Below the pieces are notes generated by a model. That model was given only the letters and a program-made list of their open reading frames with translations, was not told where the DNA came from and made no database searches. Source: Halorubrum coriense DSM 10284 (GTDB lineage: Archaea; Halobacteriota; Halobacteria; Halobacteriales; Haloferacaceae). From it: a stretch of 60,679 bases of DNA. The position numbers and the translations under genes are program-made. The stretch spans positions 91,834 to 152,512 of the forward strand of contig NZ_AOJL01000036.1 in NCBI RefSeq assembly GCF_000337035.1, given 5' to 3'. Numbering within the stretch: the first letter of the stretch is position 1; each line of letters opens with the position of its first letter. Below are positions 1 to 60,679 of the stretch, piece by piece.

Positions 1-1
1 G

Positions 2-547
2 GTGAAAGACAGCGCGGCGACGGAGAGCGCGGCGGCGACAGACGGCGCGGCCGCGGAGGGAGCGGCGACCGGCCCGGAACCGGAGCCGCAGCCCGCCGCG
101 CCGGTCGCCGAGGTCGATGCGATCGAGGTGTTCAACGCTTGGCTGTTCACCGGGTACCGAAACCGGCGCGCGCGCCGGTTCGCGGCCGAGCACGGCTACC
201 CGGGCGTCGCCGCGAGCGACGCGCACCATCTCCAGTACGTCGGCCGGGCGTTCACCGAACTGGCGATCGAGGGCCGCGAGTCGGCGAGCGAGGTCACCGC
301 GGACGACGTGCTGGCGGCGATCCGCCGCGGCACGACGACCGTCGACGGGCGGCGCGCGCCGATCCGGATGGCGGCGAAACACTACGTCGGCGCGGCCGGG
401 CGCCGGTCGGCGTACTACGCGCGCACCGGCGCGACGAGGGGCGCGAGAGCCACCGTGCGGACCGCGACAGACGGGCTCGTCGCGGCGAAGGTCGCCGCGC
501 TCCAGTCGGTTCACCGAACCCGGCGGTTCCTCTCCTGGTTCGCCTGA
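2..547 (+). CDS. PHP-domain metal-dependent phosphoesterase, C-terminal part (5' truncated by window)
   Basis: This is the C-terminal half of a PHP-superfamily protein (putative metal-dependent phosphohydrolase). The visible signature is the run EVFNAW, then NRRARRFA, then the metal-ligand strand GVAASDAHH followed by VGRAFTEL, which matches the end of a PHP domain. The first ~35 residues are an Ala/Glu/Pro-rich low-complexity stretch that looks like a loop insertion. The true start lies left of the window, so the GTG at position 2 is not trusted as the initiator. The C-terminal ~70 residues are basic and unassigned. The substrate cannot be told from sequence. Confidence 0.75.
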   Translation: MKDSAATESAAATDGAAAEGAATGPEPEPQPAAPVAEVDAIEVFNAWLFTGYRNRRARRFAAEHGYPGVAASDAHHLQYVGRAFTELAIEGRESASEVTADDVLAAIRRGTTTVDGRRAPIRMAAKHYVGAAGRRSAYYARTGATRGARATVRTATDGLVAAKVAALQSVHRTRRFLSWFA

Positions 548-625
548 CGGGGCGGGCCGGTCCGCGGCCGAGCGGCGACCGCCGCGGAGAACGGGGTTTT
601 TGCCCGCGGCCGCGAAGGGTACCAT

Positions 626-1864
626 ATGAGCCACGACAGACGCGAGTCCGGGTTCAAGCGGCGGACCCGGGTCGCGGAGGCGAGGGCGACGCTGCTGGAC
701 GCCGTCGCGCCGCACGACCGCCGGGAGTCGGTCCCGGTCGCGGCGGCTGGCGGCCGCGTCGTCGCCGAACCGATAGACGCCCCCGCGCCCGTGCCGGGGT
801 ACGACCGGGCCGCGATGGACGGGTACGCGGTCCGCGCCAGCGACACCTTCGGGGCCGGCGACCGCTCGCCGGCGGTCCTCGCGGCCAAGGCCGCCGAGGC
901 CGACGCGGTCGCGCCCGGCGAGGCTGCCCGCGTCCACACCGGCAGCGCGGTCCCCGAGGGGGCCGACGCGGTCGTGATGATCGAGCGGGTCGAGACCGTC
1001 GGCGACGAGGTCGAGGTGTTCGACGCGGTCGCGACCGGGGAGAACGTCGGCGAGGCCGGCGAGGACGTCGCCGACGGCCAGCGGCTCTACGAGGCCGGCC
1101 ACGTCCTGCGCCCCTCCGACCTCGGCCTGCTGCGCTCGGTCGGCCTCGACGGCGTCCCGGTCCGCGAGCCGCCCGAGGTCGCCGTGATCCCGACCGGCGA
1201 GGAGCTGGTCGAGTCCGACCCGGGACCGGGCGAGGTGATCGAGACGAACGGGCTCACCGTCTCCCGGCTCGTCGAGCGGTGGGGCGGCGAGGCGCGCTAC
1301 CGCGACGTCGTCACCGACGACCCCGAGGCGCTGCGCGAGGCCGTCGCGGCCGACCTCGACGCCGACGTGGTCGTCACCACCGGCGGCTCCTCGGTCGGCG
1401 AGCGGGACCTGCTCCCCGAGGTCGTCGACGACCTCGGCGAGGTGCTGGTCCACGGCGTCGCGCTGAAACCCGGCCACCCGGTGTGTCTCGGCCAAGCCGA
1501 GGGGACGCCGATCGTCTCGCTCCCGGGCTACCCGGTCGCGTGTATCGTCAACGCGGCGCAGTTCCTCCGCCCCGCGATGAAGCGGGCGGGCGGGACCAAC
1601 GCCGAGCCGTTTCCGACGCGGCGCGCGACGCTCGACCGGAAGGTGGCGAGCGAGCCCGGGGTGCGGACGTTCGCGCGGGTGTCGGTGTCCGACGGGGACG
1701 GGGGAGACGACGCGCTCCCGACCGCGACGCCGACGCGAGCGAGCGGCTCCGGCATCCTCTCCAGCGTCGCGCTCGCGGACGGCTGGGTCGTCGTCCCCGA
1801 GCCGCGGGAGGGGATCGACGCCGGCGAGGCCGTCGACGTGGAGCTCTGGGAGGTGACGCCGTGA
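626..1864 (+). CDS. moeA: Molybdopterin molybdenumtransferase MoeA (first copy)
   Basis: This 412-aa protein has the normal MoeA length and inserts molybdate into adenylylated molybdopterin during Moco synthesis in the cytoplasm. Visible signatures are the N-terminal PGYDRAAMDGYAVRA block, HTGSAVPEGADAVVMIE, the MPT-binding-fold core with IPTGEEL and TTGGSSVGERD, and the SLPGYPVAC loop before the C-terminal beta domain. The ATG at 626 is preceded by a GC-rich spacer after the PHP gene. The stop overlaps the GTG of the next moeA (GTGA), so the two are translationally coupled. Tandem moeA paralogues are common in archaea and may serve Mo and W cofactors separately, which is inference. Confidence 0.93.
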   Translation: MSHDRRESGFKRRTRVAEARATLLDAVAPHDRRESVPVAAAGGRVVAEPIDAPAPVPGYDRAAMDGYAVRASDTFGAGDRSPAVLAAKAAEADAVAPGEAARVHTGSAVPEGADAVVMIERVETVGDEVEVFDAVATGENVGEAGEDVADGQRLYEAGHVLRPSDLGLLRSVGLDGVPVREPPEVAVIPTGEELVESDPGPGEVIETNGLTVSRLVERWGGEARYRDVVTDDPEALREAVAADLDADVVVTTGGSSVGERDLLPEVVDDLGEVLVHGVALKPGHPVCLGQAEGTPIVSLPGYPVACIVNAAQFLRPAMKRAGGTNAEPFPTRRATLDRKVASEPGVRTFARVSVSDGDGGDDALPTATPTRASGSGILSSVALADGWVVVPEPREGIDAGEAVDVELWEVTP

Positions 1865-3873
1865 GCGACCGCAAGGAGTTCCGCGACCTCGCCGAGCCGG
1901 CGGCCGCCCGCGAGGCCGTCGACTCGCTCGACCTCTCGCCGGCCCCGGAGACGGTCTCGCTGGCGGACGCCCGCGGCCGAGTGCTCGCCGAGCGCGTCGA
2001 CGCCGCCGTCGACGTCCCGGGGTTCGACCGCGCCTCGATGGACGGGTACGCGGTCCGCGCGCGGGACACCTTCGGCGCCGACGAGGCCGACCCGGCCGAA
2101 CTCGACCTCGTCGGCGCGGTCCACGCCGGGGCGGCCCCCGACGTGACGGTCGAACCGGGCGCGTGCGCGGAGATATCCACGGGCGCGGTGATGCCGGACG
2201 GCGCGGACGCGGTCGTGATGGTCGAGCGGACGGACGAACTGGGCGACGACGGCAACGCGGACGGCGACGGCGGCGACGCCGCCCCCTCGCGGATCGCGGT
2301 GCGGACCTCGGTCGCGCCGGGCGACCACGTGATGACCGCGGGGACCGACATCGCGGCCGGCGCGCGCGCGCTCGGGCCGGGAACGCGGTTGACGCCCCGC
2401 GAGATCGGTCTGTTGTCGGCGCTCGGCGTCGACGAGGTCCCGGTCGAGGGGCGGCCGCGGGTCGGGATCGTCTCGACCGGCGACGAGCTCGTCCGGCCGG
2501 GCGAGGCGCTCGACCCCGGCCGCGGCGAGATCTACGACGTGAACTCGACGACGATCGCCGCCGGCGTCGAGGAGGCGGGCGGCGAGCCCGTCCTCTACCC
2601 GCACGCCGGCGACGACTACGACGAGATGGAGCGGCTGCTGCGCCGGGCGGCCGACGAGTGCGACCTCGTGCTCTCCTCGGGGTCGACCTCGGCGAGCGCG
2701 GTCGACGTCATCTACCGCGTGATCGAGGCGCGCGGCGACCTGCTCCTTCACGGCGTCGCGGTCAAGCCCGGGAAGCCGATGCTGATCGGGCGGCTCGACC
2801 GCTCCGCGGACGGCGAGGCCGCCGGGAGCGACGCCCCGGCCGGCGAGTCGGCGTACATCGGCCTCCCCGGCTACCCGGTGTCGGCGCTCACGATCTTCCG
2901 GACCTTCGTCGCGCCCGCGATCCGCGAGGCCGCCGGCCAGCCCGAGCCCGCGACGGCGACCGTCGAGGGGCGGATGGGCGTGAGCGAGCGGTACTCGGAG
3001 GGCCGCTTGCGGCTGATGCCCGTCGGCCTGCTCGACCTGGACGGCGACGACCCGCCGCTCGTCTATCCGGTCGACAAGGGCTCGGGCGCGACGACGAGCC
3101 TCGTCGAGGCGGACGGCGTGGTCGCGGTCGACCCGGACACGGAGTACCTCGACGCCGGGGAGGCGGTGTCGGTCGACCTGTTCTCGCCGGACGTGCGCCC
3201 GCCGACCCTCCTCGGCGTCGGCGAGGACGACCCCGCGCTCAACCGCCTGCTCGACCGCCTCGCGAACCCGCGGTACCTCGCCGTCGGCTCGCGCGAGGGG
3301 CTCCGCCGCCTGCGCGACGGCGTCCCCGACGTGGCGGTGACCGCGGGTCCGACCGACCGCGACGTCGACGCCGAGGTGCTCGGCGGCTGGACCCGCGAGT
3401 GGGGGCTCGTCGTTCCCGCCGGGAACCCCGACGAGGTGACCGGGGTCGCGGACCTCGTCGACCGCGACCTCCGGTTCCGGAACCGCCCGACCGTCTCCGG
3501 ACTTCGGCGGAGCCTCGACGCGTCGCTCGACGACCTCGCGGACGAGCGCGACGCCGACCGCCGCGGACTCGCCGAGCGGATCGACGGCTACGAGCGCACC
3601 GCGAAGGCGTTCGAGAGCCCGGTCCGCGCGGTCGTCGCCGGCGACGCGGACGCCGGGCTCGGCCTCCGCGAGACGGCGGAGCGACTGGGCTGTGCGTTCG
3701 TCCCGCTGGGCGAGCAGTCGGTCGTCGTCCGCGCCGCCGCCGACCGCGTCGACCGCGGCCCGGTCGCGGCGCTCGCGGCGGAACTCGGGAACGGCGACGA
3801 CGGTCGCGTCGGCGTCGACGCGATCCTGACCGACCTGCCGGGCTACTCGCGGAACAGTCGGAACGACCCCTGA
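1861..3873 (+). CDS. moeA: MoeA fused to a periplasmic-binding-protein-like (LysR substrate/COG1910) domain
   Basis: This is a 670-aa two-domain protein. Residues ~1-410 are a complete MoeA (PGFDRASMDGYAVRA, STGAVMPDGADAVVMVE, VSTGDELVRPGE, GLPGYPVSALTIF). Residues ~430-665 form a PBP-II-like domain with the pattern ALNRLLDRLANPRYLAVGSREGLRRL and RNRPTVSGLRR, as in archaeal MoeA-PBP fusions. The PBP part probably senses an oxyanion or a cofactor intermediate; this is inferred from the family only. The GTG start at 1861 was chosen because it gives the 4-bp GTGA overlap with the upstream moeA and starts just before the conserved fold. Its 3' end overlaps the convergent thioesterase gene by 31 bp. 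Confidence 0.9.
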   Translation: MSDRKEFRDLAEPAAAREAVDSLDLSPAPETVSLADARGRVLAERVDAAVDVPGFDRASMDGYAVRARDTFGADEADPAELDLVGAVHAGAAPDVTVEPGACAEISTGAVMPDGADAVVMVERTDELGDDGNADGDGGDAAPSRIAVRTSVAPGDHVMTAGTDIAAGARALGPGTRLTPREIGLLSALGVDEVPVEGRPRVGIVSTGDELVRPGEALDPGRGEIYDVNSTTIAAGVEEAGGEPVLYPHAGDDYDEMERLLRRAADECDLVLSSGSTSASAVDVIYRVIEARGDLLLHGVAVKPGKPMLIGRLDRSADGEAAGSDAPAGESAYIGLPGYPVSALTIFRTFVAPAIREAAGQPEPATATVEGRMGVSERYSEGRLRLMPVGLLDLDGDDPPLVYPVDKGSGATTSLVEADGVVAVDPDTEYLDAGEAVSVDLFSPDVRPPTLLGVGEDDPALNRLLDRLANPRYLAVGSREGLRRLRDGVPDVAVTAGPTDRDVDAEVLGGWTREWGLVVPAGNPDEVTGVADLVDRDLRFRNRPTVSGLRRSLDASLDDLADERDADRRGLAERIDGYERTAKAFESPVRAVVAGDADAGLGLRETAERLGCAFVPLGEQSVVVRAAADRVDRGPVAALAAELGNGDDGRVGVDAILTDLPGYSRNSRNDP

Positions 3874-4304
3874 CCGACGACGACCTCGCCGCGGTCCCCG
3901 TTGGCCCCGCTCGTGACGGTCATCTCGCTGACGCCGATGGAGCCGCCGGCCCGGACGACTTCGGCCTCCGCCCGGAGGTCGCCGGTGGCGGGCCGGAGGT
4001 AGTTCACGTTGAGGTTCACGGTCGCGACCCCACCGTCGAGGGGGTCCTCGAACGCCGTTCGCTGCGCGACGCCGCCGGCGGTGTCGATCAGCGTCGCCGC
4101 GACGCCGCCGTGGATCGTCCGGCCGTCGGTGTTCGTGAGCTTCTCGTCGAAGGGGATCGAGAGCACTACCCGCCCTCGCTCGACCGTCTCGACCGACGTG
4201 TTCAGCCACGAGAGGTAGCCGTGTTCGTCCTCCAGTTTCCGCTCGACGAACCGCGTCGCCGCGTCGGGCAGCGGGTCCATCGCCGCGATCTCCGTCTGAT
4301 CCAT
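3843..4304 (-). CDS. PaaI/hotdog-fold thioesterase
   Basis: This 153-aa protein has the size of single-domain hotdog thioesterases, which hydrolyse acyl-CoA or similar thioesters in the cytoplasm. The hallmark is TDGRTIHGGVAATLIDTAGGVA, where the HGG loop and following Asp sit at the catalytic position of PaaI-type enzymes, followed by TVNLNVNYLRPATGDLRAEAEVVR. The ATG at 4304 gives MDQTEIAAMDP; an internal ATG 8 codons later is also possible. It is convergent with the moeA-PBP gene and overlaps it by 31 bp. The substrate is unknown. Confidence 0.85.
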   Translation of the reverse strand: MDQTEIAAMDPLPDAATRFVERKLEDEHGYLSWLNTSVETVERGRVVLSIPFDEKLTNTDGRTIHGGVAATLIDTAGGVAQRTAFEDPLDGGVATVNLNVNYLRPATGDLRAEAEVVRAGGSIGVSEMTVTSGANGDRGEVVVGQGSFRLFRE

Positions 4305-4378
4305 GTCCCGCCGGTCGTCCCGGGACGGCTTGTAGCCCCCGGAAACGCGAGACAACCGGCGATCGATTGACCGACGGC

Positions 4379-5353
4379 TCACCCGACGCCGAGCCGGATC
4401 GGGTCGTCGCTGGGGACGACCTCGACCGTCACCGACTCGCCGACCGAGAACTCGCGGTCCGGACAGACTAGCTTGACGCCGAACCGGTCGCCCCGCGCCG
4501 CGAACAGGGACAGCCCCACGACGCGCTCGCCGTTCGCGAGGACGTCGACCGGGTCCCACTCGATCCGCGGCGCGCCGACCGCCGCCTCCGAGCCGTGTTC
4601 GGTCGCGGTCCCGACGGGAGTGCCGAAGAGCGAGACGGCGTCGCCCGGTTCGAGCGCGGCGGGCTCGGATCCGCCCGTCGCGGGCGTCTCGGAGCCGATT
4701 TCGAACGCGCCACCACCCGCGTAGTGCGTCGCCCCGCCGTCGAGCGGGACCCCGCCGTCGCTCGCGAGCGCGGCGAACGACCGCTCGCCGTCGCCGCGTC
4801 GCGGGGCGCCGAGGACGACGTGGGTCGGGCCGCGCTCGACGACGGCTCCCGTCCCGTCCCACGCGACGGGCTCGACGGGGGCGTCGACGGCGACGGGGAG
4901 CGACCCGCTGGCCCGGAACGGGTTCGCGTCCGGCGGCCGGAAGCCGAGGTGGACGTGGTCGTCGACCCACTGGCCGAAGAAGCCGGACCGCGTCGTCGGG
5001 CCGAGCGCGTCGCCGACGGCGACCCGGTCGCCGGGCGACACCTCGGGGATCACGTGGAGGATCCGCGCGACGGTCCCGGTGGGAACGCCGGCGCGAGCGC
5101 ACCACTTGTCCGCGAGGTCGACGACGATCAGGTGGTCCTCGGCGGCCGCGTACGGACGGTCCGGGCAGCCGACGGTCCTGACCGCGCGGACGACGCCCGC
5201 GACCGGGGAGCGCCCGACGCCGTCGCCCGGGTAGAGGTCGACCGCGCGCCCGCGGCGGTGGGCGGGGTACGGCGAGTTGAACCGGGAGAACTTCTCGTAC
5301 CACTCGACGACGGCCGCGGGGAGCGCGACGGTCGCCTCGGGCGGGTCGGTCAC
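4379..5353 (-). CDS. M23/LytM-like domain protein
   Basis: This is a 324-aa acidic protein. Residues ~30-150 resemble an M23 (LytM) fold: HRRGRAVDLY supplies the H...D pair and DDHVHLGF supplies the HxH of the zinc site, with biotinyl-lipoyl-like turns (GDRVAVGDALGP) in between. No signal peptide is visible, so it may act in the cytoplasm or not be a peptidase at all. The remaining C-terminal half (~150-324) is all-beta and unassigned. The GTG start at 5353 overlaps the stop of the upstream sensor kinase as GTGA, so the two are probably co-translated. Haloarchaea lack peptidoglycan, so the usual M23 substrate does not apply. Confidence 0.7.
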   Translation of the reverse strand: MTDPPEATVALPAAVVEWYEKFSRFNSPYPAHRRGRAVDLYPGDGVGRSPVAGVVRAVRTVGCPDRPYAAAEDHLIVVDLADKWCARAGVPTGTVARILHVIPEVSPGDRVAVGDALGPTTRSGFFGQWVDDHVHLGFRPPDANPFRASGSLPVAVDAPVEPVAWDGTGAVVERGPTHVVLGAPRRGDGERSFAALASDGGVPLDGGATHYAGGGAFEIGSETPATGGSEPAALEPGDAVSLFGTPVGTATEHGSEAAVGAPRIEWDPVDVLANGERVVGLSLFAARGDRFGVKLVCPDREFSVGESVTVEVVPSDDPIRLGVG

Positions 5354-7026
5354 GGATCGGCGACCTCCATCCCGCCGACCACGAACCGCGCGCCGCCGGC
5401 GTCGGACTCGTCCACCGAGAGCGTCCACCCGTGGGCCTCGACGATGTCGCCGACGATCGCCAGCCCCAGCCCGGTGCCGCCGCCGAGCGACACGCCGCGC
5501 TCGGTGACGCGCTCGCGCTCCGCCGCCGGGATGCCCGGGCCGTCGTCGCCCACGGCGACCGCGACGCGGTCGCCCTCGACGGCGACGGAGACGGCGACGC
5601 TCACGTCCTCCCCACCGTGTTCGATCGCGTTGCGGAACAGGTTCGAGAGCAGCTGTTCGAGCCGGTCGCCGTCGGCCAACGCGGTCGCGTCGCCCTCGAC
5701 GGTCAGCGTCGCGTCCCCGGTCTCCAGCCGCGACCAGACGCGCCTGACCGTCCCGTCAAGCGAGACGCGGTCGAGGTCGTCGACCGTCTCGCCCGCCGTC
5801 GCCAGCGCGAGCAGCCCCTCGATCATGTCGTCCATCCGCTCGTGGGCGTTCGCCGCACGGTCCAGCGCGCCGTCCGGGTCGTCGCCGCGCTGGCGGGCCA
5901 GCTCGACGGCCGCGGACGCGGCGGCGAGGGGGTTCCGCAGGTCGTGGGAGACGACGCCCGCGAACTCCTCTAAGCGCTCGTTCTGACGCTCGAGCTCGGC
6001 CTCGCGACGTTCGAGCGCCGCCTGTCGCCGCTCCCGCGCGGTCACGTCGCGGAGGAGGAAGACGTGCCCGCGGTCGGTCCCGCGCGGGTCGGTTATCGGG
6101 TTCTCTTGGATGTCGAACTGGCGGTCGCCGATGGCGATCGGGTGTTCGACGCCGACCTCCAGCCGCGGGAACACCGCCGACAGCGACGAGCCGACCGCGT
6201 CGGGCGGGAGGACCGCCTCGGCGGCCGGGTTGAGGTCGCGGATCCGGCCGTCGGAGCCGGAGACGATCACGGGGTCTTGCATCACCTCGACGGCGGTGTC
6301 GCGCGCGACGACCGCGGCGTCGAGCGTGCCGAGCCAGAAGACGGTGCCGTAGAGGAACACGCCGTGGATCACGAACGCCGTGGGGAGCCACGAGAGGTGC
6401 GCGTAGCTCCCGGTGTCGACGAACGTCGCGACGCCCGCCAGGAACGGGAACAGCGTCCCGAGCAACACGACGAACGTCTGGAGGCGGTAGCGGTTCCCGG
6501 TCCGCTCGTAGAGGTCGACGACGAGGAGCGCGCCGGCGACGCACAGCGCGAACGCGAGGAGGACGTACGCCCCCCCGACGGGGCCCAGCCCGTAGCCGAG
6601 CAGCGTGAACGGCCCGTCGACGACGGGGGTCACGGGTCCCCGGGCCAGCCCGTGGGTCTCGCTCGACCACGCGAGGAGGACCCAGACGAAGGCCGGCGTC
6701 GCGAGCGCGACGATCCGGTTCTCCGTCCGCCAGCGGTCGTGGCCCGTGAACGCCAGCGCGAACAGGATCCAGAGGACGGGGAGCGCGCCGACCAGCGGCG
6801 TCGCCAGGTTGAGCGCGACCCGCATCGCGACCTCGCCGGGCGCGCCGATGCGGAGGGCGTACAGGAGGGAGATGCCCCCGCCGCAGAGCAGGTAGAGCGC
6901 GACCTCGAGCCCGCCCGGCTGGTCGCGCTCCCGCCACGCGACCCGGCCGAGCCAGAGCCCGATGACCCCGGCCAGCAGGCAGGCGGTCAGGTACGCTTGG
7001 ACCGGCAGCGCGCCGAGATCGCTCAT
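5350..7026 (-). CDS. 7TM-PAS sensor histidine kinase
   Basis: This is a 558-aa membrane sensor kinase. Residues ~1-215 contain about seven hydrophobic segments, fitting the HisK N-terminal 7TM region. A PAS domain follows (~220-330, with DPVIVSGSDGRIRDLNPAAEAVL), then a short coiled coil of ERREAELERQNERLEEF. The HisKA H-box is VVSHDLRNP with His near 361. The HATPase has N-box LLSNLFRNAIEH and G-boxes GDDGPGIP and GGGTGLGLAIV. The start was set at the ATG at 7026, which begins directly before the first membrane segment; ORF sequence upstream of it is antisense shadow. It is coupled to the M23-like gene downstream. No cognate response regulator is adjacent, as is common for haloarchaeal kinases. 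Confidence 0.9.
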   Translation of the reverse strand: MSDLGALPVQAYLTACLLAGVIGLWLGRVAWRERDQPGGLEVALYLLCGGGISLLYALRIGAPGEVAMRVALNLATPLVGALPVLWILFALAFTGHDRWRTENRIVALATPAFVWVLLAWSSETHGLARGPVTPVVDGPFTLLGYGLGPVGGAYVLLAFALCVAGALLVVDLYERTGNRYRLQTFVVLLGTLFPFLAGVATFVDTGSYAHLSWLPTAFVIHGVFLYGTVFWLGTLDAAVVARDTAVEVMQDPVIVSGSDGRIRDLNPAAEAVLPPDAVGSSLSAVFPRLEVGVEHPIAIGDRQFDIQENPITDPRGTDRGHVFLLRDVTARERRQAALERREAELERQNERLEEFAGVVSHDLRNPLAAASAAVELARQRGDDPDGALDRAANAHERMDDMIEGLLALATAGETVDDLDRVSLDGTVRRVWSRLETGDATLTVEGDATALADGDRLEQLLSNLFRNAIEHGGEDVSVAVSVAVEGDRVAVAVGDDGPGIPAAERERVTERGVSLGGGTGLGLAIVGDIVEAHGWTLSVDESDAGGARFVVGGMEVADP

Positions 7027-7161
7027 CGATACCTGTACCACTTCCACGGCCGACAAAACAGTTGTGTCACGCGGTCGCGGTCCGTCGTCCCGGCTCGGTG
7101 CGCCCGGCGCTCGGACGGGCTCGACGCAACTGGCTAGTGCGTCCCCGTCGTCCGTCCGAAC

Positions 7162-7872
7162 ATGCGCGTGTACCGGGGGGAGTTCGAGACGCCCGCGGCG
7201 GACCGGGAGCCCGTCGCGGAGCTGTTGGCGGCCGCGGCCGACGGCGTGCCCAGCGTGCGCGTCACCGCGCCGCCGCGACAGGTCGCGTTCGGGCGTCGAG
7301 ACGCCCGCGAGGCGGGGTTCGACCGCGCGAAGCGAGCGGCGCGCGACGCCGGCTTTCCCCCGATCGAGCGCGACGTCGGCGGGCGCGCGGTCGCGTACAC
7401 CGGCGCGACGCTGTCGTTCGGCGTCGCGGTGCCGACGGGCGAGGGCCGCGGGTCGATCGACTCCCGGTACGAGACCGCGGTCGAGACGCTCCGCGACGCG
7501 CTCCGCGGCCTCGGTGCCGACGTGGCGCGCGGGGAGCCGGCGGCGGCGTTCTGCCCGGGCGACCACTCCCTGCGGGTCGCCGGCGGCGGAAAGGTCGCCG
7601 GGCTCGCACAGCGCGTCCGGGCCGACGCGGCGCTGGTCGCGGGCGTCGTCGTCGTCTCGTCCGCGGACGCGGCCGCGGTCGCGACCGTCACCGAGCCGGT
7701 GTACGACGCGCTCGGACTCCCGTTCGACCCGGACTCGGTCGGGAGCGTCGCCGACGCCGGCGGTCCGGACGATCCCGACGCCGTCGCCCGCGCGGTCGAG
7801 ACCGCGTTCGTCGAGGGGTCGTGGGGGGACGGTGAACGCCGCGTCGTCCGCGTCGACGGGGCAGCCGACTGA
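7162..7872 (+). CDS. Biotin/lipoate protein ligase A/B family (LplA-like)
   Basis: This 236-aa protein belongs to the LplA/BPL fold, whose members attach lipoate, octanoate or biotin to carrier lysines. The conserved blocks are RQVAFGRRD, RDVGGRAVAYTGATLSFGVAV (equivalent of the RxxGGGxV loop) and VAGGGKVAGLAQRVRADAALVAGVVVVS, which carries the expected adenylate-binding lysine. It is shorter than bacterial LplA because the C-terminal accessory domain is missing. Several haloarchaeal members of this kind exist, and the true acyl substrate is not evident. It is divergent from the 7TM kinase gene and upstream of eS6. Confidence 0.8.
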   Translation: MRVYRGEFETPAADREPVAELLAAAADGVPSVRVTAPPRQVAFGRRDAREAGFDRAKRAARDAGFPPIERDVGGRAVAYTGATLSFGVAVPTGEGRGSIDSRYETAVETLRDALRGLGADVARGEPAAAFCPGDHSLRVAGGGKVAGLAQRVRADAALVAGVVVVSSADAAAVATVTEPVYDALGLPFDPDSVGSVADAGGPDDPDAVARAVETAFVEGSWGDGERRVVRVDGAAD

Positions 7873-7909
7873 GCGCGCCGCGCCGCACGGTTCCGACGTT
7901 TCGACGTGC

Positions 7910-7917
7910 TTTTTATG
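7910..7917 (+). promoter_or_regulatory. TATA-like box for eS6 gene
   Basis: TTTTTATG is centred about 25 nt upstream of the eS6 ATG in an otherwise GC-rich gap. This is the spacing expected for a leaderless haloarchaeal transcript. Confidence 0.55.
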
Positions 7918-7938
7918 CGCGGGGGTCTGCGTTCGGGC

Positions 7939-8337
7939 ATGGCCGAATTCAAAGTCGTCGTCGCCGACCCCGAGACCGGCGAGACGTTCCAGCGAGAGGT
8001 CGACGGACAGGACGCCAACCGATTCCTCGGTCGCGAACTCGGCGACGAGATCGGCGGCGACGCCGTCGGACTGCCCGAGCACACCATCGAACTCACCGGC
8101 GGCTCCGACGAGACCGGCCGCCCGATGCGCGAGGACGTCTCGGGTACCCGCCTGAAGGAGCTCCTCCTGGAGGGCGGCGTCGGCTTCGAGCCGTCCCGCG
8201 AGGGCGAGCGTAAGCGGATCACCGTCCGCGGTCGCGAGATCGACGACGACATCGCGCAGATCAACGCGAGCGTCGTCGACGGCGACGGCGACGTGGCGGC
8301 CGCGCTCGGCGAGGACGACGCCGAAGCCGACGAGTAA
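7939..8337 (+). CDS. rps6e: 30S ribosomal protein eS6
   Basis: This 132-aa protein is a typical archaeal eS6 of the small ribosomal subunit. The N-terminus MAEFKVVVADPETGETFQREVDGQDANRFLGRELGDEI and the block VSGTRLKELLLEGGVGFEP with GERKRITVRGREI are strongly characteristic. The ATG at 7939 sits about 25 nt after a TATA-like element, supporting a leaderless mRNA. The C-terminus is the acidic tail usual in halophiles. It is followed after 10 nt by a small unknown gene on the same strand. Confidence 0.95.
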   Translation: MAEFKVVVADPETGETFQREVDGQDANRFLGRELGDEIGGDAVGLPEHTIELTGGSDETGRPMREDVSGTRLKELLLEGGVGFEPSREGERKRITVRGREIDDDIAQINASVVDGDGDVAAALGEDDAEADE

Positions 8338-8347
8338 CGACGCCCGG

Positions 8348-8815
8348 ATGCCTCGCGTTCCCTCCGACGGCGAGGACGTTTGCTCCGTTCGCGTCTCGCT
8401 CGCCCGCAGCGGCGGCACTCGCCGCCCGTGCGTCAGGCTCCCCGACGACGACGCGCTTGACGGCCGGATCGAGTCCGGCTCCTGCGACGCGCTCGGCGTG
8501 AGCGCGGGCGACGTCGTCCGCGTCGCGTTCGACCGCGAGGAGTACCACGCCCGGGTCGCGGCCGACTCGCGGGGACGGCTCCTCCGGGCCGCGTTCGACA
8601 ACCGGCGCCTCGCGCGCGAGACCGGCGAGGGGACGAACCGCCTGACCGAGTGGCTCGACGCGAACGGTCGGGGTCCCGGCGACAGCGTCGTCCTCGACGT
8701 GGTGGTGCCGGGCGATCTGTACGGGCTCCGGGTCCCGGGCGAGCGGACCGTCTACGACGCGAACCGCGGCCCGCGCTCGTCGCTCGCGGACATCGCTCGC
8801 GACGTGGACGGGTAG
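8348..8815 (+). CDS. Conserved haloarchaeal protein, unknown function (possibly DUF7112)
   Basis: This is a 155-aa soluble acidic protein that I do not recognise with certainty; the pattern recalls a haloarchaeal DUF (DUF7112 from memory). The middle contains SAGDVVRVAFDREEYHARV and RETGEGTNRLTEWLDANGRGPGDSVVLDVVVPGDLYGLRVPGER, which reads as two small beta-barrel, AbrB- or VAT-N-like segments. It starts 10 nt after the eS6 stop and may share its transcript. No catalytic motif is visible. Confidence 0.7.
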   Translation: MPRVPSDGEDVCSVRVSLARSGGTRRPCVRLPDDDALDGRIESGSCDALGVSAGDVVRVAFDREEYHARVAADSRGRLLRAAFDNRRLARETGEGTNRLTEWLDANGRGPGDSVVLDVVVPGDLYGLRVPGERTVYDANRGPRSSLADIARDVDG

Positions 8816-8900
8816 CGCGCGTCCGCCTCCGGCCGCGTAGCGCGCCCCGGACGTCGGCCCCCGCCCTCCGGCGCAGCGACGCGGCGGCAGGTCGGATCGC

Positions 8901-8906
8901 TTATTC
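8901..8906 (+). promoter_or_regulatory. TATA-like box for ahbAB gene
   Basis: TTATTC lies 24-29 nt before the ATG at 8930, the spacing for a leaderless transcript of the siroheme/heme operon. Confidence 0.45.
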
Positions 8907-8929
8907 TCGCTCGGTCCCGAGATCGGTTC

Positions 8930-10015
8930 ATGCAGGAGGTCGACGCGGATCTGACGGCGCTCGACCGCGCGATCATCAACGCGTTCCAAGGCGGCTTCCC
9001 GGTCGCGGAGCGCCCCTTCGACGCGGCGGCGGCCGCGCTCCGGGAGCGCGGCGTCGACGTGACGGGGCCGGCGCTCGCCGAACGCGTGCGCGAGCTCGAC
9101 GAGGAGGGGATCCTCTCGCGGTTCGGCGCGCTCGTGAACGCCGAGAAGATCGGCGGGGCGGCGTCGCTCGTCGCGATGCACGCGCCGGAGGACCGCTACG
9201 AGGAGATCGCCGAGACCGTCAACGAGTTCACCGCGGTCGCGCACAACTACGAGCGGGAACACCCGCACCTCAACATGTGGTTCGTGGTGAGCGTCGCGGA
9301 CCACCCCGACCCCGACAAGGACGGCGGCGACCGGGTCGAGGAGGTGCTCGCGGAGATCGAGGAGGCGACGGGGCAGGAGACGTACAACCTCCCGAAGATA
9401 CGGGAGTTCCACGTCGGCGCGAAGTTCCTCGTCGACGGGCCCGTCCCCGAGGGCGACGCGGACCTGTCGGAGCTCGGCCCCGCGGTGACGCCGAGCGACC
9501 GCGACACGCTCACGCCCGACGAGCGCGACCTCGTCGTCGAGATCCAGGGCGGGCTCCCAGTGACGGAGACCCCGTACGCCGACGTGGCCGCCGCGATCGA
9601 CGCCGACGTCGACTGGGTGATCGAGACGATCAAGCGGTTCGACGCGGAGGGGAAGGTGCGCCGGGTCGGCGTCATCCCGAACCACTACGCGCTCGGCTAC
9701 ACGGAGAACGGGATGACGGTCTGGAACGTGCCCGAGGACGCGCTCGACGAGGTCGGCCCCGTCGTCGCCGACCTAGACTTCGTCACGCACTGCTACGAGC
9801 GCCCGCGCCACGCCGGCGTCTGGGAGTACAACTTCTTCGCGATGACGCACGGCCGCACGGAGGCCGAAAGCGAGCGGCGGATCGCGGAGGTCAGGGACCT
9901 GATGGACGACTACTGGGACGTCGGCGCGGACGACTGGGACACCCTGTTCTCGACGCGCATCCTCAAGAAGACCGGCATCCGCATCGCGGACCGGGCGGAC
10001 AGCAACACGGCGTGA
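8930..10015 (+). CDS. ahbAB: Siroheme decarboxylase, AhbA-AhbB fusion (Lrp/AsnC-like)
   Basis: This 361-aa protein consists of two consecutive AsnC/Lrp-like modules. The first (~1-180) starts LTALDRAIINAFQGGFPVAERPF and the second (~195-350) LTPDERDLVVEIQGGLPVTETPYADVAAAI; each has a wHTH followed by an RAM-like half (EILSRFGALVNAEKIGG and KVRRVGVIPNHYALGY). That arrangement and the paired GGFPV/GGLPV motif are typical of AhbA and AhbB, which decarboxylate siroheme to didecarboxysiroheme in the alternative heme pathway. In many organisms these are separate subunits. The downstream sirC and hemA genes strongly support this over a transcriptional regulator. The ATG at 8930 was chosen for its position after a TATA-like box. 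Confidence 0.85.
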   Translation: MQEVDADLTALDRAIINAFQGGFPVAERPFDAAAAALRERGVDVTGPALAERVRELDEEGILSRFGALVNAEKIGGAASLVAMHAPEDRYEEIAETVNEFTAVAHNYEREHPHLNMWFVVSVADHPDPDKDGGDRVEEVLAEIEEATGQETYNLPKIREFHVGAKFLVDGPVPEGDADLSELGPAVTPSDRDTLTPDERDLVVEIQGGLPVTETPYADVAAAIDADVDWVIETIKRFDAEGKVRRVGVIPNHYALGYTENGMTVWNVPEDALDEVGPVVADLDFVTHCYERPRHAGVWEYNFFAMTHGRTEAESERRIAEVRDLMDDYWDVGADDWDTLFSTRILKKTGIRIADRADSNTA

Positions 10016-10061
10016 CCCGCGCCGCGACCGCGCCGCGGACCGCGTTCGGCGGGGGCCGGCC

Positions 10062-10733
10062 GTGACGCCGCTGTACCACGACCTCTCCGGCGAGACGGTG
10101 CTCGTGTTTGGCGGCGGGTCCGTGGGTGCGCGGAAGGCTCGCGGGTTCGACGAGGCCGCCCGCGTCGTCGTCGTCAGCCCGGCGTTCGACGAGCGATTGC
10201 TGTCGCTCGCGGACGGCGACGGTGACCGCGACGCCGCGGTGGAACTGGTCCGCGCCGCACCGGAGGCAAGCGACGTCGCCGACTGGATCGACCGGCTCGA
10301 CCCGGCGCTGGCGGTCGCCGCGACCGACGACGCCGCGGTCAACGCCGCCGTGGAGTCGGCCGCGCTCGACGGGGGGATCTTGGTCAACCGCACGGACGTC
10401 TCCGGAGGTCGCGATCCGGGGAGCGTCGTCGTGCCCGCGACGGTCGAGGACGACCCGGTGACCGTGGCGCTCTCGACGGGCGGAACCAGCCCCGCGCTCG
10501 CGAAGGCGCTTCGCGAGCGGATCGAGGCCGAGATCGAGGGGGCCGGCGAGATGGCCGCCCTCTCGGGGGCGATCCGCGAGGAGCTGAAAGCCGACGGCGT
10601 CGCGCCGGAGAAACGCCGGGAGGCGGTCCGGCGCGTTGTCAGATCCCGGGGGGTTTGGAAGGGTTTACAAAAGGGGAGATCTTACGGACGGCAAGAGGCC
10701 GACACCGTGATTGAGGAGGTACTCGACCGATGA
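10062..10733 (+). CDS. sirC: Precorrin-2 dehydrogenase (siroheme synthase N-terminal type)
   Basis: This 223-aa protein starts PLYHDLSGETVLVFGGGSVGARKARGF, an NAD-binding Rossmann motif typical of the CysG N-terminal/SirC/Met8 family. The dimerisation-domain features are GILVNRTDVSGGRDPGSVVVPATVEDDPVTVALSTGGTSPALAKALRERIE. It oxidises precorrin-2 to sirohydrochlorin, the step before iron insertion; some members also chelate iron. The GTG start at 10062 is the only plausible one upstream of the Rossmann strand. Its stop overlaps hemA (ATGA), so translation is coupled. The last ~30 codons are AT-richer and end in a basic helix. Confidence 0.9.
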   Translation: MTPLYHDLSGETVLVFGGGSVGARKARGFDEAARVVVVSPAFDERLLSLADGDGDRDAAVELVRAAPEASDVADWIDRLDPALAVAATDDAAVNAAVESAALDGGILVNRTDVSGGRDPGSVVVPATVEDDPVTVALSTGGTSPALAKALRERIEAEIEGAGEMAALSGAIREELKADGVAPEKRREAVRRVVRSRGVWKGLQKGRSYGRQEADTVIEEVLDR

Positions 10734-12070
10734 GAGAGACGGGTGCGATCGCCGGCGCGAGCGTCGCCCACGCCGACGCGACCGTCGACGAGATCGAGGC
10801 CGCCGGCGGCGACGGCGTCCGCGCGACCGTCTCGGACCTGCTCGCGCGCGAAGGGGTCGAAGAGGCGTTCGCGGTACAGACGTGTAACCGCTCGGAGGCG
10901 TACGTCGTCACCGACCGCACCGTCGACGGGAACACGGCGCTGTCGACGTTCGCGCCCGACGTCCGCGGCGGGGCGGTCCGCCGCCTCGACCACGAGGAGA
11001 GCTTGGAACACCTGATGCGGGTCGCGTCCGGGCTGGAGTCGCTCGTGCTCGGCGAAGACCAGATCATCGGGCAGCTGCGGGAGGCGTACGAGGAGTCGAA
11101 GTCCGCCGGCGGCATCGGCCCCGTCCTCAAGGACGCCGTGACGAAGGCGCTCCACGTCGGCGAGCGCGCGCGGACGGAGACGTCGATCAACGAGGGCGTC
11201 GTCTCGCTCGGCTCCGCCGCGGTCCGGCTGGCGGCCGGCGAGATCGACCTCACCGACGGGTCGGCCGTCGTCGTCGGGGCCGGCGAGATGGGGACGCTCG
11301 CGGCCCGGGCGCTCGACGACACGCCGGTCTCGGACATCGTCGTCGCGAACCGCACCGTCCCGCACGCGGAGTTCGTCGCCGAGGAGGTCGACACGCCCGC
11401 GGAGGCGGTGCCGCTCGCCGACCTCCCCGCGGTGATCCCCGACGCCGACCTCGTCGTCACCGCGACCGGCAGCCCCGACCTCGTCGTCCACCCCTCGTAC
11501 GTCGACGGCGCGGGCCGGGTCGTCTGTATCGACATCGCGCAGCCCCGCGACGTCGACCCGGCGGCCGGCGCGCGCGAGGGCGTGACCGTCTACGACATCG
11601 ACGACCTCGAAGACGTCACCCAGCGGACCAGAGAGAGCCGCGCCGCGGAGGCGCGCGAGGTCGAGTCGATCATCGACGCGGAGCTCGACCGCATCCTCGA
11701 GGCGTACAAGCGCAAGCGCGCCGACGACGCCATCTCGGCGATGTACGCCGGCGCGGACCGGGTGAAGGCGCGCGAGCTCGACCGCGCGATGTCGAAGCTG
11801 GAGGCGCAGGGCGACCTCACGGAGGAGCAGCGCGAGACGGTCGCCGACCTCGCCGACGCCCTCGTCGGCCAGCTGCTCGCCGCCCCGACGCGCTCGCTCC
11901 GGGACGCCGCCGGCGAGGACGACTGGGAGACGATCCGCACGGCGCTTCAGCTGTTCGACCCCGACTTCACGCCCACGGCGGGCGACGCGGTCGAGTCGGA
12001 CGCCCCCGACGCCGGGGTCGGCTCACCGGACGCGGTCCCGGACTCCGTCGCCGAGGAACTGGACGACTGA
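10730..12070 (+). CDS. hemA: Glutamyl-tRNA reductase
   Basis: This 446-aa protein makes glutamate-1-semialdehyde from glutamyl-tRNA, the first committed step of tetrapyrrole synthesis. The catalytic Cys is in AVQTCNRSEAY (Cys near 52). Further signatures are RVASGLESLVLGEDQIIGQLREAYEES, GERARTETSINEGVVSLGSAAVRLA, and the NADPH site VVVGAGEMGTLAARAL. The helical dimerisation domain covers ~310-400, and the acidic C-terminal ~45 residues are an unstructured halophilic tail. It is the third gene of ahbAB-sirC-hemA. This grouping joins the entry step with the siroheme branch point. Confidence 0.95.
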   Translation: MRETGAIAGASVAHADATVDEIEAAGGDGVRATVSDLLAREGVEEAFAVQTCNRSEAYVVTDRTVDGNTALSTFAPDVRGGAVRRLDHEESLEHLMRVASGLESLVLGEDQIIGQLREAYEESKSAGGIGPVLKDAVTKALHVGERARTETSINEGVVSLGSAAVRLAAGEIDLTDGSAVVVGAGEMGTLAARALDDTPVSDIVVANRTVPHAEFVAEEVDTPAEAVPLADLPAVIPDADLVVTATGSPDLVVHPSYVDGAGRVVCIDIAQPRDVDPAAGAREGVTVYDIDDLEDVTQRTRESRAAEAREVESIIDAELDRILEAYKRKRADDAISAMYAGADRVKARELDRAMSKLEAQGDLTEEQRETVADLADALVGQLLAAPTRSLRDAAGEDDWETIRTALQLFDPDFTPTAGDAVESDAPDAGVGSPDAVPDSVAEELDD

Positions 12071-12120
12071 CCCCCAGACTTCTCGCCCCCGACGCTCCCG
12101 ACCGCGCCCGCTCCGCGCCC

Positions 12121-12126
12121 TTTATT
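12121..12126 (+). promoter_or_regulatory. TATA-like box for Nif3-like gene
   Basis: TTTATT lies 24-29 nt upstream of the ATG at 12150 in the short GC-rich gap after hemA. Confidence 0.45.
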
Positions 12127-12149
12127 CGCCGACGGGCACACCAACCGTT

Positions 12150-12926
12150 ATGAAGCTCTCCGAGTACGTCGACCGACTCGACGACCGACTCGACACGCCC
12201 GCGTACGCCGACGTCGACGCGAGCGCGAACGGCTTACAGGTGGGTCCGGACGACGGCGACGTCGAGCGCGTCGCGTTCGCGGTCGACGCCGCGACGGCGA
12301 CGATCGAGGCCGCCGCAGAGGCGGACGCGGACGTCCTCGTCGTCCACCACGGGCTCTCGTGGGGCGGCATCGAGCGCGTGACGGGCCGCGTCCACGACCG
12401 GATCGCGGCGCTGGTCGAGCACGACGTCGCGCTGTACGTCTCGCACCTCCCGCTCGACGGCCACCAACAGCTCGGGAACGCCGCCGGCGTCGCGGCGGAG
12501 ATCGGACTCGAAGACCGCGAGCCGTTCGGCGAGATCGGTCCGGTGACGATCGGGACGATCGGCGATGTGGCGGAACCGCGCTCGGCGGACGCGCTCCGCG
12601 GGACGCTCGACGGGTTCGAGGGACAGCCGGACGGGGAGGCGTCGCCGACGCGGGTCCTCGACTTCGGGCCGGACGATATCGAGCGCGTCGCGGTCGTCAC
12701 CGGCTCCGGGGTCGACTGGCTCGACGAGGCGGTCGCGGCCGGCGCCGACGCCCTGATCACCGGCGAGGGGAAAGGGCAGGTGTACCACGACGCCTGCGAG
12801 GCCGGGGTGACCGTGTTCCTCGCCGGCCACTACGCCACCGAGACGTTCGGGGTCCGGGCGCTGGAGTCGCTGACCGCCGACTGGGGCGTCGAGACGACGT
12901 ACCTCCCGCACCCGACTGGACTATAG
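12150..12926 (+). CDS. Nif3-like dinuclear metal centre protein
   Basis: This 258-aa protein belongs to the NIF3/YbgI/DUF34 family, which forms toroidal hexamers with a dinuclear metal site. The metal ligands are visible in [13 protein letters not shown], in the GDVAEP block, and in [17 protein letters not shown] near the C-terminus. ANGLQVG near the N-terminus is also family-typical. Biochemical function is still debated; GTP cyclohydrolase I type 2 annotation is often transferred but not shown here. It stands alone between hemA and tgtA with its own TATA-like box. Confidence 0.88.
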
Positions 12927-12996
12927 GTCGCTCCGCGGGCGGCGGACGCTGCCGCCTCGGGCTCGCGCCGAAACTCGGCTCGCCGCCGAACGCAAC

Positions 12997-13003
12997 CCTT
13001 ACC
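12997..13003 (+). promoter_or_regulatory. TATA-like box for tgtA
   Basis: CCTTACC, about 27 nt before the ATG at 13027, is a weak haloarchaeal TATA-like match at leaderless spacing. Confidence 0.4.
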
Positions 13004-13026
13004 GCCCGCGTCCGCGCAGTCGGGGT

Positions 13027-14505
13027 ATGCGCGATCACTTCGAGATCCGGGACCACGACGCCGCCGGGCGGATCGGTCGGCTTGCGGTCCCGCGCGCCGA
13101 CGTCACGGTCGAGACGCCGGCGCTCCTGCCCGTGGTCAACCCCAACGTGCTCACGATCGAGCCCGAGCGGCTCCGCGAGGAGTTCGGCGCGGAGATGCTG
13201 ATCACGAACTCCTACATCATCCGCAGCACCGACCGCATCCGCGACCGCGTGCTCGATCAGGGGCTCCACGAGTTCCTCGGCTTCGACGGCGCGATCATGA
13301 CCGACTCCGGCTCCTTCCAGCTGGCCGAGTACGGCGACATCGACGTGACGACCGAAGAGATCATCGAGTTCCAGCGGCGGATCGGCAGCGACGTGGCGAC
13401 CCCGGTCGACGTGCCGACGCCGCCGGACGCCGACCGCGACCGCGCCGAAGCCGAGCTGGCGACGACGAAGCGGGCGCTCGCTGACGCCGAGGCCGCCGAG
13501 ACCGGCGAGATGCTGGTCAACGGCCCGGTCCAGGGGGCGACGTACGCCGACCTCCGCGAGGAGGCGGGGCGACACGCGGCGGGGACCGACCTCGACGTGT
13601 TCCCGGTCGGCGCGATGGTGCCGCTGCTCAACTCCTACCGCTACGCCGAGGTTGTCGAGGCGGTGCGCGCGGCGAAGCGCGGGCTCGGCCCGGGCGTGCC
13701 GGTCCACCTGTTCGGGGCCGGCCACCCGATGATGCTGGCGCTCGCGGTGGCGGCGGGCTGCGACCTGTTCGACTCGGCCGCGTACGCGCTGATGGCCCGC
13801 GACGGGCGCTACCTGACCGTCTCGGGGACGGAACACCTCGAGGACCTCGACTACTTCCCCTGCTCGTGCCCCGTGTGCGCCGACCACGAGCCGGCCGACC
13901 TCCGCGGGTTCGACGACGGCGAGACGGAGCGGCTGCTCGCCGAGCACAACCTCCACGTCACCTTCGAGGAGCTGCGCCGCGTGAAGGAGGCGATCCGCTC
14001 TGGGACGCTGCTCGAACTGGTCGACCGCCGCGCTCGCGGCCACCCGGCGATGCTCGACGGCTACCGCGCGCTGCTCGACCACGCCGACGAACTGGAGCGG
14101 ACCGACCCCGGCTCGAAGGACGCCTTCTTCTACACCTCACAGGAGGCGGCTCGCCGCCCGGAGGTGGGTCGGCACCACGACCGGCTCGATCGGCTGGCGG
14201 CACCCGCGGACCTCCTGCTCACCGAGTCGAAGGCCCCGTCGGACCACAGGTACGACGCGGTGTGGCGCGTGAAACCCCCGTTCGGCCCGTATCCGCCCGC
14301 GCTCTCGGAGACGTACCCGCTCACCGCCGAGGTGCCGGAGCGCACCGACGACGCGGCGCAGGTCGCGGCCGCGGCGGGCGTTGCCGCGCTCGCGGCGGCG
14401 AACCCGGAGACGGCGGTCACGCTCGGCCACGACGCGTGGTGTGACGCCGCGCTGGCGCGACTGCCGGACCGCGTCGAGACGGAGAACCTCCGGACGCTCG
14501 GGTAA
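13027..14505 (+). CDS. tgtA: Archaeosine tRNA-guanine(15) transglycosylase
   Basis: This 492-aa enzyme exchanges guanine-15 of tRNA for preQ0 on the way to archaeosine. The N-terminal TIM-barrel has the nucleophile/active-site loop MTDSGSFQL, then [27 protein letters not shown] and [27 protein letters not shown]. The zinc site is [11 protein letters not shown] (CxCxxC with a downstream His). Length and the extra C-terminal region (~350-492, [17 protein letters not shown]) fit archaeal ArcTGT rather than bacterial TGT. The ATG at 13027 begins [19 protein letters not shown] as expected. Confidence 0.95.
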
Positions 14506-14634
14506 GGGGGCGGTCGCTCGACCGGAGACGGCGACCGCTCGGGGGAGCGTAGCCATCGCTCGTCGCGGGAGGTCCCGTGAAAAGGCGGACCGCAGCCGTG
14601 ACCGTCCGACCGTCGGTTCGGGACGCCGGCGGTC

Positions 14635-14967
14635 TCAGTCGCGCCGGTGGCCGAGCGGCTTCTTCTGGTCGACCTCGACCTCGACGTGGATCGAGTCGGG
14701 GAAGTCGCGGCCGACGACGGCGCGCGCGATGTCGTCGGCGCCGTGGATCTCCATCGAGCGTCGGTACACGTCGTAGCGCCACGGCGAGAACTCGTCGCCG
14801 GCCGAGAGGTTCTTGTACAGCGGTACAGTGACGCGCTCCGAGGGGCTCGCGTGCGGGCCCTTACACTCCGCGCCCTTGCGTTCGATCGTCTCTTTGAGTT
14901 CCTGAACGGTCTCGACGAGCACGTCGCGGTCGCCGGACGCGAAGTCGAGTTTCGTGACGAAGGTCAT
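14635..14967 (-). CDS. uS10/mL48-family small protein
   Basis: This 110-aa protein starts MTFVTKLDFASGDRDVLVETVQELKETIERKGAECKGPH and continues VTVPLYKNLSAG with SMEIHGADDIARAVVGRDFPDSIHVEVEV. This is the uS10 fold, but it is a divergent paralogue found in haloarchaea in addition to the canonical ribosomal uS10. Whether it sits on ribosomes is not known from sequence. It is convergent with tgtA and divergent from the NUDIX gene. Confidence 0.75.
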   Translation of the reverse strand: MTFVTKLDFASGDRDVLVETVQELKETIERKGAECKGPHASPSERVTVPLYKNLSAGDEFSPWRYDVYRRSMEIHGADDIARAVVGRDFPDSIHVEVEVDQKKPLGHRRD

Positions 14968-15123
14968 GGCTGGGGGTCGTGCGTGAATGGCCCCCGGAGC
15001 GGTAAAAACGCATCTACCCGCGTTCGGCGCGCGCTATCGCGAGGCGACCCGGCCGCGGATCCCGCCGCGAAACCGGTCGACGCGGGGGAGTCGGTCGGAC
15101 CTGTTCGGGAGTCCGACACGCTC

Positions 15124-15129
15124 TTTAGG
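15124..15129 (+). promoter_or_regulatory. TATA-like box for NUDIX gene
   Basis: TTTAGG within CTCTTTAGGG lies 23-28 nt upstream of the ATG at 15152. Confidence 0.45.
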
Positions 15130-15151
15130 GGTGATCGCTTACCTGCGGCCA

Positions 15152-15598
15152 ATGACGGTCGAAGCGACCAGTGCTGGAGCCATCCTCTTCCGCGATACCC
15201 GCGGCGAACGGGAGTACTTGCTCCTGAAGAGCCGACCGGGGGACTGGGAGTTCCCCAAAGGCGGGGTCGAGGGGGACGAGGAGCTCCAGCAGACGGCGAT
15301 ACGGGAAGTCGGCGAGGAGGCCGGAATCGAGGATTTCCGGCTGATCGACGGGTTCCGCAAGGAGTACGACTACGTGTTCGAAGCGAACGGGAAGACCATC
15401 CACAAGACGGTTCACCTGTTCATCGCTCGCTCGTTCGAGGCGAGCGCCGAACTCTCGAAGGAACACCGCGACCTCCAGTGGCGCGACTACGACCAGGCGA
15501 TCAACACGATCACTCAGGACGGGCCGCGCGACATCCTCGAAGAGGCCCACGGCTTCCTCGACGAGCGCAAAGACGAGGAGGAAGACAAGTACGTCTGA
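15152..15598 (+). CDS. NUDIX hydrolase, diadenosine-tetraphosphatase type
   Basis: This 148-aa protein has a full Nudix box at residues ~38-60: GGVEGDEELQQTAIREVGEEAGI (GX5EX7REVXEEXG). Preceding SAGAILFRDTRGEREYLLLKSRPGDWEFPKG is typical of bis(5'-nucleosyl)-tetraphosphatase (asymmetrical)/Ap4A hydrolases of archaea. It probably clears dinucleoside polyphosphates or related nucleotides in the cytoplasm. The ATG at 15152 follows a TATA-like box at leaderless distance. The substrate class is inferred from the family. Confidence 0.88.
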   Translation: MTVEATSAGAILFRDTRGEREYLLLKSRPGDWEFPKGGVEGDEELQQTAIREVGEEAGIEDFRLIDGFRKEYDYVFEANGKTIHKTVHLFIARSFEASAELSKEHRDLQWRDYDQAINTITQDGPRDILEEAHGFLDERKDEEEDKYV

Positions 15599-15679
15599 GC
15601 GGCGCGCGGGCGACCCGCCGACGCCGGACGCTCCCCCCGAACGGTCCGCTTTTGTCCGGGGCCGCCGAGGGTTCGACCA

Positions 15680-16681
15680 GTGACGCCCGACGCCGAGTTC
15701 GGCTACGAGCTGTTGGTCTGCCGGTACGCCGAGCTGTCTTGGCACCCGAGCGAGGGCCCCCGTCCCGCGCTCGTCGCCCGCCAGCTCGGCACGCGGGAGC
15801 GGCGCTGGGACACGGTCGTGATCGAGGTCGACCCGGCGGCGTTCGAACGCCGGCGCGCGTTCGGCGAGCGGACGATCGACTCCGACCTCCTCCACGTCGT
15901 CCGCGGCGCGCCCCCCGAGTGGACGTGGTACCGCGACGCGCTGCCGGACCCCGGCTACCCGTGGCGCTACGTCCGGCAGGCGGTCCACCGGGCCGCGGGC
16001 CGCGACCTGATAGAGAAGCGCCGCGACGGCAACCGGATCCAGATCCGCCGGGTGCGTCCGTACCCGGACTGGGTCGAGCGGATCGTCGCGGTCGAGAACA
16101 AGCCGGACTTGGACCGCTCCGCGGCCGACCGGCTCGCCGAGCAGCTCGGCCATGACATCGAGACCGGGCTCGCCGACGAGGCGTGGCTCGCGACCGAGAC
16201 GACCGGCGAGCGCGTCGAACCCGCCCTCCTCCGCGAGCTGCCCGTCGAGGCCGGCATCCTCGCGACCGACTTCTCCGCGGGCGTCGACGCCGACGCGGTC
16301 GACGTGGCGTGGCACCCGAGCGACCTCGCGCCCGGCTCGGGCGAGCGCCGCGACGCGGAGACGGAGACGCTGCGGCTGGAGATCGCCGAGCGCGCCTACG
16401 GGAAGGGGTGGCGCTCCTTCCACGACACGATGCGCCCGGACTGCCGGCACTTCGAGCTCCGACGCGAGGGCCGCGCGCTGGTCCCGTACTGCGCGGCGAA
16501 AGAGAAGGTCCCGACCGCGCGGGAGTGCTCGGGCTCCTGTAAGGAGTTCTCGCCGGAGCCCCCGCAGTGGCGCACGAAGGGGTGGCCGATCGAGGGCGGG
16601 CCGGGGAAGGGACTCACGGCCCTCCTAGAACGACGCCGCGAGCGCGAGCGCGACCGGATCGCGCCCGCGGGCGACGACTGA
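15680..16681 (+). CDS. DUF5787-like protein with possible PD-(D/E)XK core and four-Cys cluster
   Basis: This is a 333-aa haloarchaeal protein (DUF5787 from memory). The N-terminal part is FGYELLVCRYAELSW; then RRWDTVVIEVDP (Asp near 44) and RIVAVENKPDLD (Glu139-Asn-Lys141) read like the acidic residue and ExK of a restriction-endonuclease-like fold, followed by helix RLAEQL. The C-terminus has four Cys near 255, 271, 283 and 287, spaced like the Fe-S cluster cysteines of Cas4/AddB-type nucleases. Nuclease activity is my inference only. The GTG start at 15680 gives the conserved FGYELL early. No partner gene is evident. Confidence 0.65.
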   Translation: MTPDAEFGYELLVCRYAELSWHPSEGPRPALVARQLGTRERRWDTVVIEVDPAAFERRRAFGERTIDSDLLHVVRGAPPEWTWYRDALPDPGYPWRYVRQAVHRAAGRDLIEKRRDGNRIQIRRVRPYPDWVERIVAVENKPDLDRSAADRLAEQLGHDIETGLADEAWLATETTGERVEPALLRELPVEAGILATDFSAGVDADAVDVAWHPSDLAPGSGERRDAETETLRLEIAERAYGKGWRSFHDTMRPDCRHFELRREGRALVPYCAAKEKVPTARECSGSCKEFSPEPPQWRTKGWPIEGGPGKGLTALLERRRERERDRIAPAGDD

Positions 16682-16719
16682 CGGGAAACGCTTGTGTGGG
16701 AGCCGCCGCGAGTGGGGGC

Positions 16720-16929
16720 GTGGAGTTCCCGATACCCTCTCGCGCCGACTACGCCCTCCGCACCGCGGTCGTCGTCGCGACCCTCGCGACCCTCCAGTAC
16801 ACCGGGACGTTCGTCGACGGCCCGCCGGGGATCGACCCCGCGCACCTCGCGGCCGTCGCCGTGTTGTTCCCGACGTTCTCGTACTTGATCGACGTGGTCG
16901 TCGCGAACGTCCGCAGGTCCCCGGAGTGA
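16720..16929 (+). CDS. Small two-helix membrane protein
   Basis: This 69-aa hypothetical protein has two hydrophobic segments (ALRTAVVVATLATLQYTG and LAAVAVLFPTFSYLIDVVVA) linked by a short acidic loop. The GTG at 16720 was chosen because it places the first helix about ten residues in; longer in-frame sequence upstream is basic antisense-like shadow. The function is unknown. It lies 38 nt after the DUF5787-like stop and may be co-transcribed with it. Confidence 0.55.
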   Translation: MEFPIPSRADYALRTAVVVATLATLQYTGTFVDGPPGIDPAHLAAVAVLFPTFSYLIDVVVANVRRSPE

Positions 16930-16959
16930 GCGGGGGTCGGTCCCCGGCACCAGATCCCG

Positions 16960-19900
16960 CTACGCCAGCGCGGCCGCCAGCTTCTCCACCGGGTGCGACG
17001 GCTCCGGCACCTCGCCGGGCCCCTCCTCCAGCTGGGTCCGGCAGGACGTCCCCGGCGCGACGAGGGCGTCGCCGTCGCTGGCGTCCACCTGCTCGAAGAG
17101 GTTCTCGCCGATCGCCTTGCTCATCGCGTAGTGCTCGGCCTCGTAGCCGAACGACCCCGCCATCCCGCAACAGGAGGAGTCAACCGGGTCGACGCCGTAG
17201 CCCGCGCGCCGGAGCACGCCGACCGCGTGGTGGTCCTTCTTCGTCGCCTTCTGGTGACAGTGGCCGTGGTAGGTGAGCGACTCGGTGGGCGCGTCGAGGG
17301 AGAGGGACTCGTCGAGCCGGTGGGCGTCGACGTACTCCATGATCCCGTAGGCGTGCTCCGAGACGGCGGCCACGTCGGCGTCGGGCACATCGCTGGCGTC
17401 GCCGTCGAGCAGGTCGTGGTAGTCGGACTGGAGCATGACGGCGTCCGAGGGCTCGACGACCACGACTTCCCAGTCGTCGCGGACCCGGGGCGCGAGCGTC
17501 TCCACGGCGTCTCTCGCCGTCGCGCGCGACACGTCGAGCATCCCCTTCGAGTGCGGCGGCCGCCCGCTCCCGTCGACGTCGGGGATCTCGACGTGGCAGT
17601 TCGCGGCCTCGAGCACCCGCACCGCGGCCTTCCCCGCGCCGGGGTCCGTGTAGGTGGTGTACACGTCGGGGAACAGCAGCACGTCGCGGTCGGCCTCGTC
17701 CCGCGGGACGCCCGCGCCGCCGCGGGCCTCGAACCAGTCGACGAGCGTCTCCGAGCGGAACTCGGGGAGGTCGCGCTCCTTCGCGATCCCCAACGCCTTC
17801 TCCGCGAGGAGTCCGCCCCCGGGGATCTTGTTCGGGAGGTTCGAGAGCGGCGCGAACCGCGAGGCGAGCGGCGCGAGCGACTCGAAGCGCCCGAGCAGCC
17901 GCGTCCGGAGGTCGACCCCGTGTTCCTCGTGGTGCGCGTGTTCCACCTCGGCTTTCAGCTTCGCCATGTCGACGCCGCTTGGGCAGTCCACCTTACAGCC
18001 CTTACAGCCGACACAGAGGTCCATCACCTCGGTGACGAACTCGTCGTCGGTCGGGTCGTCCGGGAGTTCCCCGGAGATGGCCCCGCGGAGCATGTTCGCC
18101 CGGCCGCGGGTCGACTGAACCTCCTCATCGGCGGCGCGGTAGGTGGGGCACATCACGCCGCCGGTTGTCTCCTGCGGGCCGCGGCAGCCGCCGCAGCCGT
18201 GACAGAGCTCGACCATCCCCTGCATCCCGTTGTCGACCGCCCACTCCATCGCGGGGTCGAAGCCGGCGTCGTACTCGTAGTCGGCGTCGAACCGGAGGTT
18301 CTCGCGCATGTCGACGTTGCCGCAGACGTTCCCCGGGTTGAGCAGCCAGTCCGGGTCGAACGCGGTCTTGAGGTCGCGGAAGGCGTCCCAGAGGTCGTCG
18401 CCGTACAGCTTCCGGTTCCACTGGGTCCGCGCGCGGCCGTCGCCGTGCTCGCCCGAGACGGAGCCGCCGAGCCGCACCACGGCGTCCGTGACGCGGTCGG
18501 CGATGTCGACCATCGCCTCGACGTCGTCGACGTCCTTCGTGTTGATCAGCGGACGGATGTGCAACACCCCTGGCCCGGCGTGTGCGTAGAAGGTGGCGAA
18601 CGTGTCGTTGTCCTCGAGGATCGCTTGGAACTCGCGGGTGTACTCCGGGAGGTGTTCCGGCGGGATCGCGCAGTCCTCGATGAAGGAGATGTGCTTCTCG
18701 TCGGTCGTGCGGGAGAGCAGGATCGGGAGCCCCGCCTTCCGCATCTTCCAGAAGCGGTCGCGTTCGGCGGGGTCGTGCGCTTCCATCGCGTGCGCCGCCC
18801 GGCGGGGGTGGCTCGTCGTCTCGGCGGCCCCGGCGCTCGGCTCGGCCGCCGTCTCGACGCCGGCCCCCGCCGCGGCCTCGGCGGCTCCCACCCGGTCCGC
18901 GATCAGGTCCGCGACCTTCTGTCTCCCCGCCGCGTCGTCCTCGGCGTAGAACTCGACGAGCAGCACGGAGTCGGTGCCGTCGGGGAGCATCCCGACGACG
19001 TCCTCGAACTCCGGCGTGTCGGCGGCGAGGCCTAAGAGCACGTCGTCCATCACCTCGACGGCGGCGGGGTCGTGTTCGAGGCACGCCGCCACGTCCTCCA
19101 TCGCGTCGAGGAGGTCGTCGTAGGTGAGCAGCGCGACCGCCTTCGTCTCGGGTATCTCGACGAGCGAGACGGTCGCCTCGGTGACGGTCGCGAGCGTCCC
19201 CTCGCTGCCCGCCATGAGGCGGCCGAGGTTGACGACGCCCGCCTCGCCGTACTCGCCGCGGTACTCGGCGAGCAGCCGGTCGAGGTTGTAGCCGGAGACG
19301 TTCCGCTTCAGCTCCGGGAACCGCTCGTCGATCTCGTCGGCCGCCTCGTCGAGAATGCGCACGATCTCGGCGTGGATCCGCGGGAGGAGGTCGTCCGCTT
19401 CCGGATCGGCGGACGCGCGGAGCTCCTCGACCGCGACCTCGCCGAAGGTCGCCACCGTGCCGTCCGCGAGGACGACCTCCAGCTCCTCGACGTAGTGGTC
19501 CGTCTTGCCGTACTTCAGCGAGTGCGCGCCGGTGGAGTTGTTCCCGATCGCGCCGCCGACCGCGGACTTGTCGCGCCACGCCGGGTCGGGCGCGAACTTC
19601 AGCCCGTGCGGCTCGACCGCGGCGTTGAGGTCGCCCACGTACGCGCCCGCCTGGACGCGGGCCCGCTCCCCGTCGGGGTCGGTCGACAGCACGCCGTCCA
19701 TCTCGGCGGTCAGGTCGAGGACGACCGCCTCGTTGACGCTCTGGCCGGCGAGGGAGGTGCCGCCGCCCCGCGGGAGGACCGGGATCCCCTCCGCGAAGCA
19801 GTACTCGTGGACGGCCGCGACGTCCGCGGTCGACTCGGGGATCACGACGCCGATGGGCGTCACCTCGTACGCGGACGCGTCCGTCGCGTACAGCCGCTTC

Positions 19901-20037
19901 GAGTAGTCGTCGAACCGCACGTCGCCCGCGACGCGCTCGTCGAGCGCGTCGACGAGGTCCGGTCGCTCGACCGCGCCGCCGGTGTAGTCGAAGTCCCCGC
20001 CGTCCGTCGGGTCGGGGCCGGGGGTGTGAGTCGCCAT
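16960..20037 (-). CDS. FAD-binding and Fe-S D-lactate dehydrogenase-type oxidoreductase (GlcD-GlpC fusion)
   Basis: This is a 1025-aa fusion. Residues ~30-560 are an FAD_binding_4/VAO-type flavoprotein (PVLPRGGGTSLAGQSV, GGAIGNNSTGAHSLKYGKT, VSGEHGDGRARTQW). Residues ~600-720 carry Fe-S clusters: a CHGCGGCRGP motif and CVGCKGCKVDCPSGVDM. Residues ~800-1020 hold two CCG-type domains ending GHCHQKATKK and SCCGMAGSFGYEAEHY. This architecture matches quinone-linked D-lactate/glycolate dehydrogenases (Dld2-like). It is divergent from lutC-lutBA, suggesting a lactate-oxidation unit using both systems. D-lactate as substrate is inferred from context. Confidence 0.88.
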   Translation of the reverse strand: MATHTPGPDPTDGGDFDYTGGAVERPDLVDALDERVAGDVRFDDYSKRLYATDASAYEVTPIGVVIPESTADVAAVHEYCFAEGIPVLPRGGGTSLAGQSVNEAVVLDLTAEMDGVLSTDPDGERARVQAGAYVGDLNAAVEPHGLKFAPDPAWRDKSAVGGAIGNNSTGAHSLKYGKTDHYVEELEVVLADGTVATFGEVAVEELRASADPEADDLLPRIHAEIVRILDEAADEIDERFPELKRNVSGYNLDRLLAEYRGEYGEAGVVNLGRLMAGSEGTLATVTEATVSLVEIPETKAVALLTYDDLLDAMEDVAACLEHDPAAVEVMDDVLLGLAADTPEFEDVVGMLPDGTDSVLLVEFYAEDDAAGRQKVADLIADRVGAAEAAAGAGVETAAEPSAGAAETTSHPRRAAHAMEAHDPAERDRFWKMRKAGLPILLSRTTDEKHISFIEDCAIPPEHLPEYTREFQAILEDNDTFATFYAHAGPGVLHIRPLINTKDVDDVEAMVDIADRVTDAVVRLGGSVSGEHGDGRARTQWNRKLYGDDLWDAFRDLKTAFDPDWLLNPGNVCGNVDMRENLRFDADYEYDAGFDPAMEWAVDNGMQGMVELCHGCGGCRGPQETTGGVMCPTYRAADEEVQSTRGRANMLRGAISGELPDDPTDDEFVTEVMDLCVGCKGCKVDCPSGVDMAKLKAEVEHAHHEEHGVDLRTRLLGRFESLAPLASRFAPLSNLPNKIPGGGLLAEKALGIAKERDLPEFRSETLVDWFEARGGAGVPRDEADRDVLLFPDVYTTYTDPGAGKAAVRVLEAANCHVEIPDVDGSGRPPHSKGMLDVSRATARDAVETLAPRVRDDWEVVVVEPSDAVMLQSDYHDLLDGDASDVPDADVAAVSEHAYGIMEYVDAHRLDESLSLDAPTESLTYHGHCHQKATKKDHHAVGVLRRAGYGVDPVDSSCCGMAGSFGYEAEHYAMSKAIGENLFEQVDASDGDALVAPGTSCRTQLEEGPGEVPEPSHPVEKLAAALA

Positions 20038-20061
20038 GTGAGTCCCTCACGGTCGAGCAAT

Positions 20062-20068
20062 GAAAAAG
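20062..20068 (-). promoter_or_regulatory. TATA-like element for the D-lactate dehydrogenase gene
   Basis: On the minus strand TTTTTCA lies about 25-31 nt before the ATG at 20037. It shares a ~157-bp divergent intergenic region with the lutC promoter. Confidence 0.4.
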
Positions 20069-20166
20069 CTCCTGCCGTCCGCGCCGTGCGGGAATTCGCC
20101 CGTCCGGGTCGCGTCGCGCCCGCACCGGTCGGACCGATGCTACCCGCCGGGAACGGCCGCAACACC

Positions 20167-20172
20167 CATATG
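20167..20172 (+). promoter_or_regulatory. TATA-like element for lutC-lutBA
   Basis: CATATG within CCCATATGCC lies 23-28 nt upstream of the lutC ATG at 20195, the usual leaderless spacing. Confidence 0.4.
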
Positions 20173-20194
20173 CCGGCCGGCGAACGAAACGGGT

Positions 20195-20767
20195 ATGACA
20201 CTCGCAGACACGTCGACGTTCGCCGGTCGGCTCGCCGATCTCGGCGTCGAAGTCTCCGCGGGACCGCCCGAGGAGTGCGCGGCCATGGTCGACGCGGCCG
20301 CGGGCGATCCGGCCGTGGGCGTGCCGCTCGGCCGTTCGGGGCCGGACGCGCTCGCCGACTCGCCGGCGTCGCTCCCCGACCGCGTCGAGACGGAGCCGAC
20401 GACCGCCGACCTGCGCGCCGCCCACACCGGCGTCACCGCGGCGTCGCTCGGCGTCGCCGCGTACGGGAGCGTCGCTCTGGAGGCGGACGCGGCCGGGACG
20501 GAGCCGGTGAGCCTCTTCGTCGACCGCCACGTCGTCGTCCTCCGCGAGACGGACCTCGTCCCGGACATGGCCGACGCGTTCGACTGGCTCGGCCCGCGGT
20601 CGCGCGACGAGTCGGTCGACGTGGTGTTCGCCACCGGGCCGAGCGCGACCGCGGACATGGGCGGGCTCGTCCACGGGGCCCACGGGCCGAAGGCCGTCCA
20701 CGTGGTCCTGTTGCGCGACCGCGACATGGCGGAGGGGTCGCTCGACGGTCCGGAGGGAGGCCGATGA
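20195..20767 (+). CDS. lutC: LUD-domain protein LutC-like
   Basis: This 190-aa protein has the LUD (lactate utilisation) fold. The typical C-terminal blocks are TAASLGVAAYGSVALEADAAGTEPVSLFVDRHVVVLRETDLVPDMADAF and ATGPSATADMGGLVHGAHGPKAVHVVLL, equivalent to the GPSRTADIExxxxxGVHGP signature. LutC is the small subunit of the LutABC L-lactate dehydrogenase complex. The ATG at 20195 follows a TATA-like box and begins directly at the domain. The next gene overlaps as ATGA. Confidence 0.88.
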   Translation: MTLADTSTFAGRLADLGVEVSAGPPEECAAMVDAAAGDPAVGVPLGRSGPDALADSPASLPDRVETEPTTADLRAAHTGVTAASLGVAAYGSVALEADAAGTEPVSLFVDRHVVVLRETDLVPDMADAFDWLGPRSRDESVDVVFATGPSATADMGGLVHGAHGPKAVHVVLLRDRDMAEGSLDGPEGGR

Positions 20768-23043
20768 GCAGCGACGCCGAGCCCGGCTCCGGCGGCGCGG
20801 AAGCGACGAGCGGTCTGGACCGCGAGGGGAAGGCCGACCGGATCCGCGAGCTGCTCGCCACCGAGGGCGACGCGGTCGCGGCGAACACCCGCGGGTTCAA
20901 CGAGGGCCGCTACGAGTCGACCGGCCGGCTCGACGACTACGAGGCGCTGAAAGAGGAGGCGCGCTCGATAAAGGAGGACGCGATCGAGCGGCTCCCCGAC
21001 CTCATCGACGAGGTTCGGGAGACGGTCGAGGCGAACGGCGGGACGGTCTACCTCGCCGACGACGCGGCCGACGCGAACCGGTACATCCGCGAGGTCGCGG
21101 CCGAGCGCGGCGCAGAGCGCGCGGTGAAGTCGAAGTCGATGACGTCGGAGGAGATCGAGGTGAACGACGCGCTCGCGGCCGACGGCGTCGATGTCGTCGA
21201 GACCGACCTCGGCGAGTGGGTCCTCCAACTGGCCGACGAGGAGCCCTCGCACATCGTCGCGCCGGCGATCCACAAGTCCCGAGAGGGCATCGCCGAGCTG
21301 TTCGCCGAGCGGTTCGACCCCGACGACCCGCCCGAGACCGCCGAGGAGCTCACCATGTTCGCCCGCGAGCGGCTCGGCGAACTGGTCGAGGACGCCGACC
21401 TCGGGATGACCGGCGCGAACTTCGTCGCGGCCGACTCCGGAACCATGCTCCTCGTCACCAGCGAGGGGAACGCCCGGAAGACGGTGACGGCGACCGACAC
21501 CCACGTCGCGGTCGCGGGCGTCGAGAAGCTCGTCCCGACCGTCGAGGAGTTCTCCCCCTTCGTCGAGCTGATCGGGCGGTCGGGCACGGGCCAAGACGTG
21601 ACCTCCTACATCTCCACGCTCACCCCGCCGGTCGACTCGCCGGTGCCCGACTTCGACGACGACGGCGAGCCCCTCGCCGACGGCACCGGCGACGACCGCG
21701 AGTTCCACCTCGTCCTCATCGACAACGGGCGCATGGCGATGCGCGACGACGAGGAGCTGAAGGAGACGCTGTACTGTATCCGGTGTTCGGCCTGCTCGAA
21801 CGCCTGCGGGAATTTCCAGAGCGTCGGCGGCCACGCGTTCGGCGGCGAGACCTACTCCGGCGGCATCGCCACGGGCTGGGAGGCGGGGATCGAGGGGCTC
21901 GACGTGGCGAGCGAGTTCAACGACCTCTGTACCGGCTGCTCGCGCTGCGTGCCGGCCTGTCCGGTCGGCATCGACATCCCGTGGATCAACACGGCCGTCC
22001 GCGACCGGATCAACCGCGGCGAGGCCGACCCGAGCCAGCTCGACTGGGCGTTCGAGGAGCTCGTCCCCGACGAGGAGCCCGGCGGCCTCGACCTCGCCAC
22101 GCGGCTGGTCGGCAACTACGCGACGCTCGCGAAGTGGGGCCACCGGACCGCCCCGATCGCCAACCGCCTCGCGGACGCCGGCCCGGTGCGCGCCGTCGCC
22201 GAGCGGGTCGCCGGGATCGACCGCCGGCGCGACCTCCCCGAGTTCGCGAACGAGTCGCTCGTCGAGTGGTTCGAGGCCCGCGGCGGCCCGGCCGTCCCGG
22301 CCGCCGAGGCGACCCGAGAAGCCGTCGTCTACCCCGACACCGCCACCAACTACGTCGACGTCGAGCGCGGGAAGGCCACCGTGCGCGCGCTGGAGGCGCT
22401 CGGGGTCCACGTCCGCGTGCCGGCCCTTCCGGGAAGCGGTCGGCCGCCCCTCTCGCAGGGGATGGTCGCGACCGCCGAGGCCGCCGCCGAGGACGTCTAC
22501 GCCGGCCTCGCGCCCCACGTCGACGCCGGGCGCGACGTGGTCGTGGTCGAGCCGAGCGACCTCGCGACGTTCCGCCGCGAGTACGAGCGGTTCCTCCCGC
22601 CCGACTCCCACGAGCGGCTCGCCGACGCGAGCTACGACGTCATGGAGTACGTGTTCGGCCTCTTGGAGAGCGGTGGGGACCCGGCCGCGCTGCGCGCGCC
22701 CGCCGGGGGGACCGGTCCGGTGGCCTCGGGGAAGCGGATCGCGTACCACCCGCACTGTCAGGCCCGGACGATCGGTGTGGGCGAGTACGCGACCGCGGTG
22801 TTCGAGCGCCTCGGCTACGACGTGCGCGTCTCCGAGACGGAGTGTTGCGGGATGGCCGGCTCGTTCGGCTACAAGTCGGAGTACTACGAGCTGAGCATGG
22901 ACGTCGGCGAGCCGCTGCGCGAGCAGTTCGGCGACACCGACCGGGTCGTCGTCGCGCCCGGCACGTCCTGTACCGAACAGCTCGACGCCCTGCTCGGCGC
23001 CGCCCCGACGCACCCGATCGAGGTCGTCGCGCCCCGGGAGTAG
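20764..23043 (+). CDS. lutB: LutB-LutA fusion: LUD/4Fe-4S protein with C-terminal CCG domains
   Basis: This 759-aa protein starts with a LutB LUD domain (~30-320; VKSKSMTSEEIEVNDALAADGVDVVETDLGEWVLQL and FVAADSGTMLLVTSEGNARKT). A ferredoxin pair follows (~345-420; CIRCSACSNACGNFQ and CTGCSRCVPACPVGID). LutA-like CCG domains then cover ~500-755, with HCQARTIG and ECCGMAGSFGYKSEYYELS. In bacteria LutA and LutB are separate; here they are one polypeptide. It probably feeds electrons from L-lactate into the respiratory chain. The start overlaps lutC (ATGA). A lactate permease is not present in the window. Confidence 0.87.
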   Translation: MSSDAEPGSGGAEATSGLDREGKADRIRELLATEGDAVAANTRGFNEGRYESTGRLDDYEALKEEARSIKEDAIERLPDLIDEVRETVEANGGTVYLADDAADANRYIREVAAERGAERAVKSKSMTSEEIEVNDALAADGVDVVETDLGEWVLQLADEEPSHIVAPAIHKSREGIAELFAERFDPDDPPETAEELTMFARERLGELVEDADLGMTGANFVAADSGTMLLVTSEGNARKTVTATDTHVAVAGVEKLVPTVEEFSPFVELIGRSGTGQDVTSYISTLTPPVDSPVPDFDDDGEPLADGTGDDREFHLVLIDNGRMAMRDDEELKETLYCIRCSACSNACGNFQSVGGHAFGGETYSGGIATGWEAGIEGLDVASEFNDLCTGCSRCVPACPVGIDIPWINTAVRDRINRGEADPSQLDWAFEELVPDEEPGGLDLATRLVGNYATLAKWGHRTAPIANRLADAGPVRAVAERVAGIDRRRDLPEFANESLVEWFEARGGPAVPAAEATREAVVYPDTATNYVDVERGKATVRALEALGVHVRVPALPGSGRPPLSQGMVATAEAAAEDVYAGLAPHVDAGRDVVVVEPSDLATFRREYERFLPPDSHERLADASYDVMEYVFGLLESGGDPAALRAPAGGTGPVASGKRIAYHPHCQARTIGVGEYATAVFERLGYDVRVSETECCGMAGSFGYKSEYYELSMDVGEPLREQFGDTDRVVVAPGTSCTEQLDALLGAAPTHPIEVVAPRE

Positions 23044-23103
23044 CGGGGCGCGCGCCGCGCGGGAGCCGCCGGCGTCGGACGCGCGTCGTTCGACAACGAA
23101 CGC

Positions 23104-23111
23104 TTATTAGG
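23104..23111 (+). promoter_or_regulatory. TATA-like box for PRC-barrel gene
   Basis: TTATTAGG lies 23-30 nt before the ATG at 23134, a good match to a leaderless haloarchaeal promoter. Confidence 0.5.
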
Positions 23112-23133
23112 CGCGCTCGTGACCGTATCAGGT

Positions 23134-23448
23134 ATGAACGCAGCCCCCGAAGAGATCACGTCGCTGGTCGGTCGCGAGGTGTACTCGAGCAACGGCGTCT
23201 TCGTCGGCGAGATCGAGGACATCCAGCTCGACTTGGACGCCCGCGCCGTGACCGGTCTCGCGCTCGCCGAGCTCAACCACGAGCTGTTCGCCGGCCAGGT
23301 GAGCGGGTCGACGGGCGTCATCGTCCCGTACCGGTGGGTCCGCGCCGTCGGCGACGTCGTCCTGATCAACGACGTCATCGAGCGCTACGACGCGGGCGAG
23401 TCGGAGGAGGAGGCGAACGAGATCGAGGCCCGGCCGGAGTCGCGCTGA
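23134..23448 (+). CDS. PRC-barrel domain protein
   Basis: This is a 104-aa single-domain PRC-barrel protein: EEITSLVGREVYSSNGVFVGEIEDIQLDLDARAVTGLALAE, then VIVPYRWVRAVGDVVLINDVIERY. PRC-barrel proteins are adaptors in RNA metabolism and photosynthetic systems, and in haloarchaea they include CdpB-type cell-division proteins. The length and sequence here fit the small archaeal PRC group that contains the CdpB proteins, but the specific orthology is not settled by eye. It is transcribed alone with a clear TATA-like box. Confidence 0.82.
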   Translation: MNAAPEEITSLVGREVYSSNGVFVGEIEDIQLDLDARAVTGLALAELNHELFAGQVSGSTGVIVPYRWVRAVGDVVLINDVIERYDAGESEEEANEIEARPESR

Positions 23449-23484
23449 CCGGGACTCGGTGACCGCGGTGCCGCCGGCCCCGTC

Positions 23485-23811
23485 TCAGAACGGTAACGCG
23501 TCGCGGAGGCTGGCGATCACGCCGCGCTCCTTGCGGCGGGCCTCGTCGAACACGGGGTAGAGCGCGTCGAGAAACGCCGTCTCGTTGTCGAACTGCTGTT
23601 GGGGCACGCGGTCGAGCGCGTCCGCGATCGAGAGCGACCGCCCCTGCGCGTCGTAGGGGATCTCCTGGTCGCCGAGCGCGTCGCGGAGCTCCGCGGCCGT
23701 CGCGGGAAACGACACGTCCGCCTCGTCGAGCCGGGCGTCGAGCGCGGCGATGCCGAACTCGATCGCCTCGGGCTCCTTCGTATCGCCGCCGCCGGGTGGC
23801 CGTGCTGCCAT
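23485..23811 (-). CDS. Small haloarchaeal protein (DUF5789-like)
   Basis: This 108-aa acidic protein has the segment ADVSFPATAAELRDALGDQEIPYDAQGRSLSIADALDRV, which recalls the haloarchaeal DUF5789 family. No catalytic or membrane motifs are visible. The ATG at 23811 (MAARPPGGGD) was preferred; an in-frame start five codons upstream is possible. It is convergent with the PRC-barrel gene and co-directional with the next unknown gene. Confidence 0.65.
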   Translation of the reverse strand: MAARPPGGGDTKEPEAIEFGIAALDARLDEADVSFPATAAELRDALGDQEIPYDAQGRSLSIADALDRVPQQQFDNETAFLDALYPVFDEARRKERGVIASLRDALPF

Positions 23812-23857
23812 TACGCTCCGGTACACCCTCCGGCGGCTTGAAACCCCTGTTCTCCGC

Positions 23858-24286
23858 TCACTCCGGGACGGACTCGGTCGGCGGGGCGGCGTCGACGACG
23901 GCGAGTTCGACCCCGTCGCCGGCCCGGTCGAAGGCGGCGACCGAGTCGCCGTCGTACGGCGGGACCGCGACGATCACCACGGCCGCGAGGTCGTCGGTCC
24001 GCGACACGCCGAGGAAGCCGTCCGGATGCGAGAGGAAGCGCGCGCCGCCCTCCCCGGCCGGCGCGCCGAGGTCGACGCCGAACACGGAGCTGACGGAGCT
24101 CCCCACCGACGGGAGCGTGAAGTGCGTCACCACCGGCGTCTCGGGGTCGAGCCCGAGGTCCGCCTCGAACTCCCCGGCCGGCGTCGCCGAGAGCCGGACG
24201 TTCACCTCGTCGGGGTCCTCGCTCGCGGCGCGCTCGCGGAGCACGGTCAGCAGGTCGCGGGTGACGTAGATCACGGTTCGCCCCAC
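23858..24286 (-). CDS. Hypothetical haloarchaeal protein
   Basis: This 142-aa protein of unknown function has acidic, beta-rich content (TVIYVTRDLLTVLRERA; PVVTHFTLPSVG; DLAAVVIVAVPPYDGDSVAAFDR). No family is recognised. The GTG at 24286 is the first start; a second GTG four codons later is equally plausible. It lies co-directionally upstream of the DUF5789-like gene, with a 46-nt gap. Confidence 0.55.
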   Translation of the reverse strand: MGRTVIYVTRDLLTVLRERAASEDPDEVNVRLSATPAGEFEADLGLDPETPVVTHFTLPSVGSSVSSVFGVDLGAPAGEGGARFLSHPDGFLGVSRTDDLAAVVIVAVPPYDGDSVAAFDRAGDGVELAVVDAAPPTESVPE

Positions 24287-24352
24287 GCTACGAGGCGGAC
24301 TGGCAAAAGGTCACGCACGGGTCGCCGCCCTCGGCGGGCGTCTCGGCCGCGC

Positions 24353-25054
24353 TCAGAACGGCAGCGCGGACGCGAGCGTCTTCGCGTACAGCCCGGGGGC
24401 CTTCCGCCGCGAGTCCGAGAGGGCGTCCTCCAAGGCGACGGCCGCGCGCTCGTGGACGCCGACGCCGTGTCCGACGAGGACGCGCTCGGGGTCGAGCCCG
24501 GAGAGGGCGCTCGTCGGCGGCGTGATCCGCAACATCGGGTGGACGCCGAGCCGCTCGCGGTCGCCGCGGAAGTACGACCCGCTGCCGAGCGACTCGGGGA
24601 CGATCAGCGTCTCGCCGTCGAAGAAGCCGACCTCCTGCCACGGCGGCAGCGAGGAGTCGCGGATCCGGATCGCCTCGAAGCCGGTGTCCGCGAGCCGGGA
24701 CCCGAACCGCTCGATCTCGACGTCCGGCCCGAGATCCTCGGTAACGCCGGTCATCCACTCGGCGACGTACACCGGCACGTCGTGGCGCTCGGCGACCGCG
24801 GCGCTGTCGCGCACGTGGCGATCGAGCCCGATCACGACGCCGGCGACGGTCCCCAGCTCGTCGAGGAGGTCATCGACGCCGGGCGCGTCGACCGGGTCGA
24901 CGACCCACACGTCGTCTTCGTCCGCCTCCTCGTTCGCGACCGCGAAGGCGTGGCTCGCGCGTTCCATCACTTCGTCGGGGTACGCGATCCAGCCGACGCC
25001 GCTGTCGTAGCGATCGATCTCGTGGAGGTCCGGCTCGTCGCCTTTCATGCTCAT
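24353..25054 (-). CDS. Degenerate metallo-beta-lactamase-fold protein, no canonical metal motif
   Basis: This 233-aa protein reads along the MBL fold: VWVVDPVDAPGVDDLLDELGTVAGVVIGLDRHVRDSAAVAERHDVPVYVAEWM parallels the MBL core, but the HxHxDH motif is replaced by DRHVRDS. Near the C-terminus RVLVGHGVGVHERAAVALEDAL resembles the GHGxP end of MBL enzymes. It is therefore probably a non-hydrolytic or altered-metal relative. The ATG at 25054 (MSMKGDEPD) or 25048 may be used. Function is not known. Confidence 0.6.
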   Translation of the reverse strand: MSMKGDEPDLHEIDRYDSGVGWIAYPDEVMERASHAFAVANEEADEDDVWVVDPVDAPGVDDLLDELGTVAGVVIGLDRHVRDSAAVAERHDVPVYVAEWMTGVTEDLGPDVEIERFGSRLADTGFEAIRIRDSSLPPWQEVGFFDGETLIVPESLGSGSYFRGDRERLGVHPMLRITPPTSALSGLDPERVLVGHGVGVHERAAVALEDALSDSRRKAPGLYAKTLASALPF

Positions 25055-25139
25055 ACCGGTTGTTCGGTCCGGACCCTTTTTAACCCGTCTCCGGCGGCAC
25101 GGCGATCCGGCGCTGGGACGCGCGCCGGGCGAGACCGTC

Positions 25140-25700
25140 CTACTCGCCCGACCACTTGATCGAACAGCCGCGGGAGGGACGGTCGGGGATATCGACGTCG
25201 TCGCCCGCGAGGACGGCGTCGACCGCGTCGGGAACGTAGAACTCCGTCGGCTCGTCGTCGGGGTTGAGCGCGTCGTCGAGCCGCCCGTGATAGCGGAGCC
25301 GCCACGCGCCGTCCTCGCGGCCGAAGAGGAACGGGTCGGGGGTACACACCGCGTCGTAGGCGGCCGCGACCTCGCCGGTCTCGTCACGGAGGTACGCGTC
25401 GTACGCGACGGTTCCGTCCGCCACCGCCTCGCGCATCGCGTCGAGGGAGTCGGCGGGGTACTCGTCCGCGTCGTTGGGATTGATACCGACGACGGCGAGG
25501 TCGTCGTACTCGGACGCGAGGTTGTTCAGCAGGCCGATCTTCGCCTTCGCGTACGGGCAGTGGTTACAGGTGAACACGACGAGTAACGCGTCCGCTTCGA
25601 AGTCGTCGAGCGCGTGCGTCTCGCCGTCCGCGCCGGGCAGTTCGAAGTCGGGCGCGGCGTCGCCGCGGTCGAGCGCCGAGTCGGATTCCGTCTGGACCAT
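25140..25700 (-). CDS. Thioredoxin-fold redoxin (AhpC/TSA-like)
   Basis: This 186-aa protein opens with SALDRGDAAPDFELPGADGETHALDDF and then VVFTCNHCPYAKAKIGLLNNLASEY, giving a CxxC (CNHC) on a thioredoxin-like fold. Later blocks AVVGINPNDADEYPADSL and VCTPDPFLFGREDGAWRLRYHGRLDD are typical of the thioredoxin-family redoxins that end in CSIKW. It is probably a cytoplasmic thiol-disulfide oxidoreductase. The ATG at 25700 was chosen over an upstream in-frame codon because the family begins near there. Confidence 0.85.
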   Translation of the reverse strand: MVQTESDSALDRGDAAPDFELPGADGETHALDDFEADALLVVFTCNHCPYAKAKIGLLNNLASEYDDLAVVGINPNDADEYPADSLDAMREAVADGTVAYDAYLRDETGEVAAAYDAVCTPDPFLFGREDGAWRLRYHGRLDDALNPDDEPTEFYVPDAVDAVLAGDDVDIPDRPSRGCSIKWSGE

Positions 25701-25793
25701 GTCTCGACGTACGGGCGGGAGCAGGAAAGACATTCTGCGGCTCGACGGGCGCGCGAGGAACTCCCGGCACGGCCGAGCGAACCTCGCTCCGGG

Positions 25794-26738
25794 TCAGTAC
25801 TCGATCGCGGCGGAGTAGCGGTTCAACACGACCACGAGCCCCGCCCCGGCCAGCGCGGCCAGCGCGAACCGCGGCGCGGCCGCCCGCCACGACTCGCCGC
25901 TCTCGGCGAGGACGGCCGTCGTCTCGGCGAGGGGCGCGCGGAGCGCGCCGACGACGAGGCTCACGAGGAAGGCCATCGTGGCGGCGCGGGCGCGGGCGAG
26001 GGCGTACCGGACGGCGTGCGCGATGGTGACGAGGCCGACGACGCCGCCGGCGCAGAACGCGGCGACGACCGGTGCGGTCTCGACGATGCCGTCCGTGCCG
26101 CGCCCGAGCGCGAACGCGATCGCGCCGTCGACGAACCGGCCGACCGTCCCCGCCATGTAGTCGTACTGGCCGAGGACGATCAGTAGCAGCGAGCCGGAGA
26201 TGCCCGGGAGGATCATCGCGCTGACCGCCACCGCGCCCGCGACGGCGACCACCGGCAGCGAGCTCGCCACCGCGGCGGAGGCGAACCCCGACGCGAGGAA
26301 GGCGAGCGCGAAGCCGCCGACCGCGGCCGCCTTCCGCGTCGGCGTCGCGAGGTCGACGTCGGCGAGGAGGACGCCCGCGCTCGCGGCGATCAGCCCGAAG
26401 AAGAACCCGTACGTCGCCACCGGCCGCGTCGTGAGCAGGTAGTCGACGCCGCTCAACACCGCGACGACCGCGGTGGCGATCCCGGCCCCGAGCGCGAGGA
26501 GGAAGCCGGCGTCGAGCTCGCGGACCGCGGTCAACGCGTCGTCGCGACCGCCCGAACGGAGCCCCGCGAGTATCCGCCGGAGCCGCGAGGGCGTCGCGGC
26601 CGTGATCGCGGCCACGAGCCGCTCGTAGACGCCGACGATGAGCGCGATGGTCCCGCCGGAGACGCCCGGCACGGCGTCGGCGCTCCCCATCGCGACGCCT
26701 TTGAGATAAATCGTCACCCACGCGCGGAGTCCGGCCAT
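25794..26738 (-). CDS. DUF368/PopT-family polyprenyl-phosphate transporter
   Basis: This 314-aa polytopic membrane protein (about eight to ten helices) has the DUF368 signature AMGSADAVPGVSGGTIALIVGVYERLVAAI and a repeated equivalent SAMILPGISGSLLLIVLGQYDY, the inverted-repeat PG(V/I)SG motifs. DUF368 proteins are now known in bacteria to return undecaprenyl phosphate across the membrane. It lies 42 nt downstream of aglB on the same strand, so co-transcription is likely. Recycling of dolichyl phosphate released by AglB is a reasonable inference for this gene. Confidence 0.88.
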   Translation of the reverse strand: MAGLRAWVTIYLKGVAMGSADAVPGVSGGTIALIVGVYERLVAAITAATPSRLRRILAGLRSGGRDDALTAVRELDAGFLLALGAGIATAVVAVLSGVDYLLTTRPVATYGFFFGLIAASAGVLLADVDLATPTRKAAAVGGFALAFLASGFASAAVASSLPVVAVAGAVAVSAMILPGISGSLLLIVLGQYDYMAGTVGRFVDGAIAFALGRGTDGIVETAPVVAAFCAGGVVGLVTIAHAVRYALARARAATMAFLVSLVVGALRAPLAETTAVLAESGESWRAAAPRFALAALAGAGLVVVLNRYSAAIEY

Positions 26739-26780
26739 CTGCTCGCAAGAAACGGAGCCGCGGTTATGAAGGGACGGGTC

Positions 26781-29700
26781 TCAGGCCGCCGCGTCGACCG
26801 CGACCGTCAGATCGCTCGCCGCCGCCGCGGTCGGTTCGGTGCCGATCAGCGAGCCGGCGTCCGTCGAGTTCGTCGTGTCGCCGTCGTCGTCGACCGGACA
26901 CTCGGGGTCGCCGCTCGGGCAGTCGACGACCTCCTCTGCCAGTTCGACCGTCGCCGCCGCGTCGTCCGCGCCGACGACCTGACCCTCGGTCACCTCGACC
27001 TGCCCGACGCGCCGGATCGTGTACAGGTCGTCGCCGGTCGTCTGCGCGGTGGTGACGTTGTACGGTCCGGTCGCGCGGACGCTCGTGTTCGTGTACCCGT
27101 TCTCGGGGCCGAACTCGTCGTAGCCCGTCGTCGAGTACGGGAGCGTGAGCTCGAAGCTCCCGTCGTCGTCCGCGGTCGCGTACTGCGTGTACTCGAACGT
27201 CTGCCCGTTCGGCTTCCGGAGCTGGACGGTCGCCTCGACCTCTTGCCCGGGCGCAGCGCCCGAGCCCTCGACGGTCGCGCCGGGCACGCGTTCGAACGTC
27301 TTGACGAAGTCGTCGCCGAACGCGCCAAACAGCGACTCGCCGAACGTCGCCTGGAGGTCGACGCCGAACCGCTGGGCGAGGATCTGCGCCTGCTGGGCGT
27401 ACGGCGACCGGCCGGGGGCCTGCGTGGCGTGAACCAGCCGGTAGTGTTCGAGCGCGTCGACGCGCTCGGAGGGCACGCCCATGACGCCGCCGACCTGCGC
27501 GGAGCCGTCCTCCTCGACGTACGACCGCGCCGCGGAGAGGTTGTCGAACCGGCGGACCGCCTGTCCCTCGCTCGGGAGGACCTTGATCTCCACCTGCTCG
27601 CCCGCGTTCGTCTGTGCGGTCTGGCGCTCGTAGTCGAGCACGACCGGGTCCGGCTCGACCGCGCTCCCGTAGTGCTGGTAGAGCCGGATCATCTGGCTCT
27701 CGTGGTAGCGCTGGGTGCGCGTCTGGAGCGCGGCGCGGAGCCCGCCCCGCTGGCCCTGCGGGCCCTCGACGCGCTGGTAGAGCACCTCGTTGAAGTCGCG
27801 CACCGTCTCGTTGCCCGAGTAGAACGTCACCGGCGCGTTGAACTTGGAGTTCGGCGACGCCATCTGCCAGTCGACCATCACGTACCGGGTGTTCGCGCCC
27901 TCGGCGCTCTGGCTCGCGAGCACCTCGGCCGCCTCCTCCTCGCTCGGTGCGAGCAGGTAGTCCGCGGCTTCGCCCGCGTTCTGCTGGAACGGGTTGGCGT
28001 TCGGGATGCGCTCGGCGCGCGTGGTGATCCAGTGGCCGTAGTCCCACCACGACTGGACGCCGTACGCGCCCTCGGGGTACTCGAAGTCGCCGTCCGCGGG
28101 ACGCTCGTAGGTGCCGTACAGCTCCATGGGGTTGTCCGCGCCTTCGAGTTCGCCCGGCGTCGGCGTCTCGTCGTTCATCCACTGGAGGCTCTCGTCCCAC
28201 TGGACGACGCTGCCCGGTTGGCTGGAGTTGCCCGCCTGCCAGACCGGTGTGGCGACGCCGACGAGTGGGACGACGAGGACGGCGAGGACGGCCGCGAGGG
28301 TGAGCACCTGCCACCCCTCGATGTCGCGGACCGCGTCGAGGGAGGTGAGATCGAGGGCGTCGAGCGCGACCTGGAGGAAGTACGCCGTGCCGACCGCGAC
28401 GACGACGGCGAGGTAGTAGTTGAAGCGGCCCTGAGTGAACGCGGCGCTCCCGATGAACGCCGCCCACACGACGAAGTACAGCTCCTCGGCGTCGTACTCG
28501 ACGAGCAGCGTCGCGCCGACGAGGAGGGCTGCGGCGATGAGCAGGCCGATCACCTGCCAGTCGACGCCGACGACGCCGCCGATCGCCGAGTAGGCCTGTG
28601 GGACGGCGTAGACGGAGCCGACGACCGCGAGCGCGGCCGGGATGTACAGCGTGTGGTTGGTGTTATCCGACCGGTAGAGGGGACGGGCGACGATGTAGAG
28701 GACAGCAGCGAGCGCGAGGAAGAATGCGAGCCCGTACTGCGAGAGCACGAAGTCGGTGAACTGCGCGTTCTGGAGCGGGGGCTGGGCTTCGCCGATAGTA
28801 CGTGCGCCGGCCGACGCGCTGAACGCGACGGTGTTGAGGAGGCTCCCGATAACTGTCGACCACAGCGACGGAATCGCGAGCCAGACGACGCCGGCGGAGG
28901 CGAGCACGAGGCCGCCGACGGCTGCTGGGTAGCTGTCGGTACTGAGGTCACGCGTCTCCCACTGCCGGGCGAGCCACGCGAGGAAAACTGCGCCGAGTGC
29001 GACGACAAGCGGTGCGATAAGCTGTAAAAGTGAGTACTCGCTCGGTTCGAACGAAAACGTGTCGAGCGGGATGACCTGCATCACGCCCGCGACGCTCATC
29101 GCGACCGCGCCGACGAACGCGACCGGCTCCGGGCTCTTACCGTGGTACGTGTCGCTCGTGATCTTGACCGCGAGGAATATCCCGGTGAAGCCGACCATCA
29201 GGATACCCGGCTGCCACGTCCAGATGTAGAGCCCGAGCGCCACGCCGGCCGCGGCGGCGTACACGATGGGCTTGCGGAGCGCGTCCCAATCTCGGTCGAC
29301 GACGAGCTCCCACACCGGCTTCTCGCGTTTCGCGGCCCCGAGGGCGGCGAGGAACGCGAGGATAGCAGTGCTCTGGAAGAAAACCTCGGCCACGCTGTGG
29401 TCGGGGAAACCGACGAGGGTGTATCGGAGGAAAGTCCCGGAGAACAGCGCCAGCGTCACCGCACCGGCGAGGGCCGGCACGCGGTCGACGAACCGCCGCG
29501 CGATGAAGTACGTCGGTACCGCCACGAGCGCGCCGACGATGGGTGCCATGACGAGCATGACCTCCTCGGCGCTGCCCATGATCGGTCGGGCGATCCAGAT
29601 CCCGACAGCCATGATGTGGTCCCACAGCGTGCCGAACTGGCCGGCGTTCGTCCCGAACGGGAAGCCGGTCCAGACGTCGTACGGGAGCGTACTCGGCCAG

Positions 29701-29915
29701 TTTTCGAGCAGGTAGTTCGTCGTACGGAAGTGATACCACGCGTCGTTGCCGCGGAAGTACACCTCACCGTTCTGAATGAAGTTCCCGTACGAGCGCAGCC
29801 GCGTCCACAGCATGAACGCGACCACGCCGAGGAGGGCGGGAACGTGGTACCACCGCGCGAGGAGATCGGACGGGGACGAGTCCGATTCGTCCGGCGGATC
29901 GTTCGAATCGCTCAT
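26781..29915 (-). CDS. aglB: Dolichyl-phosphooligosaccharide-protein glycotransferase AglB
   Basis: This 1044-aa STT3-type oligosaccharyltransferase transfers lipid-linked glycan to Asn of S-layer and other surface proteins. The N-terminal ~600 residues hold about 13 membrane helices. The first external loop has FRGNDAWYHFRTTNYL with the catalytic Asp. The sequon-binding WWDYG is at about 623-627, followed by GHWITTRAERIPNANPFQ. The C-terminal ~420 residues form the extracellular domain with an acidic Asp/Thr tail. A TATA-like CTTATG is about 28 nt upstream. Neighbouring aglG-like and DUF368 genes complete the N-glycosylation context. Confidence 0.97.
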   Translation of the reverse strand: MSDSNDPPDESDSSPSDLLARWYHVPALLGVVAFMLWTRLRSYGNFIQNGEVYFRGNDAWYHFRTTNYLLENWPSTLPYDVWTGFPFGTNAGQFGTLWDHIMAVGIWIARPIMGSAEEVMLVMAPIVGALVAVPTYFIARRFVDRVPALAGAVTLALFSGTFLRYTLVGFPDHSVAEVFFQSTAILAFLAALGAAKREKPVWELVVDRDWDALRKPIVYAAAAGVALGLYIWTWQPGILMVGFTGIFLAVKITSDTYHGKSPEPVAFVGAVAMSVAGVMQVIPLDTFSFEPSEYSLLQLIAPLVVALGAVFLAWLARQWETRDLSTDSYPAAVGGLVLASAGVVWLAIPSLWSTVIGSLLNTVAFSASAGARTIGEAQPPLQNAQFTDFVLSQYGLAFFLALAAVLYIVARPLYRSDNTNHTLYIPAALAVVGSVYAVPQAYSAIGGVVGVDWQVIGLLIAAALLVGATLLVEYDAEELYFVVWAAFIGSAAFTQGRFNYYLAVVVAVGTAYFLQVALDALDLTSLDAVRDIEGWQVLTLAAVLAVLVVPLVGVATPVWQAGNSSQPGSVVQWDESLQWMNDETPTPGELEGADNPMELYGTYERPADGDFEYPEGAYGVQSWWDYGHWITTRAERIPNANPFQQNAGEAADYLLAPSEEEAAEVLASQSAEGANTRYVMVDWQMASPNSKFNAPVTFYSGNETVRDFNEVLYQRVEGPQGQRGGLRAALQTRTQRYHESQMIRLYQHYGSAVEPDPVVLDYERQTAQTNAGEQVEIKVLPSEGQAVRRFDNLSAARSYVEEDGSAQVGGVMGVPSERVDALEHYRLVHATQAPGRSPYAQQAQILAQRFGVDLQATFGESLFGAFGDDFVKTFERVPGATVEGSGAAPGQEVEATVQLRKPNGQTFEYTQYATADDDGSFELTLPYSTTGYDEFGPENGYTNTSVRATGPYNVTTAQTTGDDLYTIRRVGQVEVTEGQVVGADDAAATVELAEEVVDCPSGDPECPVDDDGDTTNSTDAGSLIGTEPTAAAASDLTVAVDAAA

Positions 29916-29940
29916 TACCGCAAGGCACTGGCAAAACGCG

Positions 29941-29946
29941 CATAAG
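29941..29946 (-). promoter_or_regulatory. TATA-like box for aglB
   Basis: On the minus strand CTTATG lies 26-31 nt before the aglB ATG at 29915, within the ~145-bp region divergent from the aglG-like gene. Confidence 0.5.
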
Positions 29947-30030
29947 GCTTGTCATATACCCGCGCCCGCTGCGCCTTTCCGGGGGTGTCCGCGGTCGAAC
30001 GCGTTCCGGTGCGGGACCCGAGACGGAAAC

Positions 30031-30037
30031 CCTAAGC
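30031..30037 (+). promoter_or_regulatory. TATA-like element for aglG-like gene
   Basis: CCTAAGC lies 24-30 nt upstream of the GTG at 30061 and supports that start as leaderless. Confidence 0.4.
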
Positions 30038-30060
30038 GCTCGCGTCGAAAGCGTCTCGGT

Positions 30061-30978
30061 GTGAAGGTCTCTGTCGTCGTCTGTACGTACACGCTGGACA
30101 TGTACGAACACTTCCGCGAGGCGGCCGACAGCGTCCTCGCGCAGACGCACGACGATGTCGAACTCGTCGTGGTCGTCGACGGGACGCCGGAGGTGTACGA
30201 GCGCGTCGCAGAGAACTACGGCGACCGCGAGGACGCGGTGATCGCGTGTAACGACGAGAACGTGGGGCTGCTGGCGAGTCGGAACCGCGGTGCGGAGCTG
30301 GCCTCCGGCGACGTAGTCGCGTTCATCGACGACGACGCGATTGCGGACGAGGCGTGGGCCGAGCGGCTGGTTCGCGCCTACGAGGAGGAGGACGCTGTCG
30401 CGGCCGGCGGGAAGATGACGCCCGAGTGGGTCGCGGGGAAGCCGTCGTTTCTTCCCGAAGAGTTCTATTGGTTAGTCGGCGTTACCCATCGCGGATTTGC
30501 GGACGGGCCAGGCGAGGTGCGGAACACCTTCGGGTCGAATATCTCGTTCCGGACGGACGTGTTCGCAGAGTTGGGCGGGTTCGATGTCGACATCGGCGGG
30601 CGGAAGGGTGACAAGAATCTTCAGGGGGGAGAGACTGAGCTGTGTGCCCGGATGCGGGAAGAGTACGGGCAGGGCGTGTGGTACGACCCGGAAGCCGAGG
30701 TGGCACACAAGGTGTTCGAGTACCGGACAGACTTCTGGTGGTTGGTTGACCGCGCGTTTTGGCAGGGATACTCGAAGCGGGCGATGGAGTCGCTTGTCGA
30801 CGACGGCGGGAGAGAAGAGGGGGCGTTTCTGTATCGATTGATACTAGACTTTGTTCCGAAGCGCCTGAGAAACACTCTCAGTACACCCTCTCGACCGAAG
30901 CTAGAACGGCTGATCTGTCTCTTCTGCTTTACTTTCACTGTTGGGTGTGGCTACTTGTATGCCGTCGTAAGCCGCTAA
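30061..30978 (+). CDS. aglG: AglG-like glucosyl-dolichyl-phosphate glucuronosyltransferase (GT2)
   Basis: This 305-aa GT2 enzyme starts KVSVVVCTYTLDMYEHFREAADSVLAQTH, with the DxD at FIDDD (residues ~89-92), NVGLLASRNRGAELASGD, and the acceptor block GDKNLQGGETELCARM. A C-terminal hydrophobic segment (LICLFCFTFTVGCGYLYAVV) anchors it to the membrane. The pattern matches haloarchaeal AglG/AglI, which add hexuronic acid to dolichyl-phosphate glycans. The donor UDP-GlcA could come from the aglM-like gene at 44573. Base composition shifts to AT-rich in the last ~150 bp, marking the left edge of the variable cassette. The GTG start was chosen because it fits both the family N-terminus and the promoter spacing. 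Confidence 0.88.
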   Translation: MKVSVVVCTYTLDMYEHFREAADSVLAQTHDDVELVVVVDGTPEVYERVAENYGDREDAVIACNDENVGLLASRNRGAELASGDVVAFIDDDAIADEAWAERLVRAYEEEDAVAAGGKMTPEWVAGKPSFLPEEFYWLVGVTHRGFADGPGEVRNTFGSNISFRTDVFAELGGFDVDIGGRKGDKNLQGGETELCARMREEYGQGVWYDPEAEVAHKVFEYRTDFWWLVDRAFWQGYSKRAMESLVDDGGREEGAFLYRLILDFVPKRLRNTLSTPSRPKLERLICLFCFTFTVGCGYLYAVVSR

Positions 30979-31089
30979 CGTAGAATGACTTAGCAGATCT
31001 GTTTTGAATACGATTATGTGCATTTTCCATTTCCTCCAGTCATCATACTTCACCGCTGGTTTCTTGATTCGATATCCTGTAGTGCGTAT

Positions 31090-32259
31090 ATGGACGATCA
31101 CGTGGATGTCGCTGAACCAATCATTGGCGATGAAGAGCGGGAAAACCTGAGAAATGTTCTCGATTCTGGTCGGTTTTTACAGGGTGAGTTTGTTGAGGAA
31201 TTCGAAAAAAAATGGGCAAATTACGTAGGTACAAAAAACGCAGTTGCCGTTACTAACGGAACAGCGGCAATCCAACTATCTCTGAAAGCACTGGGATTGG
31301 AGCCCGGTGACGAGGTTATCGTTCCATCACTTACTTTCGGATCGACAGCTACCGCTGTGGTCCACCAAGCCGGTGTTCCGGTGTTCGCTGACATCGACCG
31401 AGAACTCTACACCCTCGATCATACGGATCTTGAGCGGTGCCTCTCCGACGAGACATTCGCGATTATGCCTGTCCATTTATATGGCCACCCTGCGGAGATG
31501 GACGAGATCCGAGCGTTCGCGGATGAACACGATCTATATGTCATCGAGGACGCGGCACAGGCACACGGAGCATCATACAAGAACGACATCGTTGGTTCGA
31601 TCGGTGATGTGGGCTGTTTCTCATTCTACGCCACGAAAAACATAACCACAGGTGAGGGCGGCATCGTGACGACAGATAACGACGCAGTCGCAGAACAGCT
31701 TCGGATGCTTCGAAGTCATGGGATGGCTAACCGAGACCAGCACGTGACTCTCGGGTACAACTACCGAATGAGTGAACTGAATGGGGCTATTGGGACAGCA
31801 CAAATTGACCGGCTTAACCGGTTTAATGAGCGAAGAAAGGAGATTAGTGGGAGACTGCTTGATGCGCTTGACGACCTGAACTGGCTTCAGCCAGCTACGG
31901 TACGCGATTACGTCGAACACGCGTACTTTTGGGCACCCTTTGAAGTTCAGACGGAAAAGATTGGCATGTCCGGAAAAGAAGTTTGGGAGAATCTTCGCGA
32001 ACAGGGTGTCGAGACGCGGCACAGATACAATGACCCTCTCTACGATCAGCCGGTCTTCGCTCGTCACCGTGGGTTCAATTCGGACTTCCCTTGGAGCGCA
32101 AACCCGAATGACCACGACTATGACCTCTCCCTCCCTAACGTAGAGGCCGTTGTCGGGAGCATGATCGGACTTCCGAATCATCCCAACCTCACTGAAGAGG
32201 AAATTCAGTACGTCATCGAAACCGTCAGAGAATTCGACACCGTCGCACAGGTGAGATAG
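31090..32259 (+). CDS. DegT/DnrJ/EryC1/StrS-family sugar aminotransferase
   Basis: This 389-aa PLP enzyme converts a keto-sugar nucleotide to an amino sugar. Fold-type I signatures are VTNGTAAIQLSLKALGLEPGDEVIVPSLTFGSTATAV, VIEDAAQAHGASY, and the Schiff-base lysine in FYATKNITTGEGG (Lys183). The ATG at 31090 starts MDDHVDVAEPIIGDEE, the normal N-terminus; an in-frame longer ORF upstream is unlikely to be coding. It is the first gene of the AT-rich glycan cassette. Together with the adjacent SDR and N-formyltransferase it suggests synthesis of an N-formylamino sugar. The exact sugar cannot be read from sequence. Confidence 0.9.
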   Translation: MDDHVDVAEPIIGDEERENLRNVLDSGRFLQGEFVEEFEKKWANYVGTKNAVAVTNGTAAIQLSLKALGLEPGDEVIVPSLTFGSTATAVVHQAGVPVFADIDRELYTLDHTDLERCLSDETFAIMPVHLYGHPAEMDEIRAFADEHDLYVIEDAAQAHGASYKNDIVGSIGDVGCFSFYATKNITTGEGGIVTTDNDAVAEQLRMLRSHGMANRDQHVTLGYNYRMSELNGAIGTAQIDRLNRFNERRKEISGRLLDALDDLNWLQPATVRDYVEHAYFWAPFEVQTEKIGMSGKEVWENLREQGVETRHRYNDPLYDQPVFARHRGFNSDFPWSANPNDHDYDLSLPNVEAVVGSMIGLPNHPNLTEEEIQYVIETVREFDTVAQVR

Positions 32260-32386
32260 GACATTTGTTGCTGGATTGACGACTTAGTTCGGATTGACGA
32301 GAGTGGATCTATTCCAGCCGCGGTTCAAAACTCCGGGGAGTCGAATGTCATAACAGATTTAATCTGTCGATTGGAAGTCACCGAAC

Positions 32387-33379
32387 GTGAAAGTACTCCT
32401 AACAGGTGGTGCCGGTTACATCGGCAACTACGTCGTTGAAGAAGTACTCGACAACGGCCATGAGGTCCGGGTTCTCGACTCGATGCTCTGGGGAGATAAT
32501 GCACTTGAATCCCTCCGCAAAAACGAGCGGTTGGAAGTCCGCAAGGGCGATATCCGGCACATCGAGGATCTCTCATACGCCGTAGAGGGATGCGACGCCG
32601 TGATTCACCTCGCAGGGATCGTCGGCGACCCCGCCTGCGGTGTCAACGAGCAAGCGACGCAAGCAGTGAATGTAGAGGCCACCAAATCACTCGTCGAAGT
32701 CTGTAAGCTCCACGATATTCAGCGTCTCGTTTTCGCGTCGACCTGTTCGGTGTACGGAGCCAGCCAGCTTATGGAGTTAAACGAGGGCTCGTACCTCAAT
32801 CCGCTCTCGTTGTACGCCGAGTCGAAGATCGATTCCGAGGAAATCATTCTCCACGAGACGCACGATATGTTCTCCGACAACGAGATCACGCCGACGATCC
32901 TTCGGCTCGGTACGATCTTCGGATGGTCTCGCCGGATGCGTTTCGATCTCGTTGTCAATATATTAACTGCGAAAGCCGTCTTAGAGGGGGATATTCCGGT
33001 TTTCGGTGGGGAGCAGTACCGGCCACTCGTCCACGTTCACGACGCCGCCCGAGCGTTCGCGGCTGTGCTAGAAGCCGATACAGAGAAAGTCGCGCATCAG
33101 ACGTTCAACGTCGGCGACAACGATCTGAACTACCAGATCAAAAAGGTAGGACAGATCGTCGAAGATAACGTCGACGGTGCTGAGGTTCGGTTCGTCGAAC
33201 ACAAGGAAGACGAGCGAACGTATCGCGTGAGCTTCGACAAGATCAACCATATTCTCGGCTGGGAGGCGAAACACGATATCGCAGACGGGGTGCAAGAGAT
33301 TAAAGAATGGATGGAAGAGGAGAACATCACTAACTACGAGAAAGACAACTTCAGGAACTCTGAGTATCCCTACATGTAG
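32387..33379 (+). CDS. NAD-dependent epimerase/dehydratase (extended SDR)
   Basis: This 330-aa protein opens with the NAD site VLLTGGAGYIGNYVVEEV, then HLAGIVGDPACGVN, the catalytic TCSVYG with YAESK (Tyr143, Lys147), and PLVHVHDAARAF. These are features of nucleotide-sugar epimerases/dehydratases of the WcaG type found in O-antigen-like clusters. It starts at GTG 32387, about 127 nt after the aminotransferase. Whether it is the 4,6-dehydratase supplying the keto sugar or a later epimerase/reductase is open. Base composition is AT-richer than the core genome. Confidence 0.87.
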   Translation: MKVLLTGGAGYIGNYVVEEVLDNGHEVRVLDSMLWGDNALESLRKNERLEVRKGDIRHIEDLSYAVEGCDAVIHLAGIVGDPACGVNEQATQAVNVEATKSLVEVCKLHDIQRLVFASTCSVYGASQLMELNEGSYLNPLSLYAESKIDSEEIILHETHDMFSDNEITPTILRLGTIFGWSRRMRFDLVVNILTAKAVLEGDIPVFGGEQYRPLVHVHDAARAFAAVLEADTEKVAHQTFNVGDNDLNYQIKKVGQIVEDNVDGAEVRFVEHKEDERTYRVSFDKINHILGWEAKHDIADGVQEIKEWMEEENITNYEKDNFRNSEYPYM

Positions 33380-33387
33380 ATCTATAT

Positions 33388-34122
33388 TTATTCACCGTTT
33401 TTATGTGTGTAATTTGGAACTTTTTTTGGTTCAGCACTATTTTCTACTTCATCCGACTCTGACTCAATATGTACTTCTAAATAATATTTTTTACCGTTCT
33501 TTTTGAAGTAAGCGTTATTGTACGGAGGGAATGTGAGTGCCCGGAGCCTATCTATGAAGTCACCGATCCTGACTTTTTTGTCGAGATTTAACTCCCATAG
33601 ATCCGTGAAATCCCGCTTGTAATGGTACGTTCCTTCGTTCAACTGTTGTTCAATAGTACCTACGTCACTCTCGCGAATCTGGTCCCACATCCGCTTGAAC
33701 TGCTCAACCTGTGTATCTTCGAGACGCTCGTACAAATCTCGTGCATCATCTTTGGGATCAATATGAACTTTTTGTCGATCTATAATCGGGCCTTGGTCCA
33801 CATCAGACGTCATATAATGTATTGAAGTACCTGCTGGATTATTTTCGATGATACTCCAAACGTTGGGGTTTGCCCCTCTGTTGTATGGAAGATACGATTT
33901 ATGAAGATTTATCGCACCGTATTCAGGTACCTCTAGAATCTCTTCTGGGACAATATGTCTATATCCTACAGAAAGAATAAGATCTGGTTCGATATCCTTT
34001 AGTATATTCAGTTGTTCATTTTCTGTAAATATGCCCTGTACCTTCGTATCATCACGGCTTACTAGCCAATCGTAGATACGTTCCCCTACATCATTAATTC
34101 CCAGAAATGCTATTTCTATCAT
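33388..34122 (-). CDS. Formyltransferase-family protein (probable sugar N-formyltransferase)
   Basis: This 244-aa protein has the methionyl-tRNA formyltransferase fold with the catalytic set complete: AINLHKSYLPYNRGANPNVWSI (Asn72, His74) and MTSDVDQGPII (Asp109). N10-formyl-tetrahydrofolate or an archaeal equivalent would be the donor. Archaea do not formylate initiator Met-tRNA, and the neighbours are sugar-modifying, so an amino-sugar N-formyltransferase is the best reading. The lack of an OB-fold C-terminal domain also fits sugar formyltransferases. It is convergent with the SDR gene, 8 nt apart. Base composition is strongly AT-rich. Confidence 0.85.
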   Translation of the reverse strand: MIEIAFLGINDVGERIYDWLVSRDDTKVQGIFTENEQLNILKDIEPDLILSVGYRHIVPEEILEVPEYGAINLHKSYLPYNRGANPNVWSIIENNPAGTSIHYMTSDVDQGPIIDRQKVHIDPKDDARDLYERLEDTQVEQFKRMWDQIRESDVGTIEQQLNEGTYHYKRDFTDLWELNLDKKVRIGDFIDRLRALTFPPYNNAYFKKNGKKYYLEVHIESESDEVENSAEPKKVPNYTHKNGE

Positions 34123-34203
34123 AAGTCATCCCAGTATCTTTGATATATAAAACTACTGAATTCATAACCTTTCTGCGTCAAGTTATCGAAGGCTACACAG
34201 ATT

Positions 34204-35298
34204 GTGAAGGTACTGTTAATTTCTAATAAGGCCCCTCACGAGACAGGAGGGCGAGCAGAAAAAGTAGAGACAAGGCAGCGTCTACTTGAACAAAGAGGGT
34301 GGGAAGTAATAATAGGGTATGTACCTCAACCGTATCTCTATTCTTTCTTACCCAGTCTGTTTAGATGTTGGCGGCGTGCCAATCAAGAGGATGTTGACGT
34401 GATACACTCAATAAGTAATCCGATGCACCTCCACGTGATAGGGTTGCTAATATCTCTCTTGACACGCTTACCTTGGCTCGCTGAATTCCGTGACCCTATG
34501 GTAAGAAACCCTGATAGGGAAGACGGTACATTCGAAATGTATCTTGCGAAGATTATCGAGAGCCTCACAGTACGTTTCGCTAACCGCGTAATTTGGATGG
34601 ACGGGATACAAATGCAAAAAAAGTACTTTATAGAGACTTATCCAAACCTCGCCGAAAAACAGTTCAAAGAACTCCCCTTCCTCGGTTTTGAGGCGGGAAA
34701 ATTTGAGTCTGTACCGACTGAAAATTATGAAGCTTCTACTATTACTTATGCCGGCTCTTTTTACGAAGGATGGATAGAACCGTATGAACTCCTCAGAGGC
34801 TTTTCGGATTATGTGAATAAAAACGAACCTGAGGGAGACGAACTAACCCTACAATTCTATGGTGACTGGAGTGATGAGTACCAAGGAGCAGTGGAAAAAC
34901 TCAACCTCGTTGAGTTTGTTAATACGTACAATTTTGTCCCTCATGAGAAGATCATACCTCTGCTCAAAGGATCCGACATTGTTGTATATATAGGTGGTAA
35001 GGATCCGGAGAATAGACTCAGCGTTCCATCGAAAATTTGGGATTACATGGGCGCGAAGACGCCGATACTCGCCGTCGTAGATCCCTCCTTCCGTGTCGCC
35101 CAACTCATCGAAGAGAACGGCTTGGGGGTTGTGGTTCACCCCGATAACAGGGAGGAGATAGCCGATGCTATCGAAAGAATGCTTTCGGGGGAATTCCAGT
35201 ATGTGTCCAATAAAACCACTTTTGACGAGTTCAGCAGGTCGCACAAGATGGATGAATTAGCAGAGGTCCTTGACTCCGTGTCTGAAAATAATCATTGA
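34204..35298 (+). CDS. GT4-type glycosyltransferase, copy 1
   Basis: This 364-aa protein starts VLLISNKAPHETGGRAEKVETRQRLLEQRGWEV, a GT-B N-terminal half, and later has TYAGSFYEGWIEPY (~181-194), FYGDWSDEY and the donor-side SDIVVYIGGKDPENRLSVPSKIWDYMGAKTPILAV. These fit GT4/GT1 glycosyltransferases building dolichyl-linked glycans. No membrane helix is clear. The GTG at 34204 gives the expected N-terminus. It is closely related to the gene at 36373-37491 on the other strand: both share WLAEFRDP, GIQM, LPFLGF/IPYLGF and TYAGSFY(E/D)GWIEPY. Confidence 0.85.
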   Translation: MKVLLISNKAPHETGGRAEKVETRQRLLEQRGWEVIIGYVPQPYLYSFLPSLFRCWRRANQEDVDVIHSISNPMHLHVIGLLISLLTRLPWLAEFRDPMVRNPDREDGTFEMYLAKIIESLTVRFANRVIWMDGIQMQKKYFIETYPNLAEKQFKELPFLGFEAGKFESVPTENYEASTITYAGSFYEGWIEPYELLRGFSDYVNKNEPEGDELTLQFYGDWSDEYQGAVEKLNLVEFVNTYNFVPHEKIIPLLKGSDIVVYIGGKDPENRLSVPSKIWDYMGAKTPILAVVDPSFRVAQLIEENGLGVVVHPDNREEIADAIERMLSGEFQYVSNKTTFDEFSRSHKMDELAEVLDSVSENNH

Positions 35299-35523
35299 TA
35301 GAACAGACTGTTACTAACTAGATGTTTTCAAGCCTACGTATTGATATTCTGTCTGTGTCGCTCTAAATTCCTTCTGTACCGAGGTGACAATTCACCGAAC
35401 TTCAGAGTATCTGGTATAGTGTATTCCATTTTATATAATAGTTATGATATATCTCTGTAATCTAGGGTGGTATGAAATGACTTGTCTCTTTGAGACGTTA
35501 CTAAATAATTACATTTTCTATCC
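35299..35523. other. AT-rich convergent intergenic gap with small hairpin
   Basis: This 225-bp gap between convergent genes has no gene that I can support. It contains a perfect 5-bp stem, GTCTC-TTT-GAGAC, at 35484-35496 and several T-rich runs, so it may serve as a bidirectional transcription end. The evidence is weak. Confidence 0.3.
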
Positions 35524-36339
35524 CTAACTACTTTTAAAGTAGTATGCTTGTGGTTTTATTGGGTGTTTTTTTACAATCTCATACGAGACATCATGGCTGT
35601 CAAATTGGTCTAATACAGTGTTTTCTCCATCGCCAAGACGGTCAGAGTGAATCTCTACGATCCCTGCGAAACTTTCTATATCTGCAGACAGCAAATCTGC
35701 GATAACCTCATCCTCAGCGCCTTCAATATCAAGCTTCACAAATGGCTTTTTAATGTTGTGGGATTTAAATATATCAGATAAAGATTTGCTATCACGTTCC
35801 ACCGTCTCTGTGAACTTTTCCGTGTCTTCTCCCGGTGAAAGTGTGTCTCTGGGGGATCCGGTCGTTGATCTATCTTCGTGAAATGTAACAGAACCAGATT
35901 CACCGGCAACAATTGTATCCAAGATCCTAACCCGAGACGAGTCAAAATCATTCAGTTCCGAATTCTGTTTGAGAACTGAACGATTATACTGGTTCGGCTC
36001 AAATACAAGAATCGGAAGGTCTGGGTTCATTCTTCCCAGGATGACAGTATAGAGCCCAAAGTGAGCACCAACGTCTAATGCTGCGTCATGATCAGAGAGT
36101 TCGAAATACGAAAGAGGTATGTCTTCTAATGCTGTACGGCCGCGCTCAACGTCGATACAATCGTACTGCCTCAAAAAAGTCGTCGTATCCTGATACCCAT
36201 ACACGAACTCTGCCCCTGAACAGTTATATCGGAACTGATTAGTTCCCCGAAGTTGATTTACTTTAACAAGGACACTTGCTCCAAGTCTACCGATTGGTCT
36301 TGGAAGTTTCTGACCAATTTCATAAAGCATGGTAATCAT
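35524..36339 (-). CDS. FkbM-family SAM-dependent methyltransferase
   Basis: This 271-aa protein has the SAM-binding motif AALDVGAHFGLYTVILG (~86-101), then VFEPNQYNRSVLKQN and the FkbM hallmark FVKLDIEGAEDEVIADL (~200-215). FkbM enzymes O-methylate sugars or natural products; here methylation of the surface glycan is likely from context. The ATG at 36339 (MITMLYE) or the one at 36330 can be used. It lies 33 nt downstream of GT4 copy 2 on the same strand, so the two probably form an operon. AT-rich composition indicates recent acquisition. Confidence 0.87.
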   Translation of the reverse strand: MITMLYEIGQKLPRPIGRLGASVLVKVNQLRGTNQFRYNCSGAEFVYGYQDTTTFLRQYDCIDVERGRTALEDIPLSYFELSDHDAALDVGAHFGLYTVILGRMNPDLPILVFEPNQYNRSVLKQNSELNDFDSSRVRILDTIVAGESGSVTFHEDRSTTGSPRDTLSPGEDTEKFTETVERDSKSLSDIFKSHNIKKPFVKLDIEGAEDEVIADLLSADIESFAGIVEIHSDRLGDGENTVLDQFDSHDVSYEIVKKHPIKPQAYYFKSS

Positions 36340-36372
36340 TCGTGATCCGGCGTTCTGAGTATTTAAATCCGG

Positions 36373-37491
36373 CTATCTCTGATTCTTTTTTGTATATCGT
36401 TCACCTTCGGAAACCGTATTGAGGATATGTGTATACTCTTCCATAGCTTGGCGGCTATCGAATCTATTCTTCATATATCTATTTGGATCGTAATTAAAAT
36501 CGGCTGTACGAATGGTGTGGATCGCATCGGCTACCGAATCTGGCTCTTTCGGATGGGCGGTGACTCCAACATTTTCTTTTCTTATGAACTCTCCAGCACG
36601 AAAAGTCGGATCAATTACACCCAAGATTGGTGATTCGGCGGCAATGTAATCTGCCATTTTCAACGAGATATTTTGTCGGTTGCGCGGATCATTACCGCCG
36701 ACGTACAGAAGCAGATGAGACTTCTTTAGAATAGGGATAATTTCATTGTATGGCACTGGGTCATATGTAGTCACGATATCCTCTAGATTCTCTTCACACA
36801 CTTTCTGCTGGTATTCCTCTTTCCAGTCACCGTAGAACTGAGTCTGTATTCCTCCACTACCGTGACGCCTCACGTACTCGCTCAAACCCTCTAAGAATCC
36901 GTATGGCTCGATCCATCCGTCATAGAAAGAGCCCGCGTATGTAATTGTGAAATTATCAAACTTTTCGGTGCTTATCCTGTTAAATTTCTCAACTTCAACA
37001 CCACCAAATCCTAAATAAGGTATCTTATAGAATTTTGATTCGGGTAGATCTGGATAAGATTGCTTGAAGTGATTGTCATTCATCTGAATGCCATCCCACC
37101 ATACTACTTGATCTGTAGATATAACAACACGTTCTTCCAAAATGCGTCTCTGGAGATGAGAGTAGGATCCAGTGTCTACATGAACATTTGTCGCTAGAGG
37201 ATCACGGAATTCTGCCAACCATGGCTCCCCTGTGATTTTCTTCAATATGTATCCAAGAGCGTGTAACTCAGGAGGGCTACAGTGAGTCACCATCACATCG
37301 ATATCATCTGAACGTACACGGCGAGTGAGCTTAGGAACCTCTTTTAGGATGCCGGAGATCGATGGATCGGGAACATACCCTATTTCGACTTCCCACCCTT
37401 GCTCGCGCAGCAACTCTTTGTTCGCCTCTTTCTCGGGTCCGCCCCCCATCTCACGTGTACGATTATTAGAGATCATTAGCACCCGATTCAT
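36373..37491 (-). CDS. GT4-type glycosyltransferase, copy 2
   Basis: This is a 372-aa GT-B enzyme with VLMISNNRTREMGGGPEKEANKELLREQGWEVEIGYV at the N-terminus, PWLAEFRDP, TYAGSFYDGWIEPYGFL and LLLYVGGNDPRNRQNISLKMADYIAAESPILGVID. It is a paralogue of the gene at 34204. Each probably adds a distinct sugar to the same lipid-linked glycan. A TATA-like TATAAAAAG on the minus strand (37532-37542) precedes the ATG at 37491, and the IS6 element begins only about 20 bp beyond it. The FkbM gene follows in the same direction. Confidence 0.85.
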   Translation of the reverse strand: MNRVLMISNNRTREMGGGPEKEANKELLREQGWEVEIGYVPDPSISGILKEVPKLTRRVRSDDIDVMVTHCSPPELHALGYILKKITGEPWLAEFRDPLATNVHVDTGSYSHLQRRILEERVVISTDQVVWWDGIQMNDNHFKQSYPDLPESKFYKIPYLGFGGVEVEKFNRISTEKFDNFTITYAGSFYDGWIEPYGFLEGLSEYVRRHGSGGIQTQFYGDWKEEYQQKVCEENLEDIVTTYDPVPYNEIIPILKKSHLLLYVGGNDPRNRQNISLKMADYIAAESPILGVIDPTFRAGEFIRKENVGVTAHPKEPDSVADAIHTIRTADFNYDPNRYMKNRFDSRQAMEEYTHILNTVSEGERYTKKNQR

Positions 37492-37531
37492 AGCTTGATT
37501 AGCGCTTCTACCCCATACTTGAAAACATTCT

Positions 37532-37542
37532 CTTTTTATATG
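37532..37542 (-). promoter_or_regulatory. TATA-like box for GT4 copy 2-fkbM operon
   Basis: On the minus strand TATAAAAAGA lies about 42-51 nt before the ATG at 37491, predicting a short 5' leader. The IS6 insertion lies immediately upstream and may have replaced the BRE or other upstream control sequence. Confidence 0.5.
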
Positions 37543-37554
37543 CCAGTGTATCTA

Positions 37555-37564
37555 GTGTATCTTG
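37555..37564 (+). repeat. Left copy of 10-bp direct repeat flanking IS6 element
   Basis: GTGTATCTTG occurs here and again at 38261-38270, exactly bracketing the IS. It is the likely target-site duplication. Confidence 0.7.
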
Positions 37565-37566
37565 CG

Positions 37567-37579
37567 GTGTTCAGATAAG
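37567..37579 (+). repeat. IS6 terminal inverted repeat, left
   Basis: GTGTTCAGATAAG is a perfect complement of the right repeat at 38244-38256. Confidence 0.85.
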
Positions 37580-37616
37580 GATTGAAAGGAGAGGCGGTGC
37601 GTTTTCAAAGTGATCT

Positions 37617-38252
37617 ATGCCCGAAAACGACCGCCTCAGCGGCTGTTTAGAAGAGATCAACTTAGAGTTTATGGAGCGAGAAGCAACACCGAAACTGTTG
37701 ATGAAGCTCAGTATTCAGCTCCATCTGGCTGGATTATCGCTTTCGAATACTGTTTCTTTTCTTGAGGTATTTGGTGTTGATCGGGTTCGATCTACCGTTC
37801 ATAACTGGGTTCACAAGGCTGATTTACAGCCGAAACCAGGGCAGAGCCCGAATCACGTTGCGGTTGATAAAACTGTGATTCAACTTGATGATGAACAATA
37901 TTGGCTGTACGCTGCCGTCGATCCAGATTCGAACGATCTGCTACACACAAAGCTTGAACCGACGAGAACAAACGTGATCGCGGATCAGTTTTTCGCGGAA
38001 CTCCGCGAAAAACACGACGTGGACGACGCGATCTTTCTTGTTGATGGTGCGGTTCCACTTCACCGAGCATGTGAAAAACATGGCCTCAATTTCAGATACG
38101 AACGACATGGAAATCGGAACAGCATCGAACGTATCTTTCGTGAGATAAAACGCAGAACTACCAGTTTCTCAAACTGTTTTAGCAACGCCAAAGCAGAAAC
38201 TGCTGACGAGTGGCTGAGATCGTTCGCGTTCGCATGGAATCAGCTTATCTGA
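37617..38252 (+). CDS. IS6-family DDE transposase
   Basis: This 211-aa transposase is of the normal haloarchaeal IS6 length. An N-terminal HTH (LMKLSIQLHLAGLSLSNTVSFLEVFGVDRVRSTVHNWVHK) precedes the catalytic core: first Asp in HVAVDKTVIQL, second in FLVDGAVPLHRACEKHGL, and Glu in RNSIERIFREIKRRT. All three DDE positions are intact, so the element may be active. The coding region ends inside the right inverted repeat. Confidence 0.93.
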   Translation: MPENDRLSGCLEEINLEFMEREATPKLLMKLSIQLHLAGLSLSNTVSFLEVFGVDRVRSTVHNWVHKADLQPKPGQSPNHVAVDKTVIQLDDEQYWLYAAVDPDSNDLLHTKLEPTRTNVIADQFFAELREKHDVDDAIFLVDGAVPLHRACEKHGLNFRYERHGNRNSIERIFREIKRRTTSFSNCFSNAKAETADEWLRSFAFAWNQLI

Positions 38253-38256
38253 ACAC
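38244..38256 (-). repeat. IS6 terminal inverted repeat, right
   Basis: CTTATCTGAACAC is the exact reverse complement of the left terminal repeat. Confidence 0.85.
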
Positions 38257-38260
38257 GACC

Positions 38261-38270
38261 GTGTATCTTG
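38261..38270 (+). repeat. Right copy of 10-bp direct repeat flanking IS6 element
   Basis: GTGTATCTTG is identical to the copy at 37555-37564. Confidence 0.7.
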
Positions 38271-38326
38271 GGCAACAGTATATGCTACCGAAGCTTGTAA
38301 TACCCTGAGTATAATCCCACTATACA

Positions 38327-39676
38327 ATGACTGATATTGTTCTGATAACAATTGATTCTTTGCGTCACGATCATCTAGGTAGCTACAATTATAACAGAGA
38401 TACATCTCCAAACATAGACGATATCGCAGAAAGATCCCATCGATTCTCCAACGTCTTCTCACATGCAGGGATGACACGGGCCTCTTTCCCTACCATTCTT
38501 AGCTCGTCCTATACCAATATGTACGGAGGCTACGAAAGAATAACTGAAGGAAGAGCGCTCATTTCGGAGGTGCTGAAGGAAGAGGACTCCTCTACCGCGG
38601 GATTTCATTCAAATTTGTTTCTCTGTGCGGACTTCGGGTATGAGCGCGGCTTTGATACCTTCTACGACTCTAAGACCGACCCAGGTCTCACTGCGAAGCT
38701 CAGACAGCTCATTAAAACGAACCTCGATCAAGACAGCCTCTTGTATGGGGTTCTACAGAGTCTCTACGACGCGACAGAAAAGAACGCCGGCCTCAACGTC
38801 GGTTCTAGCTATGTGAAGGCAGACGCGATCACCGATCGATCGATTGAATGGGTAAATCAGACCGATTCTGACGATCGGTTCCTCTGGACGCATTATATGG
38901 ACGTACATCATCCATACGTACCACCGGAGGAGTACCAGCTTCAGTTCCGCGACTCGCCGATAAGCGATAGACGGTCAATCAAGCTCCGGAGGAAGATGTT
39001 GGAGTCGCCCGACGAGATTACCCGAGAGGAACGACAAGATCTCATTGACCTGTACGACGCCGAGATACGGTTTACCGATCACGAGGTAGGACGCCTCGTC
39101 GATGAGGTGAAGGATTCGTGGGGCGAAGATACGATCGTGATGATCACCGCGGACCATGGTGAAGAGTTCTATGAACACGGGCAGTACAGCCACAACACTG
39201 TCCATGATGAAGGGATCCACGTACCGCTAATAATCGACGACGGTACCACGGGAGAACACGATGAGATAGTTGGCCTCGTAGATATTGCTCCCACGATCGC
39301 GGAGTACGCTGGGTGTGACATCCCAGACAATTTCTATGGTAATAGCCTCATCTCGGTTGTTACTAACGGTATCTGGGAACGAGACCACGTTATCGGGGAT
39401 TGGGGAGGATCTGACGGCGAACCGGATCGGTTCTTCTACCGCTCCCACGATTGGAAGTATATAAAAAAGCAAGACAACGAACAATTATACGATCTAACTA
39501 CAGACCCGGAAGAGAAGAACGACATCAGAGGTGAAAATCCGCCTGCCTTGTCTGAGATCCGATCTAAGATAGAGGAGCACCGGAAACTGGTCTCTGAAAC
39601 GTCGATGGACGCAGGCGACGTGGAAATGGACGAAGTGGTTCAAGACCGTCTAGAGAAACTCGGATACAAGACTTGA
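38327..39676 (+). CDS. Sulfatase/alkaline-phosphatase-superfamily protein
   Basis: This 449-aa protein begins DIVLITIDSLRHDHLGSYNYNRDTSPNIDDIAERSHRFSNVFSH, the metal-binding N-terminus of the sulfatase fold, and later has VMITADHGEEFYEHGQYSHNTVHDEGIHVPLII with the second metal site. The catalytic position reads GMTRASFPTILSS, lacking the C/S-x-P-x-R formylglycine motif, so a Ser or Thr may serve as nucleophile as in phospho- or sulfo-transferases of this superfamily. Glycan decoration is likely from context. It overlaps no gene and is followed 4 nt later by the flippase, indicating an operon. Confidence 0.82.
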   Translation: MTDIVLITIDSLRHDHLGSYNYNRDTSPNIDDIAERSHRFSNVFSHAGMTRASFPTILSSSYTNMYGGYERITEGRALISEVLKEEDSSTAGFHSNLFLCADFGYERGFDTFYDSKTDPGLTAKLRQLIKTNLDQDSLLYGVLQSLYDATEKNAGLNVGSSYVKADAITDRSIEWVNQTDSDDRFLWTHYMDVHHPYVPPEEYQLQFRDSPISDRRSIKLRRKMLESPDEITREERQDLIDLYDAEIRFTDHEVGRLVDEVKDSWGEDTIVMITADHGEEFYEHGQYSHNTVHDEGIHVPLIIDDGTTGEHDEIVGLVDIAPTIAEYAGCDIPDNFYGNSLISVVTNGIWERDHVIGDWGGSDGEPDRFFYRSHDWKYIKKQDNEQLYDLTTDPEEKNDIRGENPPALSEIRSKIEEHRKLVSETSMDAGDVEMDEVVQDRLEKLGYKT

Positions 39677-39680
39677 CGAG

Positions 39681-41099
39681 ATGGAGCTCGGACAGAAATC
39701 GGTTATACATTTTGTATCGCAGTTTGCTGCTACGATAGCAGGATTCTTGGCGACGATTTTTCTCGCTCGCGTTCTAGGAGCCGATACCTTGGGAACCTAC
39801 TTTCTGGTGATTGCCGTGTTGACGTGGGTAAAGATGTTCTCCACGATGGGGATTACCAGATCGGTGAGCAAGCGCATCAGCGAAACCGACGAACCGGGTG
39901 AATTCCTCACGGCTGGGCTTCTCATACAGATCACAAGCGTCGTCATCGTGTCGTTGTCTATTCTACTGTTTCGGGGACCGCTACAGGAATACACGGGGTA
40001 TAGTAATATCGAAGTTCTAATTGTACTACTACTGTCAGGTTCGTTCTTCGGATTCATAACCTCGCTGTTGGTTGGTGAGGGCTTAGCGCACGTCGCAGGC
40101 GCCCTCAATCCTCTTGATCGAATTATTCGGACGATCGTACAACTTACCCTCGTCGTCTTGGGATTCGAACTACTCGGGTTATTTCTGGGGTATATAGTAG
40201 CGAGCGTCATCGCAGCGACCGTCGGGATCTACTTTGTCGCCGCCAAGCTCGAATATCCTGAGAAGCGTCACTTCATATCAATCTGGTCGTACGCGAAGTA
40301 TTCGTGGATTGGCAACTTTAGCAACCGAAGTCTCGCGTCGATGGATACGATCGTCCTCGGCCTCTTCGTCACGTCCGATCTGATCGGGATTTACGAAATC
40401 GCATGGAACGTGGCTTCGGTTCTCGCCGTGTTCGGTGTGTCAATCAATCAAACACTGTTCCCCGAGATAAGTAGTCTGGACGAAGAGGCATCTGAAGAGG
40501 TCGCTGATCTGGCACAGACTGGTGTCGCTTACTCCGGTCTCTTTCTCATTCCTGGTCTCATTGGTGGTTCAGTTCTTGGGGAGGTCATTTTGTCCGTGTA
40601 CAGTGCCGAGTTCCGTCAGGGATACGTGGTACTGGTTGTACTGATACTCGCTCGACTTATTTCGACGTATAAGTCCCAGTTCACCAACGTCATCGATGCG
40701 ATCAACAGACCGGACGTTACCTTCAGGGTTGACGGCGTTTTCGTGACTGCTAATATCGTTCTTAATATCGTTCTCGTGTACCTCTATGGTTGGATCGGCG
40801 CGGCGGTCGCTACGGCTGTTTCGGCTCTGCTCGGTGCCCTACTTTCCTATGATGCGCTTGTCCGACTGACAGAATTTAGATTTCCGATTGCTGAGGTCTC
40901 AAAACAGGTGGTTTCCGCATTCATTATGGGAATATTCATTTATGCAGGTGCGGAGTTCATAGCGTACGAACTCGTTCCAAGTCTCTTCTTGATACCGATT
41001 GGAGCGCTAATATATTTCGCGGTATTGTTGGTAATCTCTCGCCGGTTCAGAACAATCGTTCGAAATAATGCCCCGGACAGAGTCCATCCATTCAATTAG
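39681..41099 (+). CDS. Oligosaccharide flippase (Wzx/AglR-type, MOP superfamily)
   Basis: This 472-aa polytopic protein has about 12-14 hydrophobic segments. The N-terminus SVIHFVSQFAATIAGFLATIFLARVLGADTLGTYFLVIAVLTWVKM is typical of the polysaccharide biosynthesis/MOP family. It is expected to move dolichyl-linked glycans to the outer face for AglB. It is coupled to the sulfatase-like gene with a 4-nt gap. The downstream SDR gene is convergent. It marks the right end of the most AT-rich cassette. Confidence 0.88.
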   Translation: MELGQKSVIHFVSQFAATIAGFLATIFLARVLGADTLGTYFLVIAVLTWVKMFSTMGITRSVSKRISETDEPGEFLTAGLLIQITSVVIVSLSILLFRGPLQEYTGYSNIEVLIVLLLSGSFFGFITSLLVGEGLAHVAGALNPLDRIIRTIVQLTLVVLGFELLGLFLGYIVASVIAATVGIYFVAAKLEYPEKRHFISIWSYAKYSWIGNFSNRSLASMDTIVLGLFVTSDLIGIYEIAWNVASVLAVFGVSINQTLFPEISSLDEEASEEVADLAQTGVAYSGLFLIPGLIGGSVLGEVILSVYSAEFRQGYVVLVVLILARLISTYKSQFTNVIDAINRPDVTFRVDGVFVTANIVLNIVLVYLYGWIGAAVATAVSALLGALLSYDALVRLTEFRFPIAEVSKQVVSAFIMGIFIYAGAEFIAYELVPSLFLIPIGALIYFAVLLVISRRFRTIVRNNAPDRVHPFN

Positions 41100-41113
41100 G
41101 GTACTGCTCGTCT

Positions 41114-42091
41114 TCAACGAAGGATTTCTCGTACAGAGGATTTAATATTCTCAGACGGTTTCCAATTGAGTTTCTGTGCTGCTCTTGAGATATCCACCTC
41201 AAACTGGTCGACTACAGTTTCGCTTGAACGTGGGTTGTTAACCAACTGGATGTCAGTTTCTGCGCCTAACTCCTCTTCGGCTTCCTTCCGCACAATCTCC
41301 GCAACCTCCATCACGCTCATGTCTTCCTCTCCAGCAATTTCGTACGTCTCGGTTCCGGTTTCGCCGCGCGCTAGCTGCTCTAACAGCCGCTCCATGCTCC
41401 GGATGTGTGCCCGTGCCACGTCTTTCACGTGAACGAAATTACGTGCTTGGGTTCCGGGCTCGTACACCGTTAGCGTCGCGTCAGCGAGTGCTCGGTTGAC
41501 GAAGAAGTTGATAACGGTTGGCTTGTCGATACTCATATCACCGACAACATGTTCACCGTACAGATTCGAGATAAGAAACAAATGCGCCGGGAACGCGCCG
41601 TCCGCGAAGGTTTGAATGGATCGCTCACCAAGTAGCTTCGTTCGGCCGTACCAGTTCAGCGGGTCTCGCGGCTGGTCGGCGGTAATCGGGAATTCCTCTG
41701 GGTCACCAAGTACGGCCATACTGAACGGGAACACTAACCCAGCGCCTGTCTTCCGACAGAACCATGCCACGTTGTTTGTTCCCGTCACGTTCACGTCATA
41801 TGCCAGATCCGGGTTTTCTTCGCAGTCGTCAACTCCGCTCAGTGCCGCGAGGTGACAGACCACGTCCGCACCCGCAAGCGCGTCCTCCAACCGCCCACGG
41901 TTTCTGATATCCACGTGTTCGATCTCGATATCGCCGATCGCGTCGACCTGCCCACGATACATATTATCGATTGCGATCAACTCCCAATCGGGGTGAGTCT
42001 CACGCAGCTCGACGATCATCCGACTTCCGATGTATCCAGCCGCACCTGTGACCGCTATTGTCGGGTTCGTCCCGGAATCTGACTCACTCAT
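41114..42091 (-). CDS. NAD-dependent epimerase/dehydratase (extended SDR)
   Basis: This 325-aa protein has TIAVTGAAGYIGSRMIVELRE at its N-terminus, HLAALSGVDDCEENPDLAYDVNVTGTNNV, the catalytic NWYGRTKLLGE (Tyr148, Lys152) and NFVHVKDVARAHI. It is a nucleotide-sugar SDR of unassigned specificity. Its ATG overlaps the end of the SqdB-like gene by 8 bp, so it is the second gene of that operon and probably acts on the same sugar pathway. Base composition is intermediate between cassette and core. Confidence 0.87.
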   Translation of the reverse strand: MSESDSGTNPTIAVTGAAGYIGSRMIVELRETHPDWELIAIDNMYRGQVDAIGDIEIEHVDIRNRGRLEDALAGADVVCHLAALSGVDDCEENPDLAYDVNVTGTNNVAWFCRKTGAGLVFPFSMAVLGDPEEFPITADQPRDPLNWYGRTKLLGERSIQTFADGAFPAHLFLISNLYGEHVVGDMSIDKPTVINFFVNRALADATLTVYEPGTQARNFVHVKDVARAHIRSMERLLEQLARGETGTETYEIAGEEDMSVMEVAEIVRKEAEEELGAETDIQLVNNPRSSETVVDQFEVDISRAAQKLNWKPSENIKSSVREILR

Positions 42092-43232
42092 CGGTTAGCA
42101 CGCCCGGCAGGAACCGGTCCTCGTGGGCGGCGATCCGATCCTGCTCCTCGACGAGCGTCCCGAGGACGTCGCGGATCCCGGCTTCGAGCTCTTGGCGCTG
42201 GCCGCCGACGAGTTCGAGGAACCGCTCGTTCTCCATCTCCATCTTGTGTTCCTCGTCCTCGTTGCGCGGGTTCTCGTAGTGTTTCACCTCGGCGTTGAGG
42301 TCGAACTCGTCGCCGACCTCGGCGATCGTCTCCGCGAGCTCGACGATGGCAACCGGCCGGGTGACTTGGTTGTACACGTCGATGCCATCCTCGTCGGAGT
42401 GGCCCTGCTCGACGAGTCGCACGAGACTCTCGACGGTGTCTTCGAGGCTCACCATCGGCTTGCGCTGCTCGCCTTTGCCGTACACCGTGATCGGGTATCC
42501 CGCAACGGCCTGCGCGCAGAACCGGTTCACGACGGTGCCGAAGTAGTAGTCGAAGTCGAACCGCGTCGGGCTCTCGTGAGCTTGGGTCTCCTCTGTCTCG
42601 GTACCGTACACGATCGCGGTCCGCACCTCGCTCATCGGGAAGTCGAACTGCGACTCCGCGAGCCGCATGTTCGCGGCGTCGAACGACTTCGTCTGGTGGT
42701 ACCAGCTGCCGCCCATCGCCGGGAAGGGCACTTCGTCGGAGCCGCCCTTCCGATCGACCTCCAGCCCGCCTTCTGGAATCGGGAAGTGGGGCGCGCCGTA
42801 GATACCGGTCGTCGTCGTCTCGATGAAGTGGGTGTCCGACAGCCCCGTCTCGTGGAGCCCGTGGAGCAGGTTCAGCGCCATTGAGACGTTGTTGCGCTGG
42901 GTGTACAGCGCGCGCTCGCCGTTGATCGACGAGTACGGCGCGCTCGGCTGGGCGGCCGCGTGAAGCACGGTGTCCGGTTCGTGCGTGTCCAACAGCTGGA
43001 GGACGAAGTCGCGGTCGGCGAGGTCGCCCTCGATCAGGCTGAGGTTCTCGACGCGCCCAAAGCGCTCTTCGGGACCGTCGATCCGCGTCGCCGACACGCT
43101 GCCCGACTCGGCGACCCAGTCGCGCCGCGAGAAGTCGTCGACGCAGACGATCCGCTCGTCGAGGCGGTCGGCCAGTCGCAGGGCGGTCGGCCAGCCGAGG
43201 TAGCCGTCGGCACCGGTAAGGAGTACGGTCAT
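42084..43232 (-). CDS. SqdB/Agl3-like UDP-sulfoquinovose synthase family protein
   Basis: This 382-aa extended SDR aligns by eye to SqdB along its length: VLLTGADGYLGWPTALRLA, HAAAQPSAPYSSI, TTTTGIYGAP with IPEG, GSWYHQTKSFDA (Tyr178, Lys182), VRTAIVYGTETEET, FDYYFGTVVNRFCAQAVAGYPITVYGKGEQRKPMVSLEDTV, VYNQVTRP and NPRNEDEEHKMEMEN. SqdB/Agl3 makes UDP-sulfoquinovose from UDP-glucose and sulfite. Agl3 serves N-glycans in Sulfolobus. Here it heads an operon with an SDR and sits behind a TrmB-type palindrome. Sulfonate chemistry is inferred. Confidence 0.88.
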   Translation of the reverse strand: MTVLLTGADGYLGWPTALRLADRLDERIVCVDDFSRRDWVAESGSVSATRIDGPEERFGRVENLSLIEGDLADRDFVLQLLDTHEPDTVLHAAAQPSAPYSSINGERALYTQRNNVSMALNLLHGLHETGLSDTHFIETTTTGIYGAPHFPIPEGGLEVDRKGGSDEVPFPAMGGSWYHQTKSFDAANMRLAESQFDFPMSEVRTAIVYGTETEETQAHESPTRFDFDYYFGTVVNRFCAQAVAGYPITVYGKGEQRKPMVSLEDTVESLVRLVEQGHSDEDGIDVYNQVTRPVAIVELAETIAEVGDEFDLNAEVKHYENPRNEDEEHKMEMENERFLELVGGQRQELEAGIRDVLGTLVEEQDRIAAHEDRFLPGVLTDE

Positions 43233-43233
43233 C

Positions 43234-43254
43234 GTTACTCAGATGTTGAGTAAC
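43234..43254. promoter_or_regulatory. TrmB-type operator at the sqdB-like gene
   Basis: This is a perfect inverted repeat, GTTACTCA-GATGT-TGAGTAAC, which contains TACT-N8-GAGTA, the consensus described for haloarchaeal TrmB. It begins 1 nt upstream of the sqdB-like ATG (43232) and lies just downstream of a TATA-like element (TAAATG on the plus strand at 43261-43266). Binding here would cover the transcription start, so repression is expected. Confidence 0.78.
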
Positions 43255-43320
43255 TGCTGCTAAATGTTTTCCGGTTGTTCCTCCGCGGTGAGGAGACGGT
43301 GCCCGTCGCGGGCGCTCGGG

Positions 43321-44199
43321 CTACCGTGCGTCGTGTCCTACGTCGTCGTCGCCCCCGTGATCGGCGGGGACGCTCTCGTGTCGCCACAACAGGTCGAAGT
43401 ACTGCCACATCCCCGCCACGAAGGAGGGGTTCTCGGTGACGGCGGCCTGCCGATGGTGGTTCGGCACCTCCTCCTGTTCGACCATCAACAACCCCTGCCC
43501 CGACTCGTACGAGAGGCTCGGATCGGCGAACGTGCCGCGCCACGGTAACTCGCGATCGCTGACGCGGACCGAGACGGCGGGGAACGACTCGGCGAGCGAC
43601 GCGCGGATCTCCGCCTGTCGGCGGCGGTTCTCCGACGAGAGCGACGCCGGGTTCAACAACAGGACGTCGACGGAGACGCCGCGGTCGATGGCGTCCCGAA
43701 GCGCCGGCCGGACGGCGTCGATGTAGCCGAAGCTCTTCGAGAGCACGTACACCGCCTCCTCGGCTTCGCGGAACAGCCGTCGCGTCTCGCGCTCGCTCGG
43801 CTCGCCGACGTCGACGACGTGGAACAGGTCCTCGGTCGGGCTGAGTTCGTCCACGCCGCGGTTCCGCACCGGGGCGTACTCCTCGACGAACGCCTCCTCG
43901 ACGGCCTCCACGTCCTCGCGGAACCGCTCGTAGGCGTGCCGCCGGTTCTCGACCGCGCGCTCGGCGATCGCCGCCGGCTCGTGCGGCTCGTACCGCTTCG
44001 GACGCCCGGGAATCATCTTCACGTATCCCGCTTCCGCGAGCGCGTCGAGGACGCCGTAGATCCGCGCCTTCGGGATCCCCGTGGCCTCGGCGAGATCCGG
44101 AGCCGTCGTCCGTCCTAACAGTAGCAGTTCCTCTAGCGCTTCGGCCTCGTACTCCGTCAGATCGAGCAACGAGAAGAGGTCGGCTCCGGGCTCGGCCAT
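43321..44199 (-). CDS. trmB: TrmB-family transcriptional regulator
   Basis: This 292-aa protein has an N-terminal TrmB winged helix (LLDLTEYEAEALEELLLLGRTTAPDLAEATGIPKARIYGVLDALAEAGYVKMIPGRPKRYEPHEP). A coiled-coil linker follows (~85-115), then a C-terminal effector domain with YVLSKSFGYIDAVRPALRDAIDRGVSVDVLLLNP. TrmB proteins bind sugars or sugar phosphates and control sugar metabolism. Two matching palindromes at 43234 and 44274 flank this gene, supporting local and perhaps self control. It lies between the sqdB-like operon (downstream) and the divergent microprotein gene. It is shorter than the best-known Halobacterium TrmB. Confidence 0.9.
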   Translation of the reverse strand: MAEPGADLFSLLDLTEYEAEALEELLLLGRTTAPDLAEATGIPKARIYGVLDALAEAGYVKMIPGRPKRYEPHEPAAIAERAVENRRHAYERFREDVEAVEEAFVEEYAPVRNRGVDELSPTEDLFHVVDVGEPSERETRRLFREAEEAVYVLSKSFGYIDAVRPALRDAIDRGVSVDVLLLNPASLSSENRRRQAEIRASLAESFPAVSVRVSDRELPWRGTFADPSLSYESGQGLLMVEQEEVPNHHRQAAVTENPSFVAGMWQYFDLLWRHESVPADHGGDDDVGHDAR

Positions 44200-44273
44200 G
44201 GTCGTGCGTCGTCGTCGGGCCAGTAAGTAGCTACTGGTGGCGTCGGAACAGTTATTACGTGAGCGTCTATACG

Positions 44274-44294
44274 GTTACTCAGAACATGAGTAAC
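44274..44294. promoter_or_regulatory. TrmB-type operator at the 39-aa microprotein gene
   Basis: GTTACTCA-GAACA-TGAGTAAC is identical in both arms to the site at 43234 and differs only in the 5-bp centre. It overlaps the ATG at 44286 and follows a TATA-like TCTATACG at 44266-44273, again covering the predicted start of transcription. It also lies in the upstream region of the divergent trmB gene. Confidence 0.78.
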
Positions 44295-44405
44295 TCAAGT
44301 TCCTCCGACGACTCCCACCTCGCTGACGTCCCCGACGGCGCTGGCTGTACGGAGATCTGGGAGCGGCTTTCCGAAGGCCGCGACGAGGAGCCAGACGACG
44401 AGTAG
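44286..44405 (+). CDS. 39-aa acidic microprotein
   Basis: This small ORF encodes MSNSSSSDDSHLADVPDGAG, then CTEIWERLSEGRDEEPDDE. Its ATG lies inside the second TrmB-type operator and behind a TATA-like element, so a leaderless or near-leaderless mRNA is likely. A single Cys (Cys21) precedes an amphipathic helix. From memory similar short GCTEIWE proteins occur in other haloarchaea, which supports it being real, but I cannot verify this. Its function is unknown; the context suggests a sugar-metabolism or glycosylation role. Confidence 0.6.
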   Translation: MSNSSSSDDSHLADVPDGAGCTEIWERLSEGRDEEPDDE

Positions 44406-44572
44406 CCCTGGCATTGCCGCTCCGGGCGACGTGGAGGGCTGGCCGCGCCGAGCGAACACGCACACGGCCCGCCAGATCCCATCGCCTGCCACGGCGAACA
44501 GTAGAGAGATGATCTGTCAGTCCGTCATCGATCCGACCCTTCTTGACCGCACCCCGCGAATTACGGCCCGAC

Positions 44573-45895
44573 ATGGATCTCTCTATCGTCGGTAGCGGCT
44601 ACGTCGGCACGACGGTCGCCGCCTGCTTCGCCGATTTGGGCCACGACGTGGTGAACATCGATATCGACGAGTCGGTCGTCGAGACGATCAACGCCGGCGA
44701 GGCCCCGATCCACGAGGAGGGACTCTCGGAGCTCATCGCCGAGCATGCCGGACCAGACGGAACCGGCCGCCTTCAGGCGACGACCGACTACGCGGCCGTC
44801 CGCGATACCGAGGTAACGTTCCTCTGTCTCCCCACCCCGCAGAAAGACGACGGCAGCATCGACCTGTCGATCACCGAGGCAGGCGCGAGCCAACTCGGGA
44901 AAACGCTCGCCGACAAGGCCGACTGGCACACAGTCGTCGTCAAGAGCACGGTCGTCCCCGGCTCGACGGCGGACGCTATCACGCCGATTCTTGAAAGAGA
45001 AAGCGATAAAAGGGTCGGCGAGGGGTTCGGCGTCGGGATGAACCCGGAGTTCCTGCGCGAGGGGACGGCGGTCCACGACTTCCTGAACCCGGACAAGGTC
45101 GTCCTCGGCGCGGACGACGACCGCGCGCTCGGAGACATGCGCGACGTGTTCGCCCCGCTCGTCGAGGGGACGGACGCGCCGGTCGTCGAGACCGACACGC
45201 GCACCGCCGAGATGATCAAGTACGCCAACAACGGCTTCCTCGCGGCGAAGATCAGCCTCATCAACGACATCGGAAATATCTGTAAGGAGTTCGGCGTCGA
45301 CGCCTACGAGGTCGCCGACGCGATCGGCCTCGACGACCGGATCAGCGAGCAGTTCCTCCAGAGCGGCGTGGGGTGGGGCGGCAGCTGTTTCCCGAAAGAC
45401 GTCGCCGCGATCGTCGCGGCCGCCGAGGACACCGGCTACGACCCAGCAGTGCTCAACGCCGTGGTCGAGGTCAACGACCGCCAGCCGGAGCGGTTGGTCG
45501 AGCTGCTGGCCGGCCACCTTGTCGAGCGTCGCGAGAGCGGATTCGACGGGGCCGAAATCGCCGTCCTCGGCCTCGCGTTCAAGCCCGGCACCGACGACAT
45601 GCGGAACTCCCGCGCGATTCCGGTTATCGACGACCTCCAGGAGCGCGGCGCGACTGTCACCGCCTACGACCCGGTCGCGGCCGACAACGCCCCGAACTAC
45701 GTCGACGACGTGACCTACGCGGAGTCGGCCGCGGCGGCGCTCGACGGTGCCGACGGCGCGGTCGTCGTCACCGACTGGGACGAGTTCGCGGCGCTCGACG
45801 AGGAGTTCGACGCGATGGCGACCCCGATCGTCGTCGACGGCCGACGAATCGTCGAGCGCCGCGACGGGATCACCTACGAGGGACTGACCTGGTGA
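44573..45895 (+). CDS. aglM: UDP-glucose 6-dehydrogenase (AglM-like)
   Basis: This 440-aa enzyme oxidises UDP-glucose to UDP-glucuronate with NAD. It shows the N-terminal Rossmann motif [41 protein letters not shown], the central helix [24 protein letters not shown], the catalytic Cys in [12 protein letters not shown] (Cys272), and C-terminal [16 protein letters not shown]. The length is normal. UDP-GlcA is the donor expected for the AglG-like enzyme at 30061. The ATG at 44573 begins directly at the fold. It is convergent with glmS. Confidence 0.95.
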
Positions 45896-45913
45896 GCGAC
45901 GGAACGCTCTCGC

Positions 45914-47776
45914 TCACTCCACGGTGACGCTCTTCGCGAGGTTCCGCGGCTTGTCGATCGACCGCCCCTTGTCGTTCGCCACGTGGTAGGCGAACAGCTG
46001 GAGGTAGACGTTCGCGACGAGCGGCTCGGCGACCCCCACGTCCGGCACGGGCAGCGAGACGTCCAGCGTCCCGTACTCGTCGCCCGCCGACACACACCCG
46101 ATCGCGGGCGCGCCCCGCGTCTGTGCCTCGGTGACGTTGTTCATCGTCTCGTCGGCGCGCCCGCCCTCGGTCAACAGAGCCAGCACGGGCGTGTCGGGCG
46201 TCACCAGCGCCAGCGGACCGTGTTTCAACTCGCCGGCCGCGAACCCCTCGGCGTGGTCGTAGGAGATCTCCTTGAGCTTCAGCGCGCCCTCCAGCGCGAC
46301 GGGCACGCCGAGCTTCCGCCCGACGAAGAAGAACGCCTCGCTGTCGCCGTACTCGGTCGCGGCCTCCCGCACTCGGTTCTCGTTGTCGAGCACCTGCTGG
46401 ACCGCTCCCGGGAGGTCCCGAAGCCCCTCTAACACGGGCCGCACGTCGGCCGCGGCCAGCGCGCCGCGCTCGCGGCCGATCGACACCGCGAGCATCGCGA
46501 GCGTCGCCACCTGCGAGGCGAACGTCTTCGTCGCCGCCACGCCGATCTCGGGGCCGGCACGGATGAACGCGGTGTCGTCGACCTCGCGCGTGACCGTGCT
46601 CCCGAGGGTGTTCGTCACGGCGAAGGTGCGCGCGCCGGCGGCGTTCGCCCGCCGGACCGCGCCGAGCGTGTCCGCCGTCTCGCCGCTCTGGGTCACGGCG
46701 ACGACGAGCGTCCGGTCCGGGCTGCGACCCGCGCCGAATTCGTACTCGCTGGCGATGTCGACCGTCGCGCGGACGCCCGACAGCTCCTCGAACAGCCGCG
46801 CGGCGTACTGCCCCGCGTAGTTGGAGGTGCCGCAGGCGACGATCTGGATCTCCTCTAAGTCGGCGAGGAAGCCCGGCGGGAACGAGACGTCGAGGTCGAC
46901 CTCACCGCGGTCGACGTCGAGCCGGCCGGCGATGGTCTGCCGGAGCGACTCCGGCTGTTCGTGGATCTCCTTGCGCATGTAGTGGTCGTAGCCGCCCTTC
47001 TCGGCGGCGTCGGCCTCCCACGTCACCGTCTCGGTCTCGCGGTCGACGAGGTCGCCGTCGGCGTAGACCTCGACGCCGTCGGCCGACAGCGACGCCACGT
47101 CGCCGTCCTCGAGGTAGGTCACGTCGCGGGTGTGTTCTAAGAAGGCCGTCACGTCGCTGGCGACGAACGTCGCGTCCGCGCCCCGGCCCAACACGAGCGG
47201 GCTCCCGCGGCGCGCGACGACGATCCGGTCGGCGCCCTCGCGGACGGCACAGATCGCGTAGCTGCCCTCCAGCCGGTCTTCGACGGCCCGCACGGCGTCG
47301 AGGAGGTCACCCGCGCCCGACCGCTCCGCGAGTTCCTCCTCGATCAGATGGGGGATGACCTCGGTGTCGGTGTCGCTCGTGAACTCGTGGGCGGACAGAT
47401 CGGCTTTGAGCGCCGCGTAGTTCTCGACGATGCCGTTGTGGACGACTGCGACGTCGCCGTCGCAGTCGGTGTGCGGGTGGGCGTTGGCGTCCGTCGGCGG
47501 CCCGTGCGTGCTCCAGCGCGTGTGACCGACCCCGAGCGTCGCGTCGGCCACGTCGGGCACCGCGAGGTTGGCGACCTCGCCTGACCGCTTCGCGACCGTC
47601 AGCCCGCTCGACGCGCCGACGAGCGCGATCCCCGCCGAGTCGTAGCCGCGGTACTCCAGGTTGCGGAGCCCCTCGTGGACGAAGTCGCCCACGCGGGCGC
47701 CGCTGTCGTCGTCGGTCCCGCCGTCGGTCCCGTCGAGCGCGACGCCGTCGCCGACGTAGCCGGTGATTCCACACAT
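45914..47776 (-). CDS. glmS: Glutamine-fructose-6-phosphate aminotransferase (isomerising)
   Basis: This 620-aa enzyme makes glucosamine-6-phosphate. The N-terminal glutaminase begins MCGITGYVGD with Cys2 as nucleophile, and has GHTRWSTHGPPTDANAHPH. The two SIS domains show ACGTSNYAGQYAARLFEELSGV, VAVTQSGETADTLGAVRRA and GRKLGVPVALEGALKLKEISYDHAEGFAAGELKHGPLALV. The C-terminus LAKSVTVE is canonical. It follows the nucleotidyltransferase gene by 2 nt, so both are co-transcribed and provide UDP-GlcNAc-type precursors. Confidence 0.96.
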   Translation of the reverse strand: MCGITGYVGDGVALDGTDGGTDDDSGARVGDFVHEGLRNLEYRGYDSAGIALVGASSGLTVAKRSGEVANLAVPDVADATLGVGHTRWSTHGPPTDANAHPHTDCDGDVAVVHNGIVENYAALKADLSAHEFTSDTDTEVIPHLIEEELAERSGAGDLLDAVRAVEDRLEGSYAICAVREGADRIVVARRGSPLVLGRGADATFVASDVTAFLEHTRDVTYLEDGDVASLSADGVEVYADGDLVDRETETVTWEADAAEKGGYDHYMRKEIHEQPESLRQTIAGRLDVDRGEVDLDVSFPPGFLADLEEIQIVACGTSNYAGQYAARLFEELSGVRATVDIASEYEFGAGRSPDRTLVVAVTQSGETADTLGAVRRANAAGARTFAVTNTLGSTVTREVDDTAFIRAGPEIGVAATKTFASQVATLAMLAVSIGRERGALAAADVRPVLEGLRDLPGAVQQVLDNENRVREAATEYGDSEAFFFVGRKLGVPVALEGALKLKEISYDHAEGFAAGELKHGPLALVTPDTPVLALLTEGGRADETMNNVTEAQTRGAPAIGCVSAGDEYGTLDVSLPVPDVGVAEPLVANVYLQLFAYHVANDKGRSIDKPRNLAKSVTVE

Positions 47777-47778
47777 GG

Positions 47779-48954
47779 TTACCCCCTCCGCACGACCGCG
47801 CCAGACTCGACTCGTCCGTCGATCACGACCCCTGCGTCGGCCTCGACGTCATCTCCGACGACCGCGCCGTCGGCGAGCGTCGCGCCGCCGCCGACGATCG
47901 CGTTGTCGCCGACGACGCCGCCGAGCTCCACGCCGCGGTGGACCGCGTCGCCGACGACGACCGTCGCCGGTCCGCCCGTAACCGTCGCGTTCGCCCCGAT
48001 CCGCGCGTTGCCGGCGACGATCGCGTCGCGCACCACCGCCCCCGCGCCGATCACGGCGTCGGGGAAGATCACGGCGTTGTCGACGACGGCCCCCGCCTCG
48101 ATCGTCGCGTTGCTGCCGACCGCGGTGCTGCCGCCGATCGTGACGTTCGACCCGATCCGGACGTTGCCCGCCAGCGCGGTGTCGGCGGCGACGGTCACGG
48201 ACTCGCCGAGCGCGTCGTCGTCGATCCCCGCGCCGGCGTCGTCGCCGATCAGCGCCGCGTTGACCGTCAGCAGGTCCCAGAGGTTCGAAACGTCGAGCCA
48301 GCGGCCACCGTAGCGGACCGCCGACAGCGGCTCGGCCGACGCGAGGCGGTCGAGCGTCGCCGTGATCGCGAGCTCGCCGGTCGCGTGCGTCTCGCGGATC
48401 GCGTCGAAGACGGCCGGCGAGAAGGCGTAGACGCCGGCGTTGATCTGGTTCGTCTCGACCGCGCCCTCGGGCTTCTCCTCGATGTCGGTGACGCGGTCGC
48501 CGTCGAGCGTCACCACGCCGTACTGGCGCGGGTTCGCGGCGGTCGTGACCGACATCGCGGGGAGGTCCTCCTCGCGGGCGCGGTCGCAGAGCTGCGTGAC
48601 GACCTCCGGGTCGACGATCCGGTCGCCGTTGAGCACGACGAACGGTCCGTCGACGACCGGTTCGGCCTGTAACACGGCGTGGCCGGTGCCGAGCTGGGTC
48701 GACTGCTCGACGTACTCGATCGTCGCGCCCCAGTCGTCGCCGTCGCCGAAGTGGTTCCGGATGCGCTCCTGCTCGTAGCCGACGACGAGTACGACGCGGT
48801 CCACGCCCGCGGCCGCGACGGCCTCGACGACATGTTCGAGCAGCGGCCGGTTCGCCACGGGGACCATCGGCTTCGGCCGCCGGTTCGTCAGCGGCGCGAG
48901 CCGCCGCCCCTCGCCGGCGGCGAGGATCACCGCGGTCACGGAGTCACTTCTCAT
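47779..48954 (-). CDS. Sugar-1-phosphate nucleotidyltransferase with left-handed beta-helix (GlmU-like, copy 1)
   Basis: This 391-aa protein has an N-terminal nucleotidyltransferase signature, VILAAGEGRRLAPLTNRRPKPMVPVANRPLLEHVV. Residues ~255-390 form hexapeptide repeats of a left-handed beta-helix (VRIGSNVTIGGSTAVGSNATIEAGAVV and onward). The layout matches archaeal bifunctional GlmU-like or glucose-1-phosphate thymidylyl/uridylyltransferases. Coupling to glmS favours a GlcN/GlcNAc-1-P role. A minus-strand ATTTAAA at 48979-48985 gives a promoter about 25-31 nt upstream of the ATG at 48954. A paralogue is encoded at 56180. Confidence 0.9.
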   Translation of the reverse strand: MRSDSVTAVILAAGEGRRLAPLTNRRPKPMVPVANRPLLEHVVEAVAAAGVDRVVLVVGYEQERIRNHFGDGDDWGATIEYVEQSTQLGTGHAVLQAEPVVDGPFVVLNGDRIVDPEVVTQLCDRAREEDLPAMSVTTAANPRQYGVVTLDGDRVTDIEEKPEGAVETNQINAGVYAFSPAVFDAIRETHATGELAITATLDRLASAEPLSAVRYGGRWLDVSNLWDLLTVNAALIGDDAGAGIDDDALGESVTVAADTALAGNVRIGSNVTIGGSTAVGSNATIEAGAVVDNAVIFPDAVIGAGAVVRDAIVAGNARIGANATVTGGPATVVVGDAVHRGVELGGVVGDNAIVGGGATLADGAVVGDDVEADAGVVIDGRVESGAVVRRG

Positions 48955-48978
48955 GCCTCGAACGTCGCCCGCCCGCGG

Positions 48979-48985
48979 TTTAAAT
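48979..48985 (-). promoter_or_regulatory. TATA-like box for nucleotidyltransferase-glmS operon
   Basis: ATTTAAA on the minus strand is 25-31 nt upstream of the ATG at 48954, in a GC-rich surrounding. Confidence 0.5.
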
Positions 48986-49047
48986 CGCTCGCGGAACGCC
49001 GACCGCACACAGACACAGTAAAGCACGTTTGCGACTATATAAGGGAC

Positions 49048-49428
49048 GTGACAAAATCGGCCGTCATCGCCGACGACGACGAGACGATCCGGTCGATCCT
49101 CCAGTACAAGCTGTCGAACGCCGGGTTCGAGCTGACGGCGTGCCACGACGGCGAGGAGTGCCGGCAGGCGCTGGACGGCCCCGCCAGTACGCCCGACGTC
49201 GTCGTCCTCGACGTGATGATGCCGCGGCTGAAGGGCACTCAGGTCCCCCGGGCGATCCGCCGCGGCGAGCTCGCGGTCGACCCCGAAGTCCCCGTCATGA
49301 TGCTCACCTCGCGCGGCCAGGAGGACGACGTGTTGGAGGGGCTGAACGCCGGCGCGGACGAGTACCTCACGAAACCGTTCAGCCCGACCGAGCTGCTCAC
49401 GCGCGTCGATCGGCTCCTCGAGGCGTAA
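49048..49428 (+). CDS. Single-domain response regulator (CheY-like)
   Basis: This 126-aa receiver domain has the acidic pocket ADDDE near residues 8-12, the phosphoacceptor VVVLDVMMP (Asp55), MMLTSRGQEDD (Thr), and the lysine of ADEYLTKPFSP. There is no output domain. It is followed 2 nt later by the HEAT-like gene, so it is the first gene of the polysaccharide operon. The GTG at 49048 gives the full first strand; the strong TATATAAGG only 4 nt upstream is too close for this start and is probably not its promoter. A kinase partner may be the opposite-strand one at 52643. Confidence 0.9.
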   Translation: MTKSAVIADDDETIRSILQYKLSNAGFELTACHDGEECRQALDGPASTPDVVVLDVMMPRLKGTQVPRAIRRGELAVDPEVPVMMLTSRGQEDDVLEGLNAGADEYLTKPFSPTELLTRVDRLLEA

Positions 49429-49430
49429 CC

Positions 49431-50615
49431 GTGGCCGCGCCACCGGGACCCTGCGGCGGCGCGGTGAGCGGGGGACCGCTTCAGGTGTCGGTCTCGTGGC
49501 CGCTCACGCTCGGCGTCGTCGTGCTGGGGTCGCTGCTCGTCGCCGCGGCAGTGGTCACCCTCGGCTACTCGGTACGCGCCGCGCGCCGCCGGCGACGGCG
49601 CACGCCGATGCGGGCCGACCTCCGGTCCGGCCTCCTCGACCGGCTGTACGGCTCCGGGGAGCCGGCGTGGGAACGGTGTGTCGCCGGCCTCTCGGCCGCC
49701 GAGCGCGGCGAGCTCGAGTCGCTGCTCGACGTCTACCTCCGGCAGCTTGAGGGGCGCGACGCCGACGCGCTCGCCGACCTCGGGGCGTCGCTCAGCGTCC
49801 CCGAGCGCGCACGGGAGGCGATCGCCGGCGACGACTACTGGGCCCGGATCCACGCGCTGGTGTGGCTCGCGCTCCTCCGCGACGCGCCGGACCGGTCGCT
49901 GCTGGAGGCGCACTGTACCGACACGCCGCGCGAGCGCTCCGCGGCGGCCCGGGCGCTGTACGCGGCCCGGACCGACGACGTCGCGACGACCGGCGTCGAC
50001 CTGCTCCTCTGCGACGACCCCGCGCCGTTCTCGGTGTTCGGCGTCGACACGCTGTACCGCGTCGCCGAGGGAACCCGACGCCGTTCTTCGAGCGGGCGGC
50101 CGCCGACTTCGACGCGTGGGAGCCGGCGCTCCAGCGACAGGCGCTGCTCGTGGTGCGACACCTCACCACCGTCGTCGGCGGCGCGGACCTCTCGTGGGTC
50201 GTCGGCGCGCTGTCGAGCCCGGACCGGGGGTACGGCCGGCGGCGTGGCGGGCGCTCGGCGCGTACGGCTGGAACCGCCGGCTGCGCGACGGGATCGACCT
50301 CGACGCGATCCGCGACGACCCCGCGCCGACGGTCCGCGCGGAAGCGTACCGAGCGCTCGGCGTGTGGGGCGACGCCGACGCGGTCGCGGCGATCGAGGCC
50401 GCCGCGCCGTCCGAGTCGGACGCCCGGGCGCAGGTGGCGGCCGCGGAGACGCTCGTCGAGGGTCGAGAGCCGTTCGCGGGCGACGGGACGCCCGACGAGG
50501 CGGGAGGCCTCGCGGCGCCGACGGAACCCTTCGAGGCCGCGTACGCGTAGGCGCTCGAACACGCGCGGCCGGCTCGCGGGACCGCGAGCGGCTCTTCGAG
50601 GAGGCGCGCGGATGA
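49431..50615 (+). pseudogene. HEAT-like repeat membrane protein, interrupted by three frameshifts
   Basis: The protein would be ~395 aa: one N-terminal membrane helix (LTLGVVVLGSLLVAAAVVTLGY) then helical repeats such as RERSAAARALYAARTDDVATTGVDLL, PALQRQALLVVRHL and TVRAEAYRALGVWGDADAVAAIEAA, typical of HEAT/PBS-lyase-like repeats. The reading frame moves three times by one base (near 50070, 50235 and 50545-50551). The first two positions are G runs one base short, and the frame returns exactly to the ATGA overlap with the next gene. This suggests sequencing or assembly errors rather than decay. It may be a scaffold for the GT2 synthase. Confidence 0.75.
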
Positions 50616-52568
50616 CGACCCTCGAGACCGTCGGGACGACGCTGGTCGTCGGGTCGGGCGTTTCATCGTCACGTACTACCTGCTGATCCACGTCAGCTAC
50701 CTGCTGATCCACGTGCTGGCGCTGTTACAGCTCCGCGACAGCGTCCGCGAGTCGGAGTGGGACCCTCGTTCCGGCCGTTCGACAGCCCGTTTTATCCCGG
50801 CGTCGCCATGGTCGTCCCGGCGTACAACGAGGCGGCGACCATCGTCGAGAGCGTGCGCTCGATGCTTGCGCTCAACTATCCCGATCAAGAGATCGTCGTC
50901 GTCAATGACGGCTCGTCGGACGCCACCCTCGACCGGCTCCGGGAGGCGTTCGCCCTCCGCCCCGTCGACGCCGAGGTGCCCTACGACGTGCCCTCCGAGC
51001 CGATCCGGGGCGTCTACCGCTCCGCGACCCACGAGGACCTGCTGGTCGTCGACAAGGAGAACGGCGGGAAGAGCGACTCGCTCAACGCCGGCGTCTGGCT
51101 CACCGACCAGGAGCTGTTCTGCGCGGTCGATGCCGACACCCTGGTCGACCGCGACGCGCTGTTGGACGTGGTCGCGCCGTTCTTGGAGGACCCCTCCCGC
51201 ACGGTCGCCAGCGGCGGGACGATCCGCGTGGCCAACGAGTGCGTCGTCCAGGACGGGCAGGTCAAGGAGGTGAACCTCCCGAAGACGGAGCTCGCCGGCG
51301 TCCAGGTGATGGAGTACCTGCGGGCGTTCTACTCGGGGCGGCTCGGCCTCGCGCGGCTGAAGGGGCTGATACTCATCTCCGGGGCGTTCGGCGTGTTTCG
51401 GACCGACCGGGTCCGCGAGATCGGCGGCTACCGCCACGACACGATCACCGAGGACTTCGACGTCGTCGTCCGGCTCCACCGACACCTCGCCGACGCCGAC
51501 GTGGACTACCGGATCGAGTTCGTCCCCGAACCCGTCGCGTGGACGGAGGTGCCCGAGTCGCTCGCGTCGCTGGGCCGCCAGCGCCGCCGCTGGTACCGCG
51601 GGATGATCGAGACGGTCGTCGCCAGCCGACGGATGTTCTTCAGGCGGCGATACGGCCGCGTCGGATCGGTCGTGTTGCCGTTCTTCACCGCCGCGGAGGC
51701 GCTCGGCCCGCTGATCGAGGGACTCGACTACGTGCTGCTCCCGCTCGGGTGGTACCTCGGGATCCTGAACGTCGAGTTCTTCCTGACGTTCCTCCTCCTG
51801 ACCGTCGGCGTCGAGGTCTTCCTCTCGTGGTTCGGCGTGTTCAGCGAGGTGTGGAGCTACAACCGCTACGAGTCGCCCCGGGACGTGCTCCGACTCCTCT
51901 GGTACGGGGTCTTGGAGAACTTCGGCTACCGCCAGTGGAAGACGATCGTCGCCTGGCACGGGCTCGTCGAGTTCCTCCGCGGCGAGCGGTCGTGGGGCGC
52001 GATGGAGCGCAGCGGCTTCGGCACGGACGCCGAGCCGGCGGCGACGGACGCCGCGGCTGGCGCGGCGGCGAGCGCGGAGACGGCCGGCTCACGAGCGGAG
52101 ACCGGCGCGTCCGCCAGCGGCTTCGTGTGGGTCGACCGGCTCGTCGACGCGCCGGCGACCGACGGCGTCCGGTGGCTGGACCGCGTCGCGGGCGACGGCA
52201 CGCCGGGGCGGTTCGCTCCGGTCGTCTACCCGACGGTCGGCGTCGGCGAGGGCGGGTTCGTCTGGACCGCCGACTTCGGCGACGGCGACGACGACGACGG
52301 GGGGTTCGTCTGGACGACGGACCCGTCGCTCGGCGCTGGCGACGGGGGCTTCGCGCTCGTCCGCGACGGCGAGGACGGAGTGCGCGTGACGGCGACGACC
52401 GACTTCGCCGACGCGGTGGGCGGCGGCGGCTTCGTCTGGACGGCGGACCCGCCGCTCGGCGCGGGCGACGGCGGCTTCGTGTGGGTGCGGGACTTCGACG
52501 TCGGGGCCGGCGACGCGGGGTTCGTCTGGGTCGTGGAGGCGGCCGAGCGCGCCGCCGACGGCGCGTGA
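50612..52568 (+). pseudogene. Processive GT2 polysaccharide synthase with GFVW-repeat tail, two 5' frameshifts
   Basis: The protein would be ~650 aa. The N-terminus MTTLETVGTTLVVGSGV and helix FIVTYYLLIHVSYLLIHVLALL are separated by a one-base shift near 50662, and another near 50764 precedes SFRPFDSPFYPGVAMVVPAYNEAATIVESVRSMLAL. The long remaining ORF is intact: DxD in FCAVDADTLVD, ITEDFDVVVRLHR, and RQRRRWYRG, the Q-x-x-R-W signature of cellulose/hyaluronan/PGA-type synthases, then about three C-terminal membrane helices. The last ~145 residues are an odd repeat tail with six GFVW motifs. It probably makes and exports a beta-linked polysaccharide; polymer identity is unknown. Confidence 0.82.
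52119..52530 (+). repeat. GFVW-motif repeat region in the GT2 C-terminus
   Basis: The region encodes seven spaced units of the form (G)GFVW(T/V) followed by ~10-45 acidic residues: GFVWVDR, GGFVWTADFGD, GGFVWTTDPSLGAGD, GGFALVRD, GGGFVWTADPPLGAGD, GGFVWVRDFDVGAGD and AGFVWVVE. Adjacent units with LGAGDGGF are almost identical, suggesting recent duplication. Confidence 0.75.
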
Positions 52569-52642
52569 GGCCGCCGAGCGACGGGGACGCGTGAGGTCGC
52601 GTCGCCGTGCGGCCGCCGAGCGTCGACGGCGGCGCGCGACCG

Positions 52643-53806
52643 TCAGTCGTCGGCCGGTCCGCGGGGGACCCGCTCGGCGGCGTTGAGGTTCGACACCGCG
52701 AAGCGCGCGCCGTCCCCGTCGCTCTCGACGGCGAGGTCCCAGCCGTGGCCAGAGACGACTCGCAGGACGACCAACAGCCCGAGCCCGAACGACTTCACGT
52801 TCGTCGTGTCGGCCGCGGTGAGCGCCGCCTCGACGTCCTCGGGCAGACCCGGACCGTCGTCCGCGACGGCGAACCCGTCGTCGTCGCCGGTCACGGTCAC
52901 GGACACGCCCGGCCCGCAGTGTTCGACGCTGTTGCGGAACAGGTTCTCGAAGAGCCGCTGGAGGCGCATCTCGTCGGCGACGACGGTCGCGCCGGGCGCG
53001 ACGTCGACGGAGAGCGTCGCGTCGCGCGTCCGGACCGTCTCCCACGCCGCTTCGACGAGGGGTTCCAGCTCGACCCGCGTCCGTTCGCCCACGTCCGCCC
53101 CCTCCTTCGCGAGGATCAGGCACTCGGCTATCATCGACTCCATGCGGTCGAGCGATCCCCGAACGCGCGAGAGGAACTCGGCGACACGCCCGGTGGCCGC
53201 GTCCTGCGCGAGCTCGGTGAACCCAATCGCGCCCGCAAGCGGGTTCCGGAGGTCGTGGGCGACGATCTCGGCGAACTCGTCGAGGCGGTCGTTCTGCGCG
53301 CGCAGCTCGGCGTAGTGCTTCTGGCGTTCGAGCTCCGCGCTCACCCACTCGGCGAGCACGGTGACGAAGTCGCGTTCGGCGTCGCTGATCGGGTCGGACC
53401 GCGGCTCGTCGTCCGAGAAGCAGAGCGTGCCGTACGTCTCGCCGTCCACCGTCAGCTCCGCGCCGACGTAACAGGAGAGCCCCGTCGTGTCCACGGCCAC
53501 GTCGTCGCGGTACTCGGTCGCTGTCGCGTCGACGAAGGCGAGCGGCTCGCCCGTCTCGACGACGTGTCGACACCACGTGCCGCCGAGGTCGACGACGCCC
53601 TCCCGCGCGTACGGACCGCTCTCGATGTTGGTCTCCACCACCTCGTAGCGGCCGTCACCGGTGTACGAGAGCACGCCGTTGTCGACGCCGAGGAACTCCC
53701 GGCCGACGTCGATCGATCGGCGGAGCCGCTCCTCGTGCGAGAGCTCGGACGCGGTCAGCTGTAACAGGCTCTTGAACGGGTCAGGAGGGTCCGTGTCGGA
53801 TGGCAT
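52643..53806 (-). CDS. GAF-domain sensor histidine kinase, soluble
   Basis: This 387-aa kinase has no membrane helix. Residues ~20-160 form a GAF domain (VGREFLGVDNGVLSYTGDGRYEVVET and CYVGAELTVDGETYGTLCFSDDEPR). HisKA follows with H-box IVAHDLRNPLAG (His184), then HATPase with RLFENLFRNSVEH, VADDGPGLP and SFGLGLLVVLRVV. It is encoded on the opposite strand between the GT2 synthase and the glycosidase-like gene. It could phosphorylate the response regulator at 49048, an inference from location. Unlike its neighbours it has no frameshift. Confidence 0.9.
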   Translation of the reverse strand: MPSDTDPPDPFKSLLQLTASELSHEERLRRSIDVGREFLGVDNGVLSYTGDGRYEVVETNIESGPYAREGVVDLGGTWCRHVVETGEPLAFVDATATEYRDDVAVDTTGLSCYVGAELTVDGETYGTLCFSDDEPRSDPISDAERDFVTVLAEWVSAELERQKHYAELRAQNDRLDEFAEIVAHDLRNPLAGAIGFTELAQDAATGRVAEFLSRVRGSLDRMESMIAECLILAKEGADVGERTRVELEPLVEAAWETVRTRDATLSVDVAPGATVVADEMRLQRLFENLFRNSVEHCGPGVSVTVTGDDDGFAVADDGPGLPEDVEAALTAADTTNVKSFGLGLLVVLRVVSGHGWDLAVESDGDGARFAVSNLNAAERVPRGPADD

Positions 53807-53892
53807 GCGTGGAGTAACTCCGGATTACCGGTAGTTCGCGCGGTCGACGCATAAAGCTGCGAGTTCGACCGCTGCCGCCGGGTTAAGACAGG

Positions 53893-53899
53893 CTTATCC
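53893..53899 (+). promoter_or_regulatory. TATA-like box for glycosidase-like lipoprotein gene
   Basis: CTTATCC lies 23-29 nt upstream of the GTG at 53922, supporting that start as leaderless. Confidence 0.45.
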
Positions 53900-53921
53900 C
53901 GCTTTGTCCGCACTAATTGGT

Positions 53922-56140
53922 GTGCGTAGACGCCGATTCCTCGGCCGCGTCGGAGTCGCCGGCGCGGTCGGCACCGCCGGTTGCGGCTTTCGCGGCGACG
54001 ATCAGTCCGGACAGGGAGGCGACGCCGACGGGCCGTCGCGCCGCTTTCGGATCGGCGACGACGGGTTCGAAGTCGCGGTCGACGGCGGCGCGTTCGCCCC
54101 GTTCTCCGTGCGCGGCGTGAACCTCGGGATGGGCAAGTCCGGGCGGTTCCCGGGCGAGGCCGCGATCACCCGCGCCGAGTACGACCGGTGGCTCGGGCTG
54201 ATGGGCGAGTTGAACGTCAACGTCGTCCGCGTGTACACCGTCCACCCGCCCGCGTTCTACCGGGCGCTCGCGGCGTACAACCGGTCGCACGCCGAGCCGA
54301 TTACGTCCTCCACGGCAACTGGATCGGCGAGGAGACGCTCCGCGAGGCGGGCGACGCCGCCTCGCTGTCGGACGCCTTTGACCGCTCGATGCGGCGGGTC
54401 GTCGACGCCGTCCACGGCGCGACGACGGTCGAACCCCGCCCGGGCTACGCGAGCGGGACGTACGACGCGGACGTCGGCGACGCCGTCCTCGGCTACGTCG
54501 TCGGCATCGAGTGGCCGCCCGCGGTCGTCGCCGAGACGAACCGCGCGGCGGACGCGCCCGGCTACGACGGCGAGTACCTCGCAGCGCCGGACGCTCCGGG
54601 GTTCGAGTCGTGGCTCGCCGCCCGACTCGACGCCGCGGTCGGGTACGAGGCGCGCGAGTACGACGCCCAGCGCCCGGCGGCGTTCACCAACTGGGTGACG
54701 ACCGACCCGCTCGATCACCCCTACGAGCCGTTCGTCGCCGTCGACCCCGACGCGGTCGCCGCCACCGACGCGTACGACGCGGGCACGTTCGCCGCGTACC
54801 ACGTCTACCCATACTACCCGCCGCTGTTGAACGAGACGCCGGCGTACGCGAACTACACCGACCACCGCGGCGAGCCGAACAGCTACGCCGGCTACCTGAA
54901 CGACCTCGTCGGCGCGACCGACCACCCGCTGCTCGTCGCGGAGTTCGGCGTCCCCGCCTCGCGCGGTGTCGCCCAGCGAGACGTTCACGGCCGCGACCAC
55001 GGCGGCCACACCGAGACCGAACAGGGCGAGATCTTCGCCGCGATGTACGAGGACGTCCGCGAGGCAGACGCGGCGGGCGGGATCGCCTTCAGCTGGCACG
55101 ACGAGTGGTTCAAGCGGACGTGGAACCTCGACGACTTCTCCGACCCCGACCGCCGCCCCCACTGGTCGAACGTCCAGAGCCCGGAGCAGCGCTTCGGCCT
55201 CCTGACGTTCGACCCGGAGGGGGCCGTCCCCCTCGACGGCTCCGCCGGGGCGTGGGCGGACGCGACCGCCGCGACACCCGAGCGCGACCCCGTCCGGCTC
55301 CGCGACGGCGCGGACGCGAGCCGCGAGCTGACCGGGCTCCGCGTCACGAGCGACGCCGCGTACCTCTCGATCAGAATCGAACTGGACGCCCTCGACGGCG
55401 GCGTCGACTGGGACGCGACCAACTACCTGCTCGCCGTCGGCGTCACCGACCGGGGCGCTCGCGCGCTCCCGTACGGCGTCGACGCCGCGGCACCGGCCGA
55501 CTTCTGCGTGCGACTGGGCGGTCCGGGCGACTCGCGGGCGACCGTCCGCCCGCAGTACGACAAGTTCGCCTACCAGTACGGCGCGGAGGCCGGCCTCGAC
55601 CTCGACGCCTACCGGGACCCGGAACCGGGCGCGTTCGCCCCGATCCGGACGGTCGTCAGCCGCGGGTACACCGTCCCGCCGACCGACGAGCGGGTCCCTT
55701 TCGAGTCCGTCGAGACGGGGACGCTCCGCTACGGGAACGGCAACCCGGAGGCAGACGCGTTCGACTCGCTCGCGGACGTCCACGTCTCGCCGGCGACCGA
55801 CGCGGTCGAGGTCCGGCTCCCGTGGCTGCTGCTCAACGTCGCGGACCCCAGTCGCCGCCGGCTGGGCGACTTCTGGAGCGAGGGGCTCGACGCCCACGAG
55901 ACGTTCGAGGCGATCGACGTCGCCGCGGCCTCCTACGCCCCGGCCGGCGCGGACGGGACGGCCGCCGAACTCGACGCCGAGACGAACCTCACGCACGCGG
56001 TTCCCGGCGTGTCAGGCGGTCGAATCCGGTTGCTTCGGTTCGCGCCGCCGACGTGGGACCGGCCGGCGTACACGGAGCGGCTCAAGGAGTCGGGGCGGAT
56101 CGTCGGCGACACGTTCGGGCGCTACGCGGATCGGGAGTGA
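53922..56140 (+). pseudogene. Tat-exported lipoprotein, glycoside-hydrolase-like, one frameshift
   Basis: The protein would be ~740 aa. It begins VRRRRFLGRVGVAGAVGTAGCG, a twin-arginine signal with lipobox Cys. Next come FSVRGVNLGMGKSGRFPGE and LMGELNVNVVRVYTVHPPAFYRAL, like the first strands of a TIM-barrel glycosidase. A one-base loss near 54298 (expected CCC, CC present) shifts the frame; the second part YVLHGNWIGEE, VGIEWPP, AFTNWVTTDPL, LLVAEFGVP and GGIAFSWHDEWFKRTWN continues the barrel, with a plausible catalytic Glu in AEFG. The last ~230 residues are beta-rich. It may trim or release the polymer made by the GT2 enzyme. The GTG start fits a TATA-like box. Confidence 0.78.
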
Positions 56141-56179
56141 CGCACCGGGCGCGCCTGTCGCGGCCGGCGGCGAAGACTG

Positions 56180-57388
56180 CTATTCTGGGGGCCGATCCCG
56201 CGTCAGCGACTCGCCGAGCCCCGTGATCTCGCCGGCCCCGAGCTTGACGCCGGCGTTCAACGCGGTGTTGATGCCGGTCTTCGCGCCGTCGCCGACGATC
56301 GCGCCCAGCTTTCTGCGGCCGGTGTCGACGCGGTCGCCCTTCACCGTAAGCCGGACGTTCTCGCCGTCGTGGCGCAGGTTGGCGACGTTCGTCCCCGCGC
56401 CGAAGTTCACGCCGCGACCCAGCACGGAGTCGCCGACGTACGACAGGTGACCGACCGACGCGTCGGCCATCAGCACCGAGTTCTTCACCTCGACGGAGTG
56501 GCCGACGTGGGCGTCCGGCCCCACCACGGTCGGCCCGCGGAGGTAGGCGTTCGGTCCCACGTCGACGCCCTCGCGGATCAGGACTGGCCCTTCGACGTAC
56601 GCGCCGGATCGCACTCGCGCGCCCGCCTCGACGACGACCGAGCCGTGGAGGTGGACGCCCTCCTCGACCGCGCCGGCGATCTCGGTCCCCTCGTCGAGCG
56701 CGTCGAGCGCGAGCTCGTTCGCCGCCAACAGCTCCCACGGGCGGCCGACGTCGAGCCACGTCCCGTCGTAGTTCGCGACCGCGATCCGCCGGCCGTCGCC
56801 GAGCAGGCGGTCGATCGTCGTCGTGATCTCGTACTCGCCGCGCTCGCTCTCGGGGGTGTCCTCGATGTACTCGAACACCTCCGGCTCGAACGCGTAACAG
56901 CCCACGTTCGCGAGGTTCGTCGGCGGGTCGGCCGGCTTCTCGACGATCCCGGCGAGCGAGCCGTCGCCGTCGACCGAGAACACGCCGTACGCCCGGGGGT
57001 CCTCGACCTCGGTGGCCGCGACGGCCGGCGCGCCCGCCTCGGCGAGCGCGCGTGGGAGCGAGGCGTCCGCGAGCACGTCGCCGTTGAGCACGAGGAAGTC
57101 GTCGTCGACGACCGGTTCGGCCTGCGCGACGGCGTGGGCCGTCCCCAGCGCCTCGGCCTGTTCGACGTAGTGGACCGGGCGGTCGCGGTACGACTCGCCG
57201 ATCGCCTCGCGGATCGCCTCGCCGCGGTAGCCGGTCACGACGACGAACTCGTCGACCACGTCGCGGGCCGTCTCGAACACCCGTTCGAGCAGCGAGCGGT
57301 CACCCACCGGGAGCAGCGGTTTCGGGCGGCGGTCCGTCAGCGGTCGCATCCGAGTCCCGCGGCCGGCCGCGAGCACGACTCCGTACAT
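56180..57388 (-). CDS. glmU: Sugar-1-phosphate nucleotidyltransferase/acetyltransferase (GlmU-like, copy 2)
   Basis: This 402-aa protein starts MYGVVLAAGRGTRMRPLTDRRPKPLLPVGDRSLLERVF, a nucleotidyltransferase signature. After ~245 it has a left-handed beta-helix with IREGVDVGPNAYLRGPTVVGPDAHVGHSVEVKNSVLMADASVGHLSYVGDSVLGRGVNFGAGTNVANLRHDGE. The last motifs (VGHLSYVGDS, GAGTNVANLRHD) match the acetyltransferase part of GlmU better than copy 1 does. With glmM just upstream on the same strand it likely forms UDP-GlcNAc. The ATG at 57388 is 53 nt after the glmM stop. Confidence 0.9.
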   Translation of the reverse strand: MYGVVLAAGRGTRMRPLTDRRPKPLLPVGDRSLLERVFETARDVVDEFVVVTGYRGEAIREAIGESYRDRPVHYVEQAEALGTAHAVAQAEPVVDDDFLVLNGDVLADASLPRALAEAGAPAVAATEVEDPRAYGVFSVDGDGSLAGIVEKPADPPTNLANVGCYAFEPEVFEYIEDTPESERGEYEITTTIDRLLGDGRRIAVANYDGTWLDVGRPWELLAANELALDALDEGTEIAGAVEEGVHLHGSVVVEAGARVRSGAYVEGPVLIREGVDVGPNAYLRGPTVVGPDAHVGHSVEVKNSVLMADASVGHLSYVGDSVLGRGVNFGAGTNVANLRHDGENVRLTVKGDRVDTGRRKLGAIVGDGAKTGINTALNAGVKLGAGEITGLGESLTRDRPPE

Positions 57389-57441
57389 GTGCGGAGCCGA
57401 CGGCGGGCCGGGGCTTATTGACTGCGGTCGGGTCCGGGGAT

Positions 57442-58782
57442 TCAGTCGCCGCCCGCGTCGGCCCGGTCGACGAGCCCCCGGGCCGTCTCGAAGAGCGCGT
57501 CGGCGTCGGCCTCGTCGCGCGCCTCGGCCGTGATCCGCACCAGCGGCTCGGTCCCGCTCGCGCGCACGAGGAACCAGCCCGCGTCCGTCTCGACTCTGAC
57601 GCCGTCGAGCGTCGACACGTCGTCGTACTCGGCGGCCGCGACCTCGCCGACGCGCTCGACGATCGCCGCCTTCCGCCCCGTGCGCACGGAGTCGCGGCGG
57701 ATCGGGTACTCGGGCAGGTCGTCGACGAGCCGCGCCAGCGACCCCGCCGCGCCGACGAGCGCGGTCAGGATACACGCCGCCAGCGGGCCGTCGGGACAGA
57801 GCGTCCGGTCCGGCCAGATCCACGCGCCGCTCGGCTCGCCGCCGAAGGCGACGCCCGGCTTCGCCGCCTCCGCGGCCACGTACGCGTCGCCGACGGGCGT
57901 GTACGTCACCGCGGCGTCGACCTCGCCGAGCGCGTCGGCGACGAGGAGGCTCGTGTCGACCGGGACCGCGACGCGGTCGCCCGGCTCGGCCTCGCGGCGC
58001 GCGAACAGCGCGAGCAGGGCGTCGCCGGCGACGAACCGCCCGCGCTCGTCGATCGCCATCAGCCGGTCTGCGTCGCCGTCGTGGACGAGCCCGAGGTCGG
58101 CGTCGGTCGCCGCCACCACCTCGCAGGCGGTCTCGCAGTTCGCCGCGGTCGGCTCGCTCGGGCGGCCCGGGAACCGGCCGTCGCGCTGGCCGTTGAGCGT
58201 CTCGACGTCGCAGCCGGCGGCGTGGAGCGCGTCGGCGGTGACGCGTCCGACGCCGTTCCCGAGGTCGACGACGACCGAGAGGTCGTCCGGGATCGGGACG
58301 GTCTGGCGGAGGGCGCGCTCGTGGCGGCGTCTGGCGTCGCCGCCGACCGTCGCCTCGCGCTCCTCGACCGTTCCGATCCCGTCGTGGCCGGCGAACTCGA
58401 ACGCCGCCATCTCGACGATATCGGCGATCCGGTCGTTCCGCGCCTCGTCGAACGCGCGCCCGGACGCCGTCCAGAGCTTGATCCCGTTGTCGGGGGCCGG
58501 GTTGTGCGAGGCCGTGACGACGACGCCGGCGTCCGCGCCCTCGCGAGAGACCGCCCGCGCCACCGTCGGGGTCGCCTCGACGCCGACGTCGATCACGTCG
58601 CTCCCGCACTCGGTGAGCCCCGCGGTGAGCGCCCGGGTGAGCATCGCTCCGCTGTCGCGGGCGTCGCGCCCGACCACGACCGTCCCCGCGCCGTCCGTCG
58701 CGAGCGCGCGCCCCACGTCGAGCGCGAGGGCCGCCGTGACCTCGTCGCCGACCGGGCCGCGAACGCCGCTGGTGCCGAACAT
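57442..58782 (-). CDS. glmM: Phosphoglucosamine mutase/phosphohexomutase
   Basis: This 446-aa alpha-D-phosphohexomutase starts MFGTSGVRGPVGDEVTAALALDVGRAL. The phosphoserine loop is VVVTASHNPAPDNGIKLW (Ser92), the metal loop is LGLVHDGDADRLMAIDERG, and the sugar-specificity loop is [15 protein letters not shown]. The GEPSG glutamate/serine pair favours GlcN or Glc/Man substrates. Context with glmU directly downstream and glmS in the window supports GlcN-6-P to GlcN-1-P conversion. Confidence 0.92.
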   Translation of the reverse strand: MFGTSGVRGPVGDEVTAALALDVGRALATDGAGTVVVGRDARDSGAMLTRALTAGLTECGSDVIDVGVEATPTVARAVSREGADAGVVVTASHNPAPDNGIKLWTASGRAFDEARNDRIADIVEMAAFEFAGHDGIGTVEEREATVGGDARRRHERALRQTVPIPDDLSVVVDLGNGVGRVTADALHAAGCDVETLNGQRDGRFPGRPSEPTAANCETACEVVAATDADLGLVHDGDADRLMAIDERGRFVAGDALLALFARREAEPGDRVAVPVDTSLLVADALGEVDAAVTYTPVGDAYVAAEAAKPGVAFGGEPSGAWIWPDRTLCPDGPLAACILTALVGAAGSLARLVDDLPEYPIRRDSVRTGRKAAIVERVGEVAAAEYDDVSTLDGVRVETDAGWFLVRASGTEPLVRITAEARDEADADALFETARGLVDRADAGGD

Positions 58783-58929
58783 ACCTCTCGATCACCGGCC
58801 ACCGCAAAGATGGTTCGGGACGGCGGGTGGCATCGGGACGGGGGTCGGCGTCAGAACGACTCAGAGCGGTCGCCGCCGCGCCCGCTATTGGGACCGAACT
58901 CCGGGCCGTCGTCGGCGTCGAGGTTGCGG

Positions 58930-59202
58930 TCAGTCCGTCACCGACCGCGCCAGCGCGCCGAGCCCGACGAGATGCGCCATCGTGACGCCGAACACGGTCG
59001 CGGCGTCGGAGAGCCCGAACAGTGGCGTCACGCCGCACGCGACGACGTACGGCACCACCGCGATACAGGCGACGCCGACGGCGAGCAGCAGCATCGTCCG
59101 GCTCCCGTTCCGGCGGCTCCCGTCGTAGGCGAGGAACGAGACGTACGCCCCGAGGCAGGCGGTCGCGACGCCGCCGCCGGTCGCCACGAGCGAGAGCGTC
59201 AC
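58930..59202 (-). CDS. Small membrane protein (three hydrophobic helices)
   Basis: This 90-aa protein has three hydrophobic segments (LSLVATGGGVATACLGAYVSFLAY, TMLLLAVGVACIAVVPYVVACGV, and AATVFGVTMAHLVGLGALA). It resembles a haloarchaeal membrane family that often follows HTH regulators (DUF7521 from memory, uncertain). The GTG at 59202 overlaps the stop of the 40-aa ORF upstream (GTGA), which supports this start. Longer in-frame sequence upstream is not plausible as coding. Confidence 0.55.
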   Translation of the reverse strand: MTLSLVATGGGVATACLGAYVSFLAYDGSRRNGSRTMLLLAVGVACIAVVPYVVACGVTPLFGLSDAATVFGVTMAHLVGLGALARSVTD

Positions 59203-59321
59203 CGGTGAACCACCCCGAGGACGAGCAGGAGCCCGCAGAGCTTGCTCGCGGTCACGACCACGGTCCGCTCGGTGGCCGTCACCCACGCGACGTTGCCGAA
59301 CGCCAGCCGGAACGAGAACAT
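59199..59321 (-). CDS. 40-aa hydrophobic small ORF
   Basis: This short ORF encodes MFSFRLAFGNVAWVTATERT followed by a hydrophobic helix ending LGVVHR. Its stop overlaps the GTG of the next gene as GTGA, as in coupled haloarchaeal pairs. A TATA-like ATATAAATACG lies directly upstream, but only a few bases from the ATG, which is closer than usual for a leaderless start; the true start may be internal. It may be a shortened version of the N-terminal partner usually found before the membrane gene. Confidence 0.4.
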   Translation of the reverse strand: MFSFRLAFGNVAWVTATERTVVVTASKLCGLLLVLGVVHR

Positions 59322-59405
59322 CGTATTTATATCTTTGGTGGCGTTGCCGGCTCAGCAGCGCTGAACTCGGTATATGTGAACTCGGCGACAAGCGGAGAGT
59401 ACAGC

Positions 59406-60089
59406 ATGAGTGACCACAGCTGGTCTCCACGCTCGCCGAGCGAGGCGCTCGCGCGCTTCCTCGGTGTGCCGTTCGACGCGCAGACGTATCGCAACCTGGC
59501 GTACCTGCTGCTGGCGTTCCCGCTGGGCATCGCCTACTTCACCGTCGTCACGACCGGCCTCTCGACGGGGCTCGGGCTCCTCGTCACGTTCGCGGGCGTC
59601 CCGATCGTCATCGCGACGCTGCTCGTGACCCTCGGGATCGGCTCCTTCGAGCGGCGGCTCGCCGACTACCTCCTCGACGTCGATGTCGATGCCGACGCCG
59701 GGGAGGTCGAACTCGCCTTCGGGTCGGTCGAGGAAACGATCGGCACGACGAAGCGGGTCCTCACCGCGCCGACGACGTGGACCGGGCTGCTGCTCGTCGG
59801 GCTCAAGTTCGTCTACGGCGTCGTCGCGTTCACCGCGCTCGTCACCGCGTTCGCGGTGTCGGCGACGCTCCTCGCCGCGCCGGCGCTCTACGACGCCCCC
59901 GGCGTCACCTACACGTTCGGCCCGTACGTGATCGACACGCTGCGCGAGGCGGTCGCCGGGGCCGGCCTCGGCGTCCTCCTCGTCCTCGTGTCGCTTCACG
60001 TGAGCAACGGCCTCGCCCGGTTCGGCGGGTTCCTCACGGACGCGCTGCTCGGCGGTGCGGCGCGGTCCGCAGAGGTCACCGATGCGTGA
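59406..60089 (+). CDS. Putative sensor-domain membrane protein (PF13796-like)
   Basis: This 227-aa protein has about four membrane helices in two pairs: YRNLAYLLLAFPLGIAYFTVVTTGLSTGLGLLVTFAGVPIVIATLLVTLGIGSFERRLADYLLDV and LLLVGLKFVYGVVAFTALVTAFAVSATLLAAPALYD, then a last helix pair near ~200. The repeat of FPLGIAYF..GLS and the acidic linker match the putative sensor domain found alone in haloarchaea and in some actinobacterial kinases. No kinase domain follows. The ATG at 59406 was chosen. Its stop overlaps the start of the broken lipoprotein ORF (ATGCGTGA). Confidence 0.75.
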   Translation: MSDHSWSPRSPSEALARFLGVPFDAQTYRNLAYLLLAFPLGIAYFTVVTTGLSTGLGLLVTFAGVPIVIATLLVTLGIGSFERRLADYLLDVDVDADAGEVELAFGSVEETIGTTKRVLTAPTTWTGLLLVGLKFVYGVVAFTALVTAFAVSATLLAAPALYDAPGVTYTFGPYVIDTLREAVAGAGLGVLLVLVSLHVSNGLARFGGFLTDALLGGAARSAEVTDA

Positions 60090-60195
60090 CCGCCCGGCCG
60101 GTGACGCGGGGTCGACGCGGCGACGACTGCTTGGTACGGCCGGTGCTGGACTGGCGACCGCCCTCGCGGGCTGCGGCGGTCTGTTCGACCCGTAG
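60082..60195 (+). pseudogene. Truncated Tat lipoprotein start
   Basis: The ORF encodes 37 residues: MRDRPAGDAGSTRRRLLGTA, then GAGLATALAGCGGLFDP, i.e. a twin-arginine signal and lipobox Cys31, followed at once by TAG. Continuing in the same frame gives TTDGEIRSAAETVLAADPS and then a less convincing reading to 60450. A full-length gene has therefore probably been lost by a stop or frameshift. Its start overlaps the sensor gene, so it was likely the second gene of an operon. Confidence 0.55.
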
Positions 60196-60481
60196 ACGAC
60201 CGACGGCGAGATCCGTAGCGCCGCCGAGACTGTCCTCGCCGCCGACCCGTCCGCCGCGGCGGCCCGGCGGCCGCGCTCGGGCCGACATCTGTCTGATCCA
60301 CGGCGGCACGGCGAGCGAATGGATCGCGTCGGACCCGTCCGTGTCCGCGCCGATGAGACGGAGCGTCGAACAGTCCCTTCGGAGAGGGCGTATCCACACG
60401 CCGGTGAAATCCCTCCAGCCGCTACCTGTCACTCGTCGGGTAAACACTCATAAGTGTCGTCTAGACAATGTAGCGCGAGCC
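60196..60481. other. Gap between broken lipoprotein and NUDIX gene
   Basis: This 286-bp stretch holds the presumed remains of the lipoprotein gene. An AT-rich promoter-like area at about 60440-60475 contains ACACT-CATA-AGTGT (an imperfect-to-perfect small palindrome). I see no other supported gene. Confidence 0.35.
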
Positions 60482-60651
60482 ATGGACGTCCACGATGAGC
60501 GTGTTCCCGAGAAACTATTCTCACAATTCGTCGAGCGGATGCCGCAAGCCTGTGTCGAGTTGATCGTCGAGTCGACGGAAGGCATCCTCGTCGCGAAACG
60601 CGATATCGAGCCGTCAGTCTGGTTCTGGCCCGGTGGCCGACTGTACAAGGG
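60482..60651 (+). CDS. NUDIX hydrolase, N-terminal part, cut by contig end
   Basis: The reading frame starts MDVHDERVPEKLFSQFVERM and continues PQACVELIVESTEGILVAKRDIEPSVWFWPGGRLYKG. This is the first half of a NUDIX domain of the GDP-mannose mannosyl hydrolase-like type (PGGR before the missing Nudix box). Only ~56 residues are real; after position 60651 the sequence is adapter. Base composition is lower in GC than in the neighbouring genes. Confidence 0.75.
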
Positions 60652-60679
60652 CTGTCTCTTATACACATCTCTGAGCGGG
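60652..60679. other. Tn5/Nextera transposase adapter sequence (non-biological)
   Basis: CTGTCTCTTATACACATCT is the 19-bp Tn5 mosaic end, followed by CTGAGCGGG, as in the first-generation Nextera adapter. It is a library artefact at the end of the contig and not part of the genome. Confidence 0.95.

Follow-up and report, generated by a model that had tools for sequence, protein, structure and literature searches.

Close to the gene for the oligosaccharyltransferase AglB, Halorubrum coriense DSM 10284 carries genes for a sugar aminotransferase (AT), a sugar-nucleotide SDR (SDR1) and a formyltransferase (FT), and the question is what these three enzymes make together. The window, i.e. the whole stretch of DNA that was analysed, spans 60,679 nucleotides. 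A sequence-only reading had proposed that the three genes form a pathway to an N-formylated amino sugar of a surface glycan, for which it was not aware of a characterised haloarchaeal route. Following the results below, the observation holds and its interpretation is partly supported, whereas its novelty was overstated. On balance, and with some reserve, we favour the view that the cassette makes an N-formylated amino sugar by a short route, for use in an AglB-dependent surface N-glycan.

Gene content and setting of the cassette

AT (31090..32259, + strand; PF01041, 375.8 bits) belongs to the DegT/DnrJ/EryC1/StrS sugar aminotransferases, SDR1 (32387..33379, + strand; PF01370 (Epimerase), 143 bits) is an NAD-dependent sugar-nucleotide SDR and FT (33388..34122, - strand) has a Formyl_trans_N domain (PF00551, 80.4 bits). 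In the window sequence all three are adjacent, open and complete reading frames, and beyond FT lies a glycosyltransferase that is a candidate amino-sugar transferase (GT4, 34204..35298, + strand). A GTG at 31018 would allow a longer AT frame; alignments of homologues begin at Met 31090, from which its residues are numbered here. The catalytic residues named in the sequence-only reading are all in place, these being the PLP lysine of AT (K183, invariant in 10 orthologues), Y143 and K147 of SDR1, and N72/H74/D109 of FT (invariant in 20 aligned relatives).

The claim that the genes lie side by side in an AglB-linked cassette is likewise borne out, with FT on the - strand. AglB (26781..29915, - strand) has STT3, AglB_core-like and AglB_L1 domains. 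Both an AglG-type glucosyl-dolichyl phosphate glucuronosyltransferase (about 30061..30978, + strand; NF041394, 524.9 bits, cut-off 440) and the UDP-glucose 6-dehydrogenase AglM (44543..45895, + strand; NF041297, 748.6 bits, cut-off 670) exceed the cut-offs of their NCBIfam equivalogs, and the presence of all three identifies the locus as a haloarchaeal Agl N-glycosylation cluster. Between GT4 and AglM are found an FkbM-type methyltransferase (35524..36339, - strand), which has a counterpart in another haloarchaeal genome (G232) too, a second glycosyltransferase (GTx, 36373..37491, - strand), which is a paralogue of GT4 (42%), a sulfatase-family protein (38327..39676, + strand; PF00884, 145.9 bits), a Wzx-like flippase (39681..41099, + strand; PF01943, 66.7 bits) and a second SDR (SDR2, 41114..42091).

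The genes of this island have a GC content of 40-54%, compared to ~72% in the flanks of the island and 72% for the Halorubrum genome, and the gene set is horizontally acquired, beside genes of N-glycosylation. FT is encoded on the strand opposite to SDR1 (i.e. convergently), which means that AT, SDR1 and FT are not one operon. Its GC content is also the lowest of the block (39.7%, with AT at 52% and SDR1 at 54%), consistent with an origin or acquisition separate from that of the other two genes.

Identity and substrate of the formyltransferase

The Formyl_trans_N fold is common to FT and the housekeeping formyltransferases, so that a role in purine or tRNA metabolism has to be weighed. There is hardly any chance of this, and domain architecture and context rule it out in practice: FT carries the C-terminal dimerisation domain PF18216 (N_formyltrans_C; 63.9 bits, cut-off 25.8), it scores far under the cut-offs for fmt (84.2 vs 201.5) and PurN (52.7 vs 150.1), and PurN-PurH (as a fusion) and PurU exist as separate genes. 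These two are the only other PF00551 genes of the genome, and fmt was not found among them. The predicted structure, an AlphaFold model with a pLDDT of 89, leads to the same answer when compared with sugar formyltransferases, as had been suggested from the sequence. The first 17 Foldseek matches are all sugar N-formyltransferases (4nv1, E 3e-22, TM 0.83; Rv3404c; VioF), with methionyl-tRNA formyltransferase ranked below them, and in VIA-align the Francisella 4-N-formyltransferase reaches a Z of 26.8 over 217 residues and Fmt one of ~22. A sugar substrate, which the sequence-only reading had considered the simplest explanation, is therefore well supported by PF18216, the nearest folds, the separate PurN-PurH and PurU, and the missing fmt; the closest homologues do not point to purine or tRNA metabolism. 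FT is thus a well-supported sugar N-formyltransferase on the evidence of its domains and model, predicted to N-formylate an NDP-amino sugar. The genome has a FolD gene, which means that the formyl donor, 10-formyl-tetrahydrofolate, can be made.

With the N-formyltransferases of dTDP-4-amino-4,6-dideoxyglucose (Rv3404c, VioF and Francisella 4nv1) FT shares the fold, the domain architecture and the catalytic triad, at ~27-31% identity over most of its length. It differs from this group in its shorter N-terminal part and in scoring under the equivalog cut-off, since the corresponding model (NF005755), although the best NCBIfam match, gives 139.2 bits against a cut-off of 238. PseJ, a formyltransferase of Anoxybacillus kamchatkensis, is 36% identical to FT in the catalytic domain; this match ends near residue 172-200, ahead of the PF18216 domain that FT carries. 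In phage and viral collections only distant matches to FT were found (about 25-35% identity), which gives no link to haloviruses.

Relation to known N-formyl sugar pathways

Work by Kandiba in 2012 is reportedly to be named, beside that of Zaretsky in 2018, for the 5-N-formyl-legionaminic acid pathway of Halorubrum sp. PV6. This sugar has been reported in the S-layer N-glycan of that strain, with HrrPV6_1050 as a putative N-formyltransferase (Zaretsky 2018, PMC6137143), so that a haloarchaeal route to an N-formyl sugar was in fact already on record. A sugar N-formyltransferase has also been noted on the haloarchaeal plasmid pHILL-c2 (PMC11431627). A second archaeal N-formyl sugar besides N-formyl-legionaminic acid was not found in the literature searched, and no mention of formylation was found in a published survey of Haloferax clusters.

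The PV6 pathway resembles the present one in the genus, in the AglB-linked cluster, and in combining a PLP aminotransferase and an SDR with a putative N-formyltransferase. It differs in that LegI (NeuB), LegG and LegF make a nine-carbon sugar there, whereas the genome of the window (a draft, rated 100% complete) has no NeuB/LegI/PseI synthase (PF03102), and SDR1 does not qualify as a LegB (103.9 bits vs a cut-off of 475). RmlB (TIGR01181), the dTDP-glucose 4,6-dehydratase needed for making dTDP-Qui4N, gave no match at E <= 1e-60 in this genome, the control search being positive in Haloferax volcanii. Because NeuB and RmlB are both absent, the route must differ from the legionaminic route of PV6. 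The missing RmlB also makes dTDP-Qui4N unlikely as the substrate of FT, and with it the dTDP-Qui4N route.

That FT nevertheless belongs to a nonulosonic acid pathway (legionaminic or pseudaminic), as in PV6, would fit its relatives. Among 391 haloarchaeal genomes, a close FT (E below 1e-60) occurs in 18 besides that of the window, with NeuB within 10 kb of it in all but one (17/18), and the 36% identity to PseJ points in the same direction. In the FT tree, whose bootstrap had not fully settled, the window and the one exception (G089) form a clade (100/97), which joins six nanohaloarchaeal FTs (no NeuB in the locus) and one NeuB-linked row (100/93), and this group is nested in a mainly NeuB-linked clade of 29 rows (99/89). 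However, G089, in which NeuB was not found within 10 kb of FT, carries the same cassette as the window, and the genome of the window has no NeuB at all. The nonulosonate route is for that reason rejected for this genome, in spite of the mostly NeuB-linked relatives of FT, and we regard it as very improbable.

Function of SDR1 and AT

SDR1 has the motif STCSVYG, and either this or SSCSVYG (in three) is found in 30/30 sequences, while the Asp/Glu of dehydratase motifs of the type T-D-E-V-Y-G is missing from SDR1 and its homologues alike (30/30). A role of SDR1 as an NDP-sugar 4,6-dehydratase is ruled out by this motif without an acidic residue. With the SDR1 profile, the best match in the PDB is Cj1427 of Campylobacter jejuni (6vo6, 192.7 bits; the next match gives 130.1), and Cj1427 chains occupy ranks 1-4 in Foldseek, for which the model is of moderate quality (pLDDT 77). 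SDR1 shares with Cj1427 (6vo6, 6vo8) an RMRxDLxVN segment, besides the lack of Asp/Glu at the dehydratase position. Judged by motif and fold, SDR1 is thus probably a C4-dehydrogenase rather than a 4,6-dehydratase, and the Cj1427 match together with the missing dehydratase acid makes direct C4 oxidation, followed by amination, likely.

The logic of C4 oxidation, amination and N-formylation is also that of ArnA and ArnB in the synthesis of UDP-Ara4N and its N-formylated derivative. UDP-glucuronate is decarboxylated there by ArnA, a fused enzyme. Unlike ArnA, SDR1 is a separate protein, with a motif that lacks the acidic residue. Among the best PDB matches of AT are enzymes that act at C4 (perosamine synthetase, ArnB) as well as enzymes that act at C3 (QdtB, WbpE).

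The resemblance to Cj1427 has its limits, the identity being ~28%. Cj1427 is a ping-pong C4-dehydrogenase in which 2-oxoglutarate reoxidises the bound NADH; its substrate is a GDP-heptose, and its product goes on to epimerases and reductases instead of an aminotransferase (PMC10680097). SDR1, in contrast, is paired with AT.

An exchangeable gene behind the AT-SDR1 pair

Close orthologues of SDR1 (80-91%) occur in 8/391 haloarchaeal genomes (window included), and in all eight an AT orthologue lies beside SDR1, either directly or with one gene in between. GT4 is found in seven of these loci, the eighth being on an incomplete contig. What varies is the slot directly after SDR1. It is taken by FT in the window and G089, by a FemAB/GNAT acyltransferase in four genomes (G232, G268, G021 and G078), where this gene starts a few bases from the end of SDR1 (PF13480 in the G232 copy), by an ATP-grasp protein in G220, and by a glycosyltransferase, namely GT4, in G350, in which a two-domain ArnA/Fmt-like formyltransferase lies 2.4 kb off. 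When the window is compared with G232 or G268 by blastn, homology stops at 33378, inside the stop codon of SDR1, and restarts inside GT4. This exchange is the strongest evidence that AT and SDR1 make an amine that is capped by different enzymes.

G089, which belongs to another family, has AT, SDR1, FT and GT4 in the same relative order and on the same strands. An additional gene separates AT from SDR1 there, which, by its sequence, looks like a member of the sulfatase superfamily (without a Pfam match). The identities to the window are 73% for AT, 85% for SDR1, 69% for FT and 61% for GT4. On a Klebsiella variicola plasmid, an SDR1 homologue (41%) adjoins a DegT aminotransferase, so that the pairing extends beyond archaea. 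Larger SDR1 frames (~470-550 aa, in a 46% identical group) were checked for a fusion of SDR and acyltransferase; those scanned have N-terminal CBS domains, which gives no Rosetta-stone evidence. The comparison of these loci suggests that AT-SDR1 may be a mobile module for an amino sugar whose N-acyl cap is interchangeable, with the restriction that it covers eight genomes and that acyltransferases are common in glycan clusters.

Two other explanations touch the link between FT and the pair. SDR1 could be a nucleotide-sugar 4-epimerase, with the keto substrate of AT coming from SDR2 or from an enzyme encoded elsewhere, in which case the sugar would still be N-formylated. There are many 4-epimerases among the fold matches of SDR1, its GalE-like score is 122.8 bits (under the cut-off), and in one genome (G123) an AT orthologue lies beside SDR2-type genes without SDR1. 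We consider this unlikely, since Cj1427 comes clearly first for SDR1 both by profile (192.7 vs 130.1 bits) and by fold, and the strict pairing of AT and SDR1 in 8/8 genomes also speaks against an epimerase. Alternatively, FT might be an independently mobile gene, a hitch-hiker between SDR1 and GT4 that formylates some other amino sugar, while the sugar of AT and SDR1 is left unformylated or capped otherwise. Its opposite strand and its GC content, much under that of AT and SDR1, would agree with this, as would the fact that most AT/SDR1 loci are without such an FT. Moreover, plasmid pR1SE2 of Halorubrum lacusprofundi has an FT 54% identical to that of the window, beside a GT4 homologue (42%), and a close SDR1 was not found on this plasmid, so that FT could use another amino sugar. 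The preserved grouping of AT, SDR1, FT and GT4 in G089, and the occupation of the slot elsewhere by other candidate N-acylating enzymes, render the hitch-hiker improbable.

Proposed pathway and its meaning

In the favoured route to an N-formylated amino sugar, SDR1 would oxidise a nucleotide sugar at C4 with no dehydration, in the manner of Cj1427, after which AT would turn the 4-keto group into an amine and FT would move the formyl group of 10-formyl-tetrahydrofolate onto that amine. GT4 would then attach the formamido sugar to the glycan built on dolichol, and AglB would transfer that glycan to protein. If glutamate is the donor of AT, the 2-oxoglutarate released could feed SDR1. Gene integrity, catalytic residues, folds, the linkage to agl genes, the conservation of AT-SDR1, the swapped neighbour, the folate pathway and the absence of NeuB and RmlB are seen directly in the sequence or the models; from these we infer the substrate, the C4 regiochemistry, the order of the steps, the formylation and the presence of the sugar in the glycan.

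AT and SDR1, usually with GT4, would in this scheme be a laterally mobile core, next to which the N-acylating enzyme is exchangeable. It is possible, if somewhat short of probable, that AT-SDR1-GT4 is more generally a mobile haloarchaeal module for a 4-amino-4-deoxy (not 6-deoxy) sugar, made by direct C4 oxidation and amination, in which the gene in the slot sets the cap (formyl, FemAB/GNAT acyl or aminoacyl, or ATP-grasp amide).

N-formyl sugars in Halorubrum are already known; what seems to be new is the different and shorter route, and the capping enzyme being swapped between relatives. The cassette points to a second, simpler N-formyl route without nonulosonate chemistry. If true, the mobile module with its interchangeable cap would be a cassette mechanism by which an archaeal surface glycan is varied, and its N-formyl version would be a sugar that has yet to be described in Archaea. 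The natural swaps of the capping gene provide matched sets of strains, across which the core of the amino sugar should be constant and the N-acyl group should differ. Such a testable system for the diversification of archaeal surface glycans may matter for mating and for recognition by viruses and plasmid vesicles.

Immediately next to aglB lies a polyprenyl-phosphate transporter-like gene (window 25794-26738), which possibly has a role in dolichyl-phosphate recycling; the two genes are likewise adjacent in loci L193 and L048. Between GTx (the glycosyltransferase paralogous to GT4) and the sulfatase-family gene, the window carries an IS6-family transposase gene (37617-38252), which is missing at the matching point in the relatives G232 and G268 (L193 and L194).

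Sulfatase-superfamily-like proteins of two families (~320 aa and 421 aa) are variably present beside the sugar aminotransferase (AT) and the putative C4-dehydrogenase (SDR1) in relatives, with genes at L037 10964-11926, L196 9127-10086, L198 9634-10623 and L193 12205-13470. SDR1 homologues with ~46% identity from other haloarchaea (L051 14078-15511, L052 16562-17986 and L054 669-2153) have an N-terminal extension before the SDR domain that matches CBS domains. In genome G123 (L200 9352-12832) an AT orthologue (71%) adjoins two genes of the type of SDR2, the second SDR of the window, without SDR1; the keto sugar that AT uses may therefore be supplied by a different SDR.

A homologue of the sugar N-formyltransferase (FT), with 54% identity to that of the window, is encoded on the Halorubrum lacusprofundi plasmid pR1SE2 (L207, NZ_KX906370.1), where it forms a divergent pair with a homologue (42%) of the glycosyltransferase GT4 (14819-16732), in the vicinity of sulfatase-like fragments and of genes for cytosine methyltransferases. 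The published descriptions of pR1SE that were found do not mention a formyltransferase. Close FT relatives (41-51%) also occur in Nanohaloarchaea (L077, L078, L080, L088, L091 and L092). Since the FT locus of one of these, strain SG9 (L088), also includes a gene 70% identical to the UDP-sulfoquinovose synthase-like gene of the window (42084-43232), this suggests that glycan genes have been exchanged between haloarchaea and nanohaloarchaea.
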